Assembly (NCBI GenBank): GCA_009391535.1
Contig: VFHP01000009.1
Coordinates: 1 to 64,000 of the forward strand
Direction of reading: 5' to 3'
From: SAR202 cluster bacterium
GTDB lineage: Bacteria; Chloroflexota; Dehalococcoidia; Lucifugimonadales; UBA2985
Length of the DNA stretch: 64,000 nt
The notes under the pieces were generated by a model. The model saw only the letters and a program-made list of their open reading frames with translations. It did not search any database and had not been told where the DNA came from. This document shows, piece by piece, positions 1-64,000 of the stretch (position 1 is the first letter of the stretch; every line of letters begins with the position of its first letter). A program made the position numbers and the translations under genes.

Positions 1-263
1 GGAAAGCCCATAGCATCGCAGTCGCTAGGGCAACCGCACTGAATCCACACCTTAGCGGAGTTGAGCAACTCACTCAACTTAGCATATGGTGAGTAGTTGA
101 ATACCATAGCGTTACCTATGGGGTCGATCACATATGCGATCAACTTAACGAGGACAACGTTGCCCTCTGGATCAAGCTCACTAATCTTGTCGATAGTAAG
201 CGAGTGATCTTCCATACCATAGTCATCAGCTTGGAAGATAGTTTTAACAGCTTCAGTTTTCAT
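1..263 (-). CDS. Small phage protein, 3' end outside window (partial)
   Basis: The reading frame opens with ATG at 263-261 on the minus strand and stays open for 87 codons to the window edge, so the C-terminus is missing. AAAGGAA lies about seven bases before the ATG, and a near-perfect sigma-70 promoter sits 43 bases upstream. The protein is mixed and soluble-looking and ends, as far as seen, in a Cys-Gly-Cys-Pro stretch preceded by VWIQ. Some phage proteins carry a similar Cys-x-Cys-Pro element, perhaps metal binding, but I do not recognise the family. It is transcribed away from the virion genes, from a host-type promoter, so an early function is a reasonable inference. The + strand ORF over the same bases (204-389) is a shadow. 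Confidence 0.75.
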   Translation of the reverse strand, partial: MKTEAVKTIFQADDYGMEDHSLTIDKISELDPEGNVVLVKLIAYVIDPIGNAMVFNYSPYAKLSELLNSAKVWIQCGCPSDCDAMGF

Positions 264-305
264 ATTGTGTTCCTTTCGAGAACGTTGGTTAATTGTTATA
301 CTAGT

Positions 306-334
306 AGTATACTATATATATCGGCATTTGTCAA
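306..334 (-). promoter_or_regulatory. Sigma-70 promoter for the gene at 1-263
   Basis: Read on the minus strand: TTGACA (334-329), a 17-base spacer, then TATACT (311-306). This is nearly the bacterial consensus. The -10 box is one arm of the inverted repeat TATACTA-G-TAGTATA (297-311), so the initiation region is a 15-bp palindrome that could bind a repressor. The segment 292-338 is nearly repeated at 476-521. Confidence 0.85.
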
Positions 335-347
335 GGGGTATCTTGAA

Positions 348-455
348 TTATTTTCCAAGAATATTAAAATAAATTATGTGTGCCCCTAGTGAAGCGAAGG
401 CCATAAGCACGCCAGCCGATACGATGATCTTGGATAAAATTTCGATTTGTTGCAT
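348..455 (-). CDS. 35-residue single-span membrane protein
   Basis: ATG at 455-453, stop TAA at 350-348. AAAGGA precedes the ATG by nine bases and a consensus sigma-70 promoter lies 35 bases further upstream. The product is a short polar N-terminus (MQQIEILSK) followed by one long hydrophobic stretch of about 20 residues (IIVSAGVLMAFASLGAHIIY), so it is very likely a small inner-membrane protein. It has its own promoter and is not simply co-transcribed with the next minus-strand gene, which starts 85 bases further on. Role unknown. Small membrane proteins in early phage regions can act in lysis inhibition, exclusion or host takeover, but nothing in the sequence decides between these. Confidence 0.65.
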   Translation of the reverse strand: MQQIEILSKIIVSAGVLMAFASLGAHIIYFNILGK

Positions 456-489
456 TTGTCTTAATCCTTTCGTTGATTGTTATACTACC

Positions 490-518
490 AGTATATCATA
501 TATATCGTCATTTGTCAA
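490..518 (-). promoter_or_regulatory. Sigma-70 promoter for the 35-residue membrane protein
   Basis: On the minus strand: TTGACA (518-513), 17-base spacer, TATACT (495-490). Boxes, spacing and much of the spacer (ATGCCGATATATAT versus ATGACGATATATAT) match the promoter at 306-334. The -10 region is again part of an inverted repeat, TATACT-ACC-AGTATA (481-495). The two promoters therefore look like a duplicated regulatory cassette. Confidence 0.85.
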
Positions 519-786
519 GGGCAATCTTGAGTTTTTTTGAAAAAAAACCGAAAAAAAACGGCCAGTCAATTTTCTTGTGTCGCCCTGTGTCACGCGAAAA
601 GTGCTATAGGGGTGGTTTTATCTTCAGAAATCACTTGACTCTCCAAAGCTAAAAAGTTAGGGGTGGTTCAGACAAAATTAGCCAGCTTTTCTGTTTATGT
701 ATTACCTAAACCTCCCCAATCGGCCCCATGTTTCTGCCGAGTAATTTGCCAGATTTTGGTATTGTTATGTTTTTGTTGCTTTTTCA
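519..786. other. Divergent intergenic region, no gene seen
   Basis: This 268-bp gap separates the minus-strand genes from the + strand virion genes. It contains A-tracts on both sides of CCG...CGG (near 536-562) and an 11-bp direct repeat TAGGGGTGGTT at 607-617 and 658-668 (51-bp spacing). The long minus-strand ORF at 695-937 lies opposite the gene at 834 and has no ribosome site. I see no tRNA, strong terminator or convincing small gene. Confidence 0.6.
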
Positions 787-795
787 GTGTATAAT
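787..795 (+). promoter_or_regulatory. Putative late promoter GTGTATAAT (copy 1)
   Basis: GTGTATAAT follows a T-rich stretch and lies 38 bases before the ATG at 834. No TTGACA-like box is found at the proper distance. The same nonamer, or GTGTATATA, recurs at 7760, 9958, 13101, 20075 and 32390, always in a gap just upstream of a + strand gene. This copy would drive the first + strand gene. Confidence 0.6.
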
Positions 796-833
796 ATTCT
801 AGATAAATCATTCCAATTAAAAAGGAAATCAAT

Positions 834-1013
834 ATGACTGATTGTGACAAACCTGATTGTTGCGAGGGAAAGAAAATAGAATCAACCCTAGAGGTTAAAG
901 CTACAGCTTCTCTCCACGAACAGATCGTAGGTGACATGAGTATGGAAGATGCTCCGCTAAGAGAACTTCTTGATAAACAGGAGTCTGAGGATGCACGAGA
1001 AGAAGAAGGCTAA
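834..1013 (+). CDS. Small acidic protein of unknown function (59 aa)
   Basis: ATG at 834 is preceded by AAAAAGGAAATC, a good ribosome site, and by the late-type promoter at 787. The stop is TAA at 1011-1013. The product is short and acidic, with three cysteines near the N-terminus (DCDKPDCCEG) and a Glu-rich C-terminus (DAREEEG). It overlaps the next gene by 23 bases in another frame, so the two are probably translationally coupled. I do not recognise a family. The N-terminal cysteine cluster could bind a metal, but this is only a guess. Confidence 0.6.
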   Translation: MTDCDKPDCCEGKKIESTLEVKATASLHEQIVGDMSMEDAPLRELLDKQESEDAREEEG

Positions 1014-1821
1014 GTACCGGATTGGTGCTCTAGAGCTAGGATGGACAGATAAAGATGTGATTGGAGGCCCCGTAGAACTACTAGGCCCCGAGGCAATACC
1101 AGACGTTCATAACCTGACAATGATTACTGGTGTAGAAACTGGTGTGGACAGGTCAGGTTTCTGCAAGGACGTTTGCGGTTTTGAAAAGGTTGTGGGTTTT
1201 GATCACTACTTCTATTATCAAATAGAGGATTGGCACGACAAAAATACCGTAATATCTGAGAGAGGCCTAGGTTACCTAGAAGAGAAGGATGGTAAAACAT
1301 TCTTAGTAAGACACAAGCCCGTCGCCTATAAAGACCAACACGGTAGACAGTATCCCTTACCAAAAGGAATGTATGCCGATCTAGGCGCAGGCTCATATAT
1401 ACTAGCTTATACCATCCCGCCGCCCACATATATTGAAGCCCTCTCTATTCCGCACTCGCTGGTAGCATCCACATCTGAGGGAAACCCAACACCTGTAGAA
1501 CTTGAGCCAAACACACTCTTAGGGAGAATGGATAATGTAGTACAAGCAATCGACTCTGATGAGTTGATGAGAATAGTGGGAGACAAAGTAGTTGACCCAC
1601 TGATTAATTCACAAAAACAACTCGACTTAAAGGCAAGACACTTAAGGCTAACCAGAAAAAATTCCTCCGTAGCCTCGCCAATAGTCAGGTTATTACCACA
1701 AAAAGTAGATGACAAAACGCCACGCCAAAGAGGTAGTATCGTTTTCAACTCACAGACTAACCGCTTACAGTGTTATGACGGAGAGAAATGGAAAACCATA
1801 GCGTGGGAAGAGGAGGAATAA
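991..1821 (+). CDS. Putative structural protein with fibre-type C-terminus
   Basis: I place the start at ATG 991, because AGGAG at 979-983 is ideally spaced before it; an ATG at 970 would add seven residues. The 276-aa product has no domain I can name in its body. Its last 30 residues (GSIVFNSQTNRLQCYDGEKW) match a very common phage fibre element in which a Gly-x-Ile-Val-(F/Y)-Asn turn is followed by a Tyr-(D/T)-Gly-x-x-Trp strand. That suggests a virion surface protein, although it lies well upstream of the terminase and not in the fibre block. It starts inside the preceding gene and ends one base before the sigma-like gene, so the three form one transcription unit. Confidence 0.7.
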   Translation: MHEKKKAKYRIGALELGWTDKDVIGGPVELLGPEAIPDVHNLTMITGVETGVDRSGFCKDVCGFEKVVGFDHYFYYQIEDWHDKNTVISERGLGYLEEKDGKTFLVRHKPVAYKDQHGRQYPLPKGMYADLGAGSYILAYTIPPPTYIEALSIPHSLVASTSEGNPTPVELEPNTLLGRMDNVVQAIDSDELMRIVGDKVVDPLINSQKQLDLKARHLRLTRKNSSVASPIVRLLPQKVDDKTPRQRGSIVFNSQTNRLQCYDGEKWKTIAWEEEE

Positions 1822-1822
1822 T

Positions 1823-2317
1823 ATGCACGTCCCACCAAATATGACAGAGGAACAAACTTTAGCAGAGATCACAAAGGTTATTGACAGAATCGCCCCAAGA
1901 TATACTTTTTACGGGTACGAACTGGATGATATCAAACAAGAGTCTTTTATTATTTGCGCAGATGCATTACCTCGTTACGACGCAACTCGCCCTCTTGAAA
2001 ACTTCTTAGCTGTGCATCTCTCTAACCGTCTCAAAAACTTTGTCAGAGACAACCACTTCATTAAAGGTGAGGATGAAAAGAAGAAGATTGTCATGCCCGG
2101 CCAATTGGTTAATGAACAAACTATATTAGACGATAGAGAAGAAAAAGACAACATTTTAGATTACTCAGAGATGACTTCTGCGGTAGATCGCAAATTACCA
2201 GCAGAATATAGATCAGATTACTTAAAGATAATAAATGATGTATATGTACCTAAGAAAAGAAAAGAAGAAGTACTAGGTCTTATACATGAAATACTAGAGG
2301 AAGGTGGACATGCGTAA
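1823..2317 (+). CDS. Sigma-70 region 2-like protein, candidate late sigma factor
   Basis: AGGAGG at 1811-1816 sets the ATG at 1823. The 164-aa product has, at residues 27-76, the pattern of sigma-70 region 2, the part that binds the polymerase clamp and melts the -10 element: Y-x-F-x-GYELDDIKQESFI, then ALPRYD, RPLENFL, and SNRLKNFVRDN. The rest is a charged linker and a helical C-terminus (residues 120-160) without an obvious region 4, so it probably does not read a -35 box. This fits the small, divergent late sigma factors of large phages (T4 gp55 is the model). The six GTGTATAAT-type sites in this window, which also lack a -35 box, are the natural candidate targets. The functional role is inferred; the region 2 likeness is clear. 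Confidence 0.7.
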   Translation: MHVPPNMTEEQTLAEITKVIDRIAPRYTFYGYELDDIKQESFIICADALPRYDATRPLENFLAVHLSNRLKNFVRDNHFIKGEDEKKKIVMPGQLVNEQTILDDREEKDNILDYSEMTSAVDRKLPAEYRSDYLKIINDVYVPKKRKEEVLGLIHEILEEGGHA

Positions 2318-3095
2318 AGGAAGGCTCTCAAAGCCCGAAACGAAGTTTATCACTGATAATGCCGACACCATGACGGTAGAAGAGATAGCACAGGAGTTAG
2401 ACCGTGACCCCTCATCTATCGAAACGTTCATAAAAAGAAAACTCCGCCTAGGGTTGTCAGAAGAAGAGGAAGTAGCTTACACCTTAGAGGAGCGACCATA
2501 CTGGTCCGAATTGAAGCAACAGTTTACAGGAGACGAGCTGGAGCTTGTAAAATATCACTGGGGCAGAATTATCTCACAGTTCAAGGATGACGTATTCCCC
2601 ACAGAAGAATTGCAGGTGGTGGATGTAATCAAGCTTGAGATACTTATGAACAGGGGCTTGAAGCAGAATAAGGAAAACATAGACCAGATAGGGGCCTTTG
2701 AAAAACTTATTCAAGAGGAACGGGCAATGGACCCTGACCAGCAGGACAGAGATTATATACTAAACTTGGAGCGTCAGACCGCGACTTTACGTGCAGCACA
2801 GGAGTCACTCAACAGAGATTACAGAGACCTTCAAACAAAGAAGAACTCCATGTTGAAAGAGATGAAAGCTACTCGTGAACAAAGGATCAGAAGATTAGAG
2901 GATTCGAGACAGTCTTTTACTGGTTGGATAGCACATCTGATTCAAAATCCAGAGATAATGAAACAATATGGTTTAGAGATGGAAAAGATGAGACTTGCGA
3001 TGGAAGGGGAAAAGCAAAGACTCTCTGAATACCATAAATACGATGACGGAATCGTAGACCAACCCTTCTTGACACCCGACACTGTAAAGGACTAA
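2310..3095 (+). CDS. Helix-turn-helix and coiled-coil protein, possible small terminase
   Basis: ATG at 2310 follows AGAGGAAGG, which makes it likelier than the GTG at 2304; it overlaps the sigma-like gene by eight bases. Residues 21-44 (TVEEIAQELDRDPSSIETFI) form a textbook helix-turn-helix, the kind used for pac or cos recognition by small terminase subunits. The remainder is almost entirely helical and charged: two helices around a QFTGDEL segment, then a long coiled coil at about residues 125-245. Length (261 aa) and organisation suit a small terminase or another DNA-binding assembly factor. The large terminase is 2.7 kb downstream with six genes between, an unusually wide gap, so the call is tentative. 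The alternative is a phage transcription regulator paired with the sigma-like protein. Confidence 0.55.
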   Translation: MRKGRLSKPETKFITDNADTMTVEEIAQELDRDPSSIETFIKRKLRLGLSEEEEVAYTLEERPYWSELKQQFTGDELELVKYHWGRIISQFKDDVFPTEELQVVDVIKLEILMNRGLKQNKENIDQIGAFEKLIQEERAMDPDQQDRDYILNLERQTATLRAAQESLNRDYRDLQTKKNSMLKEMKATREQRIRRLEDSRQSFTGWIAHLIQNPEIMKQYGLEMEKMRLAMEGEKQRLSEYHKYDDGIVDQPFLTPDTVKD

Positions 3096-3110
3096 TTGGA
3101 AAGGATAATA

Positions 3111-4112
3111 ATGAAAAAGGCTATAATTTTTGGAGTAACGGGGCAGGATGGAAGCCACCTCCTCGACCTATTACTATCGAAGGGCTATGAAGTGATAGGC
3201 GTAGCCAGAAGATGCAGTGTAGACACTAGCGAGAGAATAAAGAATCGTTTAGAATGTCCACATTTCAATTTGGTGCATGGGGATATAACAGATGCGAGCA
3301 GCGTGATGAATATCCTTAGAAATAACGAGGATGTAGATGAAATCTATAATCTAGCAGCGCAATCGCATGTTGGTGTATCTTTTAAACAACCCGGACTCAC
3401 ATGGGATATAACAGGCAAGGGCTGCTTTAACATCTTACAAAGCATCGTCGATCTTGGTATGTTCGGGTCTAGGTTCTATCAAGCGTCGTCCAGCGAAATG
3501 TTTGGCGACTCCTACGACATAGATAAAGATGGGGAAAAGGTACAGAACGAGAACACCAAGTTTTTACCACAGTCTCCATACGCCATTGCTAAATGTGCTG
3601 CGCATTATGCCGTAAGACTTTTTAGAGAAGCTTATGGTCTGCATGCCAGTGCTGGAATACTATTTAACCACGAGGGAGAAAGAAGGGGTGAGACTTTCGT
3701 CACCCGAAAGATAACCAAGTGGATAGGTGATTGGCATAAGACTGGCTACGACAAAAATTTTCCGAAACTCCGTTTAGGTAACTTAGAAGCGTTCCGGGAT
3801 TGGGGATATGCCGGAGACTATGTTAGGGCTATGTGGTTAATGCTACAGCAAGAGCAGCCTGACGACTATGTAATATGCACAGGTAAAACTCATACAATCA
3901 GGGAATTCTTAGATTGCGCGTTTGGTCATATAGGTATCGAAGACTGGGAAGAACATGTTGTTATAGACCCGGAATTCTACAGACCTGCGGAAGTTGACTA
4001 CCTACGAGGTGATTGTTCAAAAGCTAAGGAAAAACTGGAATGGGAACCAGAGTGCAACCTAGAGGATCTTGTAAAGATCATGGTGGAGCACGATGTAAAT
4101 GCTAATATATAA
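3111..4112 (+). CDS. gmd: GDP-mannose 4,6-dehydratase
   Basis: This enzyme removes water from GDP-D-mannose with NADP to give GDP-4-keto-6-deoxymannose, the branch point to GDP-fucose, GDP-rhamnose and GDP-perosamine. ATG 3111 has GGAAAGGA just upstream and gives 333 aa, close to the family length. The Rossmann nucleotide motif is GVTGQDGS (residues 8-15). The catalytic set is visible as S127 and E129 (QASSSEMFG) with Y157 and K161 (PYAIAK), and the family hallmark NHE-x-x-RRGETFVTRK follows at about 186. All key residues are present, so it should be active. It sits inside the late operon between the helix-turn-helix gene and nuclease genes. No partner synthase or glycosyltransferase is visible, so the product presumably feeds host pathways or genes outside the window. 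Confidence 0.93.
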   Translation: MKKAIIFGVTGQDGSHLLDLLLSKGYEVIGVARRCSVDTSERIKNRLECPHFNLVHGDITDASSVMNILRNNEDVDEIYNLAAQSHVGVSFKQPGLTWDITGKGCFNILQSIVDLGMFGSRFYQASSSEMFGDSYDIDKDGEKVQNENTKFLPQSPYAIAKCAAHYAVRLFREAYGLHASAGILFNHEGERRGETFVTRKITKWIGDWHKTGYDKNFPKLRLGNLEAFRDWGYAGDYVRAMWLMLQQEQPDDYVICTGKTHTIREFLDCAFGHIGIEDWEEHVVIDPEFYRPAEVDYLRGDCSKAKEKLEWEPECNLEDLVKIMVEHDVNANI

Positions 4113-4347
4113 AGTTTATCTCGACCTCTCTTTAGTTATTAGCAGACTGAGAGAGTTCCAATTGATGGAATACAATTCAGCTTTTCCTATTGTATTTATG
4201 GAAGCTAGTAATCCAGACGATGCTTGCTTTAAAGCTGTTTACACACTTATTCAGATGATATTAAAACAAAGCAATACCGTTGAGACTAGAATATTGTGTA
4301 GGAGTATCAAAAGAGACATCAGAGTAATAAAGGCTTTATGCAGATGA
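4099..4347 (+). CDS. Small protein of unknown function (82 aa)
   Basis: The ATG at 4099 lies inside the last codons of the dehydratase gene (14-base overlap), with GGTGGAG some ten bases upstream. The stop overlaps the start of the HNH gene by ten bases, so it is embedded in the operon. The 82-aa product has an N-terminal strand-forming stretch (MLIYKVYLDLSLVISRL), a middle segment with NPDDACFKAVYTLIQMIL that looks helical, and a basic C-terminus. I do not recognise it. The tight overlaps on both sides and the absence of a better frame support it as a real gene; the minus-strand ORF over 4251-4463 has no ribosome site. Confidence 0.55.
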   Translation: MLIYKVYLDLSLVISRLREFQLMEYNSAFPIVFMEASNPDDACFKAVYTLIQMILKQSNTVETRILCRSIKRDIRVIKALCR

Positions 4348-4619
4348 GAAGAAACTATCAAGACCCTACATACAAGACTTGGAGAAGTAAGGTATACAGG
4401 AGAGATAAGTTTAAGTGCCAGATGCCCGGATGCAAGTCTAAGTATCAGATTCAGGCACATCATATAAAGAAATGGTCAGAAGCTTCTACCTTGAGGTACG
4501 ATGTAAACAATGGTATAACATTGTGCCGTAATTGCCACGACTCTATTAATGGTATGGAGTCGCACTATGAAGTATTATTCAACGATATAGTGAGTGCAAA
4601 AAATGGGAAATTACACTAA
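4338..4619 (+). CDS. HNH endonuclease
   Basis: The 93-aa product is a compact HNH domain. Two zinc-binding cysteine pairs are visible (C27/C32 and C63/C66), with the His-His pair H41-H42 in IQAHHIKKW, an Asn in DVNNGITLC, and the closing His in CRNCHD. Codons at 4338 and 4344 are both possible starts; AAAGG at 4329-4333 favours 4338. HNH proteins beside a terminase are known in cos-type phages such as HK97, where they assist DNA cleavage during packaging. Here the large terminase is 1.1 kb downstream, so either a packaging role or a free-standing homing nuclease is possible. Its small size and position inside an overlapping operon favour a packaging or genome-processing role. Confidence 0.85.
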   Translation: MQMRRNYQDPTYKTWRSKVYRRDKFKCQMPGCKSKYQIQAHHIKKWSEASTLRYDVNNGITLCRNCHDSINGMESHYEVLFNDIVSAKNGKLH

Positions 4620-5106
4620 GGCTCCAGATTTTTATGTAATCAAAGATACCAGAGAACAGGAAGGGTACTACTTCAGTGCTTACGGAAGCTGTTTGGGAAT
4701 GGTGGAGCAAAAACTAGATACAGGAGACTATGCAATACAAGGACTCGAAGACAAGTGTTGCATAGAAAGGAAGGGGTGCATAGAAGAACTAGCTATCAAC
4801 CTAGGAAAAACTAAGCACGCCTTTTTAAATGAAATAGAGAGAATGAAGTCATTCCCACACAAGTTTATCATTTTAGAGTTTGAGCTTTCAGATCTAGTCA
4901 ATTTTCCTGAAAACAGCAGGATACCAGAAAAGAATAAGGCAAAACTGAAGATTACTGGAAAATACATGCTTAAATGCTTAATGGAATTTCAACTTTACGA
5001 TGACGTACATGTATTGTTTTGTGGTAACAAACGGAACGGATTCCTAACTGTAAGCAGTATCCTCAAGAGAATAAATGAAATGTACACAGTGGGAAGGAAG
5101 AAATAA
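4603..5106 (+). CDS. ERCC4-type (XPF/Mus81-like) nuclease
   Basis: ATG 4603 overlaps the end of the HNH gene; a GTG at 4594 would add three residues. Near the N-terminus are the ERCC4 nuclease signatures: DTREQ at residues 15-19, GDY at 41-43, and IERKGCIEEL at 54-63, equivalent to the metal-binding GD...ERK core of XPF and Mus81. The domain fills nearly all of the 167 aa, with no helix-hairpin-helix or helicase part, so it is a stand-alone nuclease probably acting on branched or flap DNA. Its stop overlaps the ATG of the ClpP-like gene (TAATG). Together with the HNH enzyme it makes a two-nuclease cassette just before the terminase. Resolving branched concatemers before packaging is a plausible role, but it is inferred. 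Confidence 0.83.
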   Translation: MGNYTKAPDFYVIKDTREQEGYYFSAYGSCLGMVEQKLDTGDYAIQGLEDKCCIERKGCIEELAINLGKTKHAFLNEIERMKSFPHKFIILEFELSDLVNFPENSRIPEKNKAKLKITGKYMLKCLMEFQLYDDVHVLFCGNKRNGFLTVSSILKRINEMYTVGRKK

Positions 5107-5750
5107 TGTCAGATCAATCAGGAGACATACATTCGTATGGTCTTGATGTAAAAAACAGAGAAGTATATCTGCACGGATACCACGGTTCTTTTGACGAAGA
5201 TCCCGGTGTGGAATATAGGATGGCTACTAACTTTATTAAAAACATAAGGTTGATAGACACTGCGGGAAAAGATCCAATACTAATACACATGCATAGCATT
5301 GGTGGAAACTGGAACGATGGCATGGCGATATACGATGCTATCAAGGCATGCACATCATATACAACCATCCTTGTCTATGGACAGGCCGAATCTATGAGTG
5401 GTATTGTATTGCAAGCTGCCGACAAAAGGGTCATGATGCCTAACGCATATTTCATGTGTCACTTTGGTTCAAGTGGATATGAAGGACATTACCTAAATGT
5501 CAGGTCAGGCGTCAAGTTTGAAGAAAAGCTTATTAGTGATATGTTAGACATTTATACATCGAGATGTAAATCTGGCAAATTTTTCAAGGAGCATTACAAT
5601 CCAACCAATGAGAGTAAAGTCAAGAACTATATAAACACAAAAATGAAATCAGGAGACTGGTACCTCAATAGTCACGAATCGGTTTACTATGGCTTTGCCG
5701 ACAGCGTACTGATGACCAGAAAAAATAGGAATATTAGCAGTCTAAAATAA
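5106..5750 (+). CDS. ClpP-like serine protease
   Basis: The 214-aa product has the ClpP fold pattern. HSIGGNWNDGMAIYDAI (residues 63-79) matches the oxyanion-side NSPGG-type segment, S96 lies in QAESMSG (ClpP QAASMG), H119 in YFMCHFG, and D184 in GDWYL, followed by YYGFADSVL, which parallels ClpP YGLVDSIL. All three triad residues are present. No signal peptide is seen. Phages use ClpP-like enzymes as head-maturation proteases, and it lies directly upstream of the terminase (TAATG overlap). A second, S78-type protease fused to scaffold is encoded at 9983, so this one may have another substrate, for example a tail or packaging protein, or may form a tetradecamer by itself. Confidence 0.85.
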   Translation: MSDQSGDIHSYGLDVKNREVYLHGYHGSFDEDPGVEYRMATNFIKNIRLIDTAGKDPILIHMHSIGGNWNDGMAIYDAIKACTSYTTILVYGQAESMSGIVLQAADKRVMMPNAYFMCHFGSSGYEGHYLNVRSGVKFEEKLISDMLDIYTSRCKSGKFFKEHYNPTNESKVKNYINTKMKSGDWYLNSHESVYYGFADSVLMTRKNRNISSLK

Positions 5751-7756
5751 TGTCAGAGAAAAAATTAAAACAGATCAATGAAGCTTGGTTAGGTTTAGAG
5801 TTTCCAGAATCTCAGAAAATTTTTAACCCAGCAACACTCTTAAACTCGCAAGAGGAAGACTATCACCTTCGCCTCTCTTGGTTGATGACACAGCCCGAAT
5901 ACCTATCCTTTTTATGTAAGCATATACTAAACATCCAACTACTACCTTCTCAGGCTTTGATGCTTAATGAGATGTGGAGTAGAAAGTTTCCCATCCTTAT
6001 TGCCAGTCGTGGTTTCGGTAAATCCTTCATGCTTTCGCTTTACTCTATTCTTAGAGCACTCTTGCTCCCAAAGAGAAAAGTGGTCATCGTAGGTGCGGCT
6101 TTCAGACAGTCTAAGATTCTCTTTGAATATATGGAAACTATATGGAGAAATTCCCCAATACTCAGGGATATTTGCAGCGACACAAGTGGACCCAGAAGAG
6201 ATGTTGACAGGTGCGTCTTAAGACTAAACGAAAGCACAGTCACATGCCTACCATTAGGTGACGGCCAAAAGATTCGTGGTCAACGTGCAAACGATATTAT
6301 CTCTGACGAATTTGCGTCAATACCAAGAGATATCTTTGAAACAGTTGTCGCTGGTTTTGCCGCCGTATCAGCAGACCCAATCGACAACGTAAGAAGACTA
6401 GCATCAGAAAAGAAAGCTAAAGAGCTTGGCATTAAGATTGAAGAAAAACAAGAGGCTGTATCTGCAAACAAAGACAACCAAATCATCATCTCCGGTACAG
6501 CCTACTACGACTTCAACCATTTTGCCGAGTACTGGAAAAAGTGGAAGTCAATAATTAAGAGCCAAGGTAGACTATCTAGACTCAGAGAAGTCTTTAATGG
6601 AGAAGATCCGCCCCCAGACTTTGACTGGACACAATATTCCATAATACGGATACCATACGAACTCCTACCAGAAGGGTTTATGGATGCATCTCAAGTTGCT
6701 AGATCTAAGGCTACAGTACATACAGGCATTTACCAAATGGAATTTGGAGCATGCTTTACTAGAGACTCACAGGGTTTCTTTAAGAGATCGCTGATAGAAT
6801 CCTGCGTTATCACTAAAGACAACATAATAAAAGATCACAAAGGGGAAGAAATAAACTTTGAGGCAGTCCTCATAGGAGACCCAAAGAAGAGGTATGTATT
6901 TGGTGTTGACCCCGCATCTGAAGTCGATAACTTTAGCATAGTCGTTTTAGAGTTATGCGGCAACCACAGGAAGATAGTTCACTGCTGGACTACCACCAGA
7001 TCAGAACACAGAGAAAAAGTCAAGAAAGGTTATTCTGCCGAGACTGACTTCTATGCATATTGCGCTAGGAAAATCAGAGACCTAATGAGACAATTCCCTT
7101 GTATACATATAGCCATGGATGCTCAGGGTGGCGGTATAGCTGTCATGGAATCCCTACACGACAAAGACAAAATAAAAGAGGGCGAGATAGCAATATGGCC
7201 AGTAATTGACGAAGATAAACCAAAAGACACTGACGACGAAAGAGGGCTGCATATATTAGAGATGTGCCAGTTTGCCAAGTATGACTGGCTAGCGGAATCT
7301 AATCACAGCCTAAGAAAAGACTTTGAGGATAAAGTTTTAATATTTCCATTCTTCGACTCAATTACTCTTGGTTTATCAAATTCAGAAGATGCTCTTAAAA
7401 ACAGAATGTTCGACACCCTAGAAGATTGCGTTATGGATATTGAAGAACTAAAGGATGAGTTAGCAATGATTCAGATGACACAAACGCCAAGCGGTAGAGA
7501 TAAATGGGATACTCCTGAAGTTATTACCGGCCCCGGTAAAAAAAGCAAGATGAGAAAAGATAGGTACTCCGCACTGCTAATGGCTAACATGGCCGGTAGA
7601 ATCATCCAGAGAACCCCCACCCCAGAAGAGTACGGCTTCTATGGAGGCTTTGCTTATGCCGGAGGTGAAAACTATGCCAAAGACAAAAAAACGCAAAACA
7701 AAAATATGTACTCAGGCCCGAGCTGGTTCGTTGACAACATCAATGACGTGTACTAA
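5750..7756 (+). CDS. terL: Terminase large subunit
   Basis: This is the DNA-packaging motor ATPase and nuclease (668 aa). The ATPase half shows a Walker A variant SRGFGKS (residues 86-92), VVIVGAAFRQS after it, and a Walker B DIISDEF (182-188) with E187 as the likely catalytic base. The nuclease half begins with D387 in VFGVDPASEVDNFS, then D457 in AMDAQGGG and D604 in RKDRYSALLMAN, the RNase H-like acidic residues. The ATG at 5750 overlaps the stop of the protease gene. The ATPase resembles marine and T4-like terminases, in which the Walker A Gly-rich loop starts with Ser-Arg. The pac or cos type cannot be decided by eye. The gene ends four bases before a late-type promoter. Confidence 0.95.
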   Translation: MSEKKLKQINEAWLGLEFPESQKIFNPATLLNSQEEDYHLRLSWLMTQPEYLSFLCKHILNIQLLPSQALMLNEMWSRKFPILIASRGFGKSFMLSLYSILRALLLPKRKVVIVGAAFRQSKILFEYMETIWRNSPILRDICSDTSGPRRDVDRCVLRLNESTVTCLPLGDGQKIRGQRANDIISDEFASIPRDIFETVVAGFAAVSADPIDNVRRLASEKKAKELGIKIEEKQEAVSANKDNQIIISGTAYYDFNHFAEYWKKWKSIIKSQGRLSRLREVFNGEDPPPDFDWTQYSIIRIPYELLPEGFMDASQVARSKATVHTGIYQMEFGACFTRDSQGFFKRSLIESCVITKDNIIKDHKGEEINFEAVLIGDPKKRYVFGVDPASEVDNFSIVVLELCGNHRKIVHCWTTTRSEHREKVKKGYSAETDFYAYCARKIRDLMRQFPCIHIAMDAQGGGIAVMESLHDKDKIKEGEIAIWPVIDEDKPKDTDDERGLHILEMCQFAKYDWLAESNHSLRKDFEDKVLIFPFFDSITLGLSNSEDALKNRMFDTLEDCVMDIEELKDELAMIQMTQTPSGRDKWDTPEVITGPGKKSKMRKDRYSALLMANMAGRIIQRTPTPEEYGFYGGFAYAGGENYAKDKKTQNKNMYSGPSWFVDNINDVY

Positions 7757-7759
7757 TTT

Positions 7760-7768
7760 GTGTATAAT
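7760..7768 (+). promoter_or_regulatory. Putative late promoter GTGTATAAT (copy 2)
   Basis: GTGTATAAT, preceded by TAATTT, lies in the 60-bp gap between terminase and portal, 48 bases before the portal ATG. A TTGACA at 7731-7736 is 26 bases away, too far to be a normal -35 box. The downstream context CTAATAAC resembles copy 4 (CTAATAG). Confidence 0.6.
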
Positions 7769-7816
7769 CTAATAACAATCCAATTACATTCCAAATGCTC
7801 AGTATGGTGATAAAAA

Positions 7817-9925
7817 ATGACTGAAAATAATGACTTCATAACTTGGTCCGATGGCGATGAAAGAGGTAAGGCGGAAGCCTTTTCTCAGTTTTCAGATGTG
7901 AGTGATGCATACTCAGGGATTGGTAAAAGCCACGCATCCCACAGGGACTTTACAGACATTGAAACAAATATATCTGTCAGGAGCGGCTTTGGGTATCCAG
8001 ACTACTACGCCTTCAGATCACACGAACAGATTCCACAGAGACAGAAGCGTATCATCAAGATGTGCATGAACGCCTACGATAAAGTCGGGATTATCAGAAA
8101 TGTAATAGACCTAATGGGAGACTTTGGACAGCAAGGAATCAACCTAGTACACCAGAACAAAAGTGTAGAAAAGTTCTACCGTAACTGGTTTAAGAAAGTC
8201 AACGGCAAGGAGAGGTCTGAGAGATTTCTTAACATATTATACAGGACAGGTAATGTTATAATTTATAAGTCATTTGCAAACATGACTCCTGAACTAATCA
8301 AGTTCATGAAGACTGTAGCAAACGATATCAAAGTCGAGACTCCAGACATCGAAAACAATGTTATCCCTTGGAGATACAACTTCTTCAACCCAATGAGCGT
8401 CAACCTAAAAGATGGTGGTTTATCTCTATTCCTTGGCAAGAAAAACCTAACCATATCTTCATCAAGTCTGCTAGACAAATTCAAAGACAATAGCATTCCC
8501 CCACATGTACTAGACACGCTACCTCCAAAGATAAAGCGGAGTATCGAGAGGGGCGAGAAAGAAATCCCATTAGACCCAGATAGGGTCTCCACGTTTTATT
8601 ACAAGAAAGACGACTGGAGTCAGTGGGCGAATCCCATGATCTACGCTATACTTGACGACGTTATGATGCTTGAGAAAATGAGGCTAGCAGATTTGTCAGC
8701 ATTAGACGGCGCTATCTCCAATATAAGACTATGGACTATTGGTAACTTAGACCATAAGATTCTCCCTAATAAATCGGCAATCAATAAGCTTAGAGAGATA
8801 CTTTCTAATAATGTTGGGGGCGGTACGATGGAACTTGTTTGGGGGCCTGAACTTAGCTTTACTGAATCGAGCAGTGACGTTTATAAGTTTCTAGGTTCTG
8901 AAAAATATCAAGCAGTTCTAAATAGTATATATGCTGGACTTGGAGTTCCTCCTACGCTCACAGGTATGGCCGGTCAAAGCGGAGGTTTTACTAATAACTT
9001 TATATCTCTCAAGACCTTAGTGGAAAGACTACAGTATGGAAGAGATATGCTTATCAAGTTCTGGCAACATGAGGTTGAGCTTGTTAGAAGAGCCATGGGC
9101 TTTAGATACCCTGCTCAAATCCACTTTGATCAAATGTCACTATCAGACGAGGCTGCTGAAAAGAATCTTCTAATACAATTAGCAGACAGGGACATCATCA
9201 GTCACGAAACAGTACTCGAAAGATTTAAGGAAATACCAACAATCGAAAAGATTAGACTTAAAAGAGAACTACAGGACAGAGAAAGAGAAAGCTCCCCAGA
9301 CAAGGCTGGACCATTCCACAACGCCCAGCATCAAAATGATTTGGAAAAGATTGCACTACAACAAGGTGTAGTAACTCCAGAAGACGTTGGTCTTGAGAGC
9401 AGTCTCGACTCAAAGGATATGATAGATAGGAAGTTTCCCAAGCCTCAACCGGCTGGGCCAAGCGGACCATCAGGGCCTCCAAAGAAAAAGAAATCAGAGA
9501 AGCCAGACGGTGGAAGGCCTAGGTTTTCAACAGACAAAGACCCTCGAAAGAAGAGGGTTGACAAGCCTAGATCTAAACCCGGCCTTGCTGAACTGATTGC
9601 ATGGAGTCAAAACTCGTTAGGCGAGATCTCAGATATCGTAAACGAGGCGTTCCTGAGCGTCAAAGGAAAGAAGAACCTAAGACAGCTAACTAAGTCTGAC
9701 GTAGCTGAATTAGAAAACCTAAAGCTTGACGTGCTTACAAATTCCGACGTTAACTCTGAGATAACGCCTGACATTGTATACCAAAGTATGGCAAGCAACC
9801 TACGAATGCCCCAAGACTTCAAGGAATTACTTGAGATCTCAGGCGTGAATACGGACAATATGAGCATTGATTCCTACAGACAACACGTCATAGGAGTGTT
9901 TGTGGAATACAAACTAAGTAGGTGA
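7817..9925 (+). CDS. Portal protein
   Basis: The 702-aa product forms the dodecameric head vertex through which DNA passes. The portal pattern is visible: YDKVGIIRNVIDLMGDF and a following GNVIIYKSF region in the N-terminal wing, a clip and stem region around residues 270-380, and MAGQSGGFTNNFISLKTLVE near 385, which resembles the segment after the tunnel helix in large-phage portals. Residues 538-590 are Pro/Lys-rich and probably disordered (PAGPSGPSGPPKKKK). The C-terminal 110 residues are a separate helical part. It has its own late-type promoter. The ribosome site is weak (ATGGTGAT). Position between terminase and protease is canonical. Confidence 0.9.
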   Translation: MTENNDFITWSDGDERGKAEAFSQFSDVSDAYSGIGKSHASHRDFTDIETNISVRSGFGYPDYYAFRSHEQIPQRQKRIIKMCMNAYDKVGIIRNVIDLMGDFGQQGINLVHQNKSVEKFYRNWFKKVNGKERSERFLNILYRTGNVIIYKSFANMTPELIKFMKTVANDIKVETPDIENNVIPWRYNFFNPMSVNLKDGGLSLFLGKKNLTISSSSLLDKFKDNSIPPHVLDTLPPKIKRSIERGEKEIPLDPDRVSTFYYKKDDWSQWANPMIYAILDDVMMLEKMRLADLSALDGAISNIRLWTIGNLDHKILPNKSAINKLREILSNNVGGGTMELVWGPELSFTESSSDVYKFLGSEKYQAVLNSIYAGLGVPPTLTGMAGQSGGFTNNFISLKTLVERLQYGRDMLIKFWQHEVELVRRAMGFRYPAQIHFDQMSLSDEAAEKNLLIQLADRDIISHETVLERFKEIPTIEKIRLKRELQDRERESSPDKAGPFHNAQHQNDLEKIALQQGVVTPEDVGLESSLDSKDMIDRKFPKPQPAGPSGPSGPPKKKKSEKPDGGRPRFSTDKDPRKKRVDKPRSKPGLAELIAWSQNSLGEISDIVNEAFLSVKGKKNLRQLTKSDVAELENLKLDVLTNSDVNSEITPDIVYQSMASNLRMPQDFKELLEISGVNTDNMSIDSYRQHVIGVFVEYKLSR

Positions 9926-9957
9926 AAATCCGTAGTTTACAATAATTTAAACAAGTT

Positions 9958-9966
9958 GTGTATATA
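9958..9966 (+). promoter_or_regulatory. Putative late promoter GTGTATATA (copy 3)
   Basis: GTGTATATA with a TATATA core lies 16 bases before the ATG at 9983. The surrounding sequence is AT-rich and lacks a -35 box. It would give a very short leader ahead of the protease/scaffold gene. Confidence 0.5.
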
Positions 9967-9982
9967 TTTTTAGAGGTTTCCC

Positions 9983-11479
9983 ATGAGCGAAATAAACATA
10001 TACAAGCAAGAAATGGCCGATGGTCTTTCTGAGGCCATCGCTGCACAGAATTCAATTGCGTACTGTTCGCCAGCCACGATCTCGAAAGAGGAACGTGTCG
10101 ATTCAGAACTACCTAATATATCAAGCCCGGACATAGACAAGCTTCTAGCTAATAGCAACCCGGACCAGATAGATTTGTATTATCTAGAGTCAGTTCTGGT
10201 TTCAACTGGATGGAACAAGAATGATGATGTATTTCAGCCCGGAATTACTTGGGCGGCTAGAACTACACCAGAAGATAAACAATTTAACTTTATGCACGAC
10301 GAGAACGATATCATCGGGCATATAACGAGTAGTTACGTTATTGATAGAAACGGAAACAAAGTATCGGCTGATGCCGAGTGCCCAGAAAGCTTTGATATTA
10401 TTACCGAAGCGGTTTTATATAATAGCTGGACGGGACCAGAGAATAGAGAAAGGATGCAGCAAATAATTGCTGAAATAGAGGACGGGAAATGGTTCGTATC
10501 CATGGAGTGCCTTTTTGCAGGTTTTGATTATGCCCTTGTTGACCCCAAAGGGGAATCAAAATTACTAGAGAGAAACGAGTCATCGGCGTTTCTTACTAAG
10601 CATCTAAGGTCTTACGGAGGAACCGGAGAGTACGAAGGATACAAAATAGGTAGAGCTTTACGGAATATTTCTTTTTCTGGGAAAGGTTTAGTTTCTAAGC
10701 CAGCAAACCCAAGAAGCATTATTCTTAACTCCAGTAAAGCATTCCTAGTAGATGATGAGAATAAACTTACTGAGTTTTCAATAGGAGACAAAGAAATGTC
10801 CGACAATCAGAATCTGTTAGAGAAGCAGGTTGCCGACCTTCAGGCTGAGCTTAAAGCTGCTATAGCTCAAAACGAAGCCATGAAGAAAGATATCGAAGAA
10901 GCAAAAGATAAAGAATTTGCATCTACGATCCAAGCTTTTGAAGGCGATATCGCTGACAAGGCTGAGGCTATCACTGCTCTTGAAGAAGCTTCGCAAGCTT
11001 CACAAACAAAGATCGCTGAGCTGGAAGAAGCTCTAGCACAAAAAGACGAAGAATTAGCAGAAGCTCACAAAACCCTAGAAGACTGGAAACAAAAAGAACG
11101 TCAACAAAAACGTTTGGCCAGCCTTGTAGACGCAGGTTTTGATGCAGAAGAAGCTGAAGAATCTCTTGCTCTTTACGATGCTCTTGAAGACGAAGCATTT
11201 GATGCTATCGTTGCCAAGTGGTACGACAAGAAAAAGAAAAAGGAAGACGAAGAAAAGAAGGATGCTGAAGCAGAAGCAGAAGTGGAAGTGGAAGCAGAAG
11301 CATCTGAAACTTCAGAAGCTGATGAATCAGAAGAAGCTGAAGCTACGGAAGAAATGTTTGACGAAGTAGAATCTTCAGAAGCAACACTAGTTGAAGCCGA
11401 GGAAGATGACCTACAAGACACCAGAGCTAGTCTAGCTGAGTGGCTTTCCGAAAACGTTTTGAGAACAAACACTAAGTAA
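9983..11479 (+). CDS. Prohead maturation protease fused to scaffold
   Basis: The 498-aa product is a two-part capsid assembly protein. Residues 60-250 are a herpes/HK97-type (S78) maturation protease: H105 in FNFMHDEND and S173 in WFVSMECLF are the expected catalytic pair, followed by a strand region ending in SFSGKGLVSKPANPRS, typical of the family. From about residue 272 the protein becomes a long charged helix (coiled coil with QxxLxxxL spacing) ending in a strongly acidic segment (425-480), the hallmark of a scaffolding core. An in-frame ATG with its own strong ribosome site at 10796 could give free scaffold. The protease presumably clears the scaffold and trims itself inside the prohead. 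Decoration and capsid genes follow directly. Confidence 0.88.
   Translation: MSEINIYKQEMADGLSEAIAAQNSIAYCSPATISKEERVDSELPNISSPDIDKLLANSNPDQIDLYYLESVLVSTGWNKNDDVFQPGITWAARTTPEDKQFNFMHDENDIIGHITSSYVIDRNGNKVSADAECPESFDIITEAVLYNSWTGPENRERMQQIIAEIEDGKWFVSMECLFAGFDYALVDPKGESKLLERNESSAFLTKHLRSYGGTGEYEGYKIGRALRNISFSGKGLVSKPANPRSIILNSSKAFLVDDENKLTEFSIGDKEMSDNQNLLEKQVADLQAELKAAIAQNEAMKKDIEEAKDKEFASTIQAFEGDIADKAEAITALEEASQASQTKIAELEEALAQKDEELAEAHKTLEDWKQKERQQKRLASLVDAGFDAEEAEESLALYDALEDEAFDAIVAKWYDKKKKKEDEEKKDAEAEAEVEVEAEASETSEADESEEAEATEEMFDEVESSEATLVEAEEDDLQDTRASLAEWLSENVLRTNTK
10796..11479 (+). CDS. Nested in-frame scaffold (internal start)
   Basis: AGGAGA at 10783-10788 is seven bases before ATG 10796, which is in frame with the protease gene (codon 272). 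The encoded 227 aa (MSDNQNLLEKQVADLQAEL...) are exactly the coiled-coil and acidic scaffold portion. Lambda gpC and Nu3 and several related phages use the same trick to make surplus scaffold from the protease gene. The ribosome site is much stronger than chance in coding DNA and sits precisely at the domain border. No expression evidence is available from sequence. Confidence 0.6.
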   Translation: MSDNQNLLEKQVADLQAELKAAIAQNEAMKKDIEEAKDKEFASTIQAFEGDIADKAEAITALEEASQASQTKIAELEEALAQKDEELAEAHKTLEDWKQKERQQKRLASLVDAGFDAEEAEESLALYDALEDEAFDAIVAKWYDKKKKKEDEEKKDAEAEAEVEVEAEASETSEADESEEAEATEEMFDEVESSEATLVEAEEDDLQDTRASLAEWLSENVLRTNTK

Positions 11480-11502
11480 AACTCTATAAAGGAGATCTAA
11501 AA

Positions 11503-11991
11503 ATGGCTCTTAAAGCAGATAGAAATGAACTCCAGACTGACATTAGCTTCTTCTACGATGCCGACGTTGCAACTCGTGGTGGGGTAGTTTGTCATGATGG
11601 TACCACCGCATCTGGTGCAGCTATGGACCAAGGTGTGAACAAAGTTCGCTACCAAGCGACAGTCACTACATCCCACGTTCCAGTGGGCATCTTGCTTAAT
11701 GATGTAGTTAACAAAGACTTAACAAGAACCCACCTAAACCACTTCAAAGATGAAGTTCAGCTAGGTGGAAAAGTTACAGTTCTCCGTAAGGGTTGGGTTG
11801 TAACCAATATGCTTTCCGGCACACCTGTTGCTGGTAATGTAGCATTTGTTACTGACAACGGTAACATCGCCGCTGCATCTAATATTGGTGCATCTGGTAG
11901 CCTTGCTATTGGACGATTCTTGACCGGTAAGGACGAGGATGGTTACGCAAAGGTTGAAGTGAACCTACCTAACTTCGGACAAGATTCCTAA
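11503..11991 (+). CDS. Head decoration protein
   Basis: The 162-aa product is beta-rich and Gly/Thr-rich, lies directly before the major capsid gene, and ends with a GRFLTGKDEDGYAKVEVNL segment. This matches small decoration or cement proteins of lambda gpD type and related trimers in position, size and texture. The middle carries a turn pattern VPVGILLNDVVN...GGKVTVLRKGWVV. The ribosome site TAAAGGAGATC, repeated before the capsid gene, predicts very high expression. No transmembrane or signal sequence is present. The assignment relies on synteny and composition. Confidence 0.72.
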   Translation: MALKADRNELQTDISFFYDADVATRGGVVCHDGTTASGAAMDQGVNKVRYQATVTTSHVPVGILLNDVVNKDLTRTHLNHFKDEVQLGGKVTVLRKGWVVTNMLSGTPVAGNVAFVTDNGNIAAASNIGASGSLAIGRFLTGKDEDGYAKVEVNLPNFGQDS

Positions 11992-12018
11992 GCCAACCTA
12001 AATAAAGGAGATCAAATA

Positions 12019-13026
12019 ATGACTACTTTTAATAGACCTAGCGAAGATCATCTTGCCCTGCTTCGCAAAACAGGAGATACCGACGTTAATGTCGCAGTTG
12101 CCGCTCAGCGGGAATTTGCTAAAGCGTTGGAGCTTCCATTAAGAAAGGGCGTACTTGTTGGTAATATCCTTGGCGACATTTTTGAAACCATTAATGTTGA
12201 ACCGGGAAGTACCACTGAATTTCCGTTAGACCTGATTTCTCCGGGTATGGAAGGCGACCATGTTGCTTACACCAACCCCGGACACGGTAGAATTCCAGAA
12301 CGAGCAGTCGAGAGTGACTACGTGACTATTCCTACGTATAGCATCACGTCCTCAATCGACTACCTCTTGCGATACGCTAGAGAAGCTCGCTGGGATATCG
12401 TATCACGAGCTATGCAAGTGATGGAAGCTGGATTCGTCAAGAAAATGAATGACGATGGCTGGCACACACTTCTTGCTGCTGGTGTTGACCGTAACATCTT
12501 GGTCTACGATGGCGATGCAACTGCCGGTATGTTTACGAAGAGACTTGTCTCTTTGATGCAGACTGTCATGCGTCGTAACTCTGGCGGTAACAGTGCTTCA
12601 GTTGGCCGTGGTCGTCTAACTGACTTGTACGTTAGCCCAGAAGCTCTTGAAGATGTTCGTAACTGGGGTATGGATCAGGTGGACGAAGTAACCCGCCGTG
12701 AAATCTACACCGCTGATGCAGAGGGTGCCCCAATCACCCGTATCTTTGGTGTTAACCTCCACTCCCTTGATGAGCTTGGCGAAGGCCAAGAGTATCAGAG
12801 CTTCTTCACCAATGAGCTTGGTGGTGCAGTCCAATCCGCAGACTCTGAGCTTGTCGTTGGACTAGACCTGTCAAACCGCGACAGCTTTGTCATGCCTGTC
12901 AAGCAGCAGCTAGAAGTCTTTGAAGATCCTACTCTTCATCGTCAACAGCGCGCTGGCTTCTACGGCTGGGCAGAGATTGGTTTTGGTGTACTTGACAACA
13001 GAAGGGTTATCCTAGGCTCCTTCTAG
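12019..13026 (+). CDS. Major capsid protein (HK97 fold)
   Basis: The 335-aa product has the length and layout of an HK97-fold capsid protein: a short N-terminal arm, an extended E-loop-like strand region rich in EPGSTTEFPLDLISPG, a long spine-type helix around residues 120-150 (YLLRYAREARWDIVSRAMQV), and a C-terminal part with RAGFYGWAEIGFGVLDNRRV typical of the A domain. TAAAGGAGATC eight bases upstream of the ATG is one of the two strongest ribosome sites in the window. No large N-terminal delta domain is present, consistent with the separate scaffold encoded upstream. A strong intrinsic terminator follows the stop, closing the capsid transcription unit. Confidence 0.9.
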   Translation: MTTFNRPSEDHLALLRKTGDTDVNVAVAAQREFAKALELPLRKGVLVGNILGDIFETINVEPGSTTEFPLDLISPGMEGDHVAYTNPGHGRIPERAVESDYVTIPTYSITSSIDYLLRYAREARWDIVSRAMQVMEAGFVKKMNDDGWHTLLAAGVDRNILVYDGDATAGMFTKRLVSLMQTVMRRNSGGNSASVGRGRLTDLYVSPEALEDVRNWGMDQVDEVTRREIYTADAEGAPITRIFGVNLHSLDELGEGQEYQSFFTNELGGAVQSADSELVVGLDLSNRDSFVMPVKQQLEVFEDPTLHRQQRAGFYGWAEIGFGVLDNRRVILGSF

Positions 13027-13061
13027 GCCTAAAAGTACACTTTTTTAACTGCGCCCATGTT

Positions 13062-13098
13062 GAGCCGCCCCCAAATAAACGGGGGTGGCTCTTTTTTT
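13062..13098 (+). terminator. Intrinsic terminator after the capsid gene
   Basis: GAGCCGCCCCC (13062-13072) pairs with GGGGGTGGCTC (13081-13091): an 11-bp stem with one G-U pair and an eight-base loop, followed by seven T (13092-13098). This is a classical strong Rho-independent terminator and the best one in the window. It separates the head genes from the fibre block. Confidence 0.95.
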
Positions 13099-13100
13099 AT

Positions 13101-13109
13101 GTGTATATA
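13101..13109 (+). promoter_or_regulatory. Putative late promoter GTGTATATA (copy 4)
   Basis: GTGTATATA begins two bases after the terminator's T-run and lies 44 bases before the fibre gene at 13154. The downstream context CTAATAG resembles copy 2. The terminator-promoter pair lets fibre genes be transcribed independently of the capsid gene. Confidence 0.6.
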
Positions 13110-13114
13110 CTAAT

Positions 13115-13126
13115 AGAACATGTTCT
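13115..13126. promoter_or_regulatory. 12-bp perfect palindrome near the start site
   Basis: AGAACATGTTCT is a perfect palindrome about where transcription from the preceding motif should start. It could be an operator bound by a dimeric regulator. No second copy was noticed, so the function is open. Confidence 0.35.
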
Positions 13127-13153
13127 TTTAGGACGACTTTATAGGAGATTAAA

Positions 13154-13669
13154 ATGGCAAATGCACTCTCTGATTATTTAGAATCAGGCCTACTAAACTA
13201 CCTTTTTAGAGGGTATAGCTTTCCAAAACCTGAAAATATCTCTATTGCCTTGACCAGTGGAGTGCCACAAGACGCACATACAGGAGCCGGGCAACTTTAC
13301 ACAGGAGTGACAAACTCCCTTCCTGAACTATGTAGCGGTATTGATTATCTAGGCAAACCTACCCTAGGCGCTCAATCTTCAGGTACTGGATATTCCAGAG
13401 TAACACTAGGAGCACCATCAAACGAGAGGTGGTCGTATGTGTCGGATGACTGGGACACGGGAAGTGGTGTCATCAGAAATAGCGGGCAAATTATTTTCAA
13501 CACAGCCCTTACAGACTGGGGATGGGTGTCAGGTGTAGCCTTAGTAGATAACTCCACGATTGGAACTGGAAATCTATTAATGTGGGCGGAACTGGATAAT
13601 CCAAGACTAATTTACACAGGAGACAACGTTAAGTTTGATGTTGGTACCTTAGAAATTAGCTTCAAATAA
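13154..13669 (+). CDS. Fibre-type virion protein (MANALS family)
   Basis: The 171-aa product begins MANALSDYLESGLLNYLF and continues with a RGYSFPKPENISIAL strand, an aromatic GTGYSRVTLG turn and a C-terminal GWVSGVALVDN...GNLLMWAEL segment. I recognise this as a widespread phage structural family that opens fibre or tail-appendage operons; its exact place in the virion is not known to me. ATAGGAGATT eight bases before the ATG is a good ribosome site. It is the first gene after the head terminator and late promoter copy 4, and stands only 15 bases before the giant fibre gene, so it is probably expressed with it. Confidence 0.72.
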   Translation: MANALSDYLESGLLNYLFRGYSFPKPENISIALTSGVPQDAHTGAGQLYTGVTNSLPELCSGIDYLGKPTLGAQSSGTGYSRVTLGAPSNERWSYVSDDWDTGSGVIRNSGQIIFNTALTDWGWVSGVALVDNSTIGTGNLLMWAELDNPRLIYTGDNVKFDVGTLEISFK

Positions 13670-13684
13670 ACAAGGTAGTCTCCG

Positions 13685-16600
13685 ATGATTCTGAATAAGC
13701 TAAAGCTTGTAGAAAATATAACAAGAGATATAGTCGATAACTCAACCGGCTTAGTATCTCCGCGAGATGTCAGGCAAAACATGCTTGACCTCGCTGATTC
13801 TGTACACTTACTTACCGCCGACCACAACCTGTTTTCTAAAAACTTTGGTACGGTAGACACCAGAACAACACGGGCTGGCGATAAAGCTATTGGCAAGCTA
13901 GACTTGCCCGGATACAAAAGTATCGACAATACCGCCTTTGGCTATTCAGCCCTTATGGATATTTATACCGGGGCTAGAAACACAGCCGTTGGTTCACACG
14001 CACTAGGCTGTGCGCTATACGGGCACGACAACATTGGTATTGGTAACAGCGCTGTTGCAGGCGCTGTTTTTGGTTCTGGTAATGTAGGGGTTGGTAACTT
14101 CAGTTTGCATAGAGTTAAGGAAGGAAACCTTAACATTGCAATTGGTCACGGAGCTGGCTACTATATAAACCCAAATGACAGCTACAAGTTCTACCTCGGA
14201 AGTCACGACGTAAACAGTCAGTCTGTATGTGATAACCCTCTTGGTTCAGGACTGATACCCCTTCTTCACGGCGACTTGATCAGGCTGAAATTAGGGGTTG
14301 CTGTAAGCGGTCTAGACGACTACGGCAAGCTACAGGTTGGTGGAGATATAACACCTTCTGGTAGTGACCAGTTCAATTTGGGTCACTCAGACAGGCGGTG
14401 GAGACATATCCTAGCCTCCCGGTCACTTAACTATCCTTCCGGCAACGACTTCACTATCTCTAGATCAACATCTGCCGGAAACAAAGATGTGCTATTCTTA
14501 GGAAGCGGCGGAGCCATAGGCGTTGGCAATAATACGCCATCTGGAAATCACGGCATCATTACTTCCAGTGGAAGCATTGTCCCCCTATGGAACGATAACT
14601 TTCAGCTTGGACACCCAGACCTAAGATGGGGAGCTGGCTTCTTTAAATCCCTCCACGTCAGTGGCGCTTTAGATGTAACTGAATATAACTACAAAGAAAT
14701 CAATAGTTGTATATACGAATGTAAGACTCTTTATTTAGCGTCAAGTGGAGATCCGTGCTATTCAGGCGGTCCACCATGCGGATACCTCACAGACCAAGAG
14801 CTTGAAGGTGGAGGGTTAGTACTACAATCTAGCGGAACAGATGGTTCTGAGCAAGGGTTCTTCAGGAGAAACTACGAGTGGGTTTACAGATCTCCAGACC
14901 CAACCCTGAAATGCTTAGAGACCGACTCTCCTTATTCCAGATCATCTTGGAATAGTAACATCAGCATTCACGTTGCTTCGGGTTCACACGTAAGAACTGA
15001 CAGGGTGATGGGATATGACACACTAGCCCTCATTAACCAAAACGGTTGTTACGGCTGGTTTATCCATAGAGATGATGATATCATTAGGACTGGCGATCTT
15101 GGCCAGAATGAGACACAGAAGATTACAATCAACGCTACGGGTGGCACGTTTACGCTAACATATAGTGGGCAAACTACATCTGCTATCGCTTTTGACGCCT
15201 CTTCATCTGACGTACAGTCAGCACTGGAAGCCCTGTCAAACCTAGAAGTGGGTGATATTGCAGTTACCGGAAATAACGGCGGTCCTTGGACTGTTACGTT
15301 TACTGGGACATTAGCGAAAACTAACGTTGCTCAGATTACCTGCAATGGCTTAAACCTAACTTTGGGCGGCACGGTAAACGAAAGCTCCAGAACATTCTTC
15401 GCTCATAGATGGTTGTCACCAGAATACACAACAGTCAATTCGCAGTCTTTTGGACTACACCGAACCGACTACTTCTATATTCGCAAGAGCAGAAGGGCCA
15501 GCAGAGGAGTCTTTAAACTTCGCATCGAAAGAGAAGATACCGGTGCTATATTCACCACTGAGCCAATTCCATTTGATGCCACGAGAACAGAGATTGCTGA
15601 CGCTGTTAATGATGCCGTAAAAGCGCAGGGTATAACAGGGGTTACGGTACTTCCTACCCTCTACTACGATGCCTACCAAGGCGACAGCACCGGACATGGC
15701 GGCAGCATCAATAGTAGTGTTGACACCATATCAGAGTTAGTTGACGCAACAAAATATAACAACACATGGAACCCAAACGCAAGACCCATGACAGATGATC
15801 GGGTCTTTGTGAATTATTTCCCTATAATACGAGGTCGCCCAGATCGAGCAGCGAATGGTAGCATCCGAAACCCAAAAATCCGCATTTATCAAAGTCAAAG
15901 TACCGTACAGCAACTTGAGGGTATGGACGCATCTTTCACCTTCCTCTCGCATTACCACGACAAATCCATATTCCATGGACAGAACGACCTTGTTCATTAC
16001 GCCGGTAATGGACAATATGATAATGATGCCGAGCCATCTGATGTAGGACTTAAGGCTGTTTGGTGTCAGCCAATAACCGGTGGGGAACGGCTGGAGGTTG
16101 AGTTCTTCACAAGCGATACAGTGGCTATCGCCCAGCCTAAATTTGACGCCGTATTTGGGGCTGGAGCAGTTGAGATATCATCCAATGGTGTAGGTACGGC
16201 CCACCACACAATTGGCTACTGGCCCGAAGGATCTGCCGCCGACGATTTTGCCCAAGCTGGTTGGTTTATTAAGTATAAAAGCGCTGGACTTTTAGCAGAA
16301 GATGCATCACCGTATGTTATATATGTCGGGGGGGAGACTGTATATGGAAAATCTACCCGTGATCTTACAGCTCGCGACGGTAAAACCGGAGACCTTAGCG
16401 TATCCGTGATGCCACGTATAGCCGTTTATCTATACCGGCACGAAGGTCAAGGGCCTACTGCCACTCCGGGAACATGTTCTACCGAAACAATACAAGAAGG
16501 GATGGCTGATATATCAGCGATCACTAAAGTTGATAACGTTGTCTACCTAACCAAAGAAGACCACATCACACCAAACCCAATTAGTCCCGAAGGCAAGATT

Positions 16601-19072
16601 GGTAATGTTACAGACGTAAACTTCATAGCTTCCGGTGTTGATAGAGATTATCACGTCAGCTATTCCCACCTAAACTCTGGTGTTACAGTTGGTCAGCGCC
16701 TTGTCACCAGAACAATGGCCAAACGAACAGATTCAGCTATTCCTCCAAGAGAGAAGGTTACCGGATTTAGCATTGACTACATAGACGAGAAAGATGAAGT
16801 TGGTTACACTGGCCAACGTCAAGATCGCCTAGTGGTTGCTGCATACGACGACACCGTAGCCCCGCTTAACGCGCTGACGATTATGAGGTCTGATAGTCCG
16901 GGCTTGGTTGGTATTAGCGATATCGAAAACGCTGCCCATGTTATCCTCCCCGAGACTATCTTTAATATTCAGAGCACGGGTGAAACCATAGCTCGCAATA
17001 CCACTTGGGGCACAACGGAGAAGACCTCTCTCCAGCTACTTGGGGCGCAGAACAATCCGCTTGACACGGAGTCGGAAGGTGTTGAACTTGAGTACACCGT
17101 AACAAACAGAAGAGCCGACATGTCCCTATGGGATGATGGCGGAAGCAAGGTTGTCATTTCACTCGACAATAACAACAAGTTTGTAGGCATTCATAAGCTT
17201 GATCCTAACGAAATGCTAACTCTAGGCAGCGGTCTTGATGGAAGCGATCCTGCCATCAGCATGAGAGAAAGATCTGAAAAACCTAGCTCCACAGCAGATT
17301 ACGGAAAGATCTACATAAAGCCAAAGAGTATCACCAACCAGACGCAATCAGCATATCTACTTGACGATGCGGGTAATGAATTTGACCTTACCCTTAACAA
17401 GTACGACATGAACGACGCGAGAGCTGTCTATACAGACGATTGGTGCAATACGCTTGCTGGTAAACTCTCCAATAAAGACAGAAGCACAATCAGCTCCTCA
17501 GAACAGTCCAATACTGGGTACGGTTGTCATGCGCTTTACGATATCAATGGTGGTGATAACAATGTAGCTATCGGTGCTTATGCGGGAGATGAAATAACTA
17601 CCGGCTCACGCAACATTGCTATTGGCGACAATTCAGCAACCTCACTTAAGACGGGCAATGACAACATTATCATTGGACGTTTGGCTGGCGAGAACTCTCC
17701 GCAGAATATGAGTAACAACATATTCATAGGAAATGATATTGGTAAGAACCTATCAAGCCCAAGCGACTACAAACTATTAATTGGGCACTCAGACAAAGTT
17801 CTCCTCAAGGGTGTCATGGGTCCGCAAGACAGTGATAAGGTTCTTGAAATTGAAAATGGTAGATTCAGAGTTTCTTCCGCTGACGACTACATCGAAGTTA
17901 GACAGCAGAACGGCATCTTTGCTTCGGAAACCGCTACTGTTCTCGACGTTGTTGACACTAACCATGACCATGCGCAGGGTGGCATTGGCTTTAACTTTAC
18001 AGGCCTAGAAAATGGTGTTATTCAAAACACACATACACTCCTGAAACTCAGAAGCCACAAAACAAAGAGCTACAACTGTGGCCTCTGGCCGTCAGAGGAT
18101 GAAAGAGATCCATATGCAGAGCTAGATGGAGACCTGTATTTAGGAGGATCTATTAACTTCTGCGACGGAACCAGCATGGCAAGTACCAGCGGCATAGTTA
18201 TTATTGCCGGTACTGGAATAAGCGAGCAGCTTAATACCACCCTAAACAACATGGAGTTCCACCTCAGCATAGAAGAGTTGCAGTCTGGCATTAAATCCCC
18301 ACTGTTAGACCAAGCTGTTCCAAGCAACCTTAACTCATATGTTGCGGTTAGCACAAGTGGTGTTGTAGGTAAGATGAACTTACAGACACTAGGCAACTAC
18401 CTACAAGAGAACACTGCATATATACAAGACTGTCACAACCACATTTTCAGCAACACAACAAATGTAGATAAGACTGTTAATTGCAGAAACTTCTACGCTG
18501 GATACAAAGCCGGAAATCTATCCACGGGCTGGACAGACTCGAACTTCATAGGGACAGAAGCTGGGGCTGGAGCTACAATTACATACAACGAGGCAACCAA
18601 CTGGTCCTCTACATTTATAGGATACAGAGCCGGATACAACGCTGCTAACGTTGACCATTCTGTATTCATAGGGTCTCAAGCTGGTCTTGACGCAGACAAT
18701 GCAAGATACTCAGTATTCATTGGAGACTCTGCTGGAGACAGGTCTTACAGTAATAGGTCTGTAGGTATTGGAGACAACGCACTACAGGGAGTAACGGGTA
18801 CTAATAATATTGAAATCACTGCTGGCGTTGGAGGCTCAAACAGAGTAATGTCAGATGGCTCCACCCACGATATGAAGATTGCTATCGGTAACTGTCTTGC
18901 CGGAGACATGTCCAATAGAAGAATGTCAATAGGATTCCCGAACTTAAACCCAGATGCAGTTCTTGAAGTTAGAGCTAATGGAACTGAAACCAGACTACAG
19001 GAGTGGAAAAACAACGCCGGTACAGTAGTAGCCTACGTGGACAACAATGGTAACTTTGTTAAGGTGACATAA
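13685..19072 (+). CDS. Giant tail fibre with trimeric-adhesin head repeats (1,795 aa)
   Basis: N-terminal 40 residues (ITRDIVDNSTGLVSPRDVRQ) match those of the fibre at 22413 and probably attach the fibre to the virion. Three blocks of NTAFG/NIGIG-type repeats, as in trimeric adhesin head domains, lie at about residues 82-145, 1275-1360 and 1615-1705. Two repeats of the kind ...FNLGHSDRRW... occur near 230 and 305. A strand module GGTFTLTYSGQTT...VQSALEAL (about 485) and a weaker second copy (about 606) belong to a module common in phage and bacterial surface proteins. The C-terminus (LQEWKNNAGTVVAYVDNNG) is the usual fibre end motif. The long middle is unassigned. It likely trimerises and binds the host surface. 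The next gene starts in its stop codon. Confidence 0.88.
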   Translation: MILNKLKLVENITRDIVDNSTGLVSPRDVRQNMLDLADSVHLLTADHNLFSKNFGTVDTRTTRAGDKAIGKLDLPGYKSIDNTAFGYSALMDIYTGARNTAVGSHALGCALYGHDNIGIGNSAVAGAVFGSGNVGVGNFSLHRVKEGNLNIAIGHGAGYYINPNDSYKFYLGSHDVNSQSVCDNPLGSGLIPLLHGDLIRLKLGVAVSGLDDYGKLQVGGDITPSGSDQFNLGHSDRRWRHILASRSLNYPSGNDFTISRSTSAGNKDVLFLGSGGAIGVGNNTPSGNHGIITSSGSIVPLWNDNFQLGHPDLRWGAGFFKSLHVSGALDVTEYNYKEINSCIYECKTLYLASSGDPCYSGGPPCGYLTDQELEGGGLVLQSSGTDGSEQGFFRRNYEWVYRSPDPTLKCLETDSPYSRSSWNSNISIHVASGSHVRTDRVMGYDTLALINQNGCYGWFIHRDDDIIRTGDLGQNETQKITINATGGTFTLTYSGQTTSAIAFDASSSDVQSALEALSNLEVGDIAVTGNNGGPWTVTFTGTLAKTNVAQITCNGLNLTLGGTVNESSRTFFAHRWLSPEYTTVNSQSFGLHRTDYFYIRKSRRASRGVFKLRIEREDTGAIFTTEPIPFDATRTEIADAVNDAVKAQGITGVTVLPTLYYDAYQGDSTGHGGSINSSVDTISELVDATKYNNTWNPNARPMTDDRVFVNYFPIIRGRPDRAANGSIRNPKIRIYQSQSTVQQLEGMDASFTFLSHYHDKSIFHGQNDLVHYAGNGQYDNDAEPSDVGLKAVWCQPITGGERLEVEFFTSDTVAIAQPKFDAVFGAGAVEISSNGVGTAHHTIGYWPEGSAADDFAQAGWFIKYKSAGLLAEDASPYVIYVGGETVYGKSTRDLTARDGKTGDLSVSVMPRIAVYLYRHEGQGPTATPGTCSTETIQEGMADISAITKVDNVVYLTKEDHITPNPISPEGKIGNVTDVNFIASGVDRDYHVSYSHLNSGVTVGQRLVTRTMAKRTDSAIPPREKVTGFSIDYIDEKDEVGYTGQRQDRLVVAAYDDTVAPLNALTIMRSDSPGLVGISDIENAAHVILPETIFNIQSTGETIARNTTWGTTEKTSLQLLGAQNNPLDTESEGVELEYTVTNRRADMSLWDDGGSKVVISLDNNNKFVGIHKLDPNEMLTLGSGLDGSDPAISMRERSEKPSSTADYGKIYIKPKSITNQTQSAYLLDDAGNEFDLTLNKYDMNDARAVYTDDWCNTLAGKLSNKDRSTISSSEQSNTGYGCHALYDINGGDNNVAIGAYAGDEITTGSRNIAIGDNSATSLKTGNDNIIIGRLAGENSPQNMSNNIFIGNDIGKNLSSPSDYKLLIGHSDKVLLKGVMGPQDSDKVLEIENGRFRVSSADDYIEVRQQNGIFASETATVLDVVDTNHDHAQGGIGFNFTGLENGVIQNTHTLLKLRSHKTKSYNCGLWPSEDERDPYAELDGDLYLGGSINFCDGTSMASTSGIVIIAGTGISEQLNTTLNNMEFHLSIEELQSGIKSPLLDQAVPSNLNSYVAVSTSGVVGKMNLQTLGNYLQENTAYIQDCHNHIFSNTTNVDKTVNCRNFYAGYKAGNLSTGWTDSNFIGTEAGAGATITYNEATNWSSTFIGYRAGYNAANVDHSVFIGSQAGLDADNARYSVFIGDSAGDRSYSNRSVGIGDNALQGVTGTNNIEITAGVGGSNRVMSDGSTHDMKIAIGNCLAGDMSNRRMSIGFPNLNPDAVLEVRANGTETRLQEWKNNAGTVVAYVDNNGNFVKVT

Positions 19073-20037
19073 TGGCGTTTGTCATAGCAGACAGAGTAAA
19101 GGAGACTAGTACTACTGCTGGAGCTGACACCATAACTCTGGGAGCCGGAGACTTTGGTGGCTATCAAACCTTCAACCAAGGTATTGGCGATGGCAATAAT
19201 ACTTACTATGCAATAGAAAACAATTTAAAGTGGGAAGTTGGAATAGGAACCTACAGCTCAAGCTTAAACACACTGTCAAGAGACACCGTTTTAGCTAGCA
19301 GCGAGGGGGGATCTAAGGTTGCACTAGATGGAGTGTCCTTAGTTCTTTCCACCTCCCCCGCAAGCAAGTCGGTACTACTAAATAAAGACGATTACATAAC
19401 CAGTTTTTCACCGTCCTACTTAGGAATCCAATACCCAGATGGAACTGTACAGACTACCGCCCCTCAACCAAGCGGTTATCTTGCGGCACCACCAAACGGA
19501 AGGACACCACTAACTTTAACCCGAACCAATGCGGGTTCACTAATAGACACATATATAGACAACAGCTACGACAGAACTGTTAGTCTGCATATAAATAACA
19601 GTCCGGTATCCAACCCCACTTGGAAGCTGGGCATGAAGGACTCACCATCTTCATACTCCGAAGCACCTAGTTACGGATATGCTTATGGAAAAAACGGTTC
19701 CGCCGGAATGCAGGCAACAACATCAACAGGCTTTGTCATACACGATGCAAACGGCTTTTGGGTTAGACATTTAAATGTTGATGCACTAAACGTTTCGTCC
19801 TCAACCACACAACCAACAGTTTCAGTAAGAAGCGCGATATTACAATCATCAAACCTGCAAGAATGGCAGGGTCATGATTCAGTATCACTACTATCTGTGA
19901 ACACTAAAGGTGCCCTAGTTTTTAACAAGAAGATTTCAGATAATGACGCCCCAAATAGCTCATTGTTTTACAGTTCAACTCAAAACAAACTTGTATTCAA
20001 GGACAGTTCTGGAGACATTAACCCACTGTACAGTTAA
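19072..20037 (+). CDS. Tail fibre with RVKETSTT-type attachment domain
   Basis: The first 100 residues are a well-known phage fibre N-terminus: RVKETSTTAGADTITLG, then GNNTYYAIE, WEVGIGTY and LSRDTVLASSEGG. The same domain starts the giant fibre at 23409. A GIQYPDGTVQTTA linker near residue 122 precedes a variable middle, and the C-terminus (SLFYSSTQNKLVFKDSSGD) is a fibre end element. The 321-aa product probably forms a short trimeric fibre mounted beside the giant one. It starts in the preceding stop codon and is followed by a gap with late promoter copy 5. Confidence 0.85.
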   Translation: MAFVIADRVKETSTTAGADTITLGAGDFGGYQTFNQGIGDGNNTYYAIENNLKWEVGIGTYSSSLNTLSRDTVLASSEGGSKVALDGVSLVLSTSPASKSVLLNKDDYITSFSPSYLGIQYPDGTVQTTAPQPSGYLAAPPNGRTPLTLTRTNAGSLIDTYIDNSYDRTVSLHINNSPVSNPTWKLGMKDSPSSYSEAPSYGYAYGKNGSAGMQATTSTGFVIHDANGFWVRHLNVDALNVSSSTTQPTVSVRSAILQSSNLQEWQGHDSVSLLSVNTKGALVFNKKISDNDAPNSSLFYSSTQNKLVFKDSSGDINPLYS

Positions 20038-20074
20038 CCCCCCTATTTATTGATAAAATATTTTACTATTTTTA

Positions 20075-20083
20075 GTGTATAAT
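20075..20083 (+). promoter_or_regulatory. Putative late promoter GTGTATAAT (copy 5)
   Basis: GTGTATAAT lies in an AT-rich gap 42 bases before ATG 20126. A TTGATA at 20050 is 22 bases away, too distant for a standard -35 box. An AAAATATTTT palindrome lies just upstream. Confidence 0.6.
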
Positions 20084-20125
20084 ATCAGAGGAAAGAACTA
20101 TACCAGAGGCATTTAGGAGACAATA

Positions 20126-20488
20126 ATGGCAATTTTCCAATTAGAAATAGACGACGCTGACGTAGATCGAGTATTAACAGCAGTATCTCACAACTACGGT
20201 TGGCAGAGTCTTGTACCTAATCCTGACTACGTAATGCAGGAAGTTGTAGATGAAAACGGAGATCCAGTGTTGGATGAGAACGGTGAACCAACATACGCTG
20301 CGCCAGTAGATGAAAACGGAGATCCGCTACCAAGAGAGATTGACAACCCGGAAACCATGGGTGATTTCACACATAGAATAGTAAGACAGTTTCTAGCTGA
20401 GCATGTTAGAACTTATGAAATTCAACAGGCCAGAAGCGCTGCTATTGACGGCCTAAACACAGATGTCACCATTGGAGACCCTACTTAA
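20126..20488 (+). CDS. Small conserved phage virion-region protein (120 aa)
   Basis: AGGAGA before the ATG is strong. The sequence starts with a strand (IFQLEIDDADVDRVLTAV), then HNYGWQSLVPNP, and ends with a long helix (MGDFTHRIVRQFLAEHVRTYEIQQARSA). This matches a small protein family found next to structural genes in many phages, usually annotated only as hypothetical. Between the halves is an insert of acidic turns with VDENGDP repeated (residues 34-68), similar in style to the C-terminal repeats of the chaperone-position protein at 35223. Function unknown; a fibre-associated or assembly role is inferred from the neighbours. Confidence 0.65.
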   Translation: MAIFQLEIDDADVDRVLTAVSHNYGWQSLVPNPDYVMQEVVDENGDPVLDENGEPTYAAPVDENGDPLPREIDNPETMGDFTHRIVRQFLAEHVRTYEIQQARSAAIDGLNTDVTIGDPT

Positions 20489-21471
20489 TGTTTGGGACTT
20501 TTTCATTTTCCGATAGCACTTTTGCTGAGTCTAAACTAAAAAATAGAAACAACCTCGAATATAATATAGATTTAGGGGTTCAGACTATAGACAAAAAAGC
20601 TGTCAACTTGTGTGCGAGTACGATCAGAGCTATGACCATAGGTACCCAACATGATAAGGACATGGCTATAGACGTTCAATACGACACAGTTATGAATATA
20701 GATACCCAATACGGCATAGAACTACTAGGAACACCACGCGAGGTTGGTTACTACAATGACGAGATAGCCTACCTAAACCCGTGGTATCGTTGGACCTTTA
20801 ACAACACATTGGATGATAGTGGATACGGAACAAGCAACACCCCTAGAAATGGAACAGGTTATGGAACTATAGCTTACACCTCTGGTGGTGGAATTATCCC
20901 TTCCATGCCTTGGGAGTCTATCGACCTTAACCCAGACGACGAAGTAAGGATATCAGACTCTCCAAATATAAACACTGGAACTGGATACACTTTTGAAAAA
21001 CGCTCAATATCTGTTTGGGCAGAATTTGATTCTGTCTCTGGAACTGACGGGAATGGGCGAGTTATTTGGGAACAGGGTGGAGGGAGCAACTGGTGGTCTA
21101 TTTATCTATATGATTCAAACTTATATACATGCATTGGAGAATCGAATAAGCAGAAAGGATATTGTTCATCGCCAGTTTCCGCTTCAACTTTATATCTAAT
21201 TACTGTAACTATTGATTTATCACTAGAATCAAATCAAATGAAATTATATATTAATGGCTCCCTTGTAAGTGAAACTACTACATCGGCAGGCTCAAGCCTT
21301 TCTTCTCACAGCGGTAACATCGCGTGGGGAGGGCCAAACTCAAGTCCAAGAAATCATTTAAACCAAAGTATTACAGCTAACGTTGACGCGAGATTAGCAG
21401 ATGGGTGTTATTGGTATGAACGAGCATTGACACCTAGAGAAATTTCAAACATTTGGTCAACAGGTAATTAA
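20488..21471 (+). CDS. LamG/concanavalin-like lectin virion protein
   Basis: Starts within the preceding stop codon. Residues 1-80 contain short repeats (MTIGTQHDKDMAIDVQYDTVMNID read in pieces) of unknown role. Residues 90-325 form a LamG-like jelly roll: WYRWTFNNTLDDSGYG, then SISVWAEFD, GNGRVIWEQGGG, MKLYINGSLV and DARLADGCYWYERALTPREI, the last being the typical end of these domains. Such domains bind sugars or proteins at the cell surface, so a receptor-binding or decoration role on the fibre assembly is likely. A second LamG-like region occurs in the giant protein at 43783. The minus-strand ORF at 20874-21089 is a shadow. Confidence 0.82.
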   Translation: MFGTFSFSDSTFAESKLKNRNNLEYNIDLGVQTIDKKAVNLCASTIRAMTIGTQHDKDMAIDVQYDTVMNIDTQYGIELLGTPREVGYYNDEIAYLNPWYRWTFNNTLDDSGYGTSNTPRNGTGYGTIAYTSGGGIIPSMPWESIDLNPDDEVRISDSPNINTGTGYTFEKRSISVWAEFDSVSGTDGNGRVIWEQGGGSNWWSIYLYDSNLYTCIGESNKQKGYCSSPVSASTLYLITVTIDLSLESNQMKLYINGSLVSETTTSAGSSLSSHSGNIAWGGPNSSPRNHLNQSITANVDARLADGCYWYERALTPREISNIWSTGN

Positions 21472-21557
21472 CAAAGTAGGAGTATGGCATGGTTGTCACA
21501 TTTATTTTGTCTATTACAACCCAACGGGAAGTACCATTCATTTTATAGGTTTTAATA

Positions 21558-21872
21558 ATGGCCAGTGAAATACATGTAAATGACGTAGGCACTAGATTTC
21601 TAGTAACCGTAAAAGACGGAACCTCAACAGTAGATGTTTCGCCAGCAGGAGCTACAGGAGTCTTGACTTTCAAAAAGCCTGACGACACAACAATCGCCAG
21701 AACAGCATCCACCTTAACCGATGGTAGCGCTGTTTCTGGGGTTATGTACTACGATACAATAGCGGGAGATTTAAACCAAGCCGGTCTCTGGAAAATTCAG
21801 GGAAAAGTTACCATCAGTAGTGGAACATTTTACACGGACATCCAAGGCTTTAACGTTCACTGTAACCTATAA
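21558..21872 (+). CDS. BppU-like baseplate/fibre Ig-type domain protein
   Basis: The 104-aa product is one beta-sandwich domain with the pattern IHVNDVGTRFLVTVKDG, LTFKKPDD, GVMYYDTIAGDLNQAGLWKI and a final SGTFYTDIQGFNV strand. This resembles the N-terminal domain of lactococcal-phage upper baseplate proteins (BppU) and a common small phage protein. It probably links fibres to the tail or makes a head-surface Ig domain. An 86-bp gap precedes it; it contains a 19-codon ORF (21489-21548) after AGGAG that I do not count as a gene. Confidence 0.7.
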   Translation: MASEIHVNDVGTRFLVTVKDGTSTVDVSPAGATGVLTFKKPDDTTIARTASTLTDGSAVSGVMYYDTIAGDLNQAGLWKIQGKVTISSGTFYTDIQGFNVHCNL

Positions 21873-21883
21873 GGAGTCACAAG

Positions 21884-22393
21884 ATGTCTTGGCAAGGTCA
21901 AATATCCACAATGGTAAGATATTTAGTAGACGACATAGACCCTACTAACTATAAATATGCGAACAAGAGAGTTGAGACCACTATCTTAGTGGCCGCTCAA
22001 TTCGTCACACTACAAACAGATTTTAATAACACCTATACGATTAATGTAGAGCAATGCACTCTATCGCCAGATCCAACCGACAGCGATACAAAAGATAATG
22101 CCTTTATAAACCTAACTGCTTTAAAGGCTGCTTGTATTATGCTTGGTAGTGAGGTAAGGAGTGAATCGGGGAACGCCATTTCAATTAAGGACGGCCCCTC
22201 AGCTATTGACCTCAGAGGCGTTGCCTCTACATTAGTCACCTTATACCAAGACTTGTGTAAAAAGTACGATCAAATGTTACTAGATTACCGCGCCGGTAGC
22301 AGCGTGGCTGGACAGGCTATTCTCGGCCCATACAGTCCCGGTTCTGATTTAGTGTCTCGCGGGAACTTGGGTCACAGAGACGGATATTTATAA
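21884..22393 (+). CDS. Conserved structural protein, possible head-tail adaptor
   Basis: AAGGAGTCACAAG precedes the ATG. The 169-aa product is mostly helical, with the pattern SWQGQISTMVRYLVDDIDP, YANKRVETTILVAAQFV, a short strand pair ending LSPDP, then FINLTALKAACIMLGSEV and a C-terminal helix. This small family recurs in the structural regions of marine phages; the helical bundle and size fit a connector-type head-tail adaptor. It sits unexpectedly within the fibre block, so an appendage-base role is also possible. Confidence 0.5.
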   Translation: MSWQGQISTMVRYLVDDIDPTNYKYANKRVETTILVAAQFVTLQTDFNNTYTINVEQCTLSPDPTDSDTKDNAFINLTALKAACIMLGSEVRSESGNAISIKDGPSAIDLRGVASTLVTLYQDLCKKYDQMLLDYRAGSSVAGQAILGPYSPGSDLVSRGNLGHRDGYL

Positions 22394-22412
22394 GATTTAA
22401 AGGAGCAGACAA

Positions 22413-23390
22413 ATGGCTATCAGAGATAAAGATACTATCAAAAACAGTATCATTGCTGACATACCAGATAACAACGCTGGTTTAATTTCAGCTCAAGATA
22501 TTAGAGATAATATGGTTGACACCGTTGATTCCATTAACACTATAGTTGCTAGTGGGGATGTGGACTCGACATATCCGTTTAGCGGAAGTAACGTCAGAGC
22601 TAAAAAGAATGATGCTGGACAGTTTGGTGTTTTCATCCCAGAGTCAGGAGTTCAGTTCCAAGACGGGAAGACCCAAATATACGCATATGAGGGGCCTGAA
22701 GGAATTGACCATACAAAGCTGGCCAATTTAACAGCAGATTCCCACCCGCAATATTTAAACGTAACTGGAGTTGCCGCCGCATCATATATGCAGGGTGGAC
22801 TACCTCTAGATACCCACTGGATTGGTGTTTCTGGATACGACGACAGAGGCATCAGATTCAAAAAAATTAACGAAGTAAGGGATGATGTACATGTTGGAAC
22901 TTCCGGCAATGTGCTATTTACAACTGACGGTTCTAGAGCAGACACCTTCAAGGGTGCTGCAAAAGCTTGGATCGTATTTAAGGGTAGTGGAACAGTTGGA
23001 GAAACCGCCGGAGCCGCAACTCCGGGATACCAGACTCCGGTAGTCTACTCATCGTATAACGTCTCTGGAATTAACTACATAGCGAGGGGACAGTACAAGA
23101 TAACGTTTGCCTCTGGTACATTCCAAAACAATTATTACGCCGCAGTAGGAAACAGCAACGCGATTGCTTCTTCCACGGCCTACGCCTCACACGCTGCGAC
23201 GGATTTTGATGTAAACACTGTAGGTATTGTTTCCAGAATCGGGGACGACGCTTCCTCGTTAAGAAGCTGTACGTTTTACGTTAAGAGTGATGACAACGAA
23301 TACGTTGATGCAGCACTTAACGATCTCGTAATTTATGGACTAGGATCAGGAACGACACCAGACTCAACACCTACCATTAATCCATCTTAG
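22413..23390 (+). CDS. Tail fibre, short partner with IRDKD-type N-terminus
   Basis: AAAGGAGC precedes the ATG. The N-terminus (IADIPDNNAGLISAQDIRDN) matches the start of the giant fibre at 13685, so both likely dock at equivalent sites. It then has the fibre linker SGVQFQDGKTQ and LTADSHPQYLNV, both frequent in phage fibres. The C-terminal 150 residues (AWIVFKGSGTVGE, YNVSGINYIARGQYKITFAS, DLVIYG) are the common beta-sandwich tip found in many receptor-binding fibres. The 325-aa product should be a trimeric fibre. It is followed by the giant fibre at 23409, mirroring the 13685/19072 pair. Confidence 0.85.
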   Translation: MAIRDKDTIKNSIIADIPDNNAGLISAQDIRDNMVDTVDSINTIVASGDVDSTYPFSGSNVRAKKNDAGQFGVFIPESGVQFQDGKTQIYAYEGPEGIDHTKLANLTADSHPQYLNVTGVAAASYMQGGLPLDTHWIGVSGYDDRGIRFKKINEVRDDVHVGTSGNVLFTTDGSRADTFKGAAKAWIVFKGSGTVGETAGAATPGYQTPVVYSSYNVSGINYIARGQYKITFASGTFQNNYYAAVGNSNAIASSTAYASHAATDFDVNTVGIVSRIGDDASSLRSCTFYVKSDDNEYVDAALNDLVIYGLGSGTTPDSTPTINPS

Positions 23391-23408
23391 TTTATAAGGG
23401 ATAGATAA

Positions 23409-26400
23409 ATGCCTTCAAAAATAGTAGTCCTATCAGATAGGATAAAAGAGCTAAGCCAAACTACAGGCACCACTAATATACACTTAGAAGGTGCAGCTAA
23501 TGGCTTTAGCGCCTTTAGGGACTTCTATAGTCATGGCGACTTGGTGTATTACGCTGTAACTGACGGAACCTACTACGAGGTAGGCTCTGGTGAAGTACAG
23601 TTATCACCCACAGTTTCCAATGACCAGATATCCCGCTTCCCCTTTAGAGCTAAAGGTCCGGGAGTTACTGTCCAGACAGATAAAGTTTCTTGGCCCATAG
23701 GCGTCAAAGAAGTCTATGTAACCTACCCAGCCCCGAAATCTGTTTATACAGCATTTGGTTTATCCCCTGATTACAATATGCCCGCAGAAAGCGGTTTCGC
23801 CTTCTGGTCCTCATCTAATATCCTTAACTATGATTCTAATATCTTATGGGACTCGGGCAATGCCCGCATGGGCATAAGCACAATTTCGCCTGACCACGCA
23901 ATTCATGTGGGTGGTAACACGGCGTATTCTATAGTAAAGGCTTCTGGTTTTGTTGCCAGCGAGTCAGGACTCTTCTTTCCTGAAGGCAATGGTGGAACGG
24001 CGTCTTACAGTGGTGGTCGCCAACTAGAACACTTTGTCAGAAACAAGCTTGATGACACAGCCTTGAGCGAAGGTAAAATTGGAGCTTCAACAGGAGCTTC
24101 CGCAGTTATACAACTTAGCGGTGTAGTAGATCAATATATACTACTTAAGCAGCAGTCTAAAGGAACCTTTTTATCTGGCCCACCTAACGGTTGTGGTGTC
24201 GATTGCTCCCCGGATTACCCAACCTTTAGAGCTATTACTGTAGAAGATATCCCAAGTCTATCTAGCCTTTACCTAGACAGAATAGGCACACCCGCTTCCG
24301 GGAATGTAGCATTCTGGAAACAAGACGATCCGACTCAAGACCCAAGGGTTGGTTACGACTCAAATCTATTCTTTGACGATACAAACAACAGACTTGGAGT
24401 AAATACAGGTACTCCTGCCTACAGACTGCATGTAGATGGAAACGCCGGGATTACTAGCGATGTGTCCATAGGTGGCAATATTGTTGTCAGTGGAAACCTA
24501 GACATTAAAGGCGACACAACATATGTCAACAGTACGGTTGTAACTATTGCTGACAAGGTTGTTGAATTAGCATCAATGAGCGGTAATGCTATCGCTACAG
24601 ACGCCCAGCTTGAAGCTGCTGGAGGGGCCGGAATATCTGTCAAGTCAAGCGATTCAGACAAGTCAATCCTCTGGAGATCCAATTGTGATGCTTGGCAATT
24701 CAAGAGTAACACTGGCGGAGGAATTTACTACAACGCTATTGATGTCAGTGGCGTTGTTTTTGGTGGCGACTGCACAAACGTAATTAGTGGCTCATATCAA
24801 GCCGGTAGCGGACTCTCCTTACACAGTGGGAGAGAGTTTAATATTGGCAACATGTTCAGCATAGGAACAAACCCTTCCCAGAGTGTACATCAAGCTGATA
24901 CAATTTGGGTAAGCGGAGTTTCTGGCGTTGCAACAACAATAAATAAGGTCGGCGCTAACCATGTGGTATGGGTAGATCCCACAGAACTATCTGGAATACT
25001 TAGCGGAGGATCAGCCTCCAGCCTGTTGGACGTTTCCGGTATTCTAGATAACTACATCGACAAAGTTTCTGGAGAGTATACACAGGCCTCTGGTGCATTA
25101 AACAATCAATTTGTTTCAGGTTCCGGCGCACTGAACAATCAATTTGTTTCAGGTTCCGGCGCATTGAACAACCAGTTTGTTTCAGGTTCTGGAGCGCTAG
25201 ACAATTATATTGACTTCGTTTCCGGCGAACTGAATACTATATCAGGTGTTCTAGATAATTATATTGATAAAGTATCAGGTGAATACGCATCAGCTTCTGG
25301 AGCGCTTAATAATAAAATTGATGCCAGCATAGGAACTGTGTCTGTAGGTGAACTCAGTACAACCACACACCACGCAGGAGTGTCGGGGCTTTGGTTCACT
25401 AATGGCAAAGTCGATTTCGTAGACTCAAACAGGATGGCAAGAATTACCATAGCCGCAGATGCCGCTGGAGCCTTAGACGACCTAAGTGATGTTACTATAA
25501 CAAGCGTTGCAGATAAACACATCCTGCAATACAGCTCCACTTCATCCAAATTCGTGAATGTCCTCTCGCCTTCCGGCGCTCTAAACAATGATATAGAGAC
25601 TGTTTCTGGGGCCTTGGTTAACTTTGTGAATACTGAGCACGCATCAGGTGTGAGTATGTCTGGGGTTAACTGGGGAGTTGCCGCATTCGCTTCGGGCCAA
25701 GTATTATCAGTATCTGGTTCACTACAAAACAGTATAAACACAAACGCTACTGACATTACAACAGCGTCTGGAGCATTGGCAGGACTTATAAATACTGAGA
25801 ACGCTTCAGGCGTTTCCATGTCTGGAGCCTTAGATAATTACATAGACTTTGTTTCTGGAGAACTTAATTCCGCATCTGGCTCCCTCAGCAATGCCATCTC
25901 AGCATCCTTCCAAATCAAGGTTAGTGAATTTGATGGTAGCGTAGCTCCTGATGGTGACCCATGGCTAGGGGCAGTCTCTGGACTTTACTTTACTAACGGG
26001 GCTGTAACCAAAAAAGATTCTGGAAAGATAGCGGAGATAAACCTATCTGCCGGAGCTGCCGGAGACCTAACTGGTCTAACAGACACAAATATAACATCCA
26101 TTGCAGACAAGCAAATTCTTAGATATGACTCTGGCACATCCAAATGGATAAACGACACCTCTCCATCTGGAAGCTTGAAAAACGCTATTGATGTAAATGC
26201 CACAGATATCGACACCGCTTCTGGAGCCTTGGTCCATCTAATAAACACTGAGCACGCTTCAGGTGTTTCCATGTCTGGTGTTAACTGGGGCGTGGCAGCT
26301 TTTGCTTCTGGCCAAGTTCTGTCAGCATCAGGTTCATTGCAGAACTCAATAAACACAAACGCCTCTGCCATAACCGCCAACACAGATCTAATAAACGCAT

Positions 26401-29198
26401 CAGGAGCATCCATTTCTGGTTGGGCTGGATCATTATTCAAGACTGCGGGTAGTGGCTTACGCTTAGATGGAACTGACCTAGTACTCCAAGACCCGGATGC
26501 AGACTATGACGCCATCACCTCATCCACAGCAGTAGGCTCGGATCAGATTCTCGTATGGGACGATAGTGACTCACGCTGGAAGCACATGTCCCTTACTGAG
26601 ATGAATGCTGAGATGCTTGACTCGGCTTATGTCTCTGAGTCGGTTGTAAATCCGGGCACTGACTATGTTCTCTTCTTAGACGGTGGAGGAACAGGGACAG
26701 TTAAGAAAGAGAGTTGGGTTGACTTTGCCAACTTGATTGCTGGCGATAATATAGACACAGACGACGACGGCGTGCTTGACGGAAATGCCGGAGGTGTCGG
26801 TGGAGATATAAACCAAAACGCCTTCTCTTATATCAAGATTAACGATAATGCAGACACTGGTACTGCCCCCCAAGTTGAAGCAGACACAACCACAGACACG
26901 GTGGATTTCATAGCTGGAGAAGGTGTAACAATCACGTCATCTGATACTGCTGATTCTGTGACTTGGGCGGCTCCAAACATTGCTTTAGCTTCTGGAGCAT
27001 TGGTTGGCCTAATAAATATCGAAAACGCTTCAGGTGTTTCAATGTCTGGAGCGCTTGATAACTATATAGACTTTGTTTCAGGCGAATTTGTCTCTGGCTC
27101 TGGGGCAAATACCAACGCTATCACGTCGAATACGGGCTTGATCAATACTAACATCTCCAACATTGCTGCAAATGCTACGACTTTCCACGCATCTGGACAT
27201 GCAATATCTGGCTGGGCTGGGAGTATTGTTGCTACCAATACTGCCAGTATAGCTACCAATGCTACTGCTATTACCAACAACACCGCACTTATCCACGCAT
27301 CTGGAAACGCAATATCTGGAGTTCTCGATAATTATATTGACAAAGTTTCTGGTGAATACGTACATGCCTCTGGAGCTTTAAATAATAGAATCACTAGCGC
27401 CTCTGGAGCCTTGAACAATCAGTTCATCTCTGGTTCTGGCGCTTTGAACAATAGAATCACCAGCGCTTCTGGAGCCTTGAACAACCAGTTTGTCTCCGGC
27501 TCTGGAGCTTTGAATAACAGGATTTCCAACCTGTCCGCTGACTCTGGTGTTATTCGGGTTGACGATGAGTTTAGACTTAATCCTAATCTATTAACTTCTG
27601 GTAATGGCACATTCCTTGCTATTGGCACGCAAAACGCTAATAGCTGGAATCATACAAATGTCGGAGCAGATACTGCCCTGATCGGCACTAGTGCTGGCAA
27701 GGATAGTACATATCTTTATCAGGCTGTTGGACTAGGCTCTGGAAGCCTTTACCAATCTAATACGCTAAGAGATAGTCTTGGCATAGGAACTGAGGCCGGT
27801 AGAGACAGCAGCGGCGTTTTGTCAACTGTTTCCATAGGCTATCACGCTGGACACCTCGCTTCTGGAACTCGAAACCTAGCAGGAAATATCCTTAAATATT
27901 CCAATGAGCTTACTAGTGATAGTGTTAGCGCGCTTTCCACACATACCGCAGCACCAACAACCGCCTCATCAAGCCTACACAGAAATTCAGTGTTTATTGG
28001 ACGCAGAACTGGGGAGGCGAGTGAAAACACTTTAGCTGGTGTAGGAATAGGAACCTTAGCGCTTGGTTATACACGCTACTCGACAGATGTGGTTGCCATT
28101 GGCGCGTATGCTGGAGCTGAGAGAGCTATTGTAGAAACTGGTGTTTATATTGGTAAATACGCAGGAAGCTTTATCGACACCCTCGAAAGTCCTCACCAGC
28201 AAAAGGGTCAAACATATGCGGGTGGTATTGGCCAAGTATTTATTGGTCCACTGGCGGGAAGATTCAATGCCGGAAACGCCAACCTTTCGCTTATAGCAAA
28301 CATGACCTATGGGGATTTAGTTAACTCTGTCCATGTAACCACCGGCCCCAATAATTTTGCTTCCAATGGGCCACTTAAAACAGAATGGAAGCTAAACATT
28401 GGCAATATGATATATGGAGACCATTCCCAAGGGTCCGCTGGTACAACTAAACGTTTAATCATAGGAAAGATTTCAACTTCTGAAAGCTTGAGTGATGTCA
28501 CATTTGCTCTTCATGACCTAAACGCAACGCTTAGAGTGATACCGGGAGCGGTTGATATGCATGCGTTGAGGGTTGATTACTTCAATGCCACAGAGCCTCC
28601 GACCTGTGGGGCTACCACATCTTCTGCCGCTGCCCACACAAACGCTATATCGACGGCAGATACTGGCGGATCAGCCAGAATGGTTACACAGACAAACACA
28701 GACGACACTGTTTTTGATTCGACCTCGAATGAATACACGGGTGGGGGTCATGGCCCTACAACAGACGACCAATGGGGCGGAAAATTCTACAACACCTCTT
28801 CTGATGGAACAATGGCCGTAATTGGTCGCAACGGATTCCCAATAATCCCATCCTTCAAGAAAACACTTCATGACCCTTGGATCGAGACTCATAGTGCGAG
28901 CTATGGTTACGCAGAGCGGAGACAAGAAGCCATGCTTTGGTTTGAGAAAAAATACAACCCTTATGACTATGAAATAGGAACGATGATATTTGCTCAGTTC
29001 TCACATGGACCAGATAACACTATATGGCCTTACCTATTAATCCTAGGTATAGACAGCGGCACCAGCCCCGAGAAAAAATGGAGATTTATACCTATGTGGG
29101 ACGACCATATTATCGAAGGTCGGGGTGCTCATGGAGTGACCCTAAGTGCCAGAAATATGTATGGATTCCCAACACGCACATACTTCGACAACATTTAA
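23409..29198 (+). CDS. Giant tail fibre with 11-residue repeats (1,929 aa)
   Basis: The first 120 residues are the same attachment domain as the fibre at 19072 (DRIKELSQTTGTTNIHLEG). About residues 330-450 hold a frequent fibre module (LHVDGNAGITSDVSIGGN, ADKVVELASMSG). Then come long runs of SGALNNQFVSG-type 11-residue units, as in trimeric coiled-coil stalks (densest near residues 560-610 and 1320-1370), and two copies of a roughly 200-residue module (nt 25340-25790 and 25920-26390) that includes LSDVTITSVADKHILQY. A NTAVG-like head block (GLGSGSLYQ, SLGIGTEAG, SIGYHAG) lies at about residues 1420-1500. The C-terminal 400 residues are unassigned and probably the receptor-binding tip. Minus-strand ORFs here are shadows of the repeats. 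Confidence 0.88.
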   Translation: MPSKIVVLSDRIKELSQTTGTTNIHLEGAANGFSAFRDFYSHGDLVYYAVTDGTYYEVGSGEVQLSPTVSNDQISRFPFRAKGPGVTVQTDKVSWPIGVKEVYVTYPAPKSVYTAFGLSPDYNMPAESGFAFWSSSNILNYDSNILWDSGNARMGISTISPDHAIHVGGNTAYSIVKASGFVASESGLFFPEGNGGTASYSGGRQLEHFVRNKLDDTALSEGKIGASTGASAVIQLSGVVDQYILLKQQSKGTFLSGPPNGCGVDCSPDYPTFRAITVEDIPSLSSLYLDRIGTPASGNVAFWKQDDPTQDPRVGYDSNLFFDDTNNRLGVNTGTPAYRLHVDGNAGITSDVSIGGNIVVSGNLDIKGDTTYVNSTVVTIADKVVELASMSGNAIATDAQLEAAGGAGISVKSSDSDKSILWRSNCDAWQFKSNTGGGIYYNAIDVSGVVFGGDCTNVISGSYQAGSGLSLHSGREFNIGNMFSIGTNPSQSVHQADTIWVSGVSGVATTINKVGANHVVWVDPTELSGILSGGSASSLLDVSGILDNYIDKVSGEYTQASGALNNQFVSGSGALNNQFVSGSGALNNQFVSGSGALDNYIDFVSGELNTISGVLDNYIDKVSGEYASASGALNNKIDASIGTVSVGELSTTTHHAGVSGLWFTNGKVDFVDSNRMARITIAADAAGALDDLSDVTITSVADKHILQYSSTSSKFVNVLSPSGALNNDIETVSGALVNFVNTEHASGVSMSGVNWGVAAFASGQVLSVSGSLQNSINTNATDITTASGALAGLINTENASGVSMSGALDNYIDFVSGELNSASGSLSNAISASFQIKVSEFDGSVAPDGDPWLGAVSGLYFTNGAVTKKDSGKIAEINLSAGAAGDLTGLTDTNITSIADKQILRYDSGTSKWINDTSPSGSLKNAIDVNATDIDTASGALVHLINTEHASGVSMSGVNWGVAAFASGQVLSASGSLQNSINTNASAITANTDLINASGASISGWAGSLFKTAGSGLRLDGTDLVLQDPDADYDAITSSTAVGSDQILVWDDSDSRWKHMSLTEMNAEMLDSAYVSESVVNPGTDYVLFLDGGGTGTVKKESWVDFANLIAGDNIDTDDDGVLDGNAGGVGGDINQNAFSYIKINDNADTGTAPQVEADTTTDTVDFIAGEGVTITSSDTADSVTWAAPNIALASGALVGLINIENASGVSMSGALDNYIDFVSGEFVSGSGANTNAITSNTGLINTNISNIAANATTFHASGHAISGWAGSIVATNTASIATNATAITNNTALIHASGNAISGVLDNYIDKVSGEYVHASGALNNRITSASGALNNQFISGSGALNNRITSASGALNNQFVSGSGALNNRISNLSADSGVIRVDDEFRLNPNLLTSGNGTFLAIGTQNANSWNHTNVGADTALIGTSAGKDSTYLYQAVGLGSGSLYQSNTLRDSLGIGTEAGRDSSGVLSTVSIGYHAGHLASGTRNLAGNILKYSNELTSDSVSALSTHTAAPTTASSSLHRNSVFIGRRTGEASENTLAGVGIGTLALGYTRYSTDVVAIGAYAGAERAIVETGVYIGKYAGSFIDTLESPHQQKGQTYAGGIGQVFIGPLAGRFNAGNANLSLIANMTYGDLVNSVHVTTGPNNFASNGPLKTEWKLNIGNMIYGDHSQGSAGTTKRLIIGKISTSESLSDVTFALHDLNATLRVIPGAVDMHALRVDYFNATEPPTCGATTSSAAAHTNAISTADTGGSARMVTQTNTDDTVFDSTSNEYTGGGHGPTTDDQWGGKFYNTSSDGTMAVIGRNGFPIIPSFKKTLHDPWIETHSASYGYAERRQEAMLWFEKKYNPYDYEIGTMIFAQFSHGPDNTIWPYLLILGIDSGTSPEKKWRFIPMWDDHIIEGRGAHGVTLSARNMYGFPTRTYFDNI
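25095..25226 (+). repeat. Four tandem 33-bp repeats (coding)
   Basis: Four consecutive 33-base units starting at 25095, 25128, 25161 and 25194 encode ALNNQFVSGSG-type segments; units 1 and 2 differ by only two bases. They lie in the stalk of the giant fibre and probably arose by slippage or unequal recombination. Confidence 0.85.
27375..27506 (+). repeat. Second tandem block of 33-bp repeats (coding)
   Basis: Units at 27375, 27408, 27441 and 27474 alternate ALNNRITSASG and ALNNQFxSGSG, so the true period here is 66 bases. The DNA is more diverged than the protein, mostly at third codon positions. Confidence 0.8.
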
Positions 29199-29259
29199 TA
29201 ATCAATCTGGATAGTATTTAAGAATAGTAGTAATTTAACTTTTTTTGGAGATAGAAACA

Positions 29260-29463
29260 ATGCCTATCGACGTAGCCTATAGTGCTTCAGGCACTTCTGC
29301 GGTGCAGCACAACGGGTATGTTATAGTATCAGTTCAAAAGACTGGTAACTATAAAGCCCTAGCGCCGCAAATAAATGCTTACTTACCGTCAGGAACTCTG
29401 CACAGTAAGTACACTAACCGCTTTGACGACGTTAGATACTACACCGGTGACAGCGCCAGCTAG
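29260..29463 (+). CDS. Small virion-region protein (67 aa)
   Basis: ATG 29260 follows TTTTTTTGGAG with about nine bases spacing; a TTG at 29245 is in frame but is itself part of that ribosome site. The product has a beta-rich N-terminal half (MPIDVAYSASGTSAVQHNGY) and a Tyr-rich end. No family recognised. It sits between the giant fibre and a carbohydrate-module protein, so it is probably structural or an assembly factor. Codon use resembles its neighbours, which supports it being real. Confidence 0.5.
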   Translation: MPIDVAYSASGTSAVQHNGYVIVSVQKTGNYKALAPQINAYLPSGTLHSKYTNRFDDVRYYTGDSAS

Positions 29464-29482
29464 CCACGAGGTAATATATACA

Positions 29483-30292
29483 ATGTCTACTCAAAAAATC
29501 ATACCTGCAAATATCTTTAAGCACGGCACCTTAATATCCCACACAGACAAGAGTGGAAATTCAAACTCTATTGATTCCTCCTTGAGCTATGACGATATTT
29601 CAATGTCGGGTGTTATTGATGGTCGCATGAAGCTATACAGATTTTATAGCGGTGATGAGAATGGGCTTACTCCTCCTACTCCCCCAGAAACAACTACTAC
29701 TTACACGATAGCTACTGGTGCAGATGACGGAAAGGCACAGACCTCTTATAGAACCTCCACCACTAATACTAGTTATACTACTGGTTTTACCAATAGTGAT
29801 ACAACCTCCTATCTTGGGGTAAACTATGACGACGAAGAGATTGAATACAAGTACTATGCGGGATATTTTAGATTCACTAACATTGCTGCTGCACAGGGAG
29901 CAACAATTAAAAGTGCGTACTTATCGCTATACAAAACAGGCTATATAGGATATACAGGAAACCACTCTTTTTATGTTGCCGCCTTAGATGCTGACAACCA
30001 AGCTGCCCCAACAGTTGCAAGTCACCTTAATCACAGTAACTATACTACAGCAGAAGTTGTTTGGAATGACGACGGAGCTATTAGAACAGCAAGTAATGAC
30101 TCATTTGTAAAATCCCCTGATATCAAAACTGTAATTCAGGAGATTGTAGATAGGCCCGGATGGTCTACAGGGAATAGCATAGTGTTAACGTTTTTCCAGA
30201 AAACTGCTCCGACGTATTCTTGGGCTATGCCAAGATTTGAGTTTTATGACGATTCAGACACAAACACACCAAAACTAGAAATAACAGTATAA
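29483..30292 (+). CDS. Virion protein with DNRLRE/CBM-like C-terminal domain
   Basis: ATG 29483 gives 269 aa; the open frame extends upstream into the previous gene but has no ribosome site there, whereas GAGG lies before 29483. An N-terminal segment (MSTQKIIPANIFKHGTLI) and a Thr-rich linker (PPTPPETTTTYTIATG) precede a jelly-roll domain with FRFTNIAAAQGATIKSAYLSL, FYVAALDADN, VVWNDDG, and IQEIVDRPGWSTGNSIVL. This is the pattern of DNRLRE or CBM-type domains of cell-surface proteins, in which the Val-x-Arg-x-Gly-Trp segment is nearly invariant. Sugar or surface binding at the fibre base is the likely function. Confidence 0.72.
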   Translation: MSTQKIIPANIFKHGTLISHTDKSGNSNSIDSSLSYDDISMSGVIDGRMKLYRFYSGDENGLTPPTPPETTTTYTIATGADDGKAQTSYRTSTTNTSYTTGFTNSDTTSYLGVNYDDEEIEYKYYAGYFRFTNIAAAQGATIKSAYLSLYKTGYIGYTGNHSFYVAALDADNQAAPTVASHLNHSNYTTAEVVWNDDGAIRTASNDSFVKSPDIKTVIQEIVDRPGWSTGNSIVLTFFQKTAPTYSWAMPRFEFYDDSDTNTPKLEITV

Positions 30293-30301
30293 GGCAACAC
30301 A

Positions 30302-30778
30302 ATGGCCATTAATGTCCCGCAAAGCGTTTTTAATAAATACTATGAAGTGATAGATTCGACATTCGATATTTTTGGAGTTACATGCCAGCTTGTTTACATA
30401 GACCTAAAGGAGATTAATCAAGATCCTGATAATAATATTCCAGACCACAACTCTGTGAATATACACCGCAGGCATGATGATCAATTTGACAGGGAGAACA
30501 AAACCTATATAGAGGTGGAGACAACTGTAGATATTAAACTAAAAGTTTATTGGGATAACAAGTCGTTTATTAAAGTAGGAAATATAGCGATTCCTGATAA
30601 TTCAATACAAACAATTGGGATGATGAAAGATTTACCCCAGATACTAAGAGCTAAGTATCTCATAGTTCATAAGGGGATTAAAGATTATAAGACAATGAGG
30701 TTTGAGCGGGAAGGGGAACACTTTCCTATGGGACTCAAGCAAGACAGGTACTTTGGTTGTTTTTGGAAGAGGGTGTAA
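30302..30778 (+). CDS. Putative neck/head-closure protein (158 aa)
   Basis: The 158-aa product has no motif I can name. It begins MAINVPQSVFNKYYEVIDST and has a strand-rich core (KTYIEVETTVDIKLKVYWDN) and a basic C-terminus (EHFPMGLKQDRYFGCFWKRV). The three genes from here to the tail tube occupy the places of head closure, tail completion and tail terminator in long-tailed phages, and a beta-barrel of this size suits a head-closure factor. It overlaps the next gene by one base (TAATG). The assignment is from synteny only. Confidence 0.5.
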   Translation: MAINVPQSVFNKYYEVIDSTFDIFGVTCQLVYIDLKEINQDPDNNIPDHNSVNIHRRHDDQFDRENKTYIEVETTVDIKLKVYWDNKSFIKVGNIAIPDNSIQTIGMMKDLPQILRAKYLIVHKGIKDYKTMRFEREGEHFPMGLKQDRYFGCFWKRV

Positions 30779-31401
30779 TGTCCCTATCAGTAAGACTATC
30801 AGACCCAATAAGGGTTATAGAAGAACGGGCTAATGTGGCTATAGCTAGCCATATGAACGGCAGCGTTCAGAAGAAGAAAAGCTCCATAAGGAAAGCTATT
30901 AGAAAGCTTGCTGAGATTTGGATATTGGAACAACCTGAAATTATAGCGCTCAAAAACAATGAGTTAGCTGCGCAATTAGGACTACCATTTGGTTCTGCCG
31001 ACAGCGCCGTAGACTCCATAGTATTAGCGATACGAAATTCAGTTGACTTCGAGATTAAAAAGTTTGATAAGCGACTGAAGGGGGGTGTTACACTGAAGTT
31101 TCAACCAAGCAATTTTGCAAATCTATTTTCGTTGGCTCAGGGGCATGTAAAGCTACCTGAAAGTGGAGACCTCCACTGGTTGAGATGGCTGCTTGAAAGT
31201 GGAAATAGAACTATTGTAGTGAACTATCACTTTGTGCCGGGAACCAAGGGTAGATCCCGTGGTGGAGTCATGGGTTCTGGTGGAGCTTGGAGAGTTCCCC
31301 CACAGTATGCCGGGACGCTAGAAGACAACTTTGTTACAAGAGCTTTCTCCGGCAGGGAAAAAGATATAGAAAAACTAATGAACAATATTCTTACTGGCTA
31401 G
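30778..31401 (+). CDS. Putative tail-completion protein (HK97 gp10-like position)
   Basis: ATG 30778 overlaps the previous stop, with GGAAGAGG before it. Residues 1-100 are helical, with a KKKSSIRKAIRKLAEIWI segment; then LKFQPSNFANLFSL, LHWLRWLLESGNRTIVVNYHFV, and a Gly/Arg/Ser-rich loop. The end is WRVPPQYAGTLEDNFVTRAF, which recurs in phage minor structural proteins. Size (207 aa) and location just before the terminator and tube match tail-completion proteins. Not proven by motif. Confidence 0.55.
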   Translation: MSLSVRLSDPIRVIEERANVAIASHMNGSVQKKKSSIRKAIRKLAEIWILEQPEIIALKNNELAAQLGLPFGSADSAVDSIVLAIRNSVDFEIKKFDKRLKGGVTLKFQPSNFANLFSLAQGHVKLPESGDLHWLRWLLESGNRTIVVNYHFVPGTKGRSRGGVMGSGGAWRVPPQYAGTLEDNFVTRAFSGREKDIEKLMNNILTG

Positions 31402-31409
31402 GTTATAAC

Positions 31410-32384
31410 ATGGCTGACAACTTCAACCTAAAAGGGTTTGACAACCTATTTGCAACCCAGCTTAGCAATGAATTACAAGACAATCTGGTCGAGTGGTTCG
31501 ACTGGGCGTTATTACAAAAGGGAAACTACTTCAATGTATCTTTGGGCGAAACTTCTCCCAGAGGTTATGATTACAGCAAGTTACGGCTTTCATCCGATGA
31601 CCGTCGTACAGCGGGAACGGCTTGGGAAGGATTTAGAGGAAACTGGGTATGGCAAAGCGGGGTCAGTTTTAGCCCATCCCCAATTGTTGGCGACAATAAC
31701 ACTTTACCCGGAATATCTGGGGTGTATGTAAATGACACATTTCATCCATCCACCGGTACTGGTGCTTATTCTCACTACGTAGACTATTACGACGGCAAAA
31801 TTGTATTTGATTCCCCTATACCAACGGGAAGTAAAGTACAGGCTGAGTATAGTTATAAGTGGATAAATGTTGTGTATGCCAACGAGGTACCTTGGATAAG
31901 AGATCTTCAATATAGAACTTACGACATGAATGGAGAATTCTTCAATTCAGGAAAAGGAGAGCAAGATCAACCTCCAGACTCACGGTTACAACTCCCAGCG
32001 ATAGCTGTTGAGGTTGTGCCAAGAAGAACAATGAGGGGGTACCAACTTGGTGGTGGACAATGGGTCAACACAGACATTTTATTCCACTGCATAGCTGAGG
32101 ATGATAGAACTAGGAATAAACTAGTAGATATAGTCTCACTCCAAAACGATAAAACTATATATATGTTTGAGAGTGACAACATGGCTGCTAGTGGTCATAT
32201 GCCACTAAATTACAGGGGGACACCAGTATCTGGAGCCATGAGGTATCCAGATTTAGTGAATTCCCACTACGGAGGTGCCATAAGACTTACAAATTCATCC
32301 GTACAAGGGATGGATATGATAAATAGTAACTTATACGCCGGTATCGTGAAATTGACAACACAAGTCATTCATACGGATATTTAG
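31410..32384 (+). CDS. Putative tail terminator/completion protein (324 aa)
   Basis: ATG 31410 is chosen because upstream in-frame codons overlap the previous gene in a different frame and the family-like sequence begins here (MADNFNLKGFDNLF). The ribosome site is weak. Features: a helical N-terminus, an aromatic middle with YVDYYDGKIVFDSPI and SKVQAEYSYKW (a hydrophobic strand-turn common in virion proteins), and PAIAVEVVPRRTMRGYQLGGG with a following FHCIAEDDRTRNKLVDIVSLQNDKTIYMFE read in two parts. The latter is the style of tail-terminator proteins. No sheath features are visible. The next gene is the tube, after a late promoter. Confidence 0.55.
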   Translation: MADNFNLKGFDNLFATQLSNELQDNLVEWFDWALLQKGNYFNVSLGETSPRGYDYSKLRLSSDDRRTAGTAWEGFRGNWVWQSGVSFSPSPIVGDNNTLPGISGVYVNDTFHPSTGTGAYSHYVDYYDGKIVFDSPIPTGSKVQAEYSYKWINVVYANEVPWIRDLQYRTYDMNGEFFNSGKGEQDQPPDSRLQLPAIAVEVVPRRTMRGYQLGGGQWVNTDILFHCIAEDDRTRNKLVDIVSLQNDKTIYMFESDNMAASGHMPLNYRGTPVSGAMRYPDLVNSHYGGAIRLTNSSVQGMDMINSNLYAGIVKLTTQVIHTDI

Positions 32385-32389
32385 GTTTT

Positions 32390-32398
32390 GTGTATAAT
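32390..32398 (+). promoter_or_regulatory. Putative late promoter GTGTATAAT (copy 6)
   Basis: GTGTATAAT follows GGTTTT, 39 bases before the tube ATG. A TTGACA at 32352 is 35 bases off, too far to pair with it. The tube is a high-copy protein, so a dedicated promoter is sensible. Confidence 0.6.
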
Positions 32399-32437
32399 AA
32401 AATAGAGATTTTCTAACTTTCTACAGGAGAGATAATA

Positions 32438-33658
32438 ATGGCTGCTAATAATAGAATTTTCTATGCCTGCCAAATGGTTGGGATGGCCGAAATGGGCGTT
32501 CTTGACTCCAGCGTCGTAAATGTAGCTGGCGCTGCTGGAACTGAAAAGATGCGAGTCGCTCACGGTGTCCAGAGTGTAGGCATAACAACAAACTTTAATC
32601 TAGAGCAGGCTTTCGAGCTTGGTCAGATTCAGATCTACGAGAACATCGAAGGTCTTCCAGATGTGGAAGTAACCATGGAAAAGGTTCTTGATGGATATGA
32701 ACTTTTATACCACCTAGCTTCACCAGCTCCAGAATCAGTAGGTTTGGTAGGTCGGTCAAAAGAAAGATGTGACCTTAGTCTTGGTATCTTTAGCGATGCT
32801 TATGACTCTGTTACAGATAGTGGGCAATCCACTGGAACTTTTGCGAGTGATCAGTACGGAAAACCCCCAGTAGAGGTCTTCTGCTCTGGTATGTATCTTG
32901 GATCTATCAGTTACACGATTCCAGTTGATGGAAACGCCACTGAATCCATCACACTTGTTGGTAACAACAAAGAATGGATCGTTGACCAAAGTAAGATGCA
33001 TATCACATCAAGTGGAGAAAAATTTGGTACGCAGGAGGGCTTCTCGGCAACTACAGACGCTTCCGAACCAAGAGCACTTACACAGGCTAGCGGTGGTATT
33101 CAAAGACGTGAAAACGTTCTGCTTTCCAGATGTATCTTCCCAAGTAAGATTTACGGCATGAACGGAGCGCTACCCGGTAACGCTTGGAACTCCACAACTC
33201 AGACACCAAGAGTTCACATTCAGAATATTTCGATTTCAACTGACTTCTCTCGTGAAGACATCTTGGAACTTGGTCGTAAGACTCCTTACTACCGTGCTCC
33301 CGGTTTCCCAATTGAAGTTACTTGTGATATCGAAGCAATTGCGATTTCTGGTGACTTTATCGGAGCTTACGAAGGTGGTGATCCCGCATTCTTTGCCGCT
33401 GGAAACAAAGCTTCTGGCGACAACACCGGTGAAGAAGGAATCAAGATTATCCTTCAGGATGGTACCTGCTTTAACCTAGGTTCTGGAAACAGACTGTCAT
33501 CCGTAAGTTACGGTGGTGGTGACGCAACTGGTGGTAATGTAAGTATTTCTTACAGCTATACTAACTTTAACGAGCTATTCGTTGGTCACACATACGATCC
33601 TGTTCGTGATACCAAGTATACCGCCCAGCAAAAAGCTGACACCAAAACGTGGGCTTAA
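32438..33658 (+). CDS. Major tail tube protein
   Basis: CAGGAGAGATAATA gives a strong ribosome site. The 406-aa product has RVAHGVQSVGITTNFNLEQ and an AFELGQIQIYENIEGLPDVEVTMEK region, read in two parts, which is the tube-type strand-loop pattern seen in large phages, followed by YELLYHLASPAPE. Further strands (VEVFCSGMYLGSISYTIPVD; RVHIQNISISTDFSRED) and a C-terminal VSISYSYTNFNELFVGHTYD fit a tube with a surface domain. It is directly followed by chaperone-position genes and the tape measure, as expected. The tube polymer sets the inner tail channel; tape measure length sets copy number. Confidence 0.78.
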   Translation: MAANNRIFYACQMVGMAEMGVLDSSVVNVAGAAGTEKMRVAHGVQSVGITTNFNLEQAFELGQIQIYENIEGLPDVEVTMEKVLDGYELLYHLASPAPESVGLVGRSKERCDLSLGIFSDAYDSVTDSGQSTGTFASDQYGKPPVEVFCSGMYLGSISYTIPVDGNATESITLVGNNKEWIVDQSKMHITSSGEKFGTQEGFSATTDASEPRALTQASGGIQRRENVLLSRCIFPSKIYGMNGALPGNAWNSTTQTPRVHIQNISISTDFSREDILELGRKTPYYRAPGFPIEVTCDIEAIAISGDFIGAYEGGDPAFFAAGNKASGDNTGEEGIKIILQDGTCFNLGSGNRLSSVSYGGGDATGGNVSISYSYTNFNELFVGHTYDPVRDTKYTAQQKADTKTWA

Positions 33659-33666
33659 GATATTTA

Positions 33667-33683
33667 GGCGACAACTTCTCGCC
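33667..33683 (+). other. Hairpin just after the tube stop codon
   Basis: GGCGA-CAACTTC-TCGCC, a 5-bp GC-rich stem with a seven-base loop, starts nine bases after the tube stop. There is no T-run, so it is not a classical terminator; it could stabilise the tube mRNA 3' end or pause polymerase. Confidence 0.55.
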
Positions 33684-33690
33684 AAGGATA

Positions 33691-33751
33691 AGCTATGTAG
33701 TTTGCGATAGCAACTATTAAGGATAGTATACAGCGAGTGTACTACATAGCT
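33691..33751 (+). ncRNA. 61-nt multi-hairpin RNA element (cruciform-like)
   Basis: An 11-bp perfect outer stem, AGCTATGTAGT (33691-33701) with ACTACATAGCT (33741-33751), encloses 39 bases that can fold into three small hairpins: TTGC-GATA-GCAA (33702-33713), CTAT-TAAGG-ATAG (33714-33726), and TACA-GCGAG-TGTA (33729-33741, sharing the last base with the outer stem). The result is a compact four-way junction placed immediately before a strong ribosome site. The arms are too short and the loops wrong for a tRNA. I call it a candidate regulatory RNA element. Confidence 0.55.
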
Positions 33752-33768
33752 AGGAAGGATTTATTGTA

Positions 33769-33816
33769 ATGATACATTGTGCTCCCGTCATGAGGTTTTC
33801 CGATGAAACAACATGA
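33769..33816 (+). CDS. 15-codon leader ORF
   Basis: The strong ribosome site AGGAAGGA (33752-33759) is nine bases before ATG 33769, which encodes MIHCAPVMRFSDETT and stops at TGA 33814-33816, 14 bases inside the next gene in another frame. The next gene's own ribosome site (GAGG) is weaker and hidden in a hairpin. A leader peptide that couples translation is therefore plausible. Confidence 0.45.
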   Translation: MIHCAPVMRFSDETT

Positions 33817-33823
33817 ACGGGAG
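33782..33823 (+). promoter_or_regulatory. Hairpin presenting the start of the 33803 gene
   Basis: CTCCCGT-CATG (33782-33792) pairs with CATG-A-ACGGGAG (33812-33823), an 11-bp stem with one bulged A. The 19-base loop (33793-33811) contains the ribosome site and ATG 33803 exactly. Ribosomes translating the leader ORF would open this stem, and a protein could also bind it as a translational operator. Confidence 0.5.
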
Positions 33824-34846
33824 TACTTTATATCTTGTGTTAGGTCTGGGATATTCTTTTTGAGGTACAGGGGTCTGACCTTAAAAGTACATAGTCCTAC
33901 AATAGAACAGGATATAGAGGCCTGCCGAGTATACAACGACGCCTATGATGAAGCCTATTTAGATGAAGTCATGGACGAAGGAGAAATGTTCGAGTGGATG
34001 GAGTACAAAGGTTTATGGACTGAAGAAGACGAAAGCCGTGTAGAAGGTTTAGAAAAAGACATTGAAAAATGTAAGATTGAAATCTACAGAGCCAGAAACA
34101 ATAGTGCCCAAAGAGAACATATAAGAAAGTATATTCGTGCAGGGGAAGAGCAAGAGTTAGAGATGATGCTGAAGAAGAATCAGTATCGTGCCAACACCTG
34201 TGAAGGTATGGCGGAACAAGCTAAGTGGGAATACATAATCAAGAACTGTACAACTCTCAACGGGGAGCTTTACAATTTTCAAGACGCCTCTCTTGACTAT
34301 GTGCTTTCCTGCTTTAGATCATCAATACTTAGCGAAGGTGAAATACGAGAACTGGCTAGGAGTGAACCTTGGAAGAGCTTGTGGGTTGTCTCAGATAAGG
34401 CTAGGAGTTCTCTATTTTACAACAACGACAGAGAACTCACTTTAGACCAGAAGAACCTAATCATATGGTCTAAGATGTATGATAATATTCAAGAATCTTT
34501 AGAGTGTCCTAACGACGACGTGATTGACGATAACGACATGCTTGATGGATGGTTTATTATTCAACGTAAGAAGAGAGAAAAAGAGAAGGCTGAAGCAGAA
34601 TTCGAGAGTGGCACCAAAAACGAAAAGATAAAGAACTCTCCCGAGATCTTTGTCATGACTACAAAGGAAGATAAATCCCGTGTCGAGAACATGAATGATA
34701 TTGGCGGAAGGATGACCATTAAGCAGAGAGAGGCTGCAATGCGTCAGAATGAAAGCGGTGTCACTACCCAAAACGAGTTCTTAGATGAAAAGCTTAAGCT
34801 TCAAAGGGCCGCAAACAGACAATATAAAGGGAAATTTGGAGGATAA
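33803..34846 (+). CDS. Tail assembly chaperone-position protein, long paralog (347 aa)
   Basis: Highly charged and helical, with acidic YDEAYLDEVMDEGEMFEWME, a WMEYKGLWTEEDE segment, and AEQAKWEYIIKNCTTLNGELY. The same ordered elements (K-G-I/L-W, then A-K-(F/W)-(D/E)-YI-(V/I)-x-NCT) recur in the gene at 35223, so the two are diverged paralogs. It sits between tube and tape measure, where tail chaperones that coat the tape measure are encoded. The start lies within a hairpin loop behind a leader ORF. No frameshift signal was found, so expression ratios are probably set translationally. C-terminal residues 265-347 are basic and disordered. Confidence 0.6.
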   Translation: MKQHEREYFISCVRSGIFFLRYRGLTLKVHSPTIEQDIEACRVYNDAYDEAYLDEVMDEGEMFEWMEYKGLWTEEDESRVEGLEKDIEKCKIEIYRARNNSAQREHIRKYIRAGEEQELEMMLKKNQYRANTCEGMAEQAKWEYIIKNCTTLNGELYNFQDASLDYVLSCFRSSILSEGEIRELARSEPWKSLWVVSDKARSSLFYNNDRELTLDQKNLIIWSKMYDNIQESLECPNDDVIDDNDMLDGWFIIQRKKREKEKAEAEFESGTKNEKIKNSPEIFVMTTKEDKSRVENMNDIGGRMTIKQREAAMRQNESGVTTQNEFLDEKLKLQRAANRQYKGKFGG

Positions 34847-34849
34847 GAG

Positions 34850-35230
34850 ATGGACAAGAACTATGCAGACCTGATAAGAAGCAGGTCCGATTACAAACAA
34901 AAGAGAACTGATAAGTTTAAAGCCGACTCTAAAGACAGGCTTTCCAAGATAATGAAGAAGAAGATAGAGACTACCATGATTGGTGCTCTATCTACTATAG
35001 AAGAAAACTTCGGATTCTTATGGACAAACGAGGACGGTTCTCCTTTAACAGAAGAACAAACTATAATGAAGGACTTATACCAAAAGGTTAGGTCTGAAAT
35101 TTTAGATAAGGGAAATAACCAAGCAAGGAATACTGATGCTGAGTTAGCTCAGTATGAAGTTGAGTGGTTAAAGTATTCTATGGAATTACCAGTTATCGCA
35201 AAAGAACGCGAGGAGGGACAAGATGGCTAA
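34850..35230 (+). CDS. Small chaperone-region protein (126 aa)
   Basis: Starts three bases after the previous stop and overlaps the next gene by eight bases. Basic, helical N-terminus (KQKRTDKFKADSKDRLSKIM) followed by a conserved-looking core: TMIGALSTIEENFGFLW, then VRSEILDKGNNQARN and AQYEVEWLKYSMELPV. I do not know a named family, but the core has the compactness of a folded helical domain. Its position among tail chaperones suggests it joins tape-measure or tube assembly. Confidence 0.6.
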   Translation: MDKNYADLIRSRSDYKQKRTDKFKADSKDRLSKIMKKKIETTMIGALSTIEENFGFLWTNEDGSPLTEEQTIMKDLYQKVRSEILDKGNNQARNTDAELAQYEVEWLKYSMELPVIAKEREEGQDG

Positions 35231-36122
35231 AAAAGAAACTCAAAAAGTTATAGAGATTGTACTGGATGACAGCAACCCAGATCAGAAGACAAAGGTTCTT
35301 GTTAAAAAACCTAGCAATAGGGTTCAGTCAGAAGCTGCTAGAATTGGTGCATTAGTTTGGACAAAATGTATCAAGGACGGCGTTATGACCAAGCAGGAGC
35401 TAGATGCCTTTATGAAAGAAAAAGGTATCTGGGGGGACGATAAAGAGAAGAGAAAAGAGCAGATTGCTCAGGAGCTTAGCGCCCTTGAAAAGAGGCTCTA
35501 CCTTGGTGATAAAGATGGAAACGTCAAGAGGGGCGGAAGAAAGAAGAGAATGAAACTTTCTGAAGCTAAAACTATTGCCTTAGAGATGAGAACCAAGAGA
35601 GCTGAACTTAGAGACCTGCTCGCTGAAAAAATCACGCTGGAAACCAATACAGCCGAAAGCCTGTCAGAGAATGCTAAGTTTGATTACATTGTAGCAAACT
35701 GCACATTCACGGAAGATGGGACTAGAAAAATCTATGCCAGTATAGAGGACTACGAAAAAAGAGCTGAAGACCCAATCGCGTTCAATGCCGCCGCAACACT
35801 AGCGGAAATGATGTATTCAGTAAATAAGGATTTTGAAGCCAAGCTTCCTGAAAACAAGTTCTTATCAAGATTTAAACTTGTTAATGAAGATCTTAGCTTG
35901 GTAAATAAGGAAGGCCAAACGGTTGATACCAAAGGCAATATAATTAACGATCTAGGCCACTATCTAGACGCCGAAGGTAATAGAATTGATTTAAACGGAA
36001 ACCCTCTCGACGAAGACGGTAACTATGAGTTTGCGATTCAATTCGACGACGATTTAGGCGTTGAAGAAGAGGCCGCAGAAAAAGCGGAAAAAGTAGAAGA
36101 AACAGAAGATACGGAAAGCTAA
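35223..36122 (+). CDS. Tail assembly chaperone-position protein, second paralog (299 aa)
   Basis: GAGGAGGGA before the ATG is a strong ribosome site. The MKEKGIWGDD and ENAKFDYIVANCTFTEDG elements align with WMEYKGLWTEED and EQAKWEYIIKNCTTLNG of the 33803 product, spaced similarly, so the two share a common helical domain. After about residue 225 it carries four turns of an acidic repeat (KEGQTVDTKG, DLGHYLDAEGN, RIDLNGNPLDEDGN) and an acidic tail. These D-x-x-G-N repeats resemble those in the 20126 product. It probably acts as a tail chaperone, with the C-terminal tail perhaps binding tape-measure segments. Confidence 0.62.
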   Translation: MAKKETQKVIEIVLDDSNPDQKTKVLVKKPSNRVQSEAARIGALVWTKCIKDGVMTKQELDAFMKEKGIWGDDKEKRKEQIAQELSALEKRLYLGDKDGNVKRGGRKKRMKLSEAKTIALEMRTKRAELRDLLAEKITLETNTAESLSENAKFDYIVANCTFTEDGTRKIYASIEDYEKRAEDPIAFNAAATLAEMMYSVNKDFEAKLPENKFLSRFKLVNEDLSLVNKEGQTVDTKGNIINDLGHYLDAEGNRIDLNGNPLDEDGNYEFAIQFDDDLGVEEEAAEKAEKVEETEDTES

Positions 36123-36161
36123 TTGGATAGTGTAGTCACATCTTATTAGAAAAGGCTACCT

Positions 36162-39100
36162 ATGTCAAGGTTTGTACTTACAGCACAACTACAACTTCAA
36201 GCCCCACGGAACGTCGGTTCTGTTGTGAGGCAAATGCAATCTCAGCTTAGCGATATTAAAGTTAAGGTGAGCTTGGATGGAGCTTCACGCACATCATCAG
36301 ATCTAAATAAGATCAACAAAGATGTTAAGAAAGTCACCGATTCTGCCAGCAGAATGGGTAAGGCTTTCGCCGTTTCCGTTAAGAGGTTTGCAGCATTTTC
36401 AATTGCCACTAGAACAGTTAGTTTATTTACTAACGTTATAGGTGGTGCTGTAGAAGAAGCTATAAATTTTGAAAGACAATTAGTTAAAGTATCTCAAGTT
36501 ACTGGAAAATCTCTATCCCAGTTAAAGGATCTTACTAGGGAGATCACAAGACTCTCCACTTCTCTAGGTGTGAGTTCTAGGTCTTTGATTGAAGTTTCTA
36601 GGACACTATCTCAAGCCGGTCTTGATGCTCAACAAACCAAGGTCGCCCTAGAAGCCCTAGCTAAGACATCCCTCGCCCCAACGTTTGAAGATATCACAGA
36701 GACAGCAGAGGGCGCTGTCGCTATCTTCAATCAGTTCGGACAGGGAGCTGAAGCTTTAGAGAAGCAGCTCGGCGCTATCAATGCTGTTGCCGGAAGATTC
36801 GCTGTTGAAGCCGGTGACTTAATATCTACCATCAGGCGTACCGGTGGTGTCTTTAAAGCCGCAGGTGGTAATCTCAATGAGCTGATTGCTCTATTCACAT
36901 CTGTAAGAGCCACCACGCGAGAGGCTGCTGAAAGTATTGCTACCGGTCTCCGTACTATCTTCACCAGAATACAGAGGCCTTCTACCATTAAGTTCCTAAG
37001 AGAGCTTGGTGTTGAACTTTTAAACGCAGAAGGTAAATTCGTTGGCCCGTTTGAAGCGGTTAAAAGATTAAGCGAGGCTCTTAGCGATATTCAGCCCGGA
37101 GATATCAGGTTTGTGCAGATAGCTGAACAGCTTGGTGGTTTCCGTCAAATCGGTAAAGTGATTCCTATGATACAGCAGTTTGCTGTAGCTCAGGAAGCGT
37201 TGAAGGTTGCCATGGATGGGCAGGACTCCCTAGCTCAGGATGCCATAGACGCCCAGCAAGCGTTGGCAGTCAGGATAACTAAAGTTAAGGAGGAATTCTT
37301 AGCATTAGTAAGGGCGGTGAGTGAGAGTGCAACCTTCCAGCTAATGGCCAATACAGCCCTATCTCTAGCGTCTGCCCTGATTAAGATTGCCGACGCACTC
37401 AAGCCTCTACTTCCTATGCTTACGCTCATGGCGGGCATAAAGATATTTAGTGGGCTAAAGAGTTTTGCCGGTGGTATAATGGGCAGAGGCGCTGCTACTC
37501 CACAAAAGTTTGCAACTGGCGGCGTGGTTCCGGGTAGTGGTAATAGAGATACCGTTCCCGCCATGTTAACCCCCGGTGAATTTGTTATCAGAAAGTCTAG
37601 CGTAAAGAAAATCGGCGCAGGCAATCTACAGAGAATGAATGATGGTGGAGTGGTTCTTGACGCTAAGTTAGCAGATGAATCTATGGGTATATTTGCCCTT
37701 ACAAGAAACAGAAAAGATACGGAAGGAGATCTTTCCGTTACCGAAACACCTTGGGGTTCGTACCCTATTACCAATAAGAAGGGCGGCATAACAGCGCTTA
37801 ACTCCAACTTTAGCCTTGGCCTGTCAAACACTGGCGATAAACTTTCTGCTTTTAAAAATCTTAACGGGGACCAACAACAGCAGCTATTAAGGGATGCTGG
37901 TGAAGACGGGGCGGCATTTCTCGAAAGTCTGGAACTTCCCCACAAACCAAACACGCGGGTTACTGGTAGCAAGGTTACAGGCAAACCCCTGAAAAACGCT
38001 TTGGCGGCAGGGACGGTTTCTGAAACCCAACTGTCAAACATCCTTCAGGGTATACAAGTTCCCGGTTCTGATATACCTGCCACAGCCACATTAAGAATAT
38101 CAGGAACGCAGAAGCAAATGCTGATTGGGCAGGCTCCCAATGACCCAAGTGACAGTTCCGGCTTGGTTGAAGCTGTTAGACAGCAGGTATATGCAAAATC
38201 TTCAGAAAAGCTAAAGGAAGCAGTTACAGAGTTAGTCGATTCAAATTCTGGTCCTATTGCGAAATTAAAAGCTGGCATAGAGCCAACTGTGGCATTTAAC
38301 CAAGGGGCTTTTGATGGCCATATAAGCAAGCTCGTAAAAAACGAACAAGGTGCTTACTCACAGGCTGTTAAGGGTATAGCCGGTTTCGTGCAGGAGGGAT
38401 TGATAGCTGGCGTAACCGGGGCAACGCTTGGTGGCGGGGGGACATCTTTTGACTTCCCGAATGTGTCAGCTCAGCAATCCCAATTATCGTCTCTCTACGG
38501 CGGCGACTTCTCAAACATGGAGAGTGGTGACGCAAAACCAACGGCTGCGCTTGACGAATTTAGAGCAAACGCAAAGAAACTAGCGGACTCAATTACAAGC
38601 AATGCCGATAACCGGTTTACAACAGCCAATGTGCTTCTGGCTGGTGTAAAAAGAATGGCTACCGGTGGAGCTGTTTCAGATACAGTTCCCGCTCTCCTCA
38701 CACCCGGAGAGTTTGTTGTTAACAGAAGTTCTGCTCGGAGGATTGGCTACGGTAATCTCCATAGAATGAACACTAAGGGAGTTCAAGGGTTTGCTTCCGG
38801 TGGAATAGTTGGAGGCCCAAGAACATTTGCTAATGGTGGTAGTGTTGCTAGGGAAAATGCAGTCCTTAGAAGTGAGCAATTGCAGAAGTTCATGATGTCG
38901 ATGGGGGCGGCAGCGACGGCATCGACTCTTGTGGCAGAAGCCTTCGCAAAACACGGCGCAGCTACCGAAGAAGATGCTGCACTCATAAGGGAGTTTGGCA
39001 GTCGCATAACAGCGGGAATCTCCATGTTTAGTGCTTTGAGCATTGCGATGGACGGTTGGAAAAACAAGCTGGATGATGCCGGAGATGCTGCTATAGAATC

Positions 39101-42100
39101 CGGGCAGGAGTGGGCAAAGGCTGCACAAAAGGCAGGAAAGAGCATAACGGAAATAGGTTCGATGGCTAAGCGGGGCGGGGCGACTGACAGGGAACGGGAC
39201 GCCAGAGCGCAATTAGCCCATTTAGGTGGAAAAAAGGCTGATGAGCAAATAGCCAAGAGAGGGCAAAAGAAATTTGACAAGCTCGGCAGACAGGACGAAA
39301 AGCTTGGTAAACAAGAAGACAAAAAAAAAGCACAGGTACAAGAACGAGAGGAACAGATTGAAAGACTTCAGATTGCGATTCATGAGAAGAGAACAAAGTC
39401 GAATGAAAATACAGGGCGAATAGATAAAATCGCAGACCGGCGTAGAGAACTGAAACCACAGCTACAAGAAAGAGAAGCTACGGCAACACAACTAGACAAG
39501 GAAATTAGAGGTAGGCAGAACGAAATCAAAGGCAGGACTCAAGCCAAGGAAAAGGCTGATCAAACCGTGGCGGAAACATTCCAGAGAGGTCAGGAGATTG
39601 CTACTGAGCTGGAAGATCGCGACAAGAAAACAAAGGGCTTAGAAAAATCAAGAGTCAAAAAAGAAAAAGAAGTAGATAGAAACAGACAGGGTGCGGCTCG
39701 GGCTGTTGAAGCTACACAGACTGCTAGGGAAGAGTTCCAACTAGACAGAGAACAAAGTAAACACATAAAAATGTCAGCCCCGCCGATGGCTAACGTTGGA
39801 GGACAATTCCGATCCAGAACTCCAGAAGAGCAGTCAGAGCTAGATGATGCAAAGGGAAGGCTGGAAAGACTACAACAAGGTCTACCGGCAGATGGAGGCG
39901 CTGTCGGTGGCGGTGGCACTGTTGCTCAGATGCAGGTTCAGGCTCAGCAGGTAATCATACAGGCCCAGTCTGTTACGATGACAGAGGGTGATGTCAATGT
40001 TCCTGTAGTGAAAGACGAAAAGGCGATTGCCGCTGCTGAAGCTGAGGTCGCATCCCTTAGCGGCCCAAGAAGACACGAAGCCGGTGCTGTCAGCACAACT
40101 AAAACGAGGGATCTAAACAAGGGAGAAATAGAAGCGCTGGGTGTGCAGCATGAAAAGGTTAAGACGCTCAAGCAGAATATTGCGTCAGGCGGTCCACTAC
40201 TACCCTCTACCCCGGAAGAAGAAGCGGCTGTATCTGGCAAAGTTGCTGACGAACAAGCTGCCGTTGACGCTCTAGCAAAAAGCCGCCAACAACTTAATAG
40301 TATTATAGAACAGCAAGCTCAGACTCAAGAAGAGATACGACAGTTGAGCCTAGAAGGTTTAGAAGTTTCCGAGGCTAATAAAGACGCTCTAGCAGAATCT
40401 TTGAAACAAGGTATTGCCATTAAGGATGCTAGAAGCGAATTGGCAGCAGCACTTGATGCCGAAAAAATAAATAACGAGCAAATTCGAGATATTCAAGATG
40501 AGATAAATGCCGGGATATCAGAAGAAGAAGCATTAATTAACAAAAATACGAAACTATACAAACAAATCGAAAAGCACAAAAACAATGAAGCCTTTGCTGC
40601 AAACGAAGTTAAAGAAATCAACAAAGAAATTCTAGAGATTGAAAAACAGAGAAAAGCTGTCCAAGACCAAATGGAAGGAGGGCCTGAAGGTCAGGCGATA
40701 CAGCATCGGGCAACAATGGTTGCCAACGCCGCCAGTCAAGCGGCAGGGGGTGGTGAGGCAGGTGATGAAGCGGCTGGCAAGGTGGCCGCTGGTATGGAGC
40801 GCATCGTGCAAGCTTCTGATGGTCTTACGGATCAATTCGGTTCTCAAGAGAAATTCCTCAAAGCCTATTCAACTGAGCTTTCGAGAGGAGTCCCAGCTAG
40901 CAAAGCTTACAACAGAGCTATGAAGCAGGCTGGTGTGAGCGCAAGCGGTAGTGCCAAGAAGACTAGCAAGCTTGGCTCTATGATGGCTACAGCAGGAAGT
41001 AAGATTAGAGGGGGTGCAAACAAAGTCGCTAGTGGTTTTGCTAAAGTAAACTCTAAGTTGGCCGGTATGGGTAAGTCGGTTGGCGCTGTAATGGCTATGG
41101 GTCAGCAGGCTGTTGCGTTTGTACAAGACTTACAGCAAAAACAGTTTGACAAAGCGCTGGAACAAGGCGACACAGCTACCGCTGAGGGCATGATTGGCGA
41201 TATGGGTAAGATGGATGCGGTTGGGGGAGCCATGAGCGGTGCTATGGCTGGCGCAGCCATGGGAGCTATGTTCGGCCCACTCGGAGCAGCTATTGGTGGA
41301 CTAGTAGGTCTCTTAGGAGGTCTTGCTATGGCTTTATTAGGCTTCGAGGCTAAATTTAAAGAGAGAGAAAAGAAGGTAGCCGCCGTAGAGATGAAGAAGG
41401 CGAAAGAGGCTACCGGTAAAGCGATGACAGATATATCTGAGAAGGGGCTATCGTCTAGTTCTGTGAAGGATGCTACAGCCGCCATTGATGCTCAGGGCGC
41501 TGCAATGAACAAGAAGTCGAAGCTGGACGGAAAGATGTTGCACTCAGATGAAGAACGTAAGAAGATGGGTGAAGAAATTGCCGCCCAAGAGTTACAGCTA
41601 GCAAGTGCTATAGGTTCCAGAGCAACTTCTGAGAAAGAACTCGAAGACGCTATGGAAGGACTCCTTAATAACACCACAGGTAACGCCAAGGCTGAGATGG
41701 ATGCGGCACGATCTGCATTTGCTGTAGCTCAAGCAAACAGGGCGCTAGCAAAGGCAAACGCTGACCTACTTAAGATTACCTCTGCATTCAATGCCGCAAC
41801 CAACGCTGTGAGTAATTTTGTCAAAGGTTTGGAAACTGGAACTAATAGATTTGATAGCATAGTTACAGACCTAGAAGAATCCCAGAAGAATATCGCTCTT
41901 GGTAAGGGTGGTGTTCAGGCTGTCGATAAAGCTAGAAGCGCAACAATGGAAGGTCTTAAAAGAGCAGGTCTTGATGAAACATCAGAGCTTGGCAAGTCTG
42001 TTGCCAGATCGTTTGACCAGCAAGAAAAAGCCGCAGAGTTCATGGCTAATATGCCTCGCAAACTAGACTCAATGAACTTTACTCAGGGAGACGATGCCGC

Positions 42101-43772
42101 TACAGTAAGAGATAAGCTGAGATCAGAGCTTATCACAGCCGACATGTCTGGCCCAATGAAAGATATCGTTGAAGGCCAGCTAGCTAAGCTTACCGACAAG
42201 CAGCTACAAGCCGTTGCAAGCGGCGAGATGGATATCTCTGAATTGCTGCAAGGCATGGGTAAAGACATTAGCAAGCTTGGTGCAGGAGCATTGGCAGCAG
42301 CTAAAGCCATGCAAGCTCATGAGCAGGCAATGATAGGTCTTACGCAGAAGAGAATAGCAGCCGAGAAAAATCTTATCAGCGCACAGATGCAGGCTGTAGA
42401 TGTCTTCATGGAAGCAGCCGACATACTTGCTCAGGTTGGTGGAGAAGCCGTTACTCCAGAAATGCGAACACAGGCAACCCTTGAAAAAGCAAACATAGCT
42501 GGAAGGGGCTTAGGTTTATCAGACCTTAAAACCGGAAGCGCCGAAGAGCTTCGCCAAAGAACTAATGAGATTATGCAGGAGTTTGGCAAGCAAGAAATTA
42601 AAGGCAGAACTCCGGGAGAATTTTCGGGAGCAGAGGGGCTTGACGCAGACAAGCGTGCCGAACTACAAAAAGCAATGCAAGATCAGATTGCTCTCCACAG
42701 AGATCTCATCAAGAACAAGATGGAAGAACTCAAGATTCTTGAGAAAAAGAATGCCCTCGAAAAAGAATCTCTAGAAGCCGCCCTCAAGGGTGACATGGAA
42801 ACATTCCTTAAGAAGCAGGCCGCTGCCGGAGCTACCGCAGCAGCAGCAACTGGCGACCAAAGGCTAATGAGAATGTTCGGCGCAGACGCTGTTGGCGAAG
42901 CGTTTAGCAATGTCCAGAGAATGCAGCAGGAAGGCGTGCAAGACGTAGAGGGCATGAATATAGATCAAGTCAAGGCTACCTTGGCGGCAACAGGTCTGGC
43001 AATGAGAGGCCTTGGCGATGATCCTAGAATGACAGACCTTCTTGCTGGTCAGATGCCTGAGCAGGAAAGGTTGAAGGGTGAAATCGGAGAGCTGGCTATG
43101 GGTATGTCCGATACAGCCCAAGCCGCAACAGAGCTTGCCGAGATGCAGGTTCAGACTGCAAACATGAACATCGCTCAAGCAAACCTCACCTTCCAGAAAA
43201 CCTTAGAGCACGGAGATGCCCAGTTCAGAAGATGGGGAGGTCCAATATATGCCAACAGAGGAATGTTTATTCCTAGGGGAACAGATACTGTTCCGGCAAT
43301 GCTTACACCGGGAGAATTCGTTGTAAGAAAGGAAAGCGTCAACAGGGGTAATAACCTGCAAATGCTGAAAGCCATTAATCAAGGTTCTTATACAGCAGGG
43401 TTCAGCGGGGCTGTTCAAGGCGTTCAAAGGCTGGCACGCGGAGGTAGGGTACAGTATCTTCAGGAAGGCGGCGTTGCTGCTGCCGCAGGAGCAGGTGTCG
43501 GAATAGACCCAGCACTTGTCAGTCAATTAGCGGCAAGTCTGGATAGATTCAATTCTGAACTTTCGTCCAATATAGCTTCCCTGCAAAACATGAAGTTCCA
43601 GATCAAACTTGATACTACAAACCTGAACGTAAACCTAAACGGAACAAGCTTCCTCGCCCAACTCAAAGACAGCTTAAAGCAGGAATTGCTGGCAGAAGTT
43701 GGAAACAGGATAAAAGATCTCAAGTTCAACAACGCTGGAGAACCTCAAACCAGCAGCAGTGTACTAGGATAG
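36162..43772 (+). CDS. Tape measure protein (2,536 aa)
   Basis: Sets tail length and is ejected with DNA. The N-terminus has the usual pattern INKDVKKVTDSASRMGKAFA, EEAINFERQLVKVSQVTG and ITRLSTSLGVSSRSLIEVS, followed by ISTIRRTGGVFKAAGGNLNE and ATTREAAESIATGLRTIF. The common tape-measure motif DTVPAxLTPGEFV appears three times, at residues 463, 840 and 2375. A long charged coiled coil covers about residues 1020-1220. A Gly/Ala-rich hydrophobic segment (about 1686-1730) may insert into membrane during ejection. At about 0.15 nm per residue the tail would be some 380 nm if the protein is not cut. Four or more long minus-strand ORFs lie opposite and are shadows. Confidence 0.92.
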   Translation: MSRFVLTAQLQLQAPRNVGSVVRQMQSQLSDIKVKVSLDGASRTSSDLNKINKDVKKVTDSASRMGKAFAVSVKRFAAFSIATRTVSLFTNVIGGAVEEAINFERQLVKVSQVTGKSLSQLKDLTREITRLSTSLGVSSRSLIEVSRTLSQAGLDAQQTKVALEALAKTSLAPTFEDITETAEGAVAIFNQFGQGAEALEKQLGAINAVAGRFAVEAGDLISTIRRTGGVFKAAGGNLNELIALFTSVRATTREAAESIATGLRTIFTRIQRPSTIKFLRELGVELLNAEGKFVGPFEAVKRLSEALSDIQPGDIRFVQIAEQLGGFRQIGKVIPMIQQFAVAQEALKVAMDGQDSLAQDAIDAQQALAVRITKVKEEFLALVRAVSESATFQLMANTALSLASALIKIADALKPLLPMLTLMAGIKIFSGLKSFAGGIMGRGAATPQKFATGGVVPGSGNRDTVPAMLTPGEFVIRKSSVKKIGAGNLQRMNDGGVVLDAKLADESMGIFALTRNRKDTEGDLSVTETPWGSYPITNKKGGITALNSNFSLGLSNTGDKLSAFKNLNGDQQQQLLRDAGEDGAAFLESLELPHKPNTRVTGSKVTGKPLKNALAAGTVSETQLSNILQGIQVPGSDIPATATLRISGTQKQMLIGQAPNDPSDSSGLVEAVRQQVYAKSSEKLKEAVTELVDSNSGPIAKLKAGIEPTVAFNQGAFDGHISKLVKNEQGAYSQAVKGIAGFVQEGLIAGVTGATLGGGGTSFDFPNVSAQQSQLSSLYGGDFSNMESGDAKPTAALDEFRANAKKLADSITSNADNRFTTANVLLAGVKRMATGGAVSDTVPALLTPGEFVVNRSSARRIGYGNLHRMNTKGVQGFASGGIVGGPRTFANGGSVARENAVLRSEQLQKFMMSMGAAATASTLVAEAFAKHGAATEEDAALIREFGSRITAGISMFSALSIAMDGWKNKLDDAGDAAIESGQEWAKAAQKAGKSITEIGSMAKRGGATDRERDARAQLAHLGGKKADEQIAKRGQKKFDKLGRQDEKLGKQEDKKKAQVQEREEQIERLQIAIHEKRTKSNENTGRIDKIADRRRELKPQLQEREATATQLDKEIRGRQNEIKGRTQAKEKADQTVAETFQRGQEIATELEDRDKKTKGLEKSRVKKEKEVDRNRQGAARAVEATQTAREEFQLDREQSKHIKMSAPPMANVGGQFRSRTPEEQSELDDAKGRLERLQQGLPADGGAVGGGGTVAQMQVQAQQVIIQAQSVTMTEGDVNVPVVKDEKAIAAAEAEVASLSGPRRHEAGAVSTTKTRDLNKGEIEALGVQHEKVKTLKQNIASGGPLLPSTPEEEAAVSGKVADEQAAVDALAKSRQQLNSIIEQQAQTQEEIRQLSLEGLEVSEANKDALAESLKQGIAIKDARSELAAALDAEKINNEQIRDIQDEINAGISEEEALINKNTKLYKQIEKHKNNEAFAANEVKEINKEILEIEKQRKAVQDQMEGGPEGQAIQHRATMVANAASQAAGGGEAGDEAAGKVAAGMERIVQASDGLTDQFGSQEKFLKAYSTELSRGVPASKAYNRAMKQAGVSASGSAKKTSKLGSMMATAGSKIRGGANKVASGFAKVNSKLAGMGKSVGAVMAMGQQAVAFVQDLQQKQFDKALEQGDTATAEGMIGDMGKMDAVGGAMSGAMAGAAMGAMFGPLGAAIGGLVGLLGGLAMALLGFEAKFKEREKKVAAVEMKKAKEATGKAMTDISEKGLSSSSVKDATAAIDAQGAAMNKKSKLDGKMLHSDEERKKMGEEIAAQELQLASAIGSRATSEKELEDAMEGLLNNTTGNAKAEMDAARSAFAVAQANRALAKANADLLKITSAFNAATNAVSNFVKGLETGTNRFDSIVTDLEESQKNIALGKGGVQAVDKARSATMEGLKRAGLDETSELGKSVARSFDQQEKAAEFMANMPRKLDSMNFTQGDDAATVRDKLRSELITADMSGPMKDIVEGQLAKLTDKQLQAVASGEMDISELLQGMGKDISKLGAGALAAAKAMQAHEQAMIGLTQKRIAAEKNLISAQMQAVDVFMEAADILAQVGGEAVTPEMRTQATLEKANIAGRGLGLSDLKTGSAEELRQRTNEIMQEFGKQEIKGRTPGEFSGAEGLDADKRAELQKAMQDQIALHRDLIKNKMEELKILEKKNALEKESLEAALKGDMETFLKKQAAAGATAAAATGDQRLMRMFGADAVGEAFSNVQRMQQEGVQDVEGMNIDQVKATLAATGLAMRGLGDDPRMTDLLAGQMPEQERLKGEIGELAMGMSDTAQAATELAEMQVQTANMNIAQANLTFQKTLEHGDAQFRRWGGPIYANRGMFIPRGTDTVPAMLTPGEFVVRKESVNRGNNLQMLKAINQGSYTAGFSGAVQGVQRLARGGRVQYLQEGGVAAAAGAGVGIDPALVSQLAASLDRFNSELSSNIASLQNMKFQIKLDTTNLNVNLNGTSFLAQLKDSLKQELLAEVGNRIKDLKFNNAGEPQTSSSVLG

Positions 43773-43782
43773 GGGTAGGATA

Positions 43783-46700
43783 ATGTCGATAGAGTGTCTT
43801 TGCGTAAAGCGCGGTAAGGCTTCTATAAGCTCACACGGTGGGGTTATTAAGGCTAAGATATCCTGTGCCCCTGCATGTGTCACCGGCAAGATGAAAGGTT
43901 CCGCCTCTATCAAGGCTGGCAATCGCAGAGAAAGAAATGGCTCTGCTAAGATTACAGCCGAATCCACAATTACTGGTGGTCAGGGTGTAGAATCCTACAA
44001 GATACCAAGAACAGAGAAGCCTAGAATTGGACTACAGGCTTGGCTTGGTGGAAGGTGGACTCCTCCAGATATCAACTCAGACCAGTGGACACCTCCTCAG
44101 TTTAAGCAAACTTTCGACGGTGGAGATTTTGTACACCTAGGTAAAAAGCTTAACCATGTCGGAGAGGGAGTCTTAACTCCGGGCCTTAGCGTTATATATG
44201 GGCTTAGAAGAAATATTAGCGCTGGAACAACTCTACGTTCCCCCTACACAGATAAGTTTGCTGGAGACTTCAGCGACTTTGGCTGTGCCCATAAGCTGTA
44301 TCCCATAAAAGATATAGATAATAGCTGGACTGGTGGCTATATTGTTGATGAAACCAACGATAGTGGAAACCTCTATCAAAGCGTCAATGAAGGTTTATTT
44401 ACCGGTAGCTACCATACAAACTTCGGGCAAAGCTTAAGGCTATCAGATGACCGCAACACATTCATCCAACCTTCAGCGGTATACACTGATGGCACCTTTA
44501 GATATAAGTTTGAAGTTACCAACCCTTCACACACAGCCAAGGATAGCAGGCTGTACCTAAGAGCCTCAGCCCCAAGACACAACTACTCTTCAGATACTCC
44601 GCCTAAGTATAAGATACAGGACATCAAGTTTGAAGACCCGTCAGGAAACCTAATAATCAAATATGAGGATATCATTCTTAGGGGTGACTCGGACTATAGT
44701 AGCTATAAGTATGTGAACTTTGCTACATACGGATCAAAACCTCAGAAGAATAACCTCCTCCTCCACACTTGGCAGTCTGGCTATCCTTATATGGAAGAGG
44801 GTTCTGGTTATACCGTCAGTTTTGAGATAGATGTTGAGTGTCTGGACGATCCATTTGACCCCGGTTTTGGTATAGGTTTTCAGGAGAGCTGTGAACTTCT
44901 TGACGCTGAAGTTCCTCATTCCGATAATGATTATCTAGCCCTTGATGGTTCTCCTCTAGCAACCCAAACTCAGCGGCTATCGTATCTAAACCCCACGAAC
45001 ACTATAAGAATCTCAGCCATAGAAATCTGTAATAGTGGAGGGTTTGAGACTCTCAGGGAAAATTACCTACCAATACACTTTGGCGTTCAAGCTAGCGGAA
45101 GAAGAATTGAACAATGTATACTTCCAAAGCTAATGCCAACATATGGATACGGAGTAGATAGTATCTATCCAGCAGCCAGTAGCGTATGGAGAGATGCTAA
45201 CGGAACTCTAACAAATCAAAGCGGTGTAGGCGCGGGCTACCTCACATCTCTCGTAGCGAATGAAAGTAGAATTCACGCTATAACAATGGACTCTACTAGC
45301 CCAGTAGCAGATTCAGGGAAGTTGTTCCTTGAATTTAGATCTACGCCTCCCAAACAAACTACTGACTGGAGGGGTGGAGACTTTGATATAGGTTATCTAA
45401 CCAATGACTTTAATGTGGCAAGACAGACCACCTTTACGCCGGAAGACCACACGTTTGAGGTCGATGAAATACGACTAGACATCCTAGCTAAAAAGAAAGT
45501 TGGCAGTCGAGATTATGCTTTGGATGTTGTCGGATGGAGTGACGACAAGCTCTTAAACGTTACATCTAGCGCTGGAGGATTCTTGCAGAACAGGTCTGGT
45601 GGTAACAACTTTGATCCCACCTCTTCAGGCTTTAATGTCACGGATGAGTTAGCCCTTGGTGGCGAAGCCTTGTCCGACAAGCATCAATACTACAAGACTA
45701 GTGGAACCAACAATGACGGCGGAGACCACTACATCTTAACAAACACGCCTCTCGTGACAAGTACCGCCTTCCAATGGTACGAAATACCGTTAAAAATATA
45801 CGAAGACACGGTAGAGGTTGGAAAGTCCCCAGCCTACAACCAAAGCTCATTTTTTGAAAAATTGTTTCTAGACATATTTCCATTTCCTAGCGGTGCTACT
45901 ATTGCCGCCGCCAAGCTTTGCGTTAAGTATAAGCCTCAGAACAGTATCAATCTGCATACCCTCGGGTATGAGAAGATGCATAGAATAAATAATATAAGGG
46001 CCGAATCTAAAATACGCCCATCTGTCAGATCTTCTACGGATGATATATTAAACGCTGGCTCCGGCTTATCCAGCCTGTCAGCCATATCTAACATACCCCA
46101 TGCCTACAAAACTCCTGACGACATAAAGTCTAACTACTCTAGGAGATGGAGGGGTATTGAGGGAATAGTTCAGGGTCCGTTTGACCCAGATGAATTCAAC
46201 TTTGGATTTAATAACCCGCTTCTTGACTACCCGTTCTTATCGGGATTCTACAACTTCTCAAACAATAGCTATGATCTAGGCATAGCTATAAACTCTGTAC
46301 CGCTAGGTTCTGGTTTCGGCAACACCAGCGGTATTATGAATACAACCTATGACGAATATTTATTCCAAAATATAGGCTGGAGATTCAATGATAGCGGAAT
46401 ATTCTCTCAGCAGTTACCCGGACTTAGTAGCTCCTACAGAACCACAGACTGGACATCTCTAAGTAATGGTTCGTTTGACTTTACGGCAGATCCTCTTTAC
46501 GGGAATATTGCAGACGCCTTTGATAGAGCCATCAGAGTCTCAGGAAGCAACTCGTATGTAGACTTTGGTCACATAGATACAACTAGCGGTTTTTCAATAT
46601 ACACAAGATTCACACCAGACGCAAACGTTAGCGGAGTAGGGTACAACCTCTTTGAGTCTGGAGTTATATTCTCCAAGTGGGATGCGTCTAAAGACTTAGA

Positions 46701-49700
46701 CTTCGCTCTTGGTTATGAAGGCGGATATCTATGTGGATACGCTAAGGATATAGATGACAATATAATTAAGGTTAAGGATACTATAAAATATAGTGCTTAC
46801 CAGTACCCGCTGTCAGTCATTCTAACATACAATGACCACCAGTCAAGCGGTCTTAAATTATATACTGACAACGAAATACACTCAGGAGTATTTAATACCA
46901 AAAGAGCTGAATCTAGCGCATTCTATAAAAAATCAGGCGACAGCAAGCTGATTCTAGGTAACTCGTTTGGTTCCGGTGTCGGCATGAATATGTTTGTGAC
47001 AGAATTTGGAATCGGAACGTGGCATGATTCTGAAGCCGGTTCTGGTTGTCATATAGTCGAATCCTCCCCAGACCTCACTGTCAAAGAAGTCACAGCGGAT
47101 AATTTCCTCAGAGGCAACAGGGTTAAATTCTGGGCTTCAGGAGAACCAGCCTCCAATGATAGATACGGTCTGTGGGACTACGTAAATGAAGATACCCTAG
47201 ACTGGGATCTTGGAGCGTTTAAGGTCTGTGAGTTCAGTCCAGACTTTGACTTCTTTACTAAGAGGGTCGGAAGAGACCTTATCTCAACAAGGCTCATTCA
47301 CGACGGATCGGGGTATACACAGAGGGTTAACCTCACTGTTCCTGCTTCTGTCAATCATTCAGGTCTGGCATACCACACTCAGATAGAAAATGACTTCTTA
47401 AGATTTAATCTTTCAGACGCATCCGACAACTTCTATACCGCCAATCACCCAAGAATTACCAAAGACTTACCTCGTGGCTATAAGTTTGCGGACAGAGCAT
47501 TCGTTGTCGAGACAATTCTGGAACACGAGACTCAAGACTTAATTTCTTGGCCGGATGGTAACTTAGGTCCGAAGCTGATAGTTAGCCTGTACACAAAGAA
47601 CCAAGAGCCAGTTTCCTACCCGACAGAAAACTGGGGTCTTATCAATAGGGATATACATTATCTCAAACCTTCTGGTTGCTGGAGGAGGATTGATAGCACG
47701 TTTACTTACGATAACTTCTTTGATGAATCTGAGGCTTGGGCGCTATTCCCATATGAAAGAAGGTTAACAGAGTTCAATAAGAAGTACTACTCGCAAGATG
47801 TCAATGATATGTTCTTGCAGTACGACTTGGTGTATCCTTCAGGAAGCGCGTTTGATTCTAGGATTAACATCCACAGCGCTCACGTAAGACTGGAAGATGC
47901 TTTTGTTAGTCCGACTCAAATGTCAGGAGAGGTTCCGTTAACTGTAAGTGGAGAACTAAGGCCTAGAGAAGTTCTTCCGATGCACTCTATCTCCATATGC
48001 CAGATAAGCAACAGGGAGTCAGGAGTTAGCGTTTGTGAAGATATACTTAGAGGATCAATACCAAGCGGTTTGTGTCTGTACACAGAAGGGCCGTTTTATG
48101 TAGATAATCTAACCACATCTAGTGGTATGGTTATGTATACCTCTGGAAATATTTGGAGTAGCGGAAACTCATCCTTGGCTCTATTGGCTTCTGGAAAATC
48201 TTTAGGGTCAGTAGGCGGAGCCGGATCGGATGGCGGCATTGATGATGATTTTGTAGGCCTTAATCTTTACGTTAGCGGAATGTTAAAAACTAATGAGCAG
48301 CTACCGCTATCTCTCCTGAATGACCAGACAACAATAACTTACCCCTACCCAACCCTAAACCTAAACACACATGCGTCTCAAGAATCACGAAGAGGATCTT
48401 TTGGTTACGTTCCTCTATACCTCAAACAGCACGAAGACATCAAAGAGACTTCCAGCGGAACTAATCTTAACTTGTTCACCTCCGCTATTGGTATCACATC
48501 ACAAGGATTCTCTCAAGGTTTTATAGGCCTAATAACAGCAGCCCCCCAGACAGTATCTGGAACAGCGCTTAATCTAACCCTATACAACCAAGTCAATCTG
48601 ATTCCAAATGTAAGTAGTGGTAACTTTAACCTACATACCACAACTCATGGGGCTGGCAATACAGCCGAGCTAATGAGATGGAGTCAGTACAACTATGGTC
48701 ATGAAATAACCATAGATGACAATAGCTTTGCCACACTGGATGCTGATGATGAAATTAGAGGCGTTGACTTAATTTGTTCAGCAGCCTGTGACGCAAGCGG
48801 AACACCAAACAAGTGTAACGAGAAAGAGATCTTCACACACAACGTTGTCTGGAGGGATAGTAACTGTGTAGACGGAGGTATCTTTAGACCAAGAGCAACT
48901 TACACAAACCTGAGCACACAAGGGTTTAATACAGACGTTGGATATAGCGGCCACTTCTACGGAATCAGAAAATACACAAACCTAGCTCCAAACTCTCCAT
49001 ATTACCTTACCATGAAGGGTACTACGGGAAGCACAAAGACTATCCCTGTAGGAAGAGATTTTGAAGAGTGGGAATATGGATCGGTAGATGATGTTCAATT
49101 CTCAGGCAATAAGTTTATCGCAGACTACCCATACATGAGTGGGCAAAAATCCTTAACCGCCCCGTCAGGCAGAACTTCTGGCGATTGGTACGGCAAGTCA
49201 GTTGCACTAACATCAGACATAATGGTAGTTGGAGCACCGCTACACGAATTTGACGAGATGGGCGGAACCACCTACTTCGACTCTGGCAACAACAGGCTAG
49301 AATGGATAGGCGCAAGCGGTCTGTACGAAGCTGGAGCAATGTTCCTGTACAGAAGAGGTGAACAGCCACAATCTCCCAACATGCACCCAAGCGGACACAA
49401 AGCTCCATGGACACTGGAATCCAAGATCGTGCTTCCGTCAGCATACAGAGGCGATTGGTTCCATACACACCCGGATGTTTTCTCGGTTGGTGGGATGCCC
49501 GCTCTACCTGTAAGGCAGTGGCACATAGGGCAAGAAGGCAGAAGGTTGGGTCACTCTATTGGAGTTGGATCAACATCCAACAACCCATCCCTAGGGGAAG
49601 ATAAAAGGGAGATTGTTGTAGCAGGTGCTCCTAGAGGTCATTGGGACAGAAAGTTTGACAACGTTGTTACTACGCCAATTAAGATTGCGGTAATGGTTTT

Positions 49701-52700
49701 CTCAGACGAGTTTGTATACAACGAGAAGAAAGCCGCTACTATCCTAGCAAAGCAGAACAAGCTTAACGAAATCTTTAAGTACTACTCCGCCGATCCAAGA
49801 AGCCTAGAAATAAATGTTCTTATATACGAGCCGACAGGGGTTGCGTCTCCAAATTCAGATATAACCACCAAAACTGCACCTTGGATACACCACGACCAAA
49901 TTCCAAGAAACACGTATTCTCACGGGGTGGTGAACAACACACTTTCCGTACAAAGCGGAATTACAGAGCTGTTCCACAGAGCTTTCCCATATGATGCATC
50001 ACTACCACTTAATGGTCTGCCACCTATTGTTGGCTTCTATGTTGATGATAGCAGATCTTTAGGCCGGGAGGAAGTGGAACCCGCAATAGACAACTTCGTT
50101 AATTACTATAAATGGTATAGCCATGCTAGTGGTGTGCAAGATGTTTACGGAACGGTAGATTCTGGTCATATATACGAATATAAACCAAGCAGAGGAGCTG
50201 CTGAAGATTGGCTGTGGATGTCAAACACATTGGTGGACAACCTTCTTGATACCGGAAGACTGATCGAAGACAACGGGTTAAGGTTTATTACAAGTGGCGT
50301 AGGACCAGAGTTCCAAAATCCAAACCTCACAGAATTCAACAGACCTCCCGCCAGTGGTGGTAGAGCGTATATCTTTGAAAAAGAAAGCGGCGTATGGAAT
50401 CTTATCCAAGAGATATCTAGGAAGCAACTGGTTAAAGAGTTTGATATCGGCGGTGGTACCACTGGCGAAGGAGATCCTTTCTACGATGATGCAGCGCACT
50501 ACGAATATGATTCCTTTGGACATGCGGTTGCTATCAGTGAGAATACTGAAGTCATATCAATAGGTTCGCCATATAGCAATGAGGCTTGTGTTGTATTTGA
50601 ACACGACCCAAGTGAGAAAGATAGACTTTACAGGCACTTGCCTCTATGGTTGAGATTTAAAAAATCCACTGATACCCACTATGAGACCATATATAGTAGG
50701 TGGGAAGTATACCAAAGAAGCCTTGGTGATACAGAAGCATCAAAGAAAATCTATCTCGAATTAACACCAAGTGACAAATTCACACTTAGAAGCGACCCTC
50801 TGTACTGGGATAGTATCAAAAGTGACCCAATTAGAGAGTATAAAAAGGTATATCAGTATAATTACTCAAACATAGGGCACCGAGGTACTTGGCAGTTTAT
50901 TCCTAGTATCTACGCCCCAACATCAAGACTGGGTTGGAGTACCGCCGTAAGCGAAGATGGAGACACTGTAATATTTGGCGCTCCTACAGACAGCTTTAAT
51001 GAGTTTGACGACACAAACGTTTACTATAAACCAAACAACACTTGGGCTTCCTATGTGAACGCTGGAGCGGTGAGAGTGTTTGAGTCTAGAAAATACCATC
51101 CACACTCCGGTGTCGTAGAGTTTTACAAGTTTGGAAATCTTGATGAGAGCCGAAGAGCTATTGCAGATAGAGGTGAAGATTACAGCGACATCAAGCACAC
51201 CTTTGAGACCCAAGGTATTCCGTTCAGGAGAACCGGCTTCTCAGAAGTAGAGATACCAAAGAGTGCTGGGTTGGCATTTATTATAACGCCGGAGATAGAT
51301 GCTGCTAGCGATGAAGTCATAGAGAACATTAAAGATTGGCTCGCTCTGGGGGACAGGACGCTTGTTCTGGTAGGTAATGACCCGGAATGGGAAGGCAATG
51401 GGGCTTACAAACAGTCTAATGAAATAGTTAACAAAATCCTGTCCAAGCTATCTTCTAGAATGAGAATACATCCGGCAAGAAATGAATTCGAGTCGTTGCC
51501 CGGATGCGCTCCTTCAGGCAAGCCTAATATACTTCCTTCGTTCAGACCTACCGGAGGTAGACTGACAAGTGTTCAGACTCCTAAAATGTTTGGTAAGGGC
51601 GTGGGTGATATACGCATGCACATCCCAACATGGTCAAAATTAAATTCCCCCTGTGATGATCTCAATGACAAGTGCGAGCTTCCTCTTGACAGGTATGGAG
51701 ACCTCAGAGCTGAATGGCAAAGCGAATGCACAACCAACGGCCCAAAATGTAACAGGGGCGTCAAGTATAAAACAAACTGGCCTCTGCATTTTGGTACAGT
51801 TCCTTGGCCTTGCGATACTCGATGCACCCCTGACCCAAGAGCAATGATAGGTCCAAACGAAGAGCCTAAACCTCTCCTCGTTGCTGCGGAAGAGATTCCA
51901 GAGAAGGTTACTATATATCCAGCTTGGGAAGAATGCTGGACGGAAACCATATACTGTAGAAAGTGGGTTAACGACGCACCCCTAGTCACTTGGAAATTTG
52001 GAGACCCGGTAGGCGATATCCAATTTGCTTGGAGCGAGAAAGATACTAACTATACATCATCTGACAGAGCTAAGTACATAGATCCGCCTGAGTACGAAGA
52101 TAGAGACGGACTCATAATGGCAGAAGCCTCATCTAAAGACGACGATCCGCCTATTAGGTCGCAAGAAGATGTATATCCAGATTCAACTATAGTGGCAAAA
52201 GAAGACTGGGCTGGAAACAATACATCTAAAGTTGTAATGATTGCAGGAGTAACATCTGAGTCAGAAGGAAACTTAATACAGGGTTCCTACGACTACAACA
52301 TATCCTTCTATCTAAATTTGGTAGGGAAAGGCTGCAATTCAGTACATCTTAAAAAGGGAAGTATTGTTCAACTAGGAGGTTGGACTAAGAGGTCTAGCTT
52401 CAGGGACGCTTACAAGGCCTCCTGCTTGGGATCATACACAACCAGTGACGGGAAAGAAAGTAATGGTATATTCAGACAATACGGAAATGTGCTCATTGAA
52501 AACTTTGTGGTTGAGGAGACAGAAAGAGAAGGAAAGGGCATTGATGATGTTCACAATGTATGTTGGATAGCTAATGCAAAAGATATTCCAACCGCAGAAG
52601 ATATTAAAGATATCAAGGAGTGGATGGATAAAGGTAATAAAACACTGGTCATTACTTATGCAAATTCTATACCTTGTGGTGTGTCTGATGAAGCTTGCCC

Positions 52701-55700
52701 AGACCCAGAAACAGCCGTAGATTTGGATTATGTTCCGCCTAGCCAAAAATACGCTAGGGTAGCAGAAAGAATTTGTGATAAGCTTGGAATAGATATGAGG
52801 CCAGCTTATCTTCCGGGTGAAGGTAGATATGCGGTGTACCAGTTGGATGCCTCGTCTGGTGGTGGCAAGCAACATAGAGACAATAGCGACTCTTCCATAA
52901 AAGGCTGCAAAGACTCCCACTTGGTTGGAAGATTAAACTTCGGCGGTAATGACAAAGATGATGACATAGGCCCCAACTTTATTCCGATCAATAGAGCCTG
53001 CACTAAGAGCGGCGACACTTGGGTGGACTGCAAATCAGACAAGGTTGTTTGGTATGCTTCAAAAATTAGAGATTTGCGGTGGATACCAGCATCACCTTAC
53101 TGGCAGATCAAACCTAATTTAGCTACACTAGAAGTTCCGGTGATTAAAGACTCTGGCTATAGAATTTATTATAGTTGGGTTTCAGAGTTCCCAGATGAAG
53201 ATAAGGCTATCAGAGCTTGGGCATACGGAATTAAAACTTCTCCCAACCCAAAAGCCTCACCTCCTGAAGGTGTAGTTCTTTATAACTACGACAACGATGA
53301 TAAAAAGATTGTTGCTGGTACAGGTCAAAAGTCATACGATCTACTCCAGACAGGTCTTGGAGATTTGAGGACTGCGCATATAGACTTGAGGTCAGACGGT
53401 TCCGATTCTATCAAGTTCTATTTTGACGCCAGCAATCTAAGGGCAGGGAAAACAAGTAAAATCAAAACTAAACCAAAGACTGTAAGGCTCATTGGCGTGT
53501 CTGGGGTATTTATACCTATAGAGAAAAAGATCACTCCGAGAGGCAGATGGGTAGCGTATGAGTGTGGAGAGGTTAAGAAGTGTAAGATTCACCCAGAAAA
53601 ACGTGAGGTTATTCCTGCTTACATGAGACCTATCATGACAGACAATACCAAGTATTGTGTGCAGAAGGATACTGTTGAAGAGGAGAGACAAAGCACTGCC
53701 TACGAAAGGTTTATGGAAGCGATGTCAAGTAGTCCCTCAGAAGCAAAAGGTGGCAATACTGAAGGAAGCTGTGCTGACAAATCAGGAAAACTAATTGCTG
53801 ACGGCCCCGTTGTTGCGGCGGAAGAACCTGAACACTTCAGCGTATTCCCAGCCGGTCATAACAGATCAAACATTGTTCTAATTTCGGACAGCAGTCTGGT
53901 TCAGGGTGATTGTGGTTGGTACAGAGAAACTCCCAGTGATGCATTCAACCAACAACCCAACAGAAACTTCATATACAGTCTGTACCCAACAATATTTAAG
54001 CAGGGTGGCTCTAGCGCGGCCAAGGCTGTTAGAGTTGCCCCTACAGATAATAATAACGCACAGTCTGGTAGAGACTTTAGACACGTTAAAAAACTTACCG
54101 CTCCAGATAGAGGAAGCCCGCACAAATACTGGGCCGCTAGCGGATTGCAGGGAAGCATAGATAACTTCTTGGCTGATTCACCTCACGGAACCAGAGCCGC
54201 ACTGTCTGAGTTTACAGATGAGGAACATATAAACCCGAATGACGTATCGAGACCGCCTAACCCTAAGACCGGCGAGCAGATAAAGAAAGAAATCGAGAGA
54301 TTTAGAGACGATGTAATACCACCTAAAGGCGCTTGGCCTAAGTTTAGTGGCGTGGTTGAGGGCGTGCCATATCAAGATCCGGGGCCGGGTGGTGGAACTC
54401 CAAATATCGTTCAAGATCTTGGGTATGACTTCCTAGATTTCCACAGACTGCCTTCTGGATATCCCGGAGATCTATTTGGTTATTCTGTCAGCATATATAG
54501 CGGCAAGCTAGTCGTGGGAACTCCATTCAACGCATTTGTTAGTATTTCTGGAGATTTTGTACCTAGATGGTCGGAGATACAGGCTTCCAATCCAGAGTCT
54601 GGTCTCAAGCTTAGCCAAAACGGTGGGGCTGGAGCAGCATATTACTTTGAGAGAACTGGCAAGGGTAGCGGTGTTTACGGTGAATATGAACCTTGGGAGT
54701 TTATGCAGAAGATCAAACCTAGCAGTATAAATGTTGGCATGGATACCTCAGACATAACGATGGTTGATAACGCTTGGGCGTTAGGAAGCAACTCATACTC
54801 AGTAGACGATCTATCTCACAATACCAGAATGACAGACAGATTTGGCTATGACGTTAGCATTAAGTCTGACTTCATCGCTGTTGGAACGCCGGGACATGAC
54901 TTTGAAAATTACCATGAACACATCTATGATAGCGGGTCTTTCTTAAGAAAAGAATTCTGCTCCGACTTCGATATACCTCTGCATAATGTTTATAATCTCG
55001 GAGAGTCTGGCCTTAGAAATGACATGGACGGAAGCGGTACAGCCGTTCTTAACAATGGTGCTGTCTTCACGTTTAACCATGAAATTATAGACTGGCCCAA
55101 CAGAACTAAGAAGTGGGTACTTGCAGAAAAGGTTGTTGGTCAAGGATACAACTCAAGAAAGCAAAAGAGTTATATTGGAGCCGGTTTGACGCCTTCTTCT
55201 GGAGCTGAGAATGATCACTTCGGTGAATCAGTGGCTCTGTCTAGAGCATTCAGAACTGACAGTGATTACACTATGGCTGTTGGATCGCCTCATCACATGT
55301 TTGCAAGCAGCGGTAATCACACCACAGACCAACCATTGCCTGAAGCTGGGGCCGCTTACTCATACGATGCTATGGTTAGACCTCTCGACCCATCCACCGT
55401 TAGCTCAGGTAACTGGATCATGGCTGACCTGTTTGGGGAAACATCATATATTAGCAAAGAAAACAATAAAATACACTTAAATATTCAACAAAATCAGTCT
55501 GGAGATCCAGTATCGTACCTTGCTAGTGGAACGGTTTGGACTAATGAAGAAGGAGAACTATTCTTAGAAGCGTCAGGGCAAGACCCTAAAACTAGAAGCT
55601 TCATTGAACACAGGTGTTTCATAGAGCTTGTTGAGGGATATTACCTACATGGAACCCCTGTAAAAGCATCCTTAAACCTGCTCGCTTCAGGTCAAGGGCC

Positions 55701-55944
55701 TGTAGATAGTGGTGATTTGCCGCTATATATCACGGGTCCAGACCGCAGGCAGGTGTATAATAATATGGGACTATATAGTTCAGCCGTTCTGGGATATGCT
55801 TCAGGCGTACCGTCAGGATTGTTCTTGTACAGCCATTCTCCAGAGCCTATAGCTGCCTCTGGAGGACCGTCAGGAATGTTCCTTTATAGTAGTGGAACTG
55901 GATTCCCAACAAGCATAATTCCATTGAGGATAAGAGGTAAGTAA
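43783..55944 (+). CDS. Giant tail/virion protein with split FG-GAP propeller and vWA-like domain (4,053 aa)
   Basis: Strong ribosome site (AGGGGTAGGA). The N-terminal third is beta-rich; a LamG-like region lies at about residues 890-1090. Seven FG-GAP-like blade starts (F/L/Y-G-x-S/A-V/I ... G-A/S/T-P) occur at nt 49180, 49538, 50509, 50922, 54466, 54835 and 55211. A vWA-like domain is inserted in blade 2 (nt 49675-50335), with D2088-x-S2090-x-S2092 as a MIDAS-like motif. Between blades 4 and 5 are two alpha/beta repeats (about residues 2490 and 2925, both with IKxW(L/M)xxG(D/N)(R/K)TLV), a Cys-rich patch (about 2620-2726), and an IVLISDSSLVQGD segment (3363). The C-terminus repeats SG-x-FLYS. 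It follows the tape measure, so a tail-tip or side-appendage adhesin is likely. Confidence 0.78.
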   Translation: MSIECLCVKRGKASISSHGGVIKAKISCAPACVTGKMKGSASIKAGNRRERNGSAKITAESTITGGQGVESYKIPRTEKPRIGLQAWLGGRWTPPDINSDQWTPPQFKQTFDGGDFVHLGKKLNHVGEGVLTPGLSVIYGLRRNISAGTTLRSPYTDKFAGDFSDFGCAHKLYPIKDIDNSWTGGYIVDETNDSGNLYQSVNEGLFTGSYHTNFGQSLRLSDDRNTFIQPSAVYTDGTFRYKFEVTNPSHTAKDSRLYLRASAPRHNYSSDTPPKYKIQDIKFEDPSGNLIIKYEDIILRGDSDYSSYKYVNFATYGSKPQKNNLLLHTWQSGYPYMEEGSGYTVSFEIDVECLDDPFDPGFGIGFQESCELLDAEVPHSDNDYLALDGSPLATQTQRLSYLNPTNTIRISAIEICNSGGFETLRENYLPIHFGVQASGRRIEQCILPKLMPTYGYGVDSIYPAASSVWRDANGTLTNQSGVGAGYLTSLVANESRIHAITMDSTSPVADSGKLFLEFRSTPPKQTTDWRGGDFDIGYLTNDFNVARQTTFTPEDHTFEVDEIRLDILAKKKVGSRDYALDVVGWSDDKLLNVTSSAGGFLQNRSGGNNFDPTSSGFNVTDELALGGEALSDKHQYYKTSGTNNDGGDHYILTNTPLVTSTAFQWYEIPLKIYEDTVEVGKSPAYNQSSFFEKLFLDIFPFPSGATIAAAKLCVKYKPQNSINLHTLGYEKMHRINNIRAESKIRPSVRSSTDDILNAGSGLSSLSAISNIPHAYKTPDDIKSNYSRRWRGIEGIVQGPFDPDEFNFGFNNPLLDYPFLSGFYNFSNNSYDLGIAINSVPLGSGFGNTSGIMNTTYDEYLFQNIGWRFNDSGIFSQQLPGLSSSYRTTDWTSLSNGSFDFTADPLYGNIADAFDRAIRVSGSNSYVDFGHIDTTSGFSIYTRFTPDANVSGVGYNLFESGVIFSKWDASKDLDFALGYEGGYLCGYAKDIDDNIIKVKDTIKYSAYQYPLSVILTYNDHQSSGLKLYTDNEIHSGVFNTKRAESSAFYKKSGDSKLILGNSFGSGVGMNMFVTEFGIGTWHDSEAGSGCHIVESSPDLTVKEVTADNFLRGNRVKFWASGEPASNDRYGLWDYVNEDTLDWDLGAFKVCEFSPDFDFFTKRVGRDLISTRLIHDGSGYTQRVNLTVPASVNHSGLAYHTQIENDFLRFNLSDASDNFYTANHPRITKDLPRGYKFADRAFVVETILEHETQDLISWPDGNLGPKLIVSLYTKNQEPVSYPTENWGLINRDIHYLKPSGCWRRIDSTFTYDNFFDESEAWALFPYERRLTEFNKKYYSQDVNDMFLQYDLVYPSGSAFDSRINIHSAHVRLEDAFVSPTQMSGEVPLTVSGELRPREVLPMHSISICQISNRESGVSVCEDILRGSIPSGLCLYTEGPFYVDNLTTSSGMVMYTSGNIWSSGNSSLALLASGKSLGSVGGAGSDGGIDDDFVGLNLYVSGMLKTNEQLPLSLLNDQTTITYPYPTLNLNTHASQESRRGSFGYVPLYLKQHEDIKETSSGTNLNLFTSAIGITSQGFSQGFIGLITAAPQTVSGTALNLTLYNQVNLIPNVSSGNFNLHTTTHGAGNTAELMRWSQYNYGHEITIDDNSFATLDADDEIRGVDLICSAACDASGTPNKCNEKEIFTHNVVWRDSNCVDGGIFRPRATYTNLSTQGFNTDVGYSGHFYGIRKYTNLAPNSPYYLTMKGTTGSTKTIPVGRDFEEWEYGSVDDVQFSGNKFIADYPYMSGQKSLTAPSGRTSGDWYGKSVALTSDIMVVGAPLHEFDEMGGTTYFDSGNNRLEWIGASGLYEAGAMFLYRRGEQPQSPNMHPSGHKAPWTLESKIVLPSAYRGDWFHTHPDVFSVGGMPALPVRQWHIGQEGRRLGHSIGVGSTSNNPSLGEDKREIVVAGAPRGHWDRKFDNVVTTPIKIAVMVFSDEFVYNEKKAATILAKQNKLNEIFKYYSADPRSLEINVLIYEPTGVASPNSDITTKTAPWIHHDQIPRNTYSHGVVNNTLSVQSGITELFHRAFPYDASLPLNGLPPIVGFYVDDSRSLGREEVEPAIDNFVNYYKWYSHASGVQDVYGTVDSGHIYEYKPSRGAAEDWLWMSNTLVDNLLDTGRLIEDNGLRFITSGVGPEFQNPNLTEFNRPPASGGRAYIFEKESGVWNLIQEISRKQLVKEFDIGGGTTGEGDPFYDDAAHYEYDSFGHAVAISENTEVISIGSPYSNEACVVFEHDPSEKDRLYRHLPLWLRFKKSTDTHYETIYSRWEVYQRSLGDTEASKKIYLELTPSDKFTLRSDPLYWDSIKSDPIREYKKVYQYNYSNIGHRGTWQFIPSIYAPTSRLGWSTAVSEDGDTVIFGAPTDSFNEFDDTNVYYKPNNTWASYVNAGAVRVFESRKYHPHSGVVEFYKFGNLDESRRAIADRGEDYSDIKHTFETQGIPFRRTGFSEVEIPKSAGLAFIITPEIDAASDEVIENIKDWLALGDRTLVLVGNDPEWEGNGAYKQSNEIVNKILSKLSSRMRIHPARNEFESLPGCAPSGKPNILPSFRPTGGRLTSVQTPKMFGKGVGDIRMHIPTWSKLNSPCDDLNDKCELPLDRYGDLRAEWQSECTTNGPKCNRGVKYKTNWPLHFGTVPWPCDTRCTPDPRAMIGPNEEPKPLLVAAEEIPEKVTIYPAWEECWTETIYCRKWVNDAPLVTWKFGDPVGDIQFAWSEKDTNYTSSDRAKYIDPPEYEDRDGLIMAEASSKDDDPPIRSQEDVYPDSTIVAKEDWAGNNTSKVVMIAGVTSESEGNLIQGSYDYNISFYLNLVGKGCNSVHLKKGSIVQLGGWTKRSSFRDAYKASCLGSYTTSDGKESNGIFRQYGNVLIENFVVEETEREGKGIDDVHNVCWIANAKDIPTAEDIKDIKEWMDKGNKTLVITYANSIPCGVSDEACPDPETAVDLDYVPPSQKYARVAERICDKLGIDMRPAYLPGEGRYAVYQLDASSGGGKQHRDNSDSSIKGCKDSHLVGRLNFGGNDKDDDIGPNFIPINRACTKSGDTWVDCKSDKVVWYASKIRDLRWIPASPYWQIKPNLATLEVPVIKDSGYRIYYSWVSEFPDEDKAIRAWAYGIKTSPNPKASPPEGVVLYNYDNDDKKIVAGTGQKSYDLLQTGLGDLRTAHIDLRSDGSDSIKFYFDASNLRAGKTSKIKTKPKTVRLIGVSGVFIPIEKKITPRGRWVAYECGEVKKCKIHPEKREVIPAYMRPIMTDNTKYCVQKDTVEEERQSTAYERFMEAMSSSPSEAKGGNTEGSCADKSGKLIADGPVVAAEEPEHFSVFPAGHNRSNIVLISDSSLVQGDCGWYRETPSDAFNQQPNRNFIYSLYPTIFKQGGSSAAKAVRVAPTDNNNAQSGRDFRHVKKLTAPDRGSPHKYWAASGLQGSIDNFLADSPHGTRAALSEFTDEEHINPNDVSRPPNPKTGEQIKKEIERFRDDVIPPKGAWPKFSGVVEGVPYQDPGPGGGTPNIVQDLGYDFLDFHRLPSGYPGDLFGYSVSIYSGKLVVGTPFNAFVSISGDFVPRWSEIQASNPESGLKLSQNGGAGAAYYFERTGKGSGVYGEYEPWEFMQKIKPSSINVGMDTSDITMVDNAWALGSNSYSVDDLSHNTRMTDRFGYDVSIKSDFIAVGTPGHDFENYHEHIYDSGSFLRKEFCSDFDIPLHNVYNLGESGLRNDMDGSGTAVLNNGAVFTFNHEIIDWPNRTKKWVLAEKVVGQGYNSRKQKSYIGAGLTPSSGAENDHFGESVALSRAFRTDSDYTMAVGSPHHMFASSGNHTTDQPLPEAGAAYSYDAMVRPLDPSTVSSGNWIMADLFGETSYISKENNKIHLNIQQNQSGDPVSYLASGTVWTNEEGELFLEASGQDPKTRSFIEHRCFIELVEGYYLHGTPVKASLNLLASGQGPVDSGDLPLYITGPDRRQVYNNMGLYSSAVLGYASGVPSGLFLYSHSPEPIAASGGPSGMFLYSSGTGFPTSIIPLRIRGK

Positions 55945-57779
55945 TGCCAATTCAAGTAAGATATTTAAACGACCCTAATCAGGAGTGTGTCATTAGACCC
56001 GCCCCGTTAGTATCTATTTCTCACAGTGTAAACAAAACTGGAGGCGGGGATTCTTTCGGCGGAACTTACCAAATCACGCTAACTGGGAAGATTCTAGAAG
56101 ATAGAGGATTTCCTTTAGCTAGAAGGTCTGACGGCACTTTATTTGAGAAGGTTACTGCTGCCGGAAATGTAGCTTGGGGTGGAACATTAAAGGGGCCTTA
56201 CGAGACATTCGATACTACAGTTAGTCACTACGACGACAACAGGCCAGCCACACAAGCTGTGCCTAATTACTACAAGCTGGACGCTATATTATCTAAGCAA
56301 AAGGCTTTGAGGGCACTGTTTGCTATAGATGGTCAGCGGTTAGAAGTGACAGCGGTACATGGTAATGAGCCTGAATTTGTATGCTACCCAAGAGTGGTAT
56401 CCATAAACTTCAGTGAAGGCATCTATGTAAATCAAAGTGATTACACCATCACACTTGAGGCTGACACGATTTTAGATTACAATCACGACGTTGATCATGA
56501 CGGAAACCCTTTGTATCTAAAACATGATCCGCATCATGCTGAATATAACCCAATGGGTTCAGGAAGCCCTTCACTGTTATCCTCTAAACCTAAAAACACG
56601 CAGGACATCCTCGAAGGCGGAGGCTTCTTTATAGAATCCTTTGATGAATCTTGGTCTATTGAGGCTGATGAAAGCTTGGGGGAAACTATCACCAATGATG
56701 CAAACGGCGGGCAAGTCATAGCAAAGAGCTATAGACTAACACACACCATGAGTGCTACAGGCAAGCCCCACTACTTTCCAAACAAAAACGATGTTGACGA
56801 CGTTATAAAAGTCCCGGCTTGGAAAAACGCCCAACTGTTTGTTAATAAGAAATTACAGTCAACCGGACACGGGGAAAAGAATGTTCACTTGCTATACCCC
56901 AACGTGAGAAATCATGTTGGCAGTGGCACGATGAGTTTAATAGAGCAGTACCGAGGGTATGACCACTCTAGAACAGAAGAAGTCAGTATCTCTAACGGTA
57001 GTTACAATGTTACTGAAACTTGGCTACTAGCCAGTGGTACCGCCTACGAAAACTTCAATATGAATATTAGTAGCGAGGTTGGCAGTCCATTCATATCTGT
57101 TTCTATTGATGGTTCTATTAAAGGTCTATCCGAATCAGGGCCTAGCGGAGTAGCTGTCGGGGGAAGACTACCACAAAGCCCAACAATGAAGAGTGCTTAC
57201 GGTAACGCTCTTGAAAAATACAGATCTGTTTCTAATGACGGAAAATTTGGAATAGGCTCTCAAATATACAAGAGAGCAAATAACGCTGTTGCTGTAGAAC
57301 TCAATTCACAACCAAACTCCATATCACTAGCACAGAACGAATACGATGGAACGATAACATATAACTTAAGCTTTGACAATAGACCAACTAATATATTGTC
57401 GGGTGTTATGTCAGAAAGCATTAGCGTAAACGATACTTATCCGGGAGATGTTTTTGCTATCATACCAGTCATTGGTAGAAAGCAGGGTCCAGTTCTTCAG
57501 TATATAGGGGGCAGAACTGAGTACAAAAGAGACCTTAGTTTAGAATTGGTTTTAGATTATACCGACGTTTCCTATGAGAGAGACCGCAAATTGTTACTAC
57601 AAAAGCCAAGTCTCACTGACCCTCTTAAAACCCAACTGAAAGATTTAATAGAACAACTAAGCCCACAACATGAGCCGGGTGTTAGAAAATGGTTTATAGC
57701 ACCGCCCAGTGAAAGCTGGACACCAAAAGAGGGCAGGTATAGCGTCAACATATCTTGGACTTACGAGCTGGACAAATAA
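55944..57779 (+). CDS. Tail-tip/distal tail structural protein (611 aa)
   Basis: Starts in the preceding stop with AAGAGGTAAG upstream. The first 180 residues show a strand pattern (VRYLNDPNQE, GGTYQITLTGKILEDRGFPL, VVSINFSEGIYVNQSDYTITLEAD) like distal tail or hub N-terminal barrels. A middle region around YRLTHTMSATGKPHY and a repeated GGRLPQSPTMKSAYGNAL follow, and the C-terminal part ends with SVNISWTYELDK, a strand of the same style. I read it as a two-domain distal-tail protein with a loop insert, but no close family is recalled. It lies between the giant adhesin and two further tail proteins with tight overlaps, so it belongs to the tail-tip set. Confidence 0.6.
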   Translation: MPIQVRYLNDPNQECVIRPAPLVSISHSVNKTGGGDSFGGTYQITLTGKILEDRGFPLARRSDGTLFEKVTAAGNVAWGGTLKGPYETFDTTVSHYDDNRPATQAVPNYYKLDAILSKQKALRALFAIDGQRLEVTAVHGNEPEFVCYPRVVSINFSEGIYVNQSDYTITLEADTILDYNHDVDHDGNPLYLKHDPHHAEYNPMGSGSPSLLSSKPKNTQDILEGGGFFIESFDESWSIEADESLGETITNDANGGQVIAKSYRLTHTMSATGKPHYFPNKNDVDDVIKVPAWKNAQLFVNKKLQSTGHGEKNVHLLYPNVRNHVGSGTMSLIEQYRGYDHSRTEEVSISNGSYNVTETWLLASGTAYENFNMNISSEVGSPFISVSIDGSIKGLSESGPSGVAVGGRLPQSPTMKSAYGNALEKYRSVSNDGKFGIGSQIYKRANNAVAVELNSQPNSISLAQNEYDGTITYNLSFDNRPTNILSGVMSESISVNDTYPGDVFAIIPVIGRKQGPVLQYIGGRTEYKRDLSLELVLDYTDVSYERDRKLLLQKPSLTDPLKTQLKDLIEQLSPQHEPGVRKWFIAPPSESWTPKEGRYSVNISWTYELDK

Positions 57780-58156
57780 TGAGTACAATTAGAATACAAG
57801 GTGTTCAACTACCCAGCAGCAGTCAGATTATGACCGGCGCTTACGCTAGCGGTATACTTCCATCTGGAGAATCTAACTTTTTTGATCATACTTCACCAGA
57901 TCCCACCTCGGTTCCACCGGGAGCGCCCACAGGACAGTACGGCAGAAACATTGCCTTAGCTCAAACGTTTCCTTCAGCATATATGTCTGGAGTAAACTTA
58001 GAGGAATATTTTAATAACTCTGGAGTGTACGTAACTTACCACACAAGTCTATCAACAATATCGGAAGAAGCGAAGCTAGAGAGAGGAATAACGTCTTCAA
58101 TTCTTGCACCGGATGGGCTAAGTACAAAATTCTCAAATAGCATGGGACAGGCGTAG
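57779..58156 (+). CDS. Small tail-region protein (125 aa)
   Basis: ATG 57779 overlaps the stop of the previous gene; an in-frame upstream codon at 57755 lies within that gene. It starts MSTIRIQGVQLPSSSQIM and is rich in Gly, Ser, Pro and Thr, with AYASGILPSGESNFFDH and a final SNSMGQA. There is no recognised domain. The Ser/Gly-rich texture matches virion surface or assembly proteins of this region. The following gene starts ten bases on, after TAGGAGATAGGA. Confidence 0.55.
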   Translation: MSTIRIQGVQLPSSSQIMTGAYASGILPSGESNFFDHTSPDPTSVPPGAPTGQYGRNIALAQTFPSAYMSGVNLEEYFNNSGVYVTYHTSLSTISEEAKLERGITSSILAPDGLSTKFSNSMGQA

Positions 58157-58165
58157 GAGATAGGA

Positions 58166-60337
58166 ATGGCTGGAAAACAGGATAAAGGTATAACTGATTT
58201 CTCAAAATTTAATCAGTATATACACTATAAATACGACTTCAACAAAACCGACGCCCCAGAAGACGGCCCAGATATAACTAAACAAAGGCCTGAAGAGGGA
58301 GCCTTCTACAAAGAGTACCCAACGAGTTTCCCTGTAGGTAGAAACGTAGATAAGTACGATAGAACCAGCACTAGCGATGCCTGTCAAATTTATTGCGCTG
58401 AAGGCTCTATCTTGGTTTCAGGTTACGTATACCCACACTCAAGCGCTGACACCTTAGAGAACCTGAGCGGTCAGTACCTAACACCCCTCAACGATTCCGT
58501 TTTAAATAGAAAGCTAACCAAAAAACAGCAAATAGGTCAGGAGCTTGGCCTTACCTTTGAAGAGCTTCAACACCAAATAGGCATAGTGGGAATTCGGTAT
58601 TGGTGCAGCGGGACACCTACAAAGCCTTGGGTCTGTCCTGAAGGATTTTATTTAATAAATAAGGAGAACCCACAAACTCACGAGACTCCGGTTCCGGGCA
58701 GCGGCGGCTGGGATGCTGAGGGTTCTTTTGGTTATCTCGGCAACTCCTGCACTTCATGCAAGACCGACAGGGAAACTGCCCCGTTCAGAGTTCCGTCCAT
58801 CTCAGATGCATGTATACCAAGTGACTTTAAAGCTTTAGGGTTAACGCTGTCTGGACCTAAAGCACAACAAGTAATGGGTCCACCCCTCGTTTTTGGTGAG
58901 GAGCCTCAACCCAAACCACTGATCTGGACTGTTGGCGAGGTAGGTGTTTATGAATACGACACTTTTGATCTTAGCTTCCAAGGGATTAATGGAGACTCTG
59001 GAGTTTATCCAATTTCAGGGTTACATCCAGAAAACCCTTGGCATCCACAGAACAACAGAGCGGGCAAAGTGATACCCTCTGGAATGGTGGTTGTGGAAGT
59101 GAAGGTTCCTAAAGCGTATTCACCCGATATTACCACCACCGTTACATTAAGTCCTGCTTGGGGTAGCGTTGTCGATACGTTATACCCACGCGAAGGCGAT
59201 CCATTCCTAAAAACTCTGTCTTATCTGTATGGCGAGGACGAAGTTAATAACCCGGATGCCGATCCTCCAGAAAAGATATTATACCACAACCACACTTGGA
59301 CTGGAGGGTTAAAGTGGAATGGCGGCGGAAGTTTCTCTTATATACCAAAAAGGCCTACCGCTGGGAGCCTTGACGGGATGGGTAGCGGTCCTTGGAGAGT
59401 TGAATCCGAACTTACCAACGGGTGGAAGATGACTGACATGTGCTACGCAACAAGGCACCCTCATCGTCCCGGTGTGCATAGCCTTTCTGGGATCAGGGAT
59501 AACGGCAGAAAAACGTGGCATATCCACGATTACAGCGTTGCACCTACAATTTCACATCCAAGCCAATATATCATACCGCCCCCGAAATTTGTAAGCGTCG
59601 GCAAATTTAATGTTTACAGTGAGCATACATCGACCAGAGAATCGAAGCAGCGGAGACACGCCGGTGCTGGTAGAAATACCCCCGAAAATATTTTTGACAC
59701 ACCGGACCTCAGTAAAGTTGATTTTAGCGAAACAATCAAAATAACAAACGATTCACCATTTGACTTTAGCTGGATAAATTATGGCACTGATTTTGTAGAT
59801 TGGGAAGATGTGAAGCTTGGCACACCTGTGCTATTTGAGTCAATTCAGTCCTTTAAATATCTAGACGATTTTAATCTATATTGGGCCATTAGTGCAGAGG
59901 TACCGTTTTTTAGTGCGGCTGCTTTGGAAAAACCTAACATGCGATGGGGTAATGCTACTGATAAAGCTAAGCGAAGGATGCGTAATTCTGAGGCAGCAAA
60001 CTTATTGTCGCCGGGTGGTAATAGTGCTTGGAATCTACCATACGGGAACTTTGCTTTACGGGTAGGAAACATTGGACCAAATAAAAGTCATAAGCACCCC
60101 AAAACAAAAATATATGAAAAGAGAGATCTTCTTGGGGGGAAGATGCCGGAAGATGTCAAGTGGCCCGCTGGTGAATGGCTTCTTGATGTAGATGAAGATA
60201 CGCTCAAACCGAGATGGCGCTGGAAGTTTTATAATTATTATCTTCATGTTTGGTACGGATATAAATTTGATAAATATACAGTTTATAGTGACTTGAACAG
60301 CCAGATGTTCCACATTGTAGAGACGAGGGATTCATAA
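58166..60337 (+). CDS. Tail structural protein (723 aa), unassigned
   Basis: Good ribosome site (TAGGAGATAGG). The 723 aa include an N-terminal segment rich in aromatic residues, a region of paired cysteines (YWCSGTPTKPWVCPEGFYL; GNSCTSCKTD) that may bind zinc or form disulfides, two beta-rich stretches with Pro-Ser-Gly turns, and a C-terminus with ARNMRW-like and WYGYKFDKYTVYSDLNSQM segments. I do not recognise the fold. It is flanked by tail genes with a TAATG overlap at its 3' end, so a tail-tip or baseplate component is inferred. A GGxxFSYIPKRPT segment and repeated His-rich loops are the only other features. Confidence 0.55.
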   Translation: MAGKQDKGITDFSKFNQYIHYKYDFNKTDAPEDGPDITKQRPEEGAFYKEYPTSFPVGRNVDKYDRTSTSDACQIYCAEGSILVSGYVYPHSSADTLENLSGQYLTPLNDSVLNRKLTKKQQIGQELGLTFEELQHQIGIVGIRYWCSGTPTKPWVCPEGFYLINKENPQTHETPVPGSGGWDAEGSFGYLGNSCTSCKTDRETAPFRVPSISDACIPSDFKALGLTLSGPKAQQVMGPPLVFGEEPQPKPLIWTVGEVGVYEYDTFDLSFQGINGDSGVYPISGLHPENPWHPQNNRAGKVIPSGMVVVEVKVPKAYSPDITTTVTLSPAWGSVVDTLYPREGDPFLKTLSYLYGEDEVNNPDADPPEKILYHNHTWTGGLKWNGGGSFSYIPKRPTAGSLDGMGSGPWRVESELTNGWKMTDMCYATRHPHRPGVHSLSGIRDNGRKTWHIHDYSVAPTISHPSQYIIPPPKFVSVGKFNVYSEHTSTRESKQRRHAGAGRNTPENIFDTPDLSKVDFSETIKITNDSPFDFSWINYGTDFVDWEDVKLGTPVLFESIQSFKYLDDFNLYWAISAEVPFFSAAALEKPNMRWGNATDKAKRRMRNSEAANLLSPGGNSAWNLPYGNFALRVGNIGPNKSHKHPKTKIYEKRDLLGGKMPEDVKWPAGEWLLDVDEDTLKPRWRWKFYNYYLHVWYGYKFDKYTVYSDLNSQMFHIVETRDS

Positions 60338-63300
60338 TGGGTTGGCCAAGAGAAGATGAAGTTAACGGCTTCAATGAATACAGTATAACTCCGGGTTCAG
60401 GAGCAACTGGGCTTTCGTGGCCAGACAAGGGAGCCATTCCCGAATCTCTCTCTGCTGGTGGGTGGACTGTTGGAAATGAAGGCTTCGTCCAGCAGACATT
60501 TCTGGGGGCTTCCATAAGATCATTTAGTGTCAATGGCGGTTTTGGAGACTCTACGTCAACACTTAGCGTTGCTCTAGTGAATGATGAATACAACGTTTCC
60601 GACAAGAGTGGTTTAGGTAAGGGTGACGATGTTTATCACAACGGGGTAAGAGATAACTTCATACCGCCACCCGTTGGTTCGCCTGTGTTTTTTAAGTTCG
60701 GCAAAAATCCAGCCACCGTAGAAGACGCTTGGAGAAAAGTATTTGATGACACTTACACTTGGGCACCTGACTTCCCGAATCCTAATTGGAACAAGCCCCA
60801 AAAGTACACAGGAAGCTCAAGGCAAACAATGCCCGAGGAAAGAGATTATCCCATTGTGACAACAGTTAGTGGGGTAATCTCTGAGATTCCCGGACATGGG
60901 CACTACTTCAAGGGTTCCTCAAACCCAGTAGATTTAAAAGCTGGAACAGGCTCCCTAAATATAAGCGACGACAGTAACCGGTGGGAAGACCAGTCATCTA
61001 GATTTGACCCCACAAACAAAGGTAGGGGTAGATACCACTTTGCTTTTGGGGGTATACTGCAAAGTTACACAGAAAACCGTGGTGGTGGCGGGAACCCACT
61101 TTATGACGTTCAAGTGGTTGACCCTAGGGAAATATTATCAAACGCTGTTCTTATTCTCAACAACTATTCCGGCACTACGTTTAACAATAAAAACCTATTT
61201 AATGTATACGGATTTCTTGAATACGAGCCAAGCGACACCTTAAGGCAAGCTTTAAGAAGTCACTACAAAGTTAATGACAATCCTGACTTTACAGGAGTCA
61301 ACCCTATAGACGGGCAAGTCCCGATGCTGAGAAAGTATGTTCAGCCAGACGGTGGCATATTATACTATGGCGACGACATGTATAGGAACGTTCCGCCGTT
61401 ACCCTTCTCTTTTCTTCCCGGCATGCTGCCACCAACATTTCCAATCACAGGAGTCGGCTATTCCCGAAGAAGTGATAAAGGGATACCTTATTACAGAGTT
61501 TATCAAGCGCTGTCAGCGTTATTTAATTACGATGGAGCATTGCCAGCGGAATATGTTTCGAGAGGCTTTGGTGGCACGATTAATTTCAGAGGCTTCAACT
61601 ATGTTGTAGACTTTAGCGGCATTCCCCTTGATAGAATACCTAAGTTCTATTACCTAGACTTTGATCAGATTGACATGCTGTCTCTGGCTCAGGAGCTTTG
61701 TGATGTAATAAGTCACGATTTATTCGTTAGCCTCCTACCAGTTATTGATCACCCCGCTTGCGAATGGCTTTACAACTGGAACAAAAACTGCATAAACAAC
61801 GGAAACCAAACAGACTTAGTGGCGGGCATAATACGTGTTGATGCTATAAATAGATCCGATAAACCGGTCTATGGTAGCATCCAAAAATTCTTAAACAGTT
61901 TGGCTTCGTTGGGTATTGAAGTGGAGAATAGAGATATAGGCTTTGAGCTATCAAACGTAGTGACCGATAAGTTCATTGTGGGTGCTCAAGAGACGGAGAT
62001 GTATTATTTCTCTGGGAATAAGGATAGAGATTTTCTCGAAACAAGAAGGTATCAAGCCTTTGGTGGCCGTGGAGCAGACAAACACCTTAAGGAACAGTGG
62101 TACTTAAGCACGTCTTTCAATCAGCAAATTATTCCTTTCTATGGATTTTTAGGCAAGGATGCTGTTACTATCCCCAGAGGATATGGTTCCTACCAGCAGA
62201 TACTTCTAGACTCAACATCGTTAAACGCTAACGGTGTTGGGAACTATTATGTTGCTACGGAGATGGAACTGAGAGCTGCATCCGTTTCGTTTGAGCAGTG
62301 GAAAAACTTCCTACTTACCTACAACGATGTATACATGGAGTCAATGGAAGAAAATGACGGCTTTGAAAAGGCTCTTCTAGTACAAACACCGTTTGTTCCT
62401 GACGGTCAGATTTTTAATCCTAACATTTCAAACAACTACGGGGTTTCATCCCCACGATGTGTCTGGAGATCTGATAGAAATTATGTTGGGCCAGATGGCC
62501 TACCCGCAAGTCCGTGCAGCCCTCCCTACGGCTATCCTCTCTATTTTAAGAGGGCGGAAAAGATAGGTATACCAGAGGCTGGTCTAGCAAAAATAACTGC
62601 CGCAAAAACCCAGATAGCTACGAACTACGCTAAGCTAAAACTACCCAAGAACTCTGAGAAATTCCAAGAAATCCGCATGAAGGATATGGAAGAAGCTAAA
62701 GACCAGATCATGGTAAATCTGAATGCTGCAAAATCTGTAGCTGCCGGAATTTTTGACAGAGTTAGTACACTCGTGCCAGAGGCAATATTCCCTAAAGCTA
62801 TGGCTAGCTTTGTTACGAAAAACGATAAACTCAACGAGGTCGTTAGTGTTGCGAAAGACTTAGCTGCCACCGCGTTTGAGGCGGCTGTAAAAGCTAGAGC
62901 ACAGAAAGATTACGCCCTAACAGTAGGGGCAATTAAAACCTTCCTAGATAAAAACGAGGGGATGTTGAAGCAAGTTCAAAGGCTTCAAGAGGAAGGTATG
63001 GAAAATGCACTAAAAGTATATAACTTTGTAAAAGGTGTAGCAGATAAACATCTTGGTAAAACTTTCCTAGTAAAAATCCCAAAGAGATGCAACCTGTCTT
63101 ACTCTAAAGACATAAAAGTTAAGTCAATAACCCAAGGCGTATGGAACCATCCAAATAATTTCAACGCCGCTGGAAATGCTGTTAACCCACAGGGTCTAGA
63201 GGTTGTACCAGATCCCGATATGGTTCAAGAAGGCGTAAACCAAGCTCAGGCTCAGGGTCATTTAGTTACTGAATATTCATACGGCCCATTCGGGTTCATG

Positions 63301-64000
63301 CCTAGATCTGTCAATTCCGACATCGCTACATTTTTTGGGAATAGATATGGTTCTGCTTTTCAGCAAGAAATTATGGCCCTTAGAAATTTAGAGCAACCCG
63401 CTAGAATCAGTAATGGCATAACAGACATACAGGCTAGCCACTTGTCTACTAACAAGCTTCCAATGTCGGACATTCTTCCTCCTTACGCCTATACAACGGG
63501 AGCGTTAAAGTGTAACTACAACCCAATGTCTGATGGATATGAGTTTAATTACACGCCAGATAGCCAAGGTGGTTTTTTTCCGTTTGATTTGTTTGAGAAC
63601 ACTCTCACTCCTTCAGATATGGCTCAAATACCAAACCAGAGTAAGATACCTCTAGGAACAAGACAACTATTATGCCCTAAAGATCTAACAAACTTTATTA
63701 GTGAAAATGGTAGAATCTCTTGCTATGTCAGGTATGACGATAGTCAATATCTAAGTTTCCACGGAATAAGCAAGGACTCAATCACCCAAGAAGTAATCAC
63801 TAGAAACGGAGAATTAGTTCCAGACCTAGTTGAAGCAATGGATAATATGAAGCCAGATAAATTTCACAGCTTTAACACAAAAGATGATCTTGCGAAGCTG
63901 CCAAGATCTCTTGCTTTTGTTAAATGTGAAGTAGATTCAAAACTTTATATGCCTCCAAAATCTGTTGGTGTTGATCCCAACGCCACCTTTGCATTGACCA
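60337..64000 (+). CDS. Tail-tip/hub-like protein, 3' end outside window (partial)
   Basis: ATG 60337 overlaps the preceding stop, and the frame stays open for 1,221 codons to the window edge. The N-terminus (FLGASIRSFSVNGGFGDSTS, TLSVALVNDEYN) resembles phage tail-hub proteins that begin with a strand domain of this kind. Later come LYYLDFDQIDMLSLAQELCD (pieces), a helical, Ala-rich region at about residues 749-908 (KITAAKTQIATNY, LKQVQRLQEEGMENALKVY), and GKTFLVKIPKRCNLSY. I read it as a large hub or tail-associated protein. ORFs at 61004 and 61337 are out-of-frame shadows. Confidence 0.72.
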   Translation, partial: MGWPREDEVNGFNEYSITPGSGATGLSWPDKGAIPESLSAGGWTVGNEGFVQQTFLGASIRSFSVNGGFGDSTSTLSVALVNDEYNVSDKSGLGKGDDVYHNGVRDNFIPPPVGSPVFFKFGKNPATVEDAWRKVFDDTYTWAPDFPNPNWNKPQKYTGSSRQTMPEERDYPIVTTVSGVISEIPGHGHYFKGSSNPVDLKAGTGSLNISDDSNRWEDQSSRFDPTNKGRGRYHFAFGGILQSYTENRGGGGNPLYDVQVVDPREILSNAVLILNNYSGTTFNNKNLFNVYGFLEYEPSDTLRQALRSHYKVNDNPDFTGVNPIDGQVPMLRKYVQPDGGILYYGDDMYRNVPPLPFSFLPGMLPPTFPITGVGYSRRSDKGIPYYRVYQALSALFNYDGALPAEYVSRGFGGTINFRGFNYVVDFSGIPLDRIPKFYYLDFDQIDMLSLAQELCDVISHDLFVSLLPVIDHPACEWLYNWNKNCINNGNQTDLVAGIIRVDAINRSDKPVYGSIQKFLNSLASLGIEVENRDIGFELSNVVTDKFIVGAQETEMYYFSGNKDRDFLETRRYQAFGGRGADKHLKEQWYLSTSFNQQIIPFYGFLGKDAVTIPRGYGSYQQILLDSTSLNANGVGNYYVATEMELRAASVSFEQWKNFLLTYNDVYMESMEENDGFEKALLVQTPFVPDGQIFNPNISNNYGVSSPRCVWRSDRNYVGPDGLPASPCSPPYGYPLYFKRAEKIGIPEAGLAKITAAKTQIATNYAKLKLPKNSEKFQEIRMKDMEEAKDQIMVNLNAAKSVAAGIFDRVSTLVPEAIFPKAMASFVTKNDKLNEVVSVAKDLAATAFEAAVKARAQKDYALTVGAIKTFLDKNEGMLKQVQRLQEEGMENALKVYNFVKGVADKHLGKTFLVKIPKRCNLSYSKDIKVKSITQGVWNHPNNFNAAGNAVNPQGLEVVPDPDMVQEGVNQAQAQGHLVTEYSYGPFGFMPRSVNSDIATFFGNRYGSAFQQEIMALRNLEQPARISNGITDIQASHLSTNKLPMSDILPPYAYTTGALKCNYNPMSDGYEFNYTPDSQGGFFPFDLFENTLTPSDMAQIPNQSKIPLGTRQLLCPKDLTNFISENGRISCYVRYDDSQYLSFHGISKDSITQEVITRNGELVPDLVEAMDNMKPDKFHSFNTKDDLAKLPRSLAFVKCEVDSKLYMPPKSVGVDPNATFALT

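Follow-up and report, generated by a model that had tools for sequence, protein, structure and literature searches.

In most long-tailed phages, frameshifting is believed to fix the proportions of the tail chaperone forms. In phage lambda about 192 tube subunits make up the finished tail, whereas the tail chaperones bind to the single tape measure and do not form part of the virion (PMC5009743). Short upstream ORFs whose sole task is to bring in a ribosome, with coupling through the unfolding of a sequestering structure, are known in bacteria and have been reviewed (PMC12548453), and coupling by such unfolding has been engineered (PMC11602170). Here we describe an uncultured phage family that appears to control the junction between its tube and chaperone-position genes by a translated leader acting independently of its peptide, and whose relatives seemingly do so by terminators.

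The window, that is, the whole stretch of 64,000 nucleotides that was analysed (contig VFHP01000009.1, positions 1 to 64,000, forward strand), lies in a 93.7-kb contig (C9, 93,671 bases) of a 1.36-Mb assembly filed as a SAR202 cluster bacterium. A second related phage of the family was noted in this assembly (G000) on contig C7 (152,655 bases). At least part of the bin is phage DNA, because two related phages sit on different contigs, and since the second of them is on another contig, membership of the assembly does not indicate the host. Relatives in named assemblies are spread across unrelated phyla. One tail tube relative was seen in a record of 4.94 Mb that bears the name of a Heimdallarchaeota chromosome (L227; CP070695.1, 42986-54083), where it may represent a prophage-like insertion or a misassembly. 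DNA and protein similarity searches against 50,697 annotated phage records gave no match, and relatives were found in IMG/VR on about 300 contigs of uncultured phages. From 206 loci we extracted 91 distinct tube-to-ORF1 junctions at first and 144 later; the loci are metagenomic, the counts given below enter related sequences separately, and the arm-swap and slid controls retain part of the relatedness. The junction and its neighbouring genes have the following features:

32438..33658, + strand: tail tube gene, 406 aa; fold matches of its AlphaFold model to solved tail tubes
33667..33683, + strand: hairpin H1, 5-bp stem and 7-nt loop, then AAGGA; from the sequence and relatives
33691..33701, + strand: 5' arm of element stem P1, AGCTATGTAGT; arm-swap score and double changes
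33703..33711, + strand: 5' strand of the element core (U-G-C, GAUA internal loop, GC of P2); invariant columns
33720..33723, + strand: AGGA in the element loop, a near-clade feature; GGA columns at least 90% conserved in alignment A3
33733..33739, + strand: 3' strand of the element core (GC of P2, RA internal loop, GUG); GC and AGT invariant
33741..33751, + strand: 3' arm of P1, ACTACATAGCT; evidence as for the 5' arm
33752..33759, + strand: leader SD, AGGAAGGA; GGA-to-ATG spacing 4-11 nt in 41/42 element carriers
33769..33816, + strand: leader ORF, 15 codons, MIHCAPVMRFSDETT, stop 11 nt inside ORF1; present in 42/42 element carriers
33779..33826, + strand: hairpin H3, 33779-33788 paired with 33817-33826 and extended by CATG/CATG, loop with TGAGG and ATG; covariation, z=-4.0
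33791..33795, + strand: internal SD TGAGG of ORF1, within H3 and the leader ORF; TGAGG(T) in most relatives
33803..34846, + strand: ORF1, chaperone-position gene, 347 aa; 291 relatives in IMG/VR
34850..35230, + strand: ORF2, 126 aa, no function assigned
35223..36122, + strand: ORF3, 299 aa, paralogous to the N-terminal portion of ORF1; 27% identical residues across 135 aa, E=4e-12
36162..43772, + strand: tape measure protein, 2536 aa; PF10145 PhageMin_Tail, E=1.8e-24

The AlphaFold model of the tube protein (pLDDT 71) matches the tail tubes of SH-Ab15497 (8xan, E=1.7e-8) and P74-26 (8ed0, E=6.9e-7) as well as those of T5 (9iny, E=2.6e-5; pb6, 5ngj, E=1.7e-3). ORF1 has no match in Pfam or PHROG and its model (pLDDT 84) has no significant fold match in the PDB or BFVD, so that its designation as a chaperone is positional. 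ORF1 and ORF3 are separate genes whose similarity recurs in relatives; ORF3 overlaps ORF2 by 8 nt and starts at an ATG with an SD of its own. On the 3' side of the tape measure gene we noted one uninterrupted reading frame of ~4050 codons (43783-55944). The earlier note on this DNA, made from the sequence alone, had seen no frameshift signal here and had suggested that the leader might replace ribosomal frameshifting. We likewise found no overlapping ORFs with a slippery site, ORF1 ending at 34846 and ORF2 starting at 34850. A frameshift from the leader into ORF1 was also considered and rejected, as the two are in different frames, the ORF1 frame is closed upstream by a TGA at 33791, and relatives vary in the frame that their leader uses. 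Replacement of frameshifting by the leader is plausible rather than established: ORF1 and ORF3 are separate paralogues outside any overlapping frameshift arrangement, and may perhaps fill the roles that G and GT take elsewhere through frameshifting, but the chaperone role on which the suggestion depends is positional.

About 40 distinct relatives share the order tube gene, H1, ~60-nt element, strong SD, leader ORF, H3 and chaperone-position gene, and nearly half of the first 91 junctions have the series from H1 to H3. Apart from the three inner mini-hairpins of its element (see below), the dense leader that the earlier note had described was located within 33667-33826, comprising a GC-rich hairpin (GGCGA, 7 nt, TCGCC), a 61-nt element (33691-33751) with a perfect outer stem of 11 bp, a strong ribosome site, a leader ORF of 15 codons (ATG at 33769, TGA at 33814-33816) and a hairpin whose loop holds TGAGG and the next ATG at 33803. 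A 172-nt stretch of the junction folds at -54.7 kcal/mol, 4.7 sd below dinucleotide shuffles, none of 200 of which were as stable; taken alone, the element (z=-3.2) and H3 (z=-4.0) are also more stable than shuffles, and pairing is conserved in relatives for the outer stem of the element and for the RBS hairpin, stability and conservation being the two points on which the earlier note had made its reading depend. What it had presented as a single leader consists of separable modules. A translational control leader at the junction is well supported, because of the covariation of the RBS hairpin and the selection on the leader ORF. No Rfam match at gathering score was obtained for this region of the window and four relatives. 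A tRNA-like cloverleaf was rejected, ARAGORN finding no tRNA in the region, as was a hammerhead-like reading by eye of CCCGTC..GATGA..GAA, which lacks stem II.

The ten-pair stem of H3 has standard pairs in 680 of 720 cells across 72 distinct sequences, and none of 1000 column shuffles or arm swaps exceeds 645; it contains 60 double changes, these controls averaging about 25.5 and never exceeding 39. Alternative pairs among relatives include CTCCCG/CGGGAG, TTCCCG/CGGGAA, AATCCC/GGGATT and CTCTCGA/TCGAGAG. The 3' arm is formed by codons 5-8 of ORF1, and covariation occurs at freely variable sites of this coding arm (GAG/GAA, CGG/AGG and similar); part of the arm is fixed by conserved ORF1 codons, which weighs against the coupling explanation proposed below. 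At -28.9 kcal/mol, the ORF1 start (-35..+35) is the most stable among the 37 predicted gene starts in the window, for which the runner-up is -17.5 and the median -8.2 kcal/mol. Over 76 relatives the start region averages -26.3 kcal/mol, and only -6.9 kcal/mol without the 5' arm. H3 is present in a further 34 distinct sequences that lack an intact element. A structure therefore covers the ORF1 RBS, and we infer that it blocks initiation.

Taking as leader ORF any reading frame with a start after an SD-like sequence and upstream of the 5' arm of H3, we found one with an SD in all 42 distinct element carriers (41 ATG, 1 GTG), of 7-17 codons and with its stop between -10 and +11 relative to the ORF1 start. 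An ATG lies between the last GGA and the arm in 41 carriers, compared with 9.1 expected from shuffling the segment, and in 24 of 33 members of the element-less group, compared with 3.8. Without exception (41 cases) the leader frame stays open to the end of the 5' arm, whereas the other two frames are interrupted in 46 of 82. A conserved leader peptide was rejected: the peptides are unrelated among relatives and use three frames, the same DNA motif being read in different frames, which indicates selection on being translated and on stop position and suggests that the leader acts by peptide-independent translational coupling. A long leader is not required everywhere, because nine of 34 element-less relatives have no ATG, GTG or TTG leader (among them L039, also without a recognisable 5' arm) and several others have leaders of only 1-7 codons, in L077 a single codon (ATG-TAA). 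ATA or ATT was noted at the usual distance behind AAAGGA in L071, L080, L085, L086, L167, L177 and L190, and such non-AUG codons could serve as starts in relatives that lack ATG.

The ~60-nt element is best described from its alignment as a rod, with a variable covarying stem (P1), invariant G.U and C-G pairs, a GAUA/RA 4x2 internal loop and a short inner stem. P1 has 42 distinct stem sequences in 42 copies, whose flanks are wholly different and still pair. Its mean helix score is 8.2, compared with 4.6 (sd 1.4) after an exchange of 3' arms between relatives, and a score of at least 6 is reached by 86% of real but 15% of arm-swapped stems. On an alignment that was not fitted to structure there are 150 double-change cells in P1, against 80.6+-8.1 in shuffled and 68-103 in slid controls; a model-fitted alignment, biased towards the structure, gives 140 against 66.6+-7.5. 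RNAalifold on a MAFFT alignment did not find P1, probably due to stem offsets that differ between sequences, and arm-swap and pair counts were used in its place. In the 41 aligned copies of A3, GC, G, TAG ... GC, AGT are invariant, as are the core pairs G-U and C-G (41/41). The inner stem P2 is GCN/NGC with a covarying third pair (U-A, C-G, U-G), and the loop beyond it holds AGGA in the near clade, its GGA being missing from most distant-clade copies. The three inner mini-hairpins that the earlier note had drawn in the element were rejected; the outer pairs of the first show no more covariation than shuffles do (7 double-change cells against 5.8) and relatives favour the rod. In the distant copies L239, L259, L264, L267, L270 and L272 the inner loop often reads CCTTGGC or CCTTGAC before GGCRAGT, and these motifs could pair with a downstream AGGA. 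The H1 hairpin is not significant by itself in the window sequence (p=0.3), and a hairpin in its position is significant in 26 of 42 distinct element carriers, with a loop mostly of 7 nt. H1 stems were seen to vary in L010, L042, L067, L083, L197 and L219, the 7-nt loop very often being GNNNTNR, followed by GGA.

The element occurs at a single location. A covariance model identified a single strong copy in each of 12 phage records among the 20 searched, one record having a second, weak match (E=0.04), and 27 of 28 matches to exact patterns over all IMG/VR are at the tube junction. The near-clade pattern accounts for 21 of the 28, 20 of them between tube and ORF1 homologues, with two (L054, L057) on sequence pieces that contain no ORF1 and, for L057, no tube either; all seven matches to the distant form lie directly behind the tube (L061 included). 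L008 has a second pattern match in a tape-measure-like region. Elsewhere in the window's assembly, L042 is the same junction in the related phage contig, and L041 is a match whose surroundings contain no gene of the junction. H1 and the element are attached to the tube gene, behind its 3' end, the leader ORF and H3 accompany the ORF1 start, and each pair is found without the other; in L238 and L244 the element stands behind the tube although a different gene comes next. In a quick, midpoint-rooted tree of the ORF1 protein the element is probably old, with losses, because it is found on either side of the deepest drawn split and requires about 10 changes. In the distant clade the element core lies behind, and often inside, intrinsic terminators (H1 with a U tract) and H3 is absent; the element stem there is often GTCAG/CTGAC, often followed by a U tract (L278, L257, L318). 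In the window no intrinsic terminator (hairpin and U tract) was found at H1 or the element. The 144 distinct junctions comprise 33 with a terminator and no H3, nearly all of them in the distant clade, 75 with H3 and no terminator, 35 with neither, as in many distant relatives, and a single overlap (L058), which has a weak U tract and is doubtful. This near-exclusion follows clades and may reflect few events, and the clade pattern fits a replacement of transcriptional by translational reduction. On the best reading of these sequences, the junction would lower downstream expression relative to the tube, by terminators in one clade and by H3 with the leader in the other.

We consider it probable, taking the explanation as a whole, that a cis-acting leader couples translation of ORF1 to a throw-away mini-cistron and that the element is an older, separate module. 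With its start (TGAGG and AUG) in the loop of H3, ORF1 would hardly be open to direct initiation. A ribosome would instead load at the strong upstream SD, translate 7-17 codons through the 5' arm, open H3 and stop within a few nucleotides of the ORF1 AUG, where the same ribosome or a newcomer could then initiate. The positions of start and stop would matter and the peptide would not, the expected outcome being that ORF1 is made at a fixed level below that of tube, and an imbalance between tube and assembly helper like that of lambda may be needed here. The element would most likely modulate the amount of downstream product, perhaps by binding a phage or host factor; it could be a fixed spacer, a 3'-end element or a factor-binding domain joined to terminators or to the leader according to clade. 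More speculatively, and in our view rather unlikely, it could represent a new class of regulatory RNA domain (GAUA/RA core) that senses a tail-assembly or host factor and is joined to two outputs, in which case the tube-to-chaperone output would be regulated and not merely fixed.

The anatomy of strong SD, short ORF and hairpin over the next RBS is equally that of translational attenuation of the erm/cat type, in which a leader peptide stalls the ribosome on a signal and the stalled ribosome opens the hairpin. Stalling needs a conserved nascent peptide, however, whereas the leaders here are unrelated, use three frames and range from 1 to 17 codons, and we give attenuation very little credence. 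RNA phage coat proteins bind translational operators, and the start codon in the H3 loop resembles these, so that H3 could be an autoregulatory operator to which ORF1 or another tail protein binds, thereby repressing its own translation; the leader would then be a bypass or incidental. The nine relatives with H3 but no usable leader ORF would be accommodated in this way. Conservation of H3 consists mostly of covarying pairing in the stem, however, and most of its loop is dictated by SD, start and codons. Selection on the leader ORF is clear, and ORF1, having no fold match, carries no mark of RNA binding; an operator thus appears unlikely to us.

Two further proposals concern the element and its surroundings more than the leader. 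GGA in a hairpin loop together with GGA in an SD is the pattern of CsrA, and the GGA triplets behind H1, within the element loop and in the SD could be sites of a CsrA/Rsm-like host repressor, the loop GGA being 90% conserved in the near clade. This we hold to be quite improbable, as 16 phage records contain no CsrA gene, most distant-clade copies lack the loop GGA and AGGA is also the plain Shine-Dalgarno core. There is a serious possibility, if short of an even chance, that element and H1 are mainly a transcription device (terminator, attenuator or protector of the tube mRNA 3' end), with leader and H3 as a separate translational device; this competes with what we propose for the element and not with the coupling. 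The distant-clade H1 is an intrinsic terminator, the element stem there is often followed by a second U tract, and the element keeps its place behind the tube even with another gene next (L238, L244). In the window's clade, on the other hand, a U tract is missing from both hairpins, and translation is suggested by the AGGA loop and by the direct abutment of the element on the leader SD, although the two readings are compatible.

The coupled leader that we favour is probably how these phages make much tube and little assembly helper, and the junction would be a natural counterpart of the engineered bicistronic design or synthetic coupling element (PMC12548453, PMC11602170). The two share a strong SD, a short ORF with an irrelevant product, a second SD inside that ORF, a stop near the next start and a ribosome-opened hairpin over the second RBS. 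Unlike the engineered design, the junction is natural and lies between phage tail genes, its geometry is conserved while frame and peptide drift, and it is preceded by a conserved structured element; unlike a TAATG overlap, its stop is often 11 nt inside the next gene. The attenuation leaders of erm and cat also have a leader ORF and a hairpin sequestering the next RBS, but the junction has neither a conserved stalling peptide nor a known inducer. The G/GT frameshift of the lambda tail chaperones (PMC5009743) occupies the same genomic region, between tube and tape measure, and may answer the same requirement for products in different quantities, whereas here the genes are separate, ORF1 and ORF3 are paralogues and control is located before the first of them. 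With the cis-regulatory RNAs of Rfam (riboswitches and protein leaders) the element shares a covarying stem round an invariant core, a single location and expression contexts that depend on clade; unlike them it has no Rfam match or known ligand or protein and its downstream gene is a phage tail gene, and it thus adds a structured RNA family absent from Rfam, found at one location in the genome.
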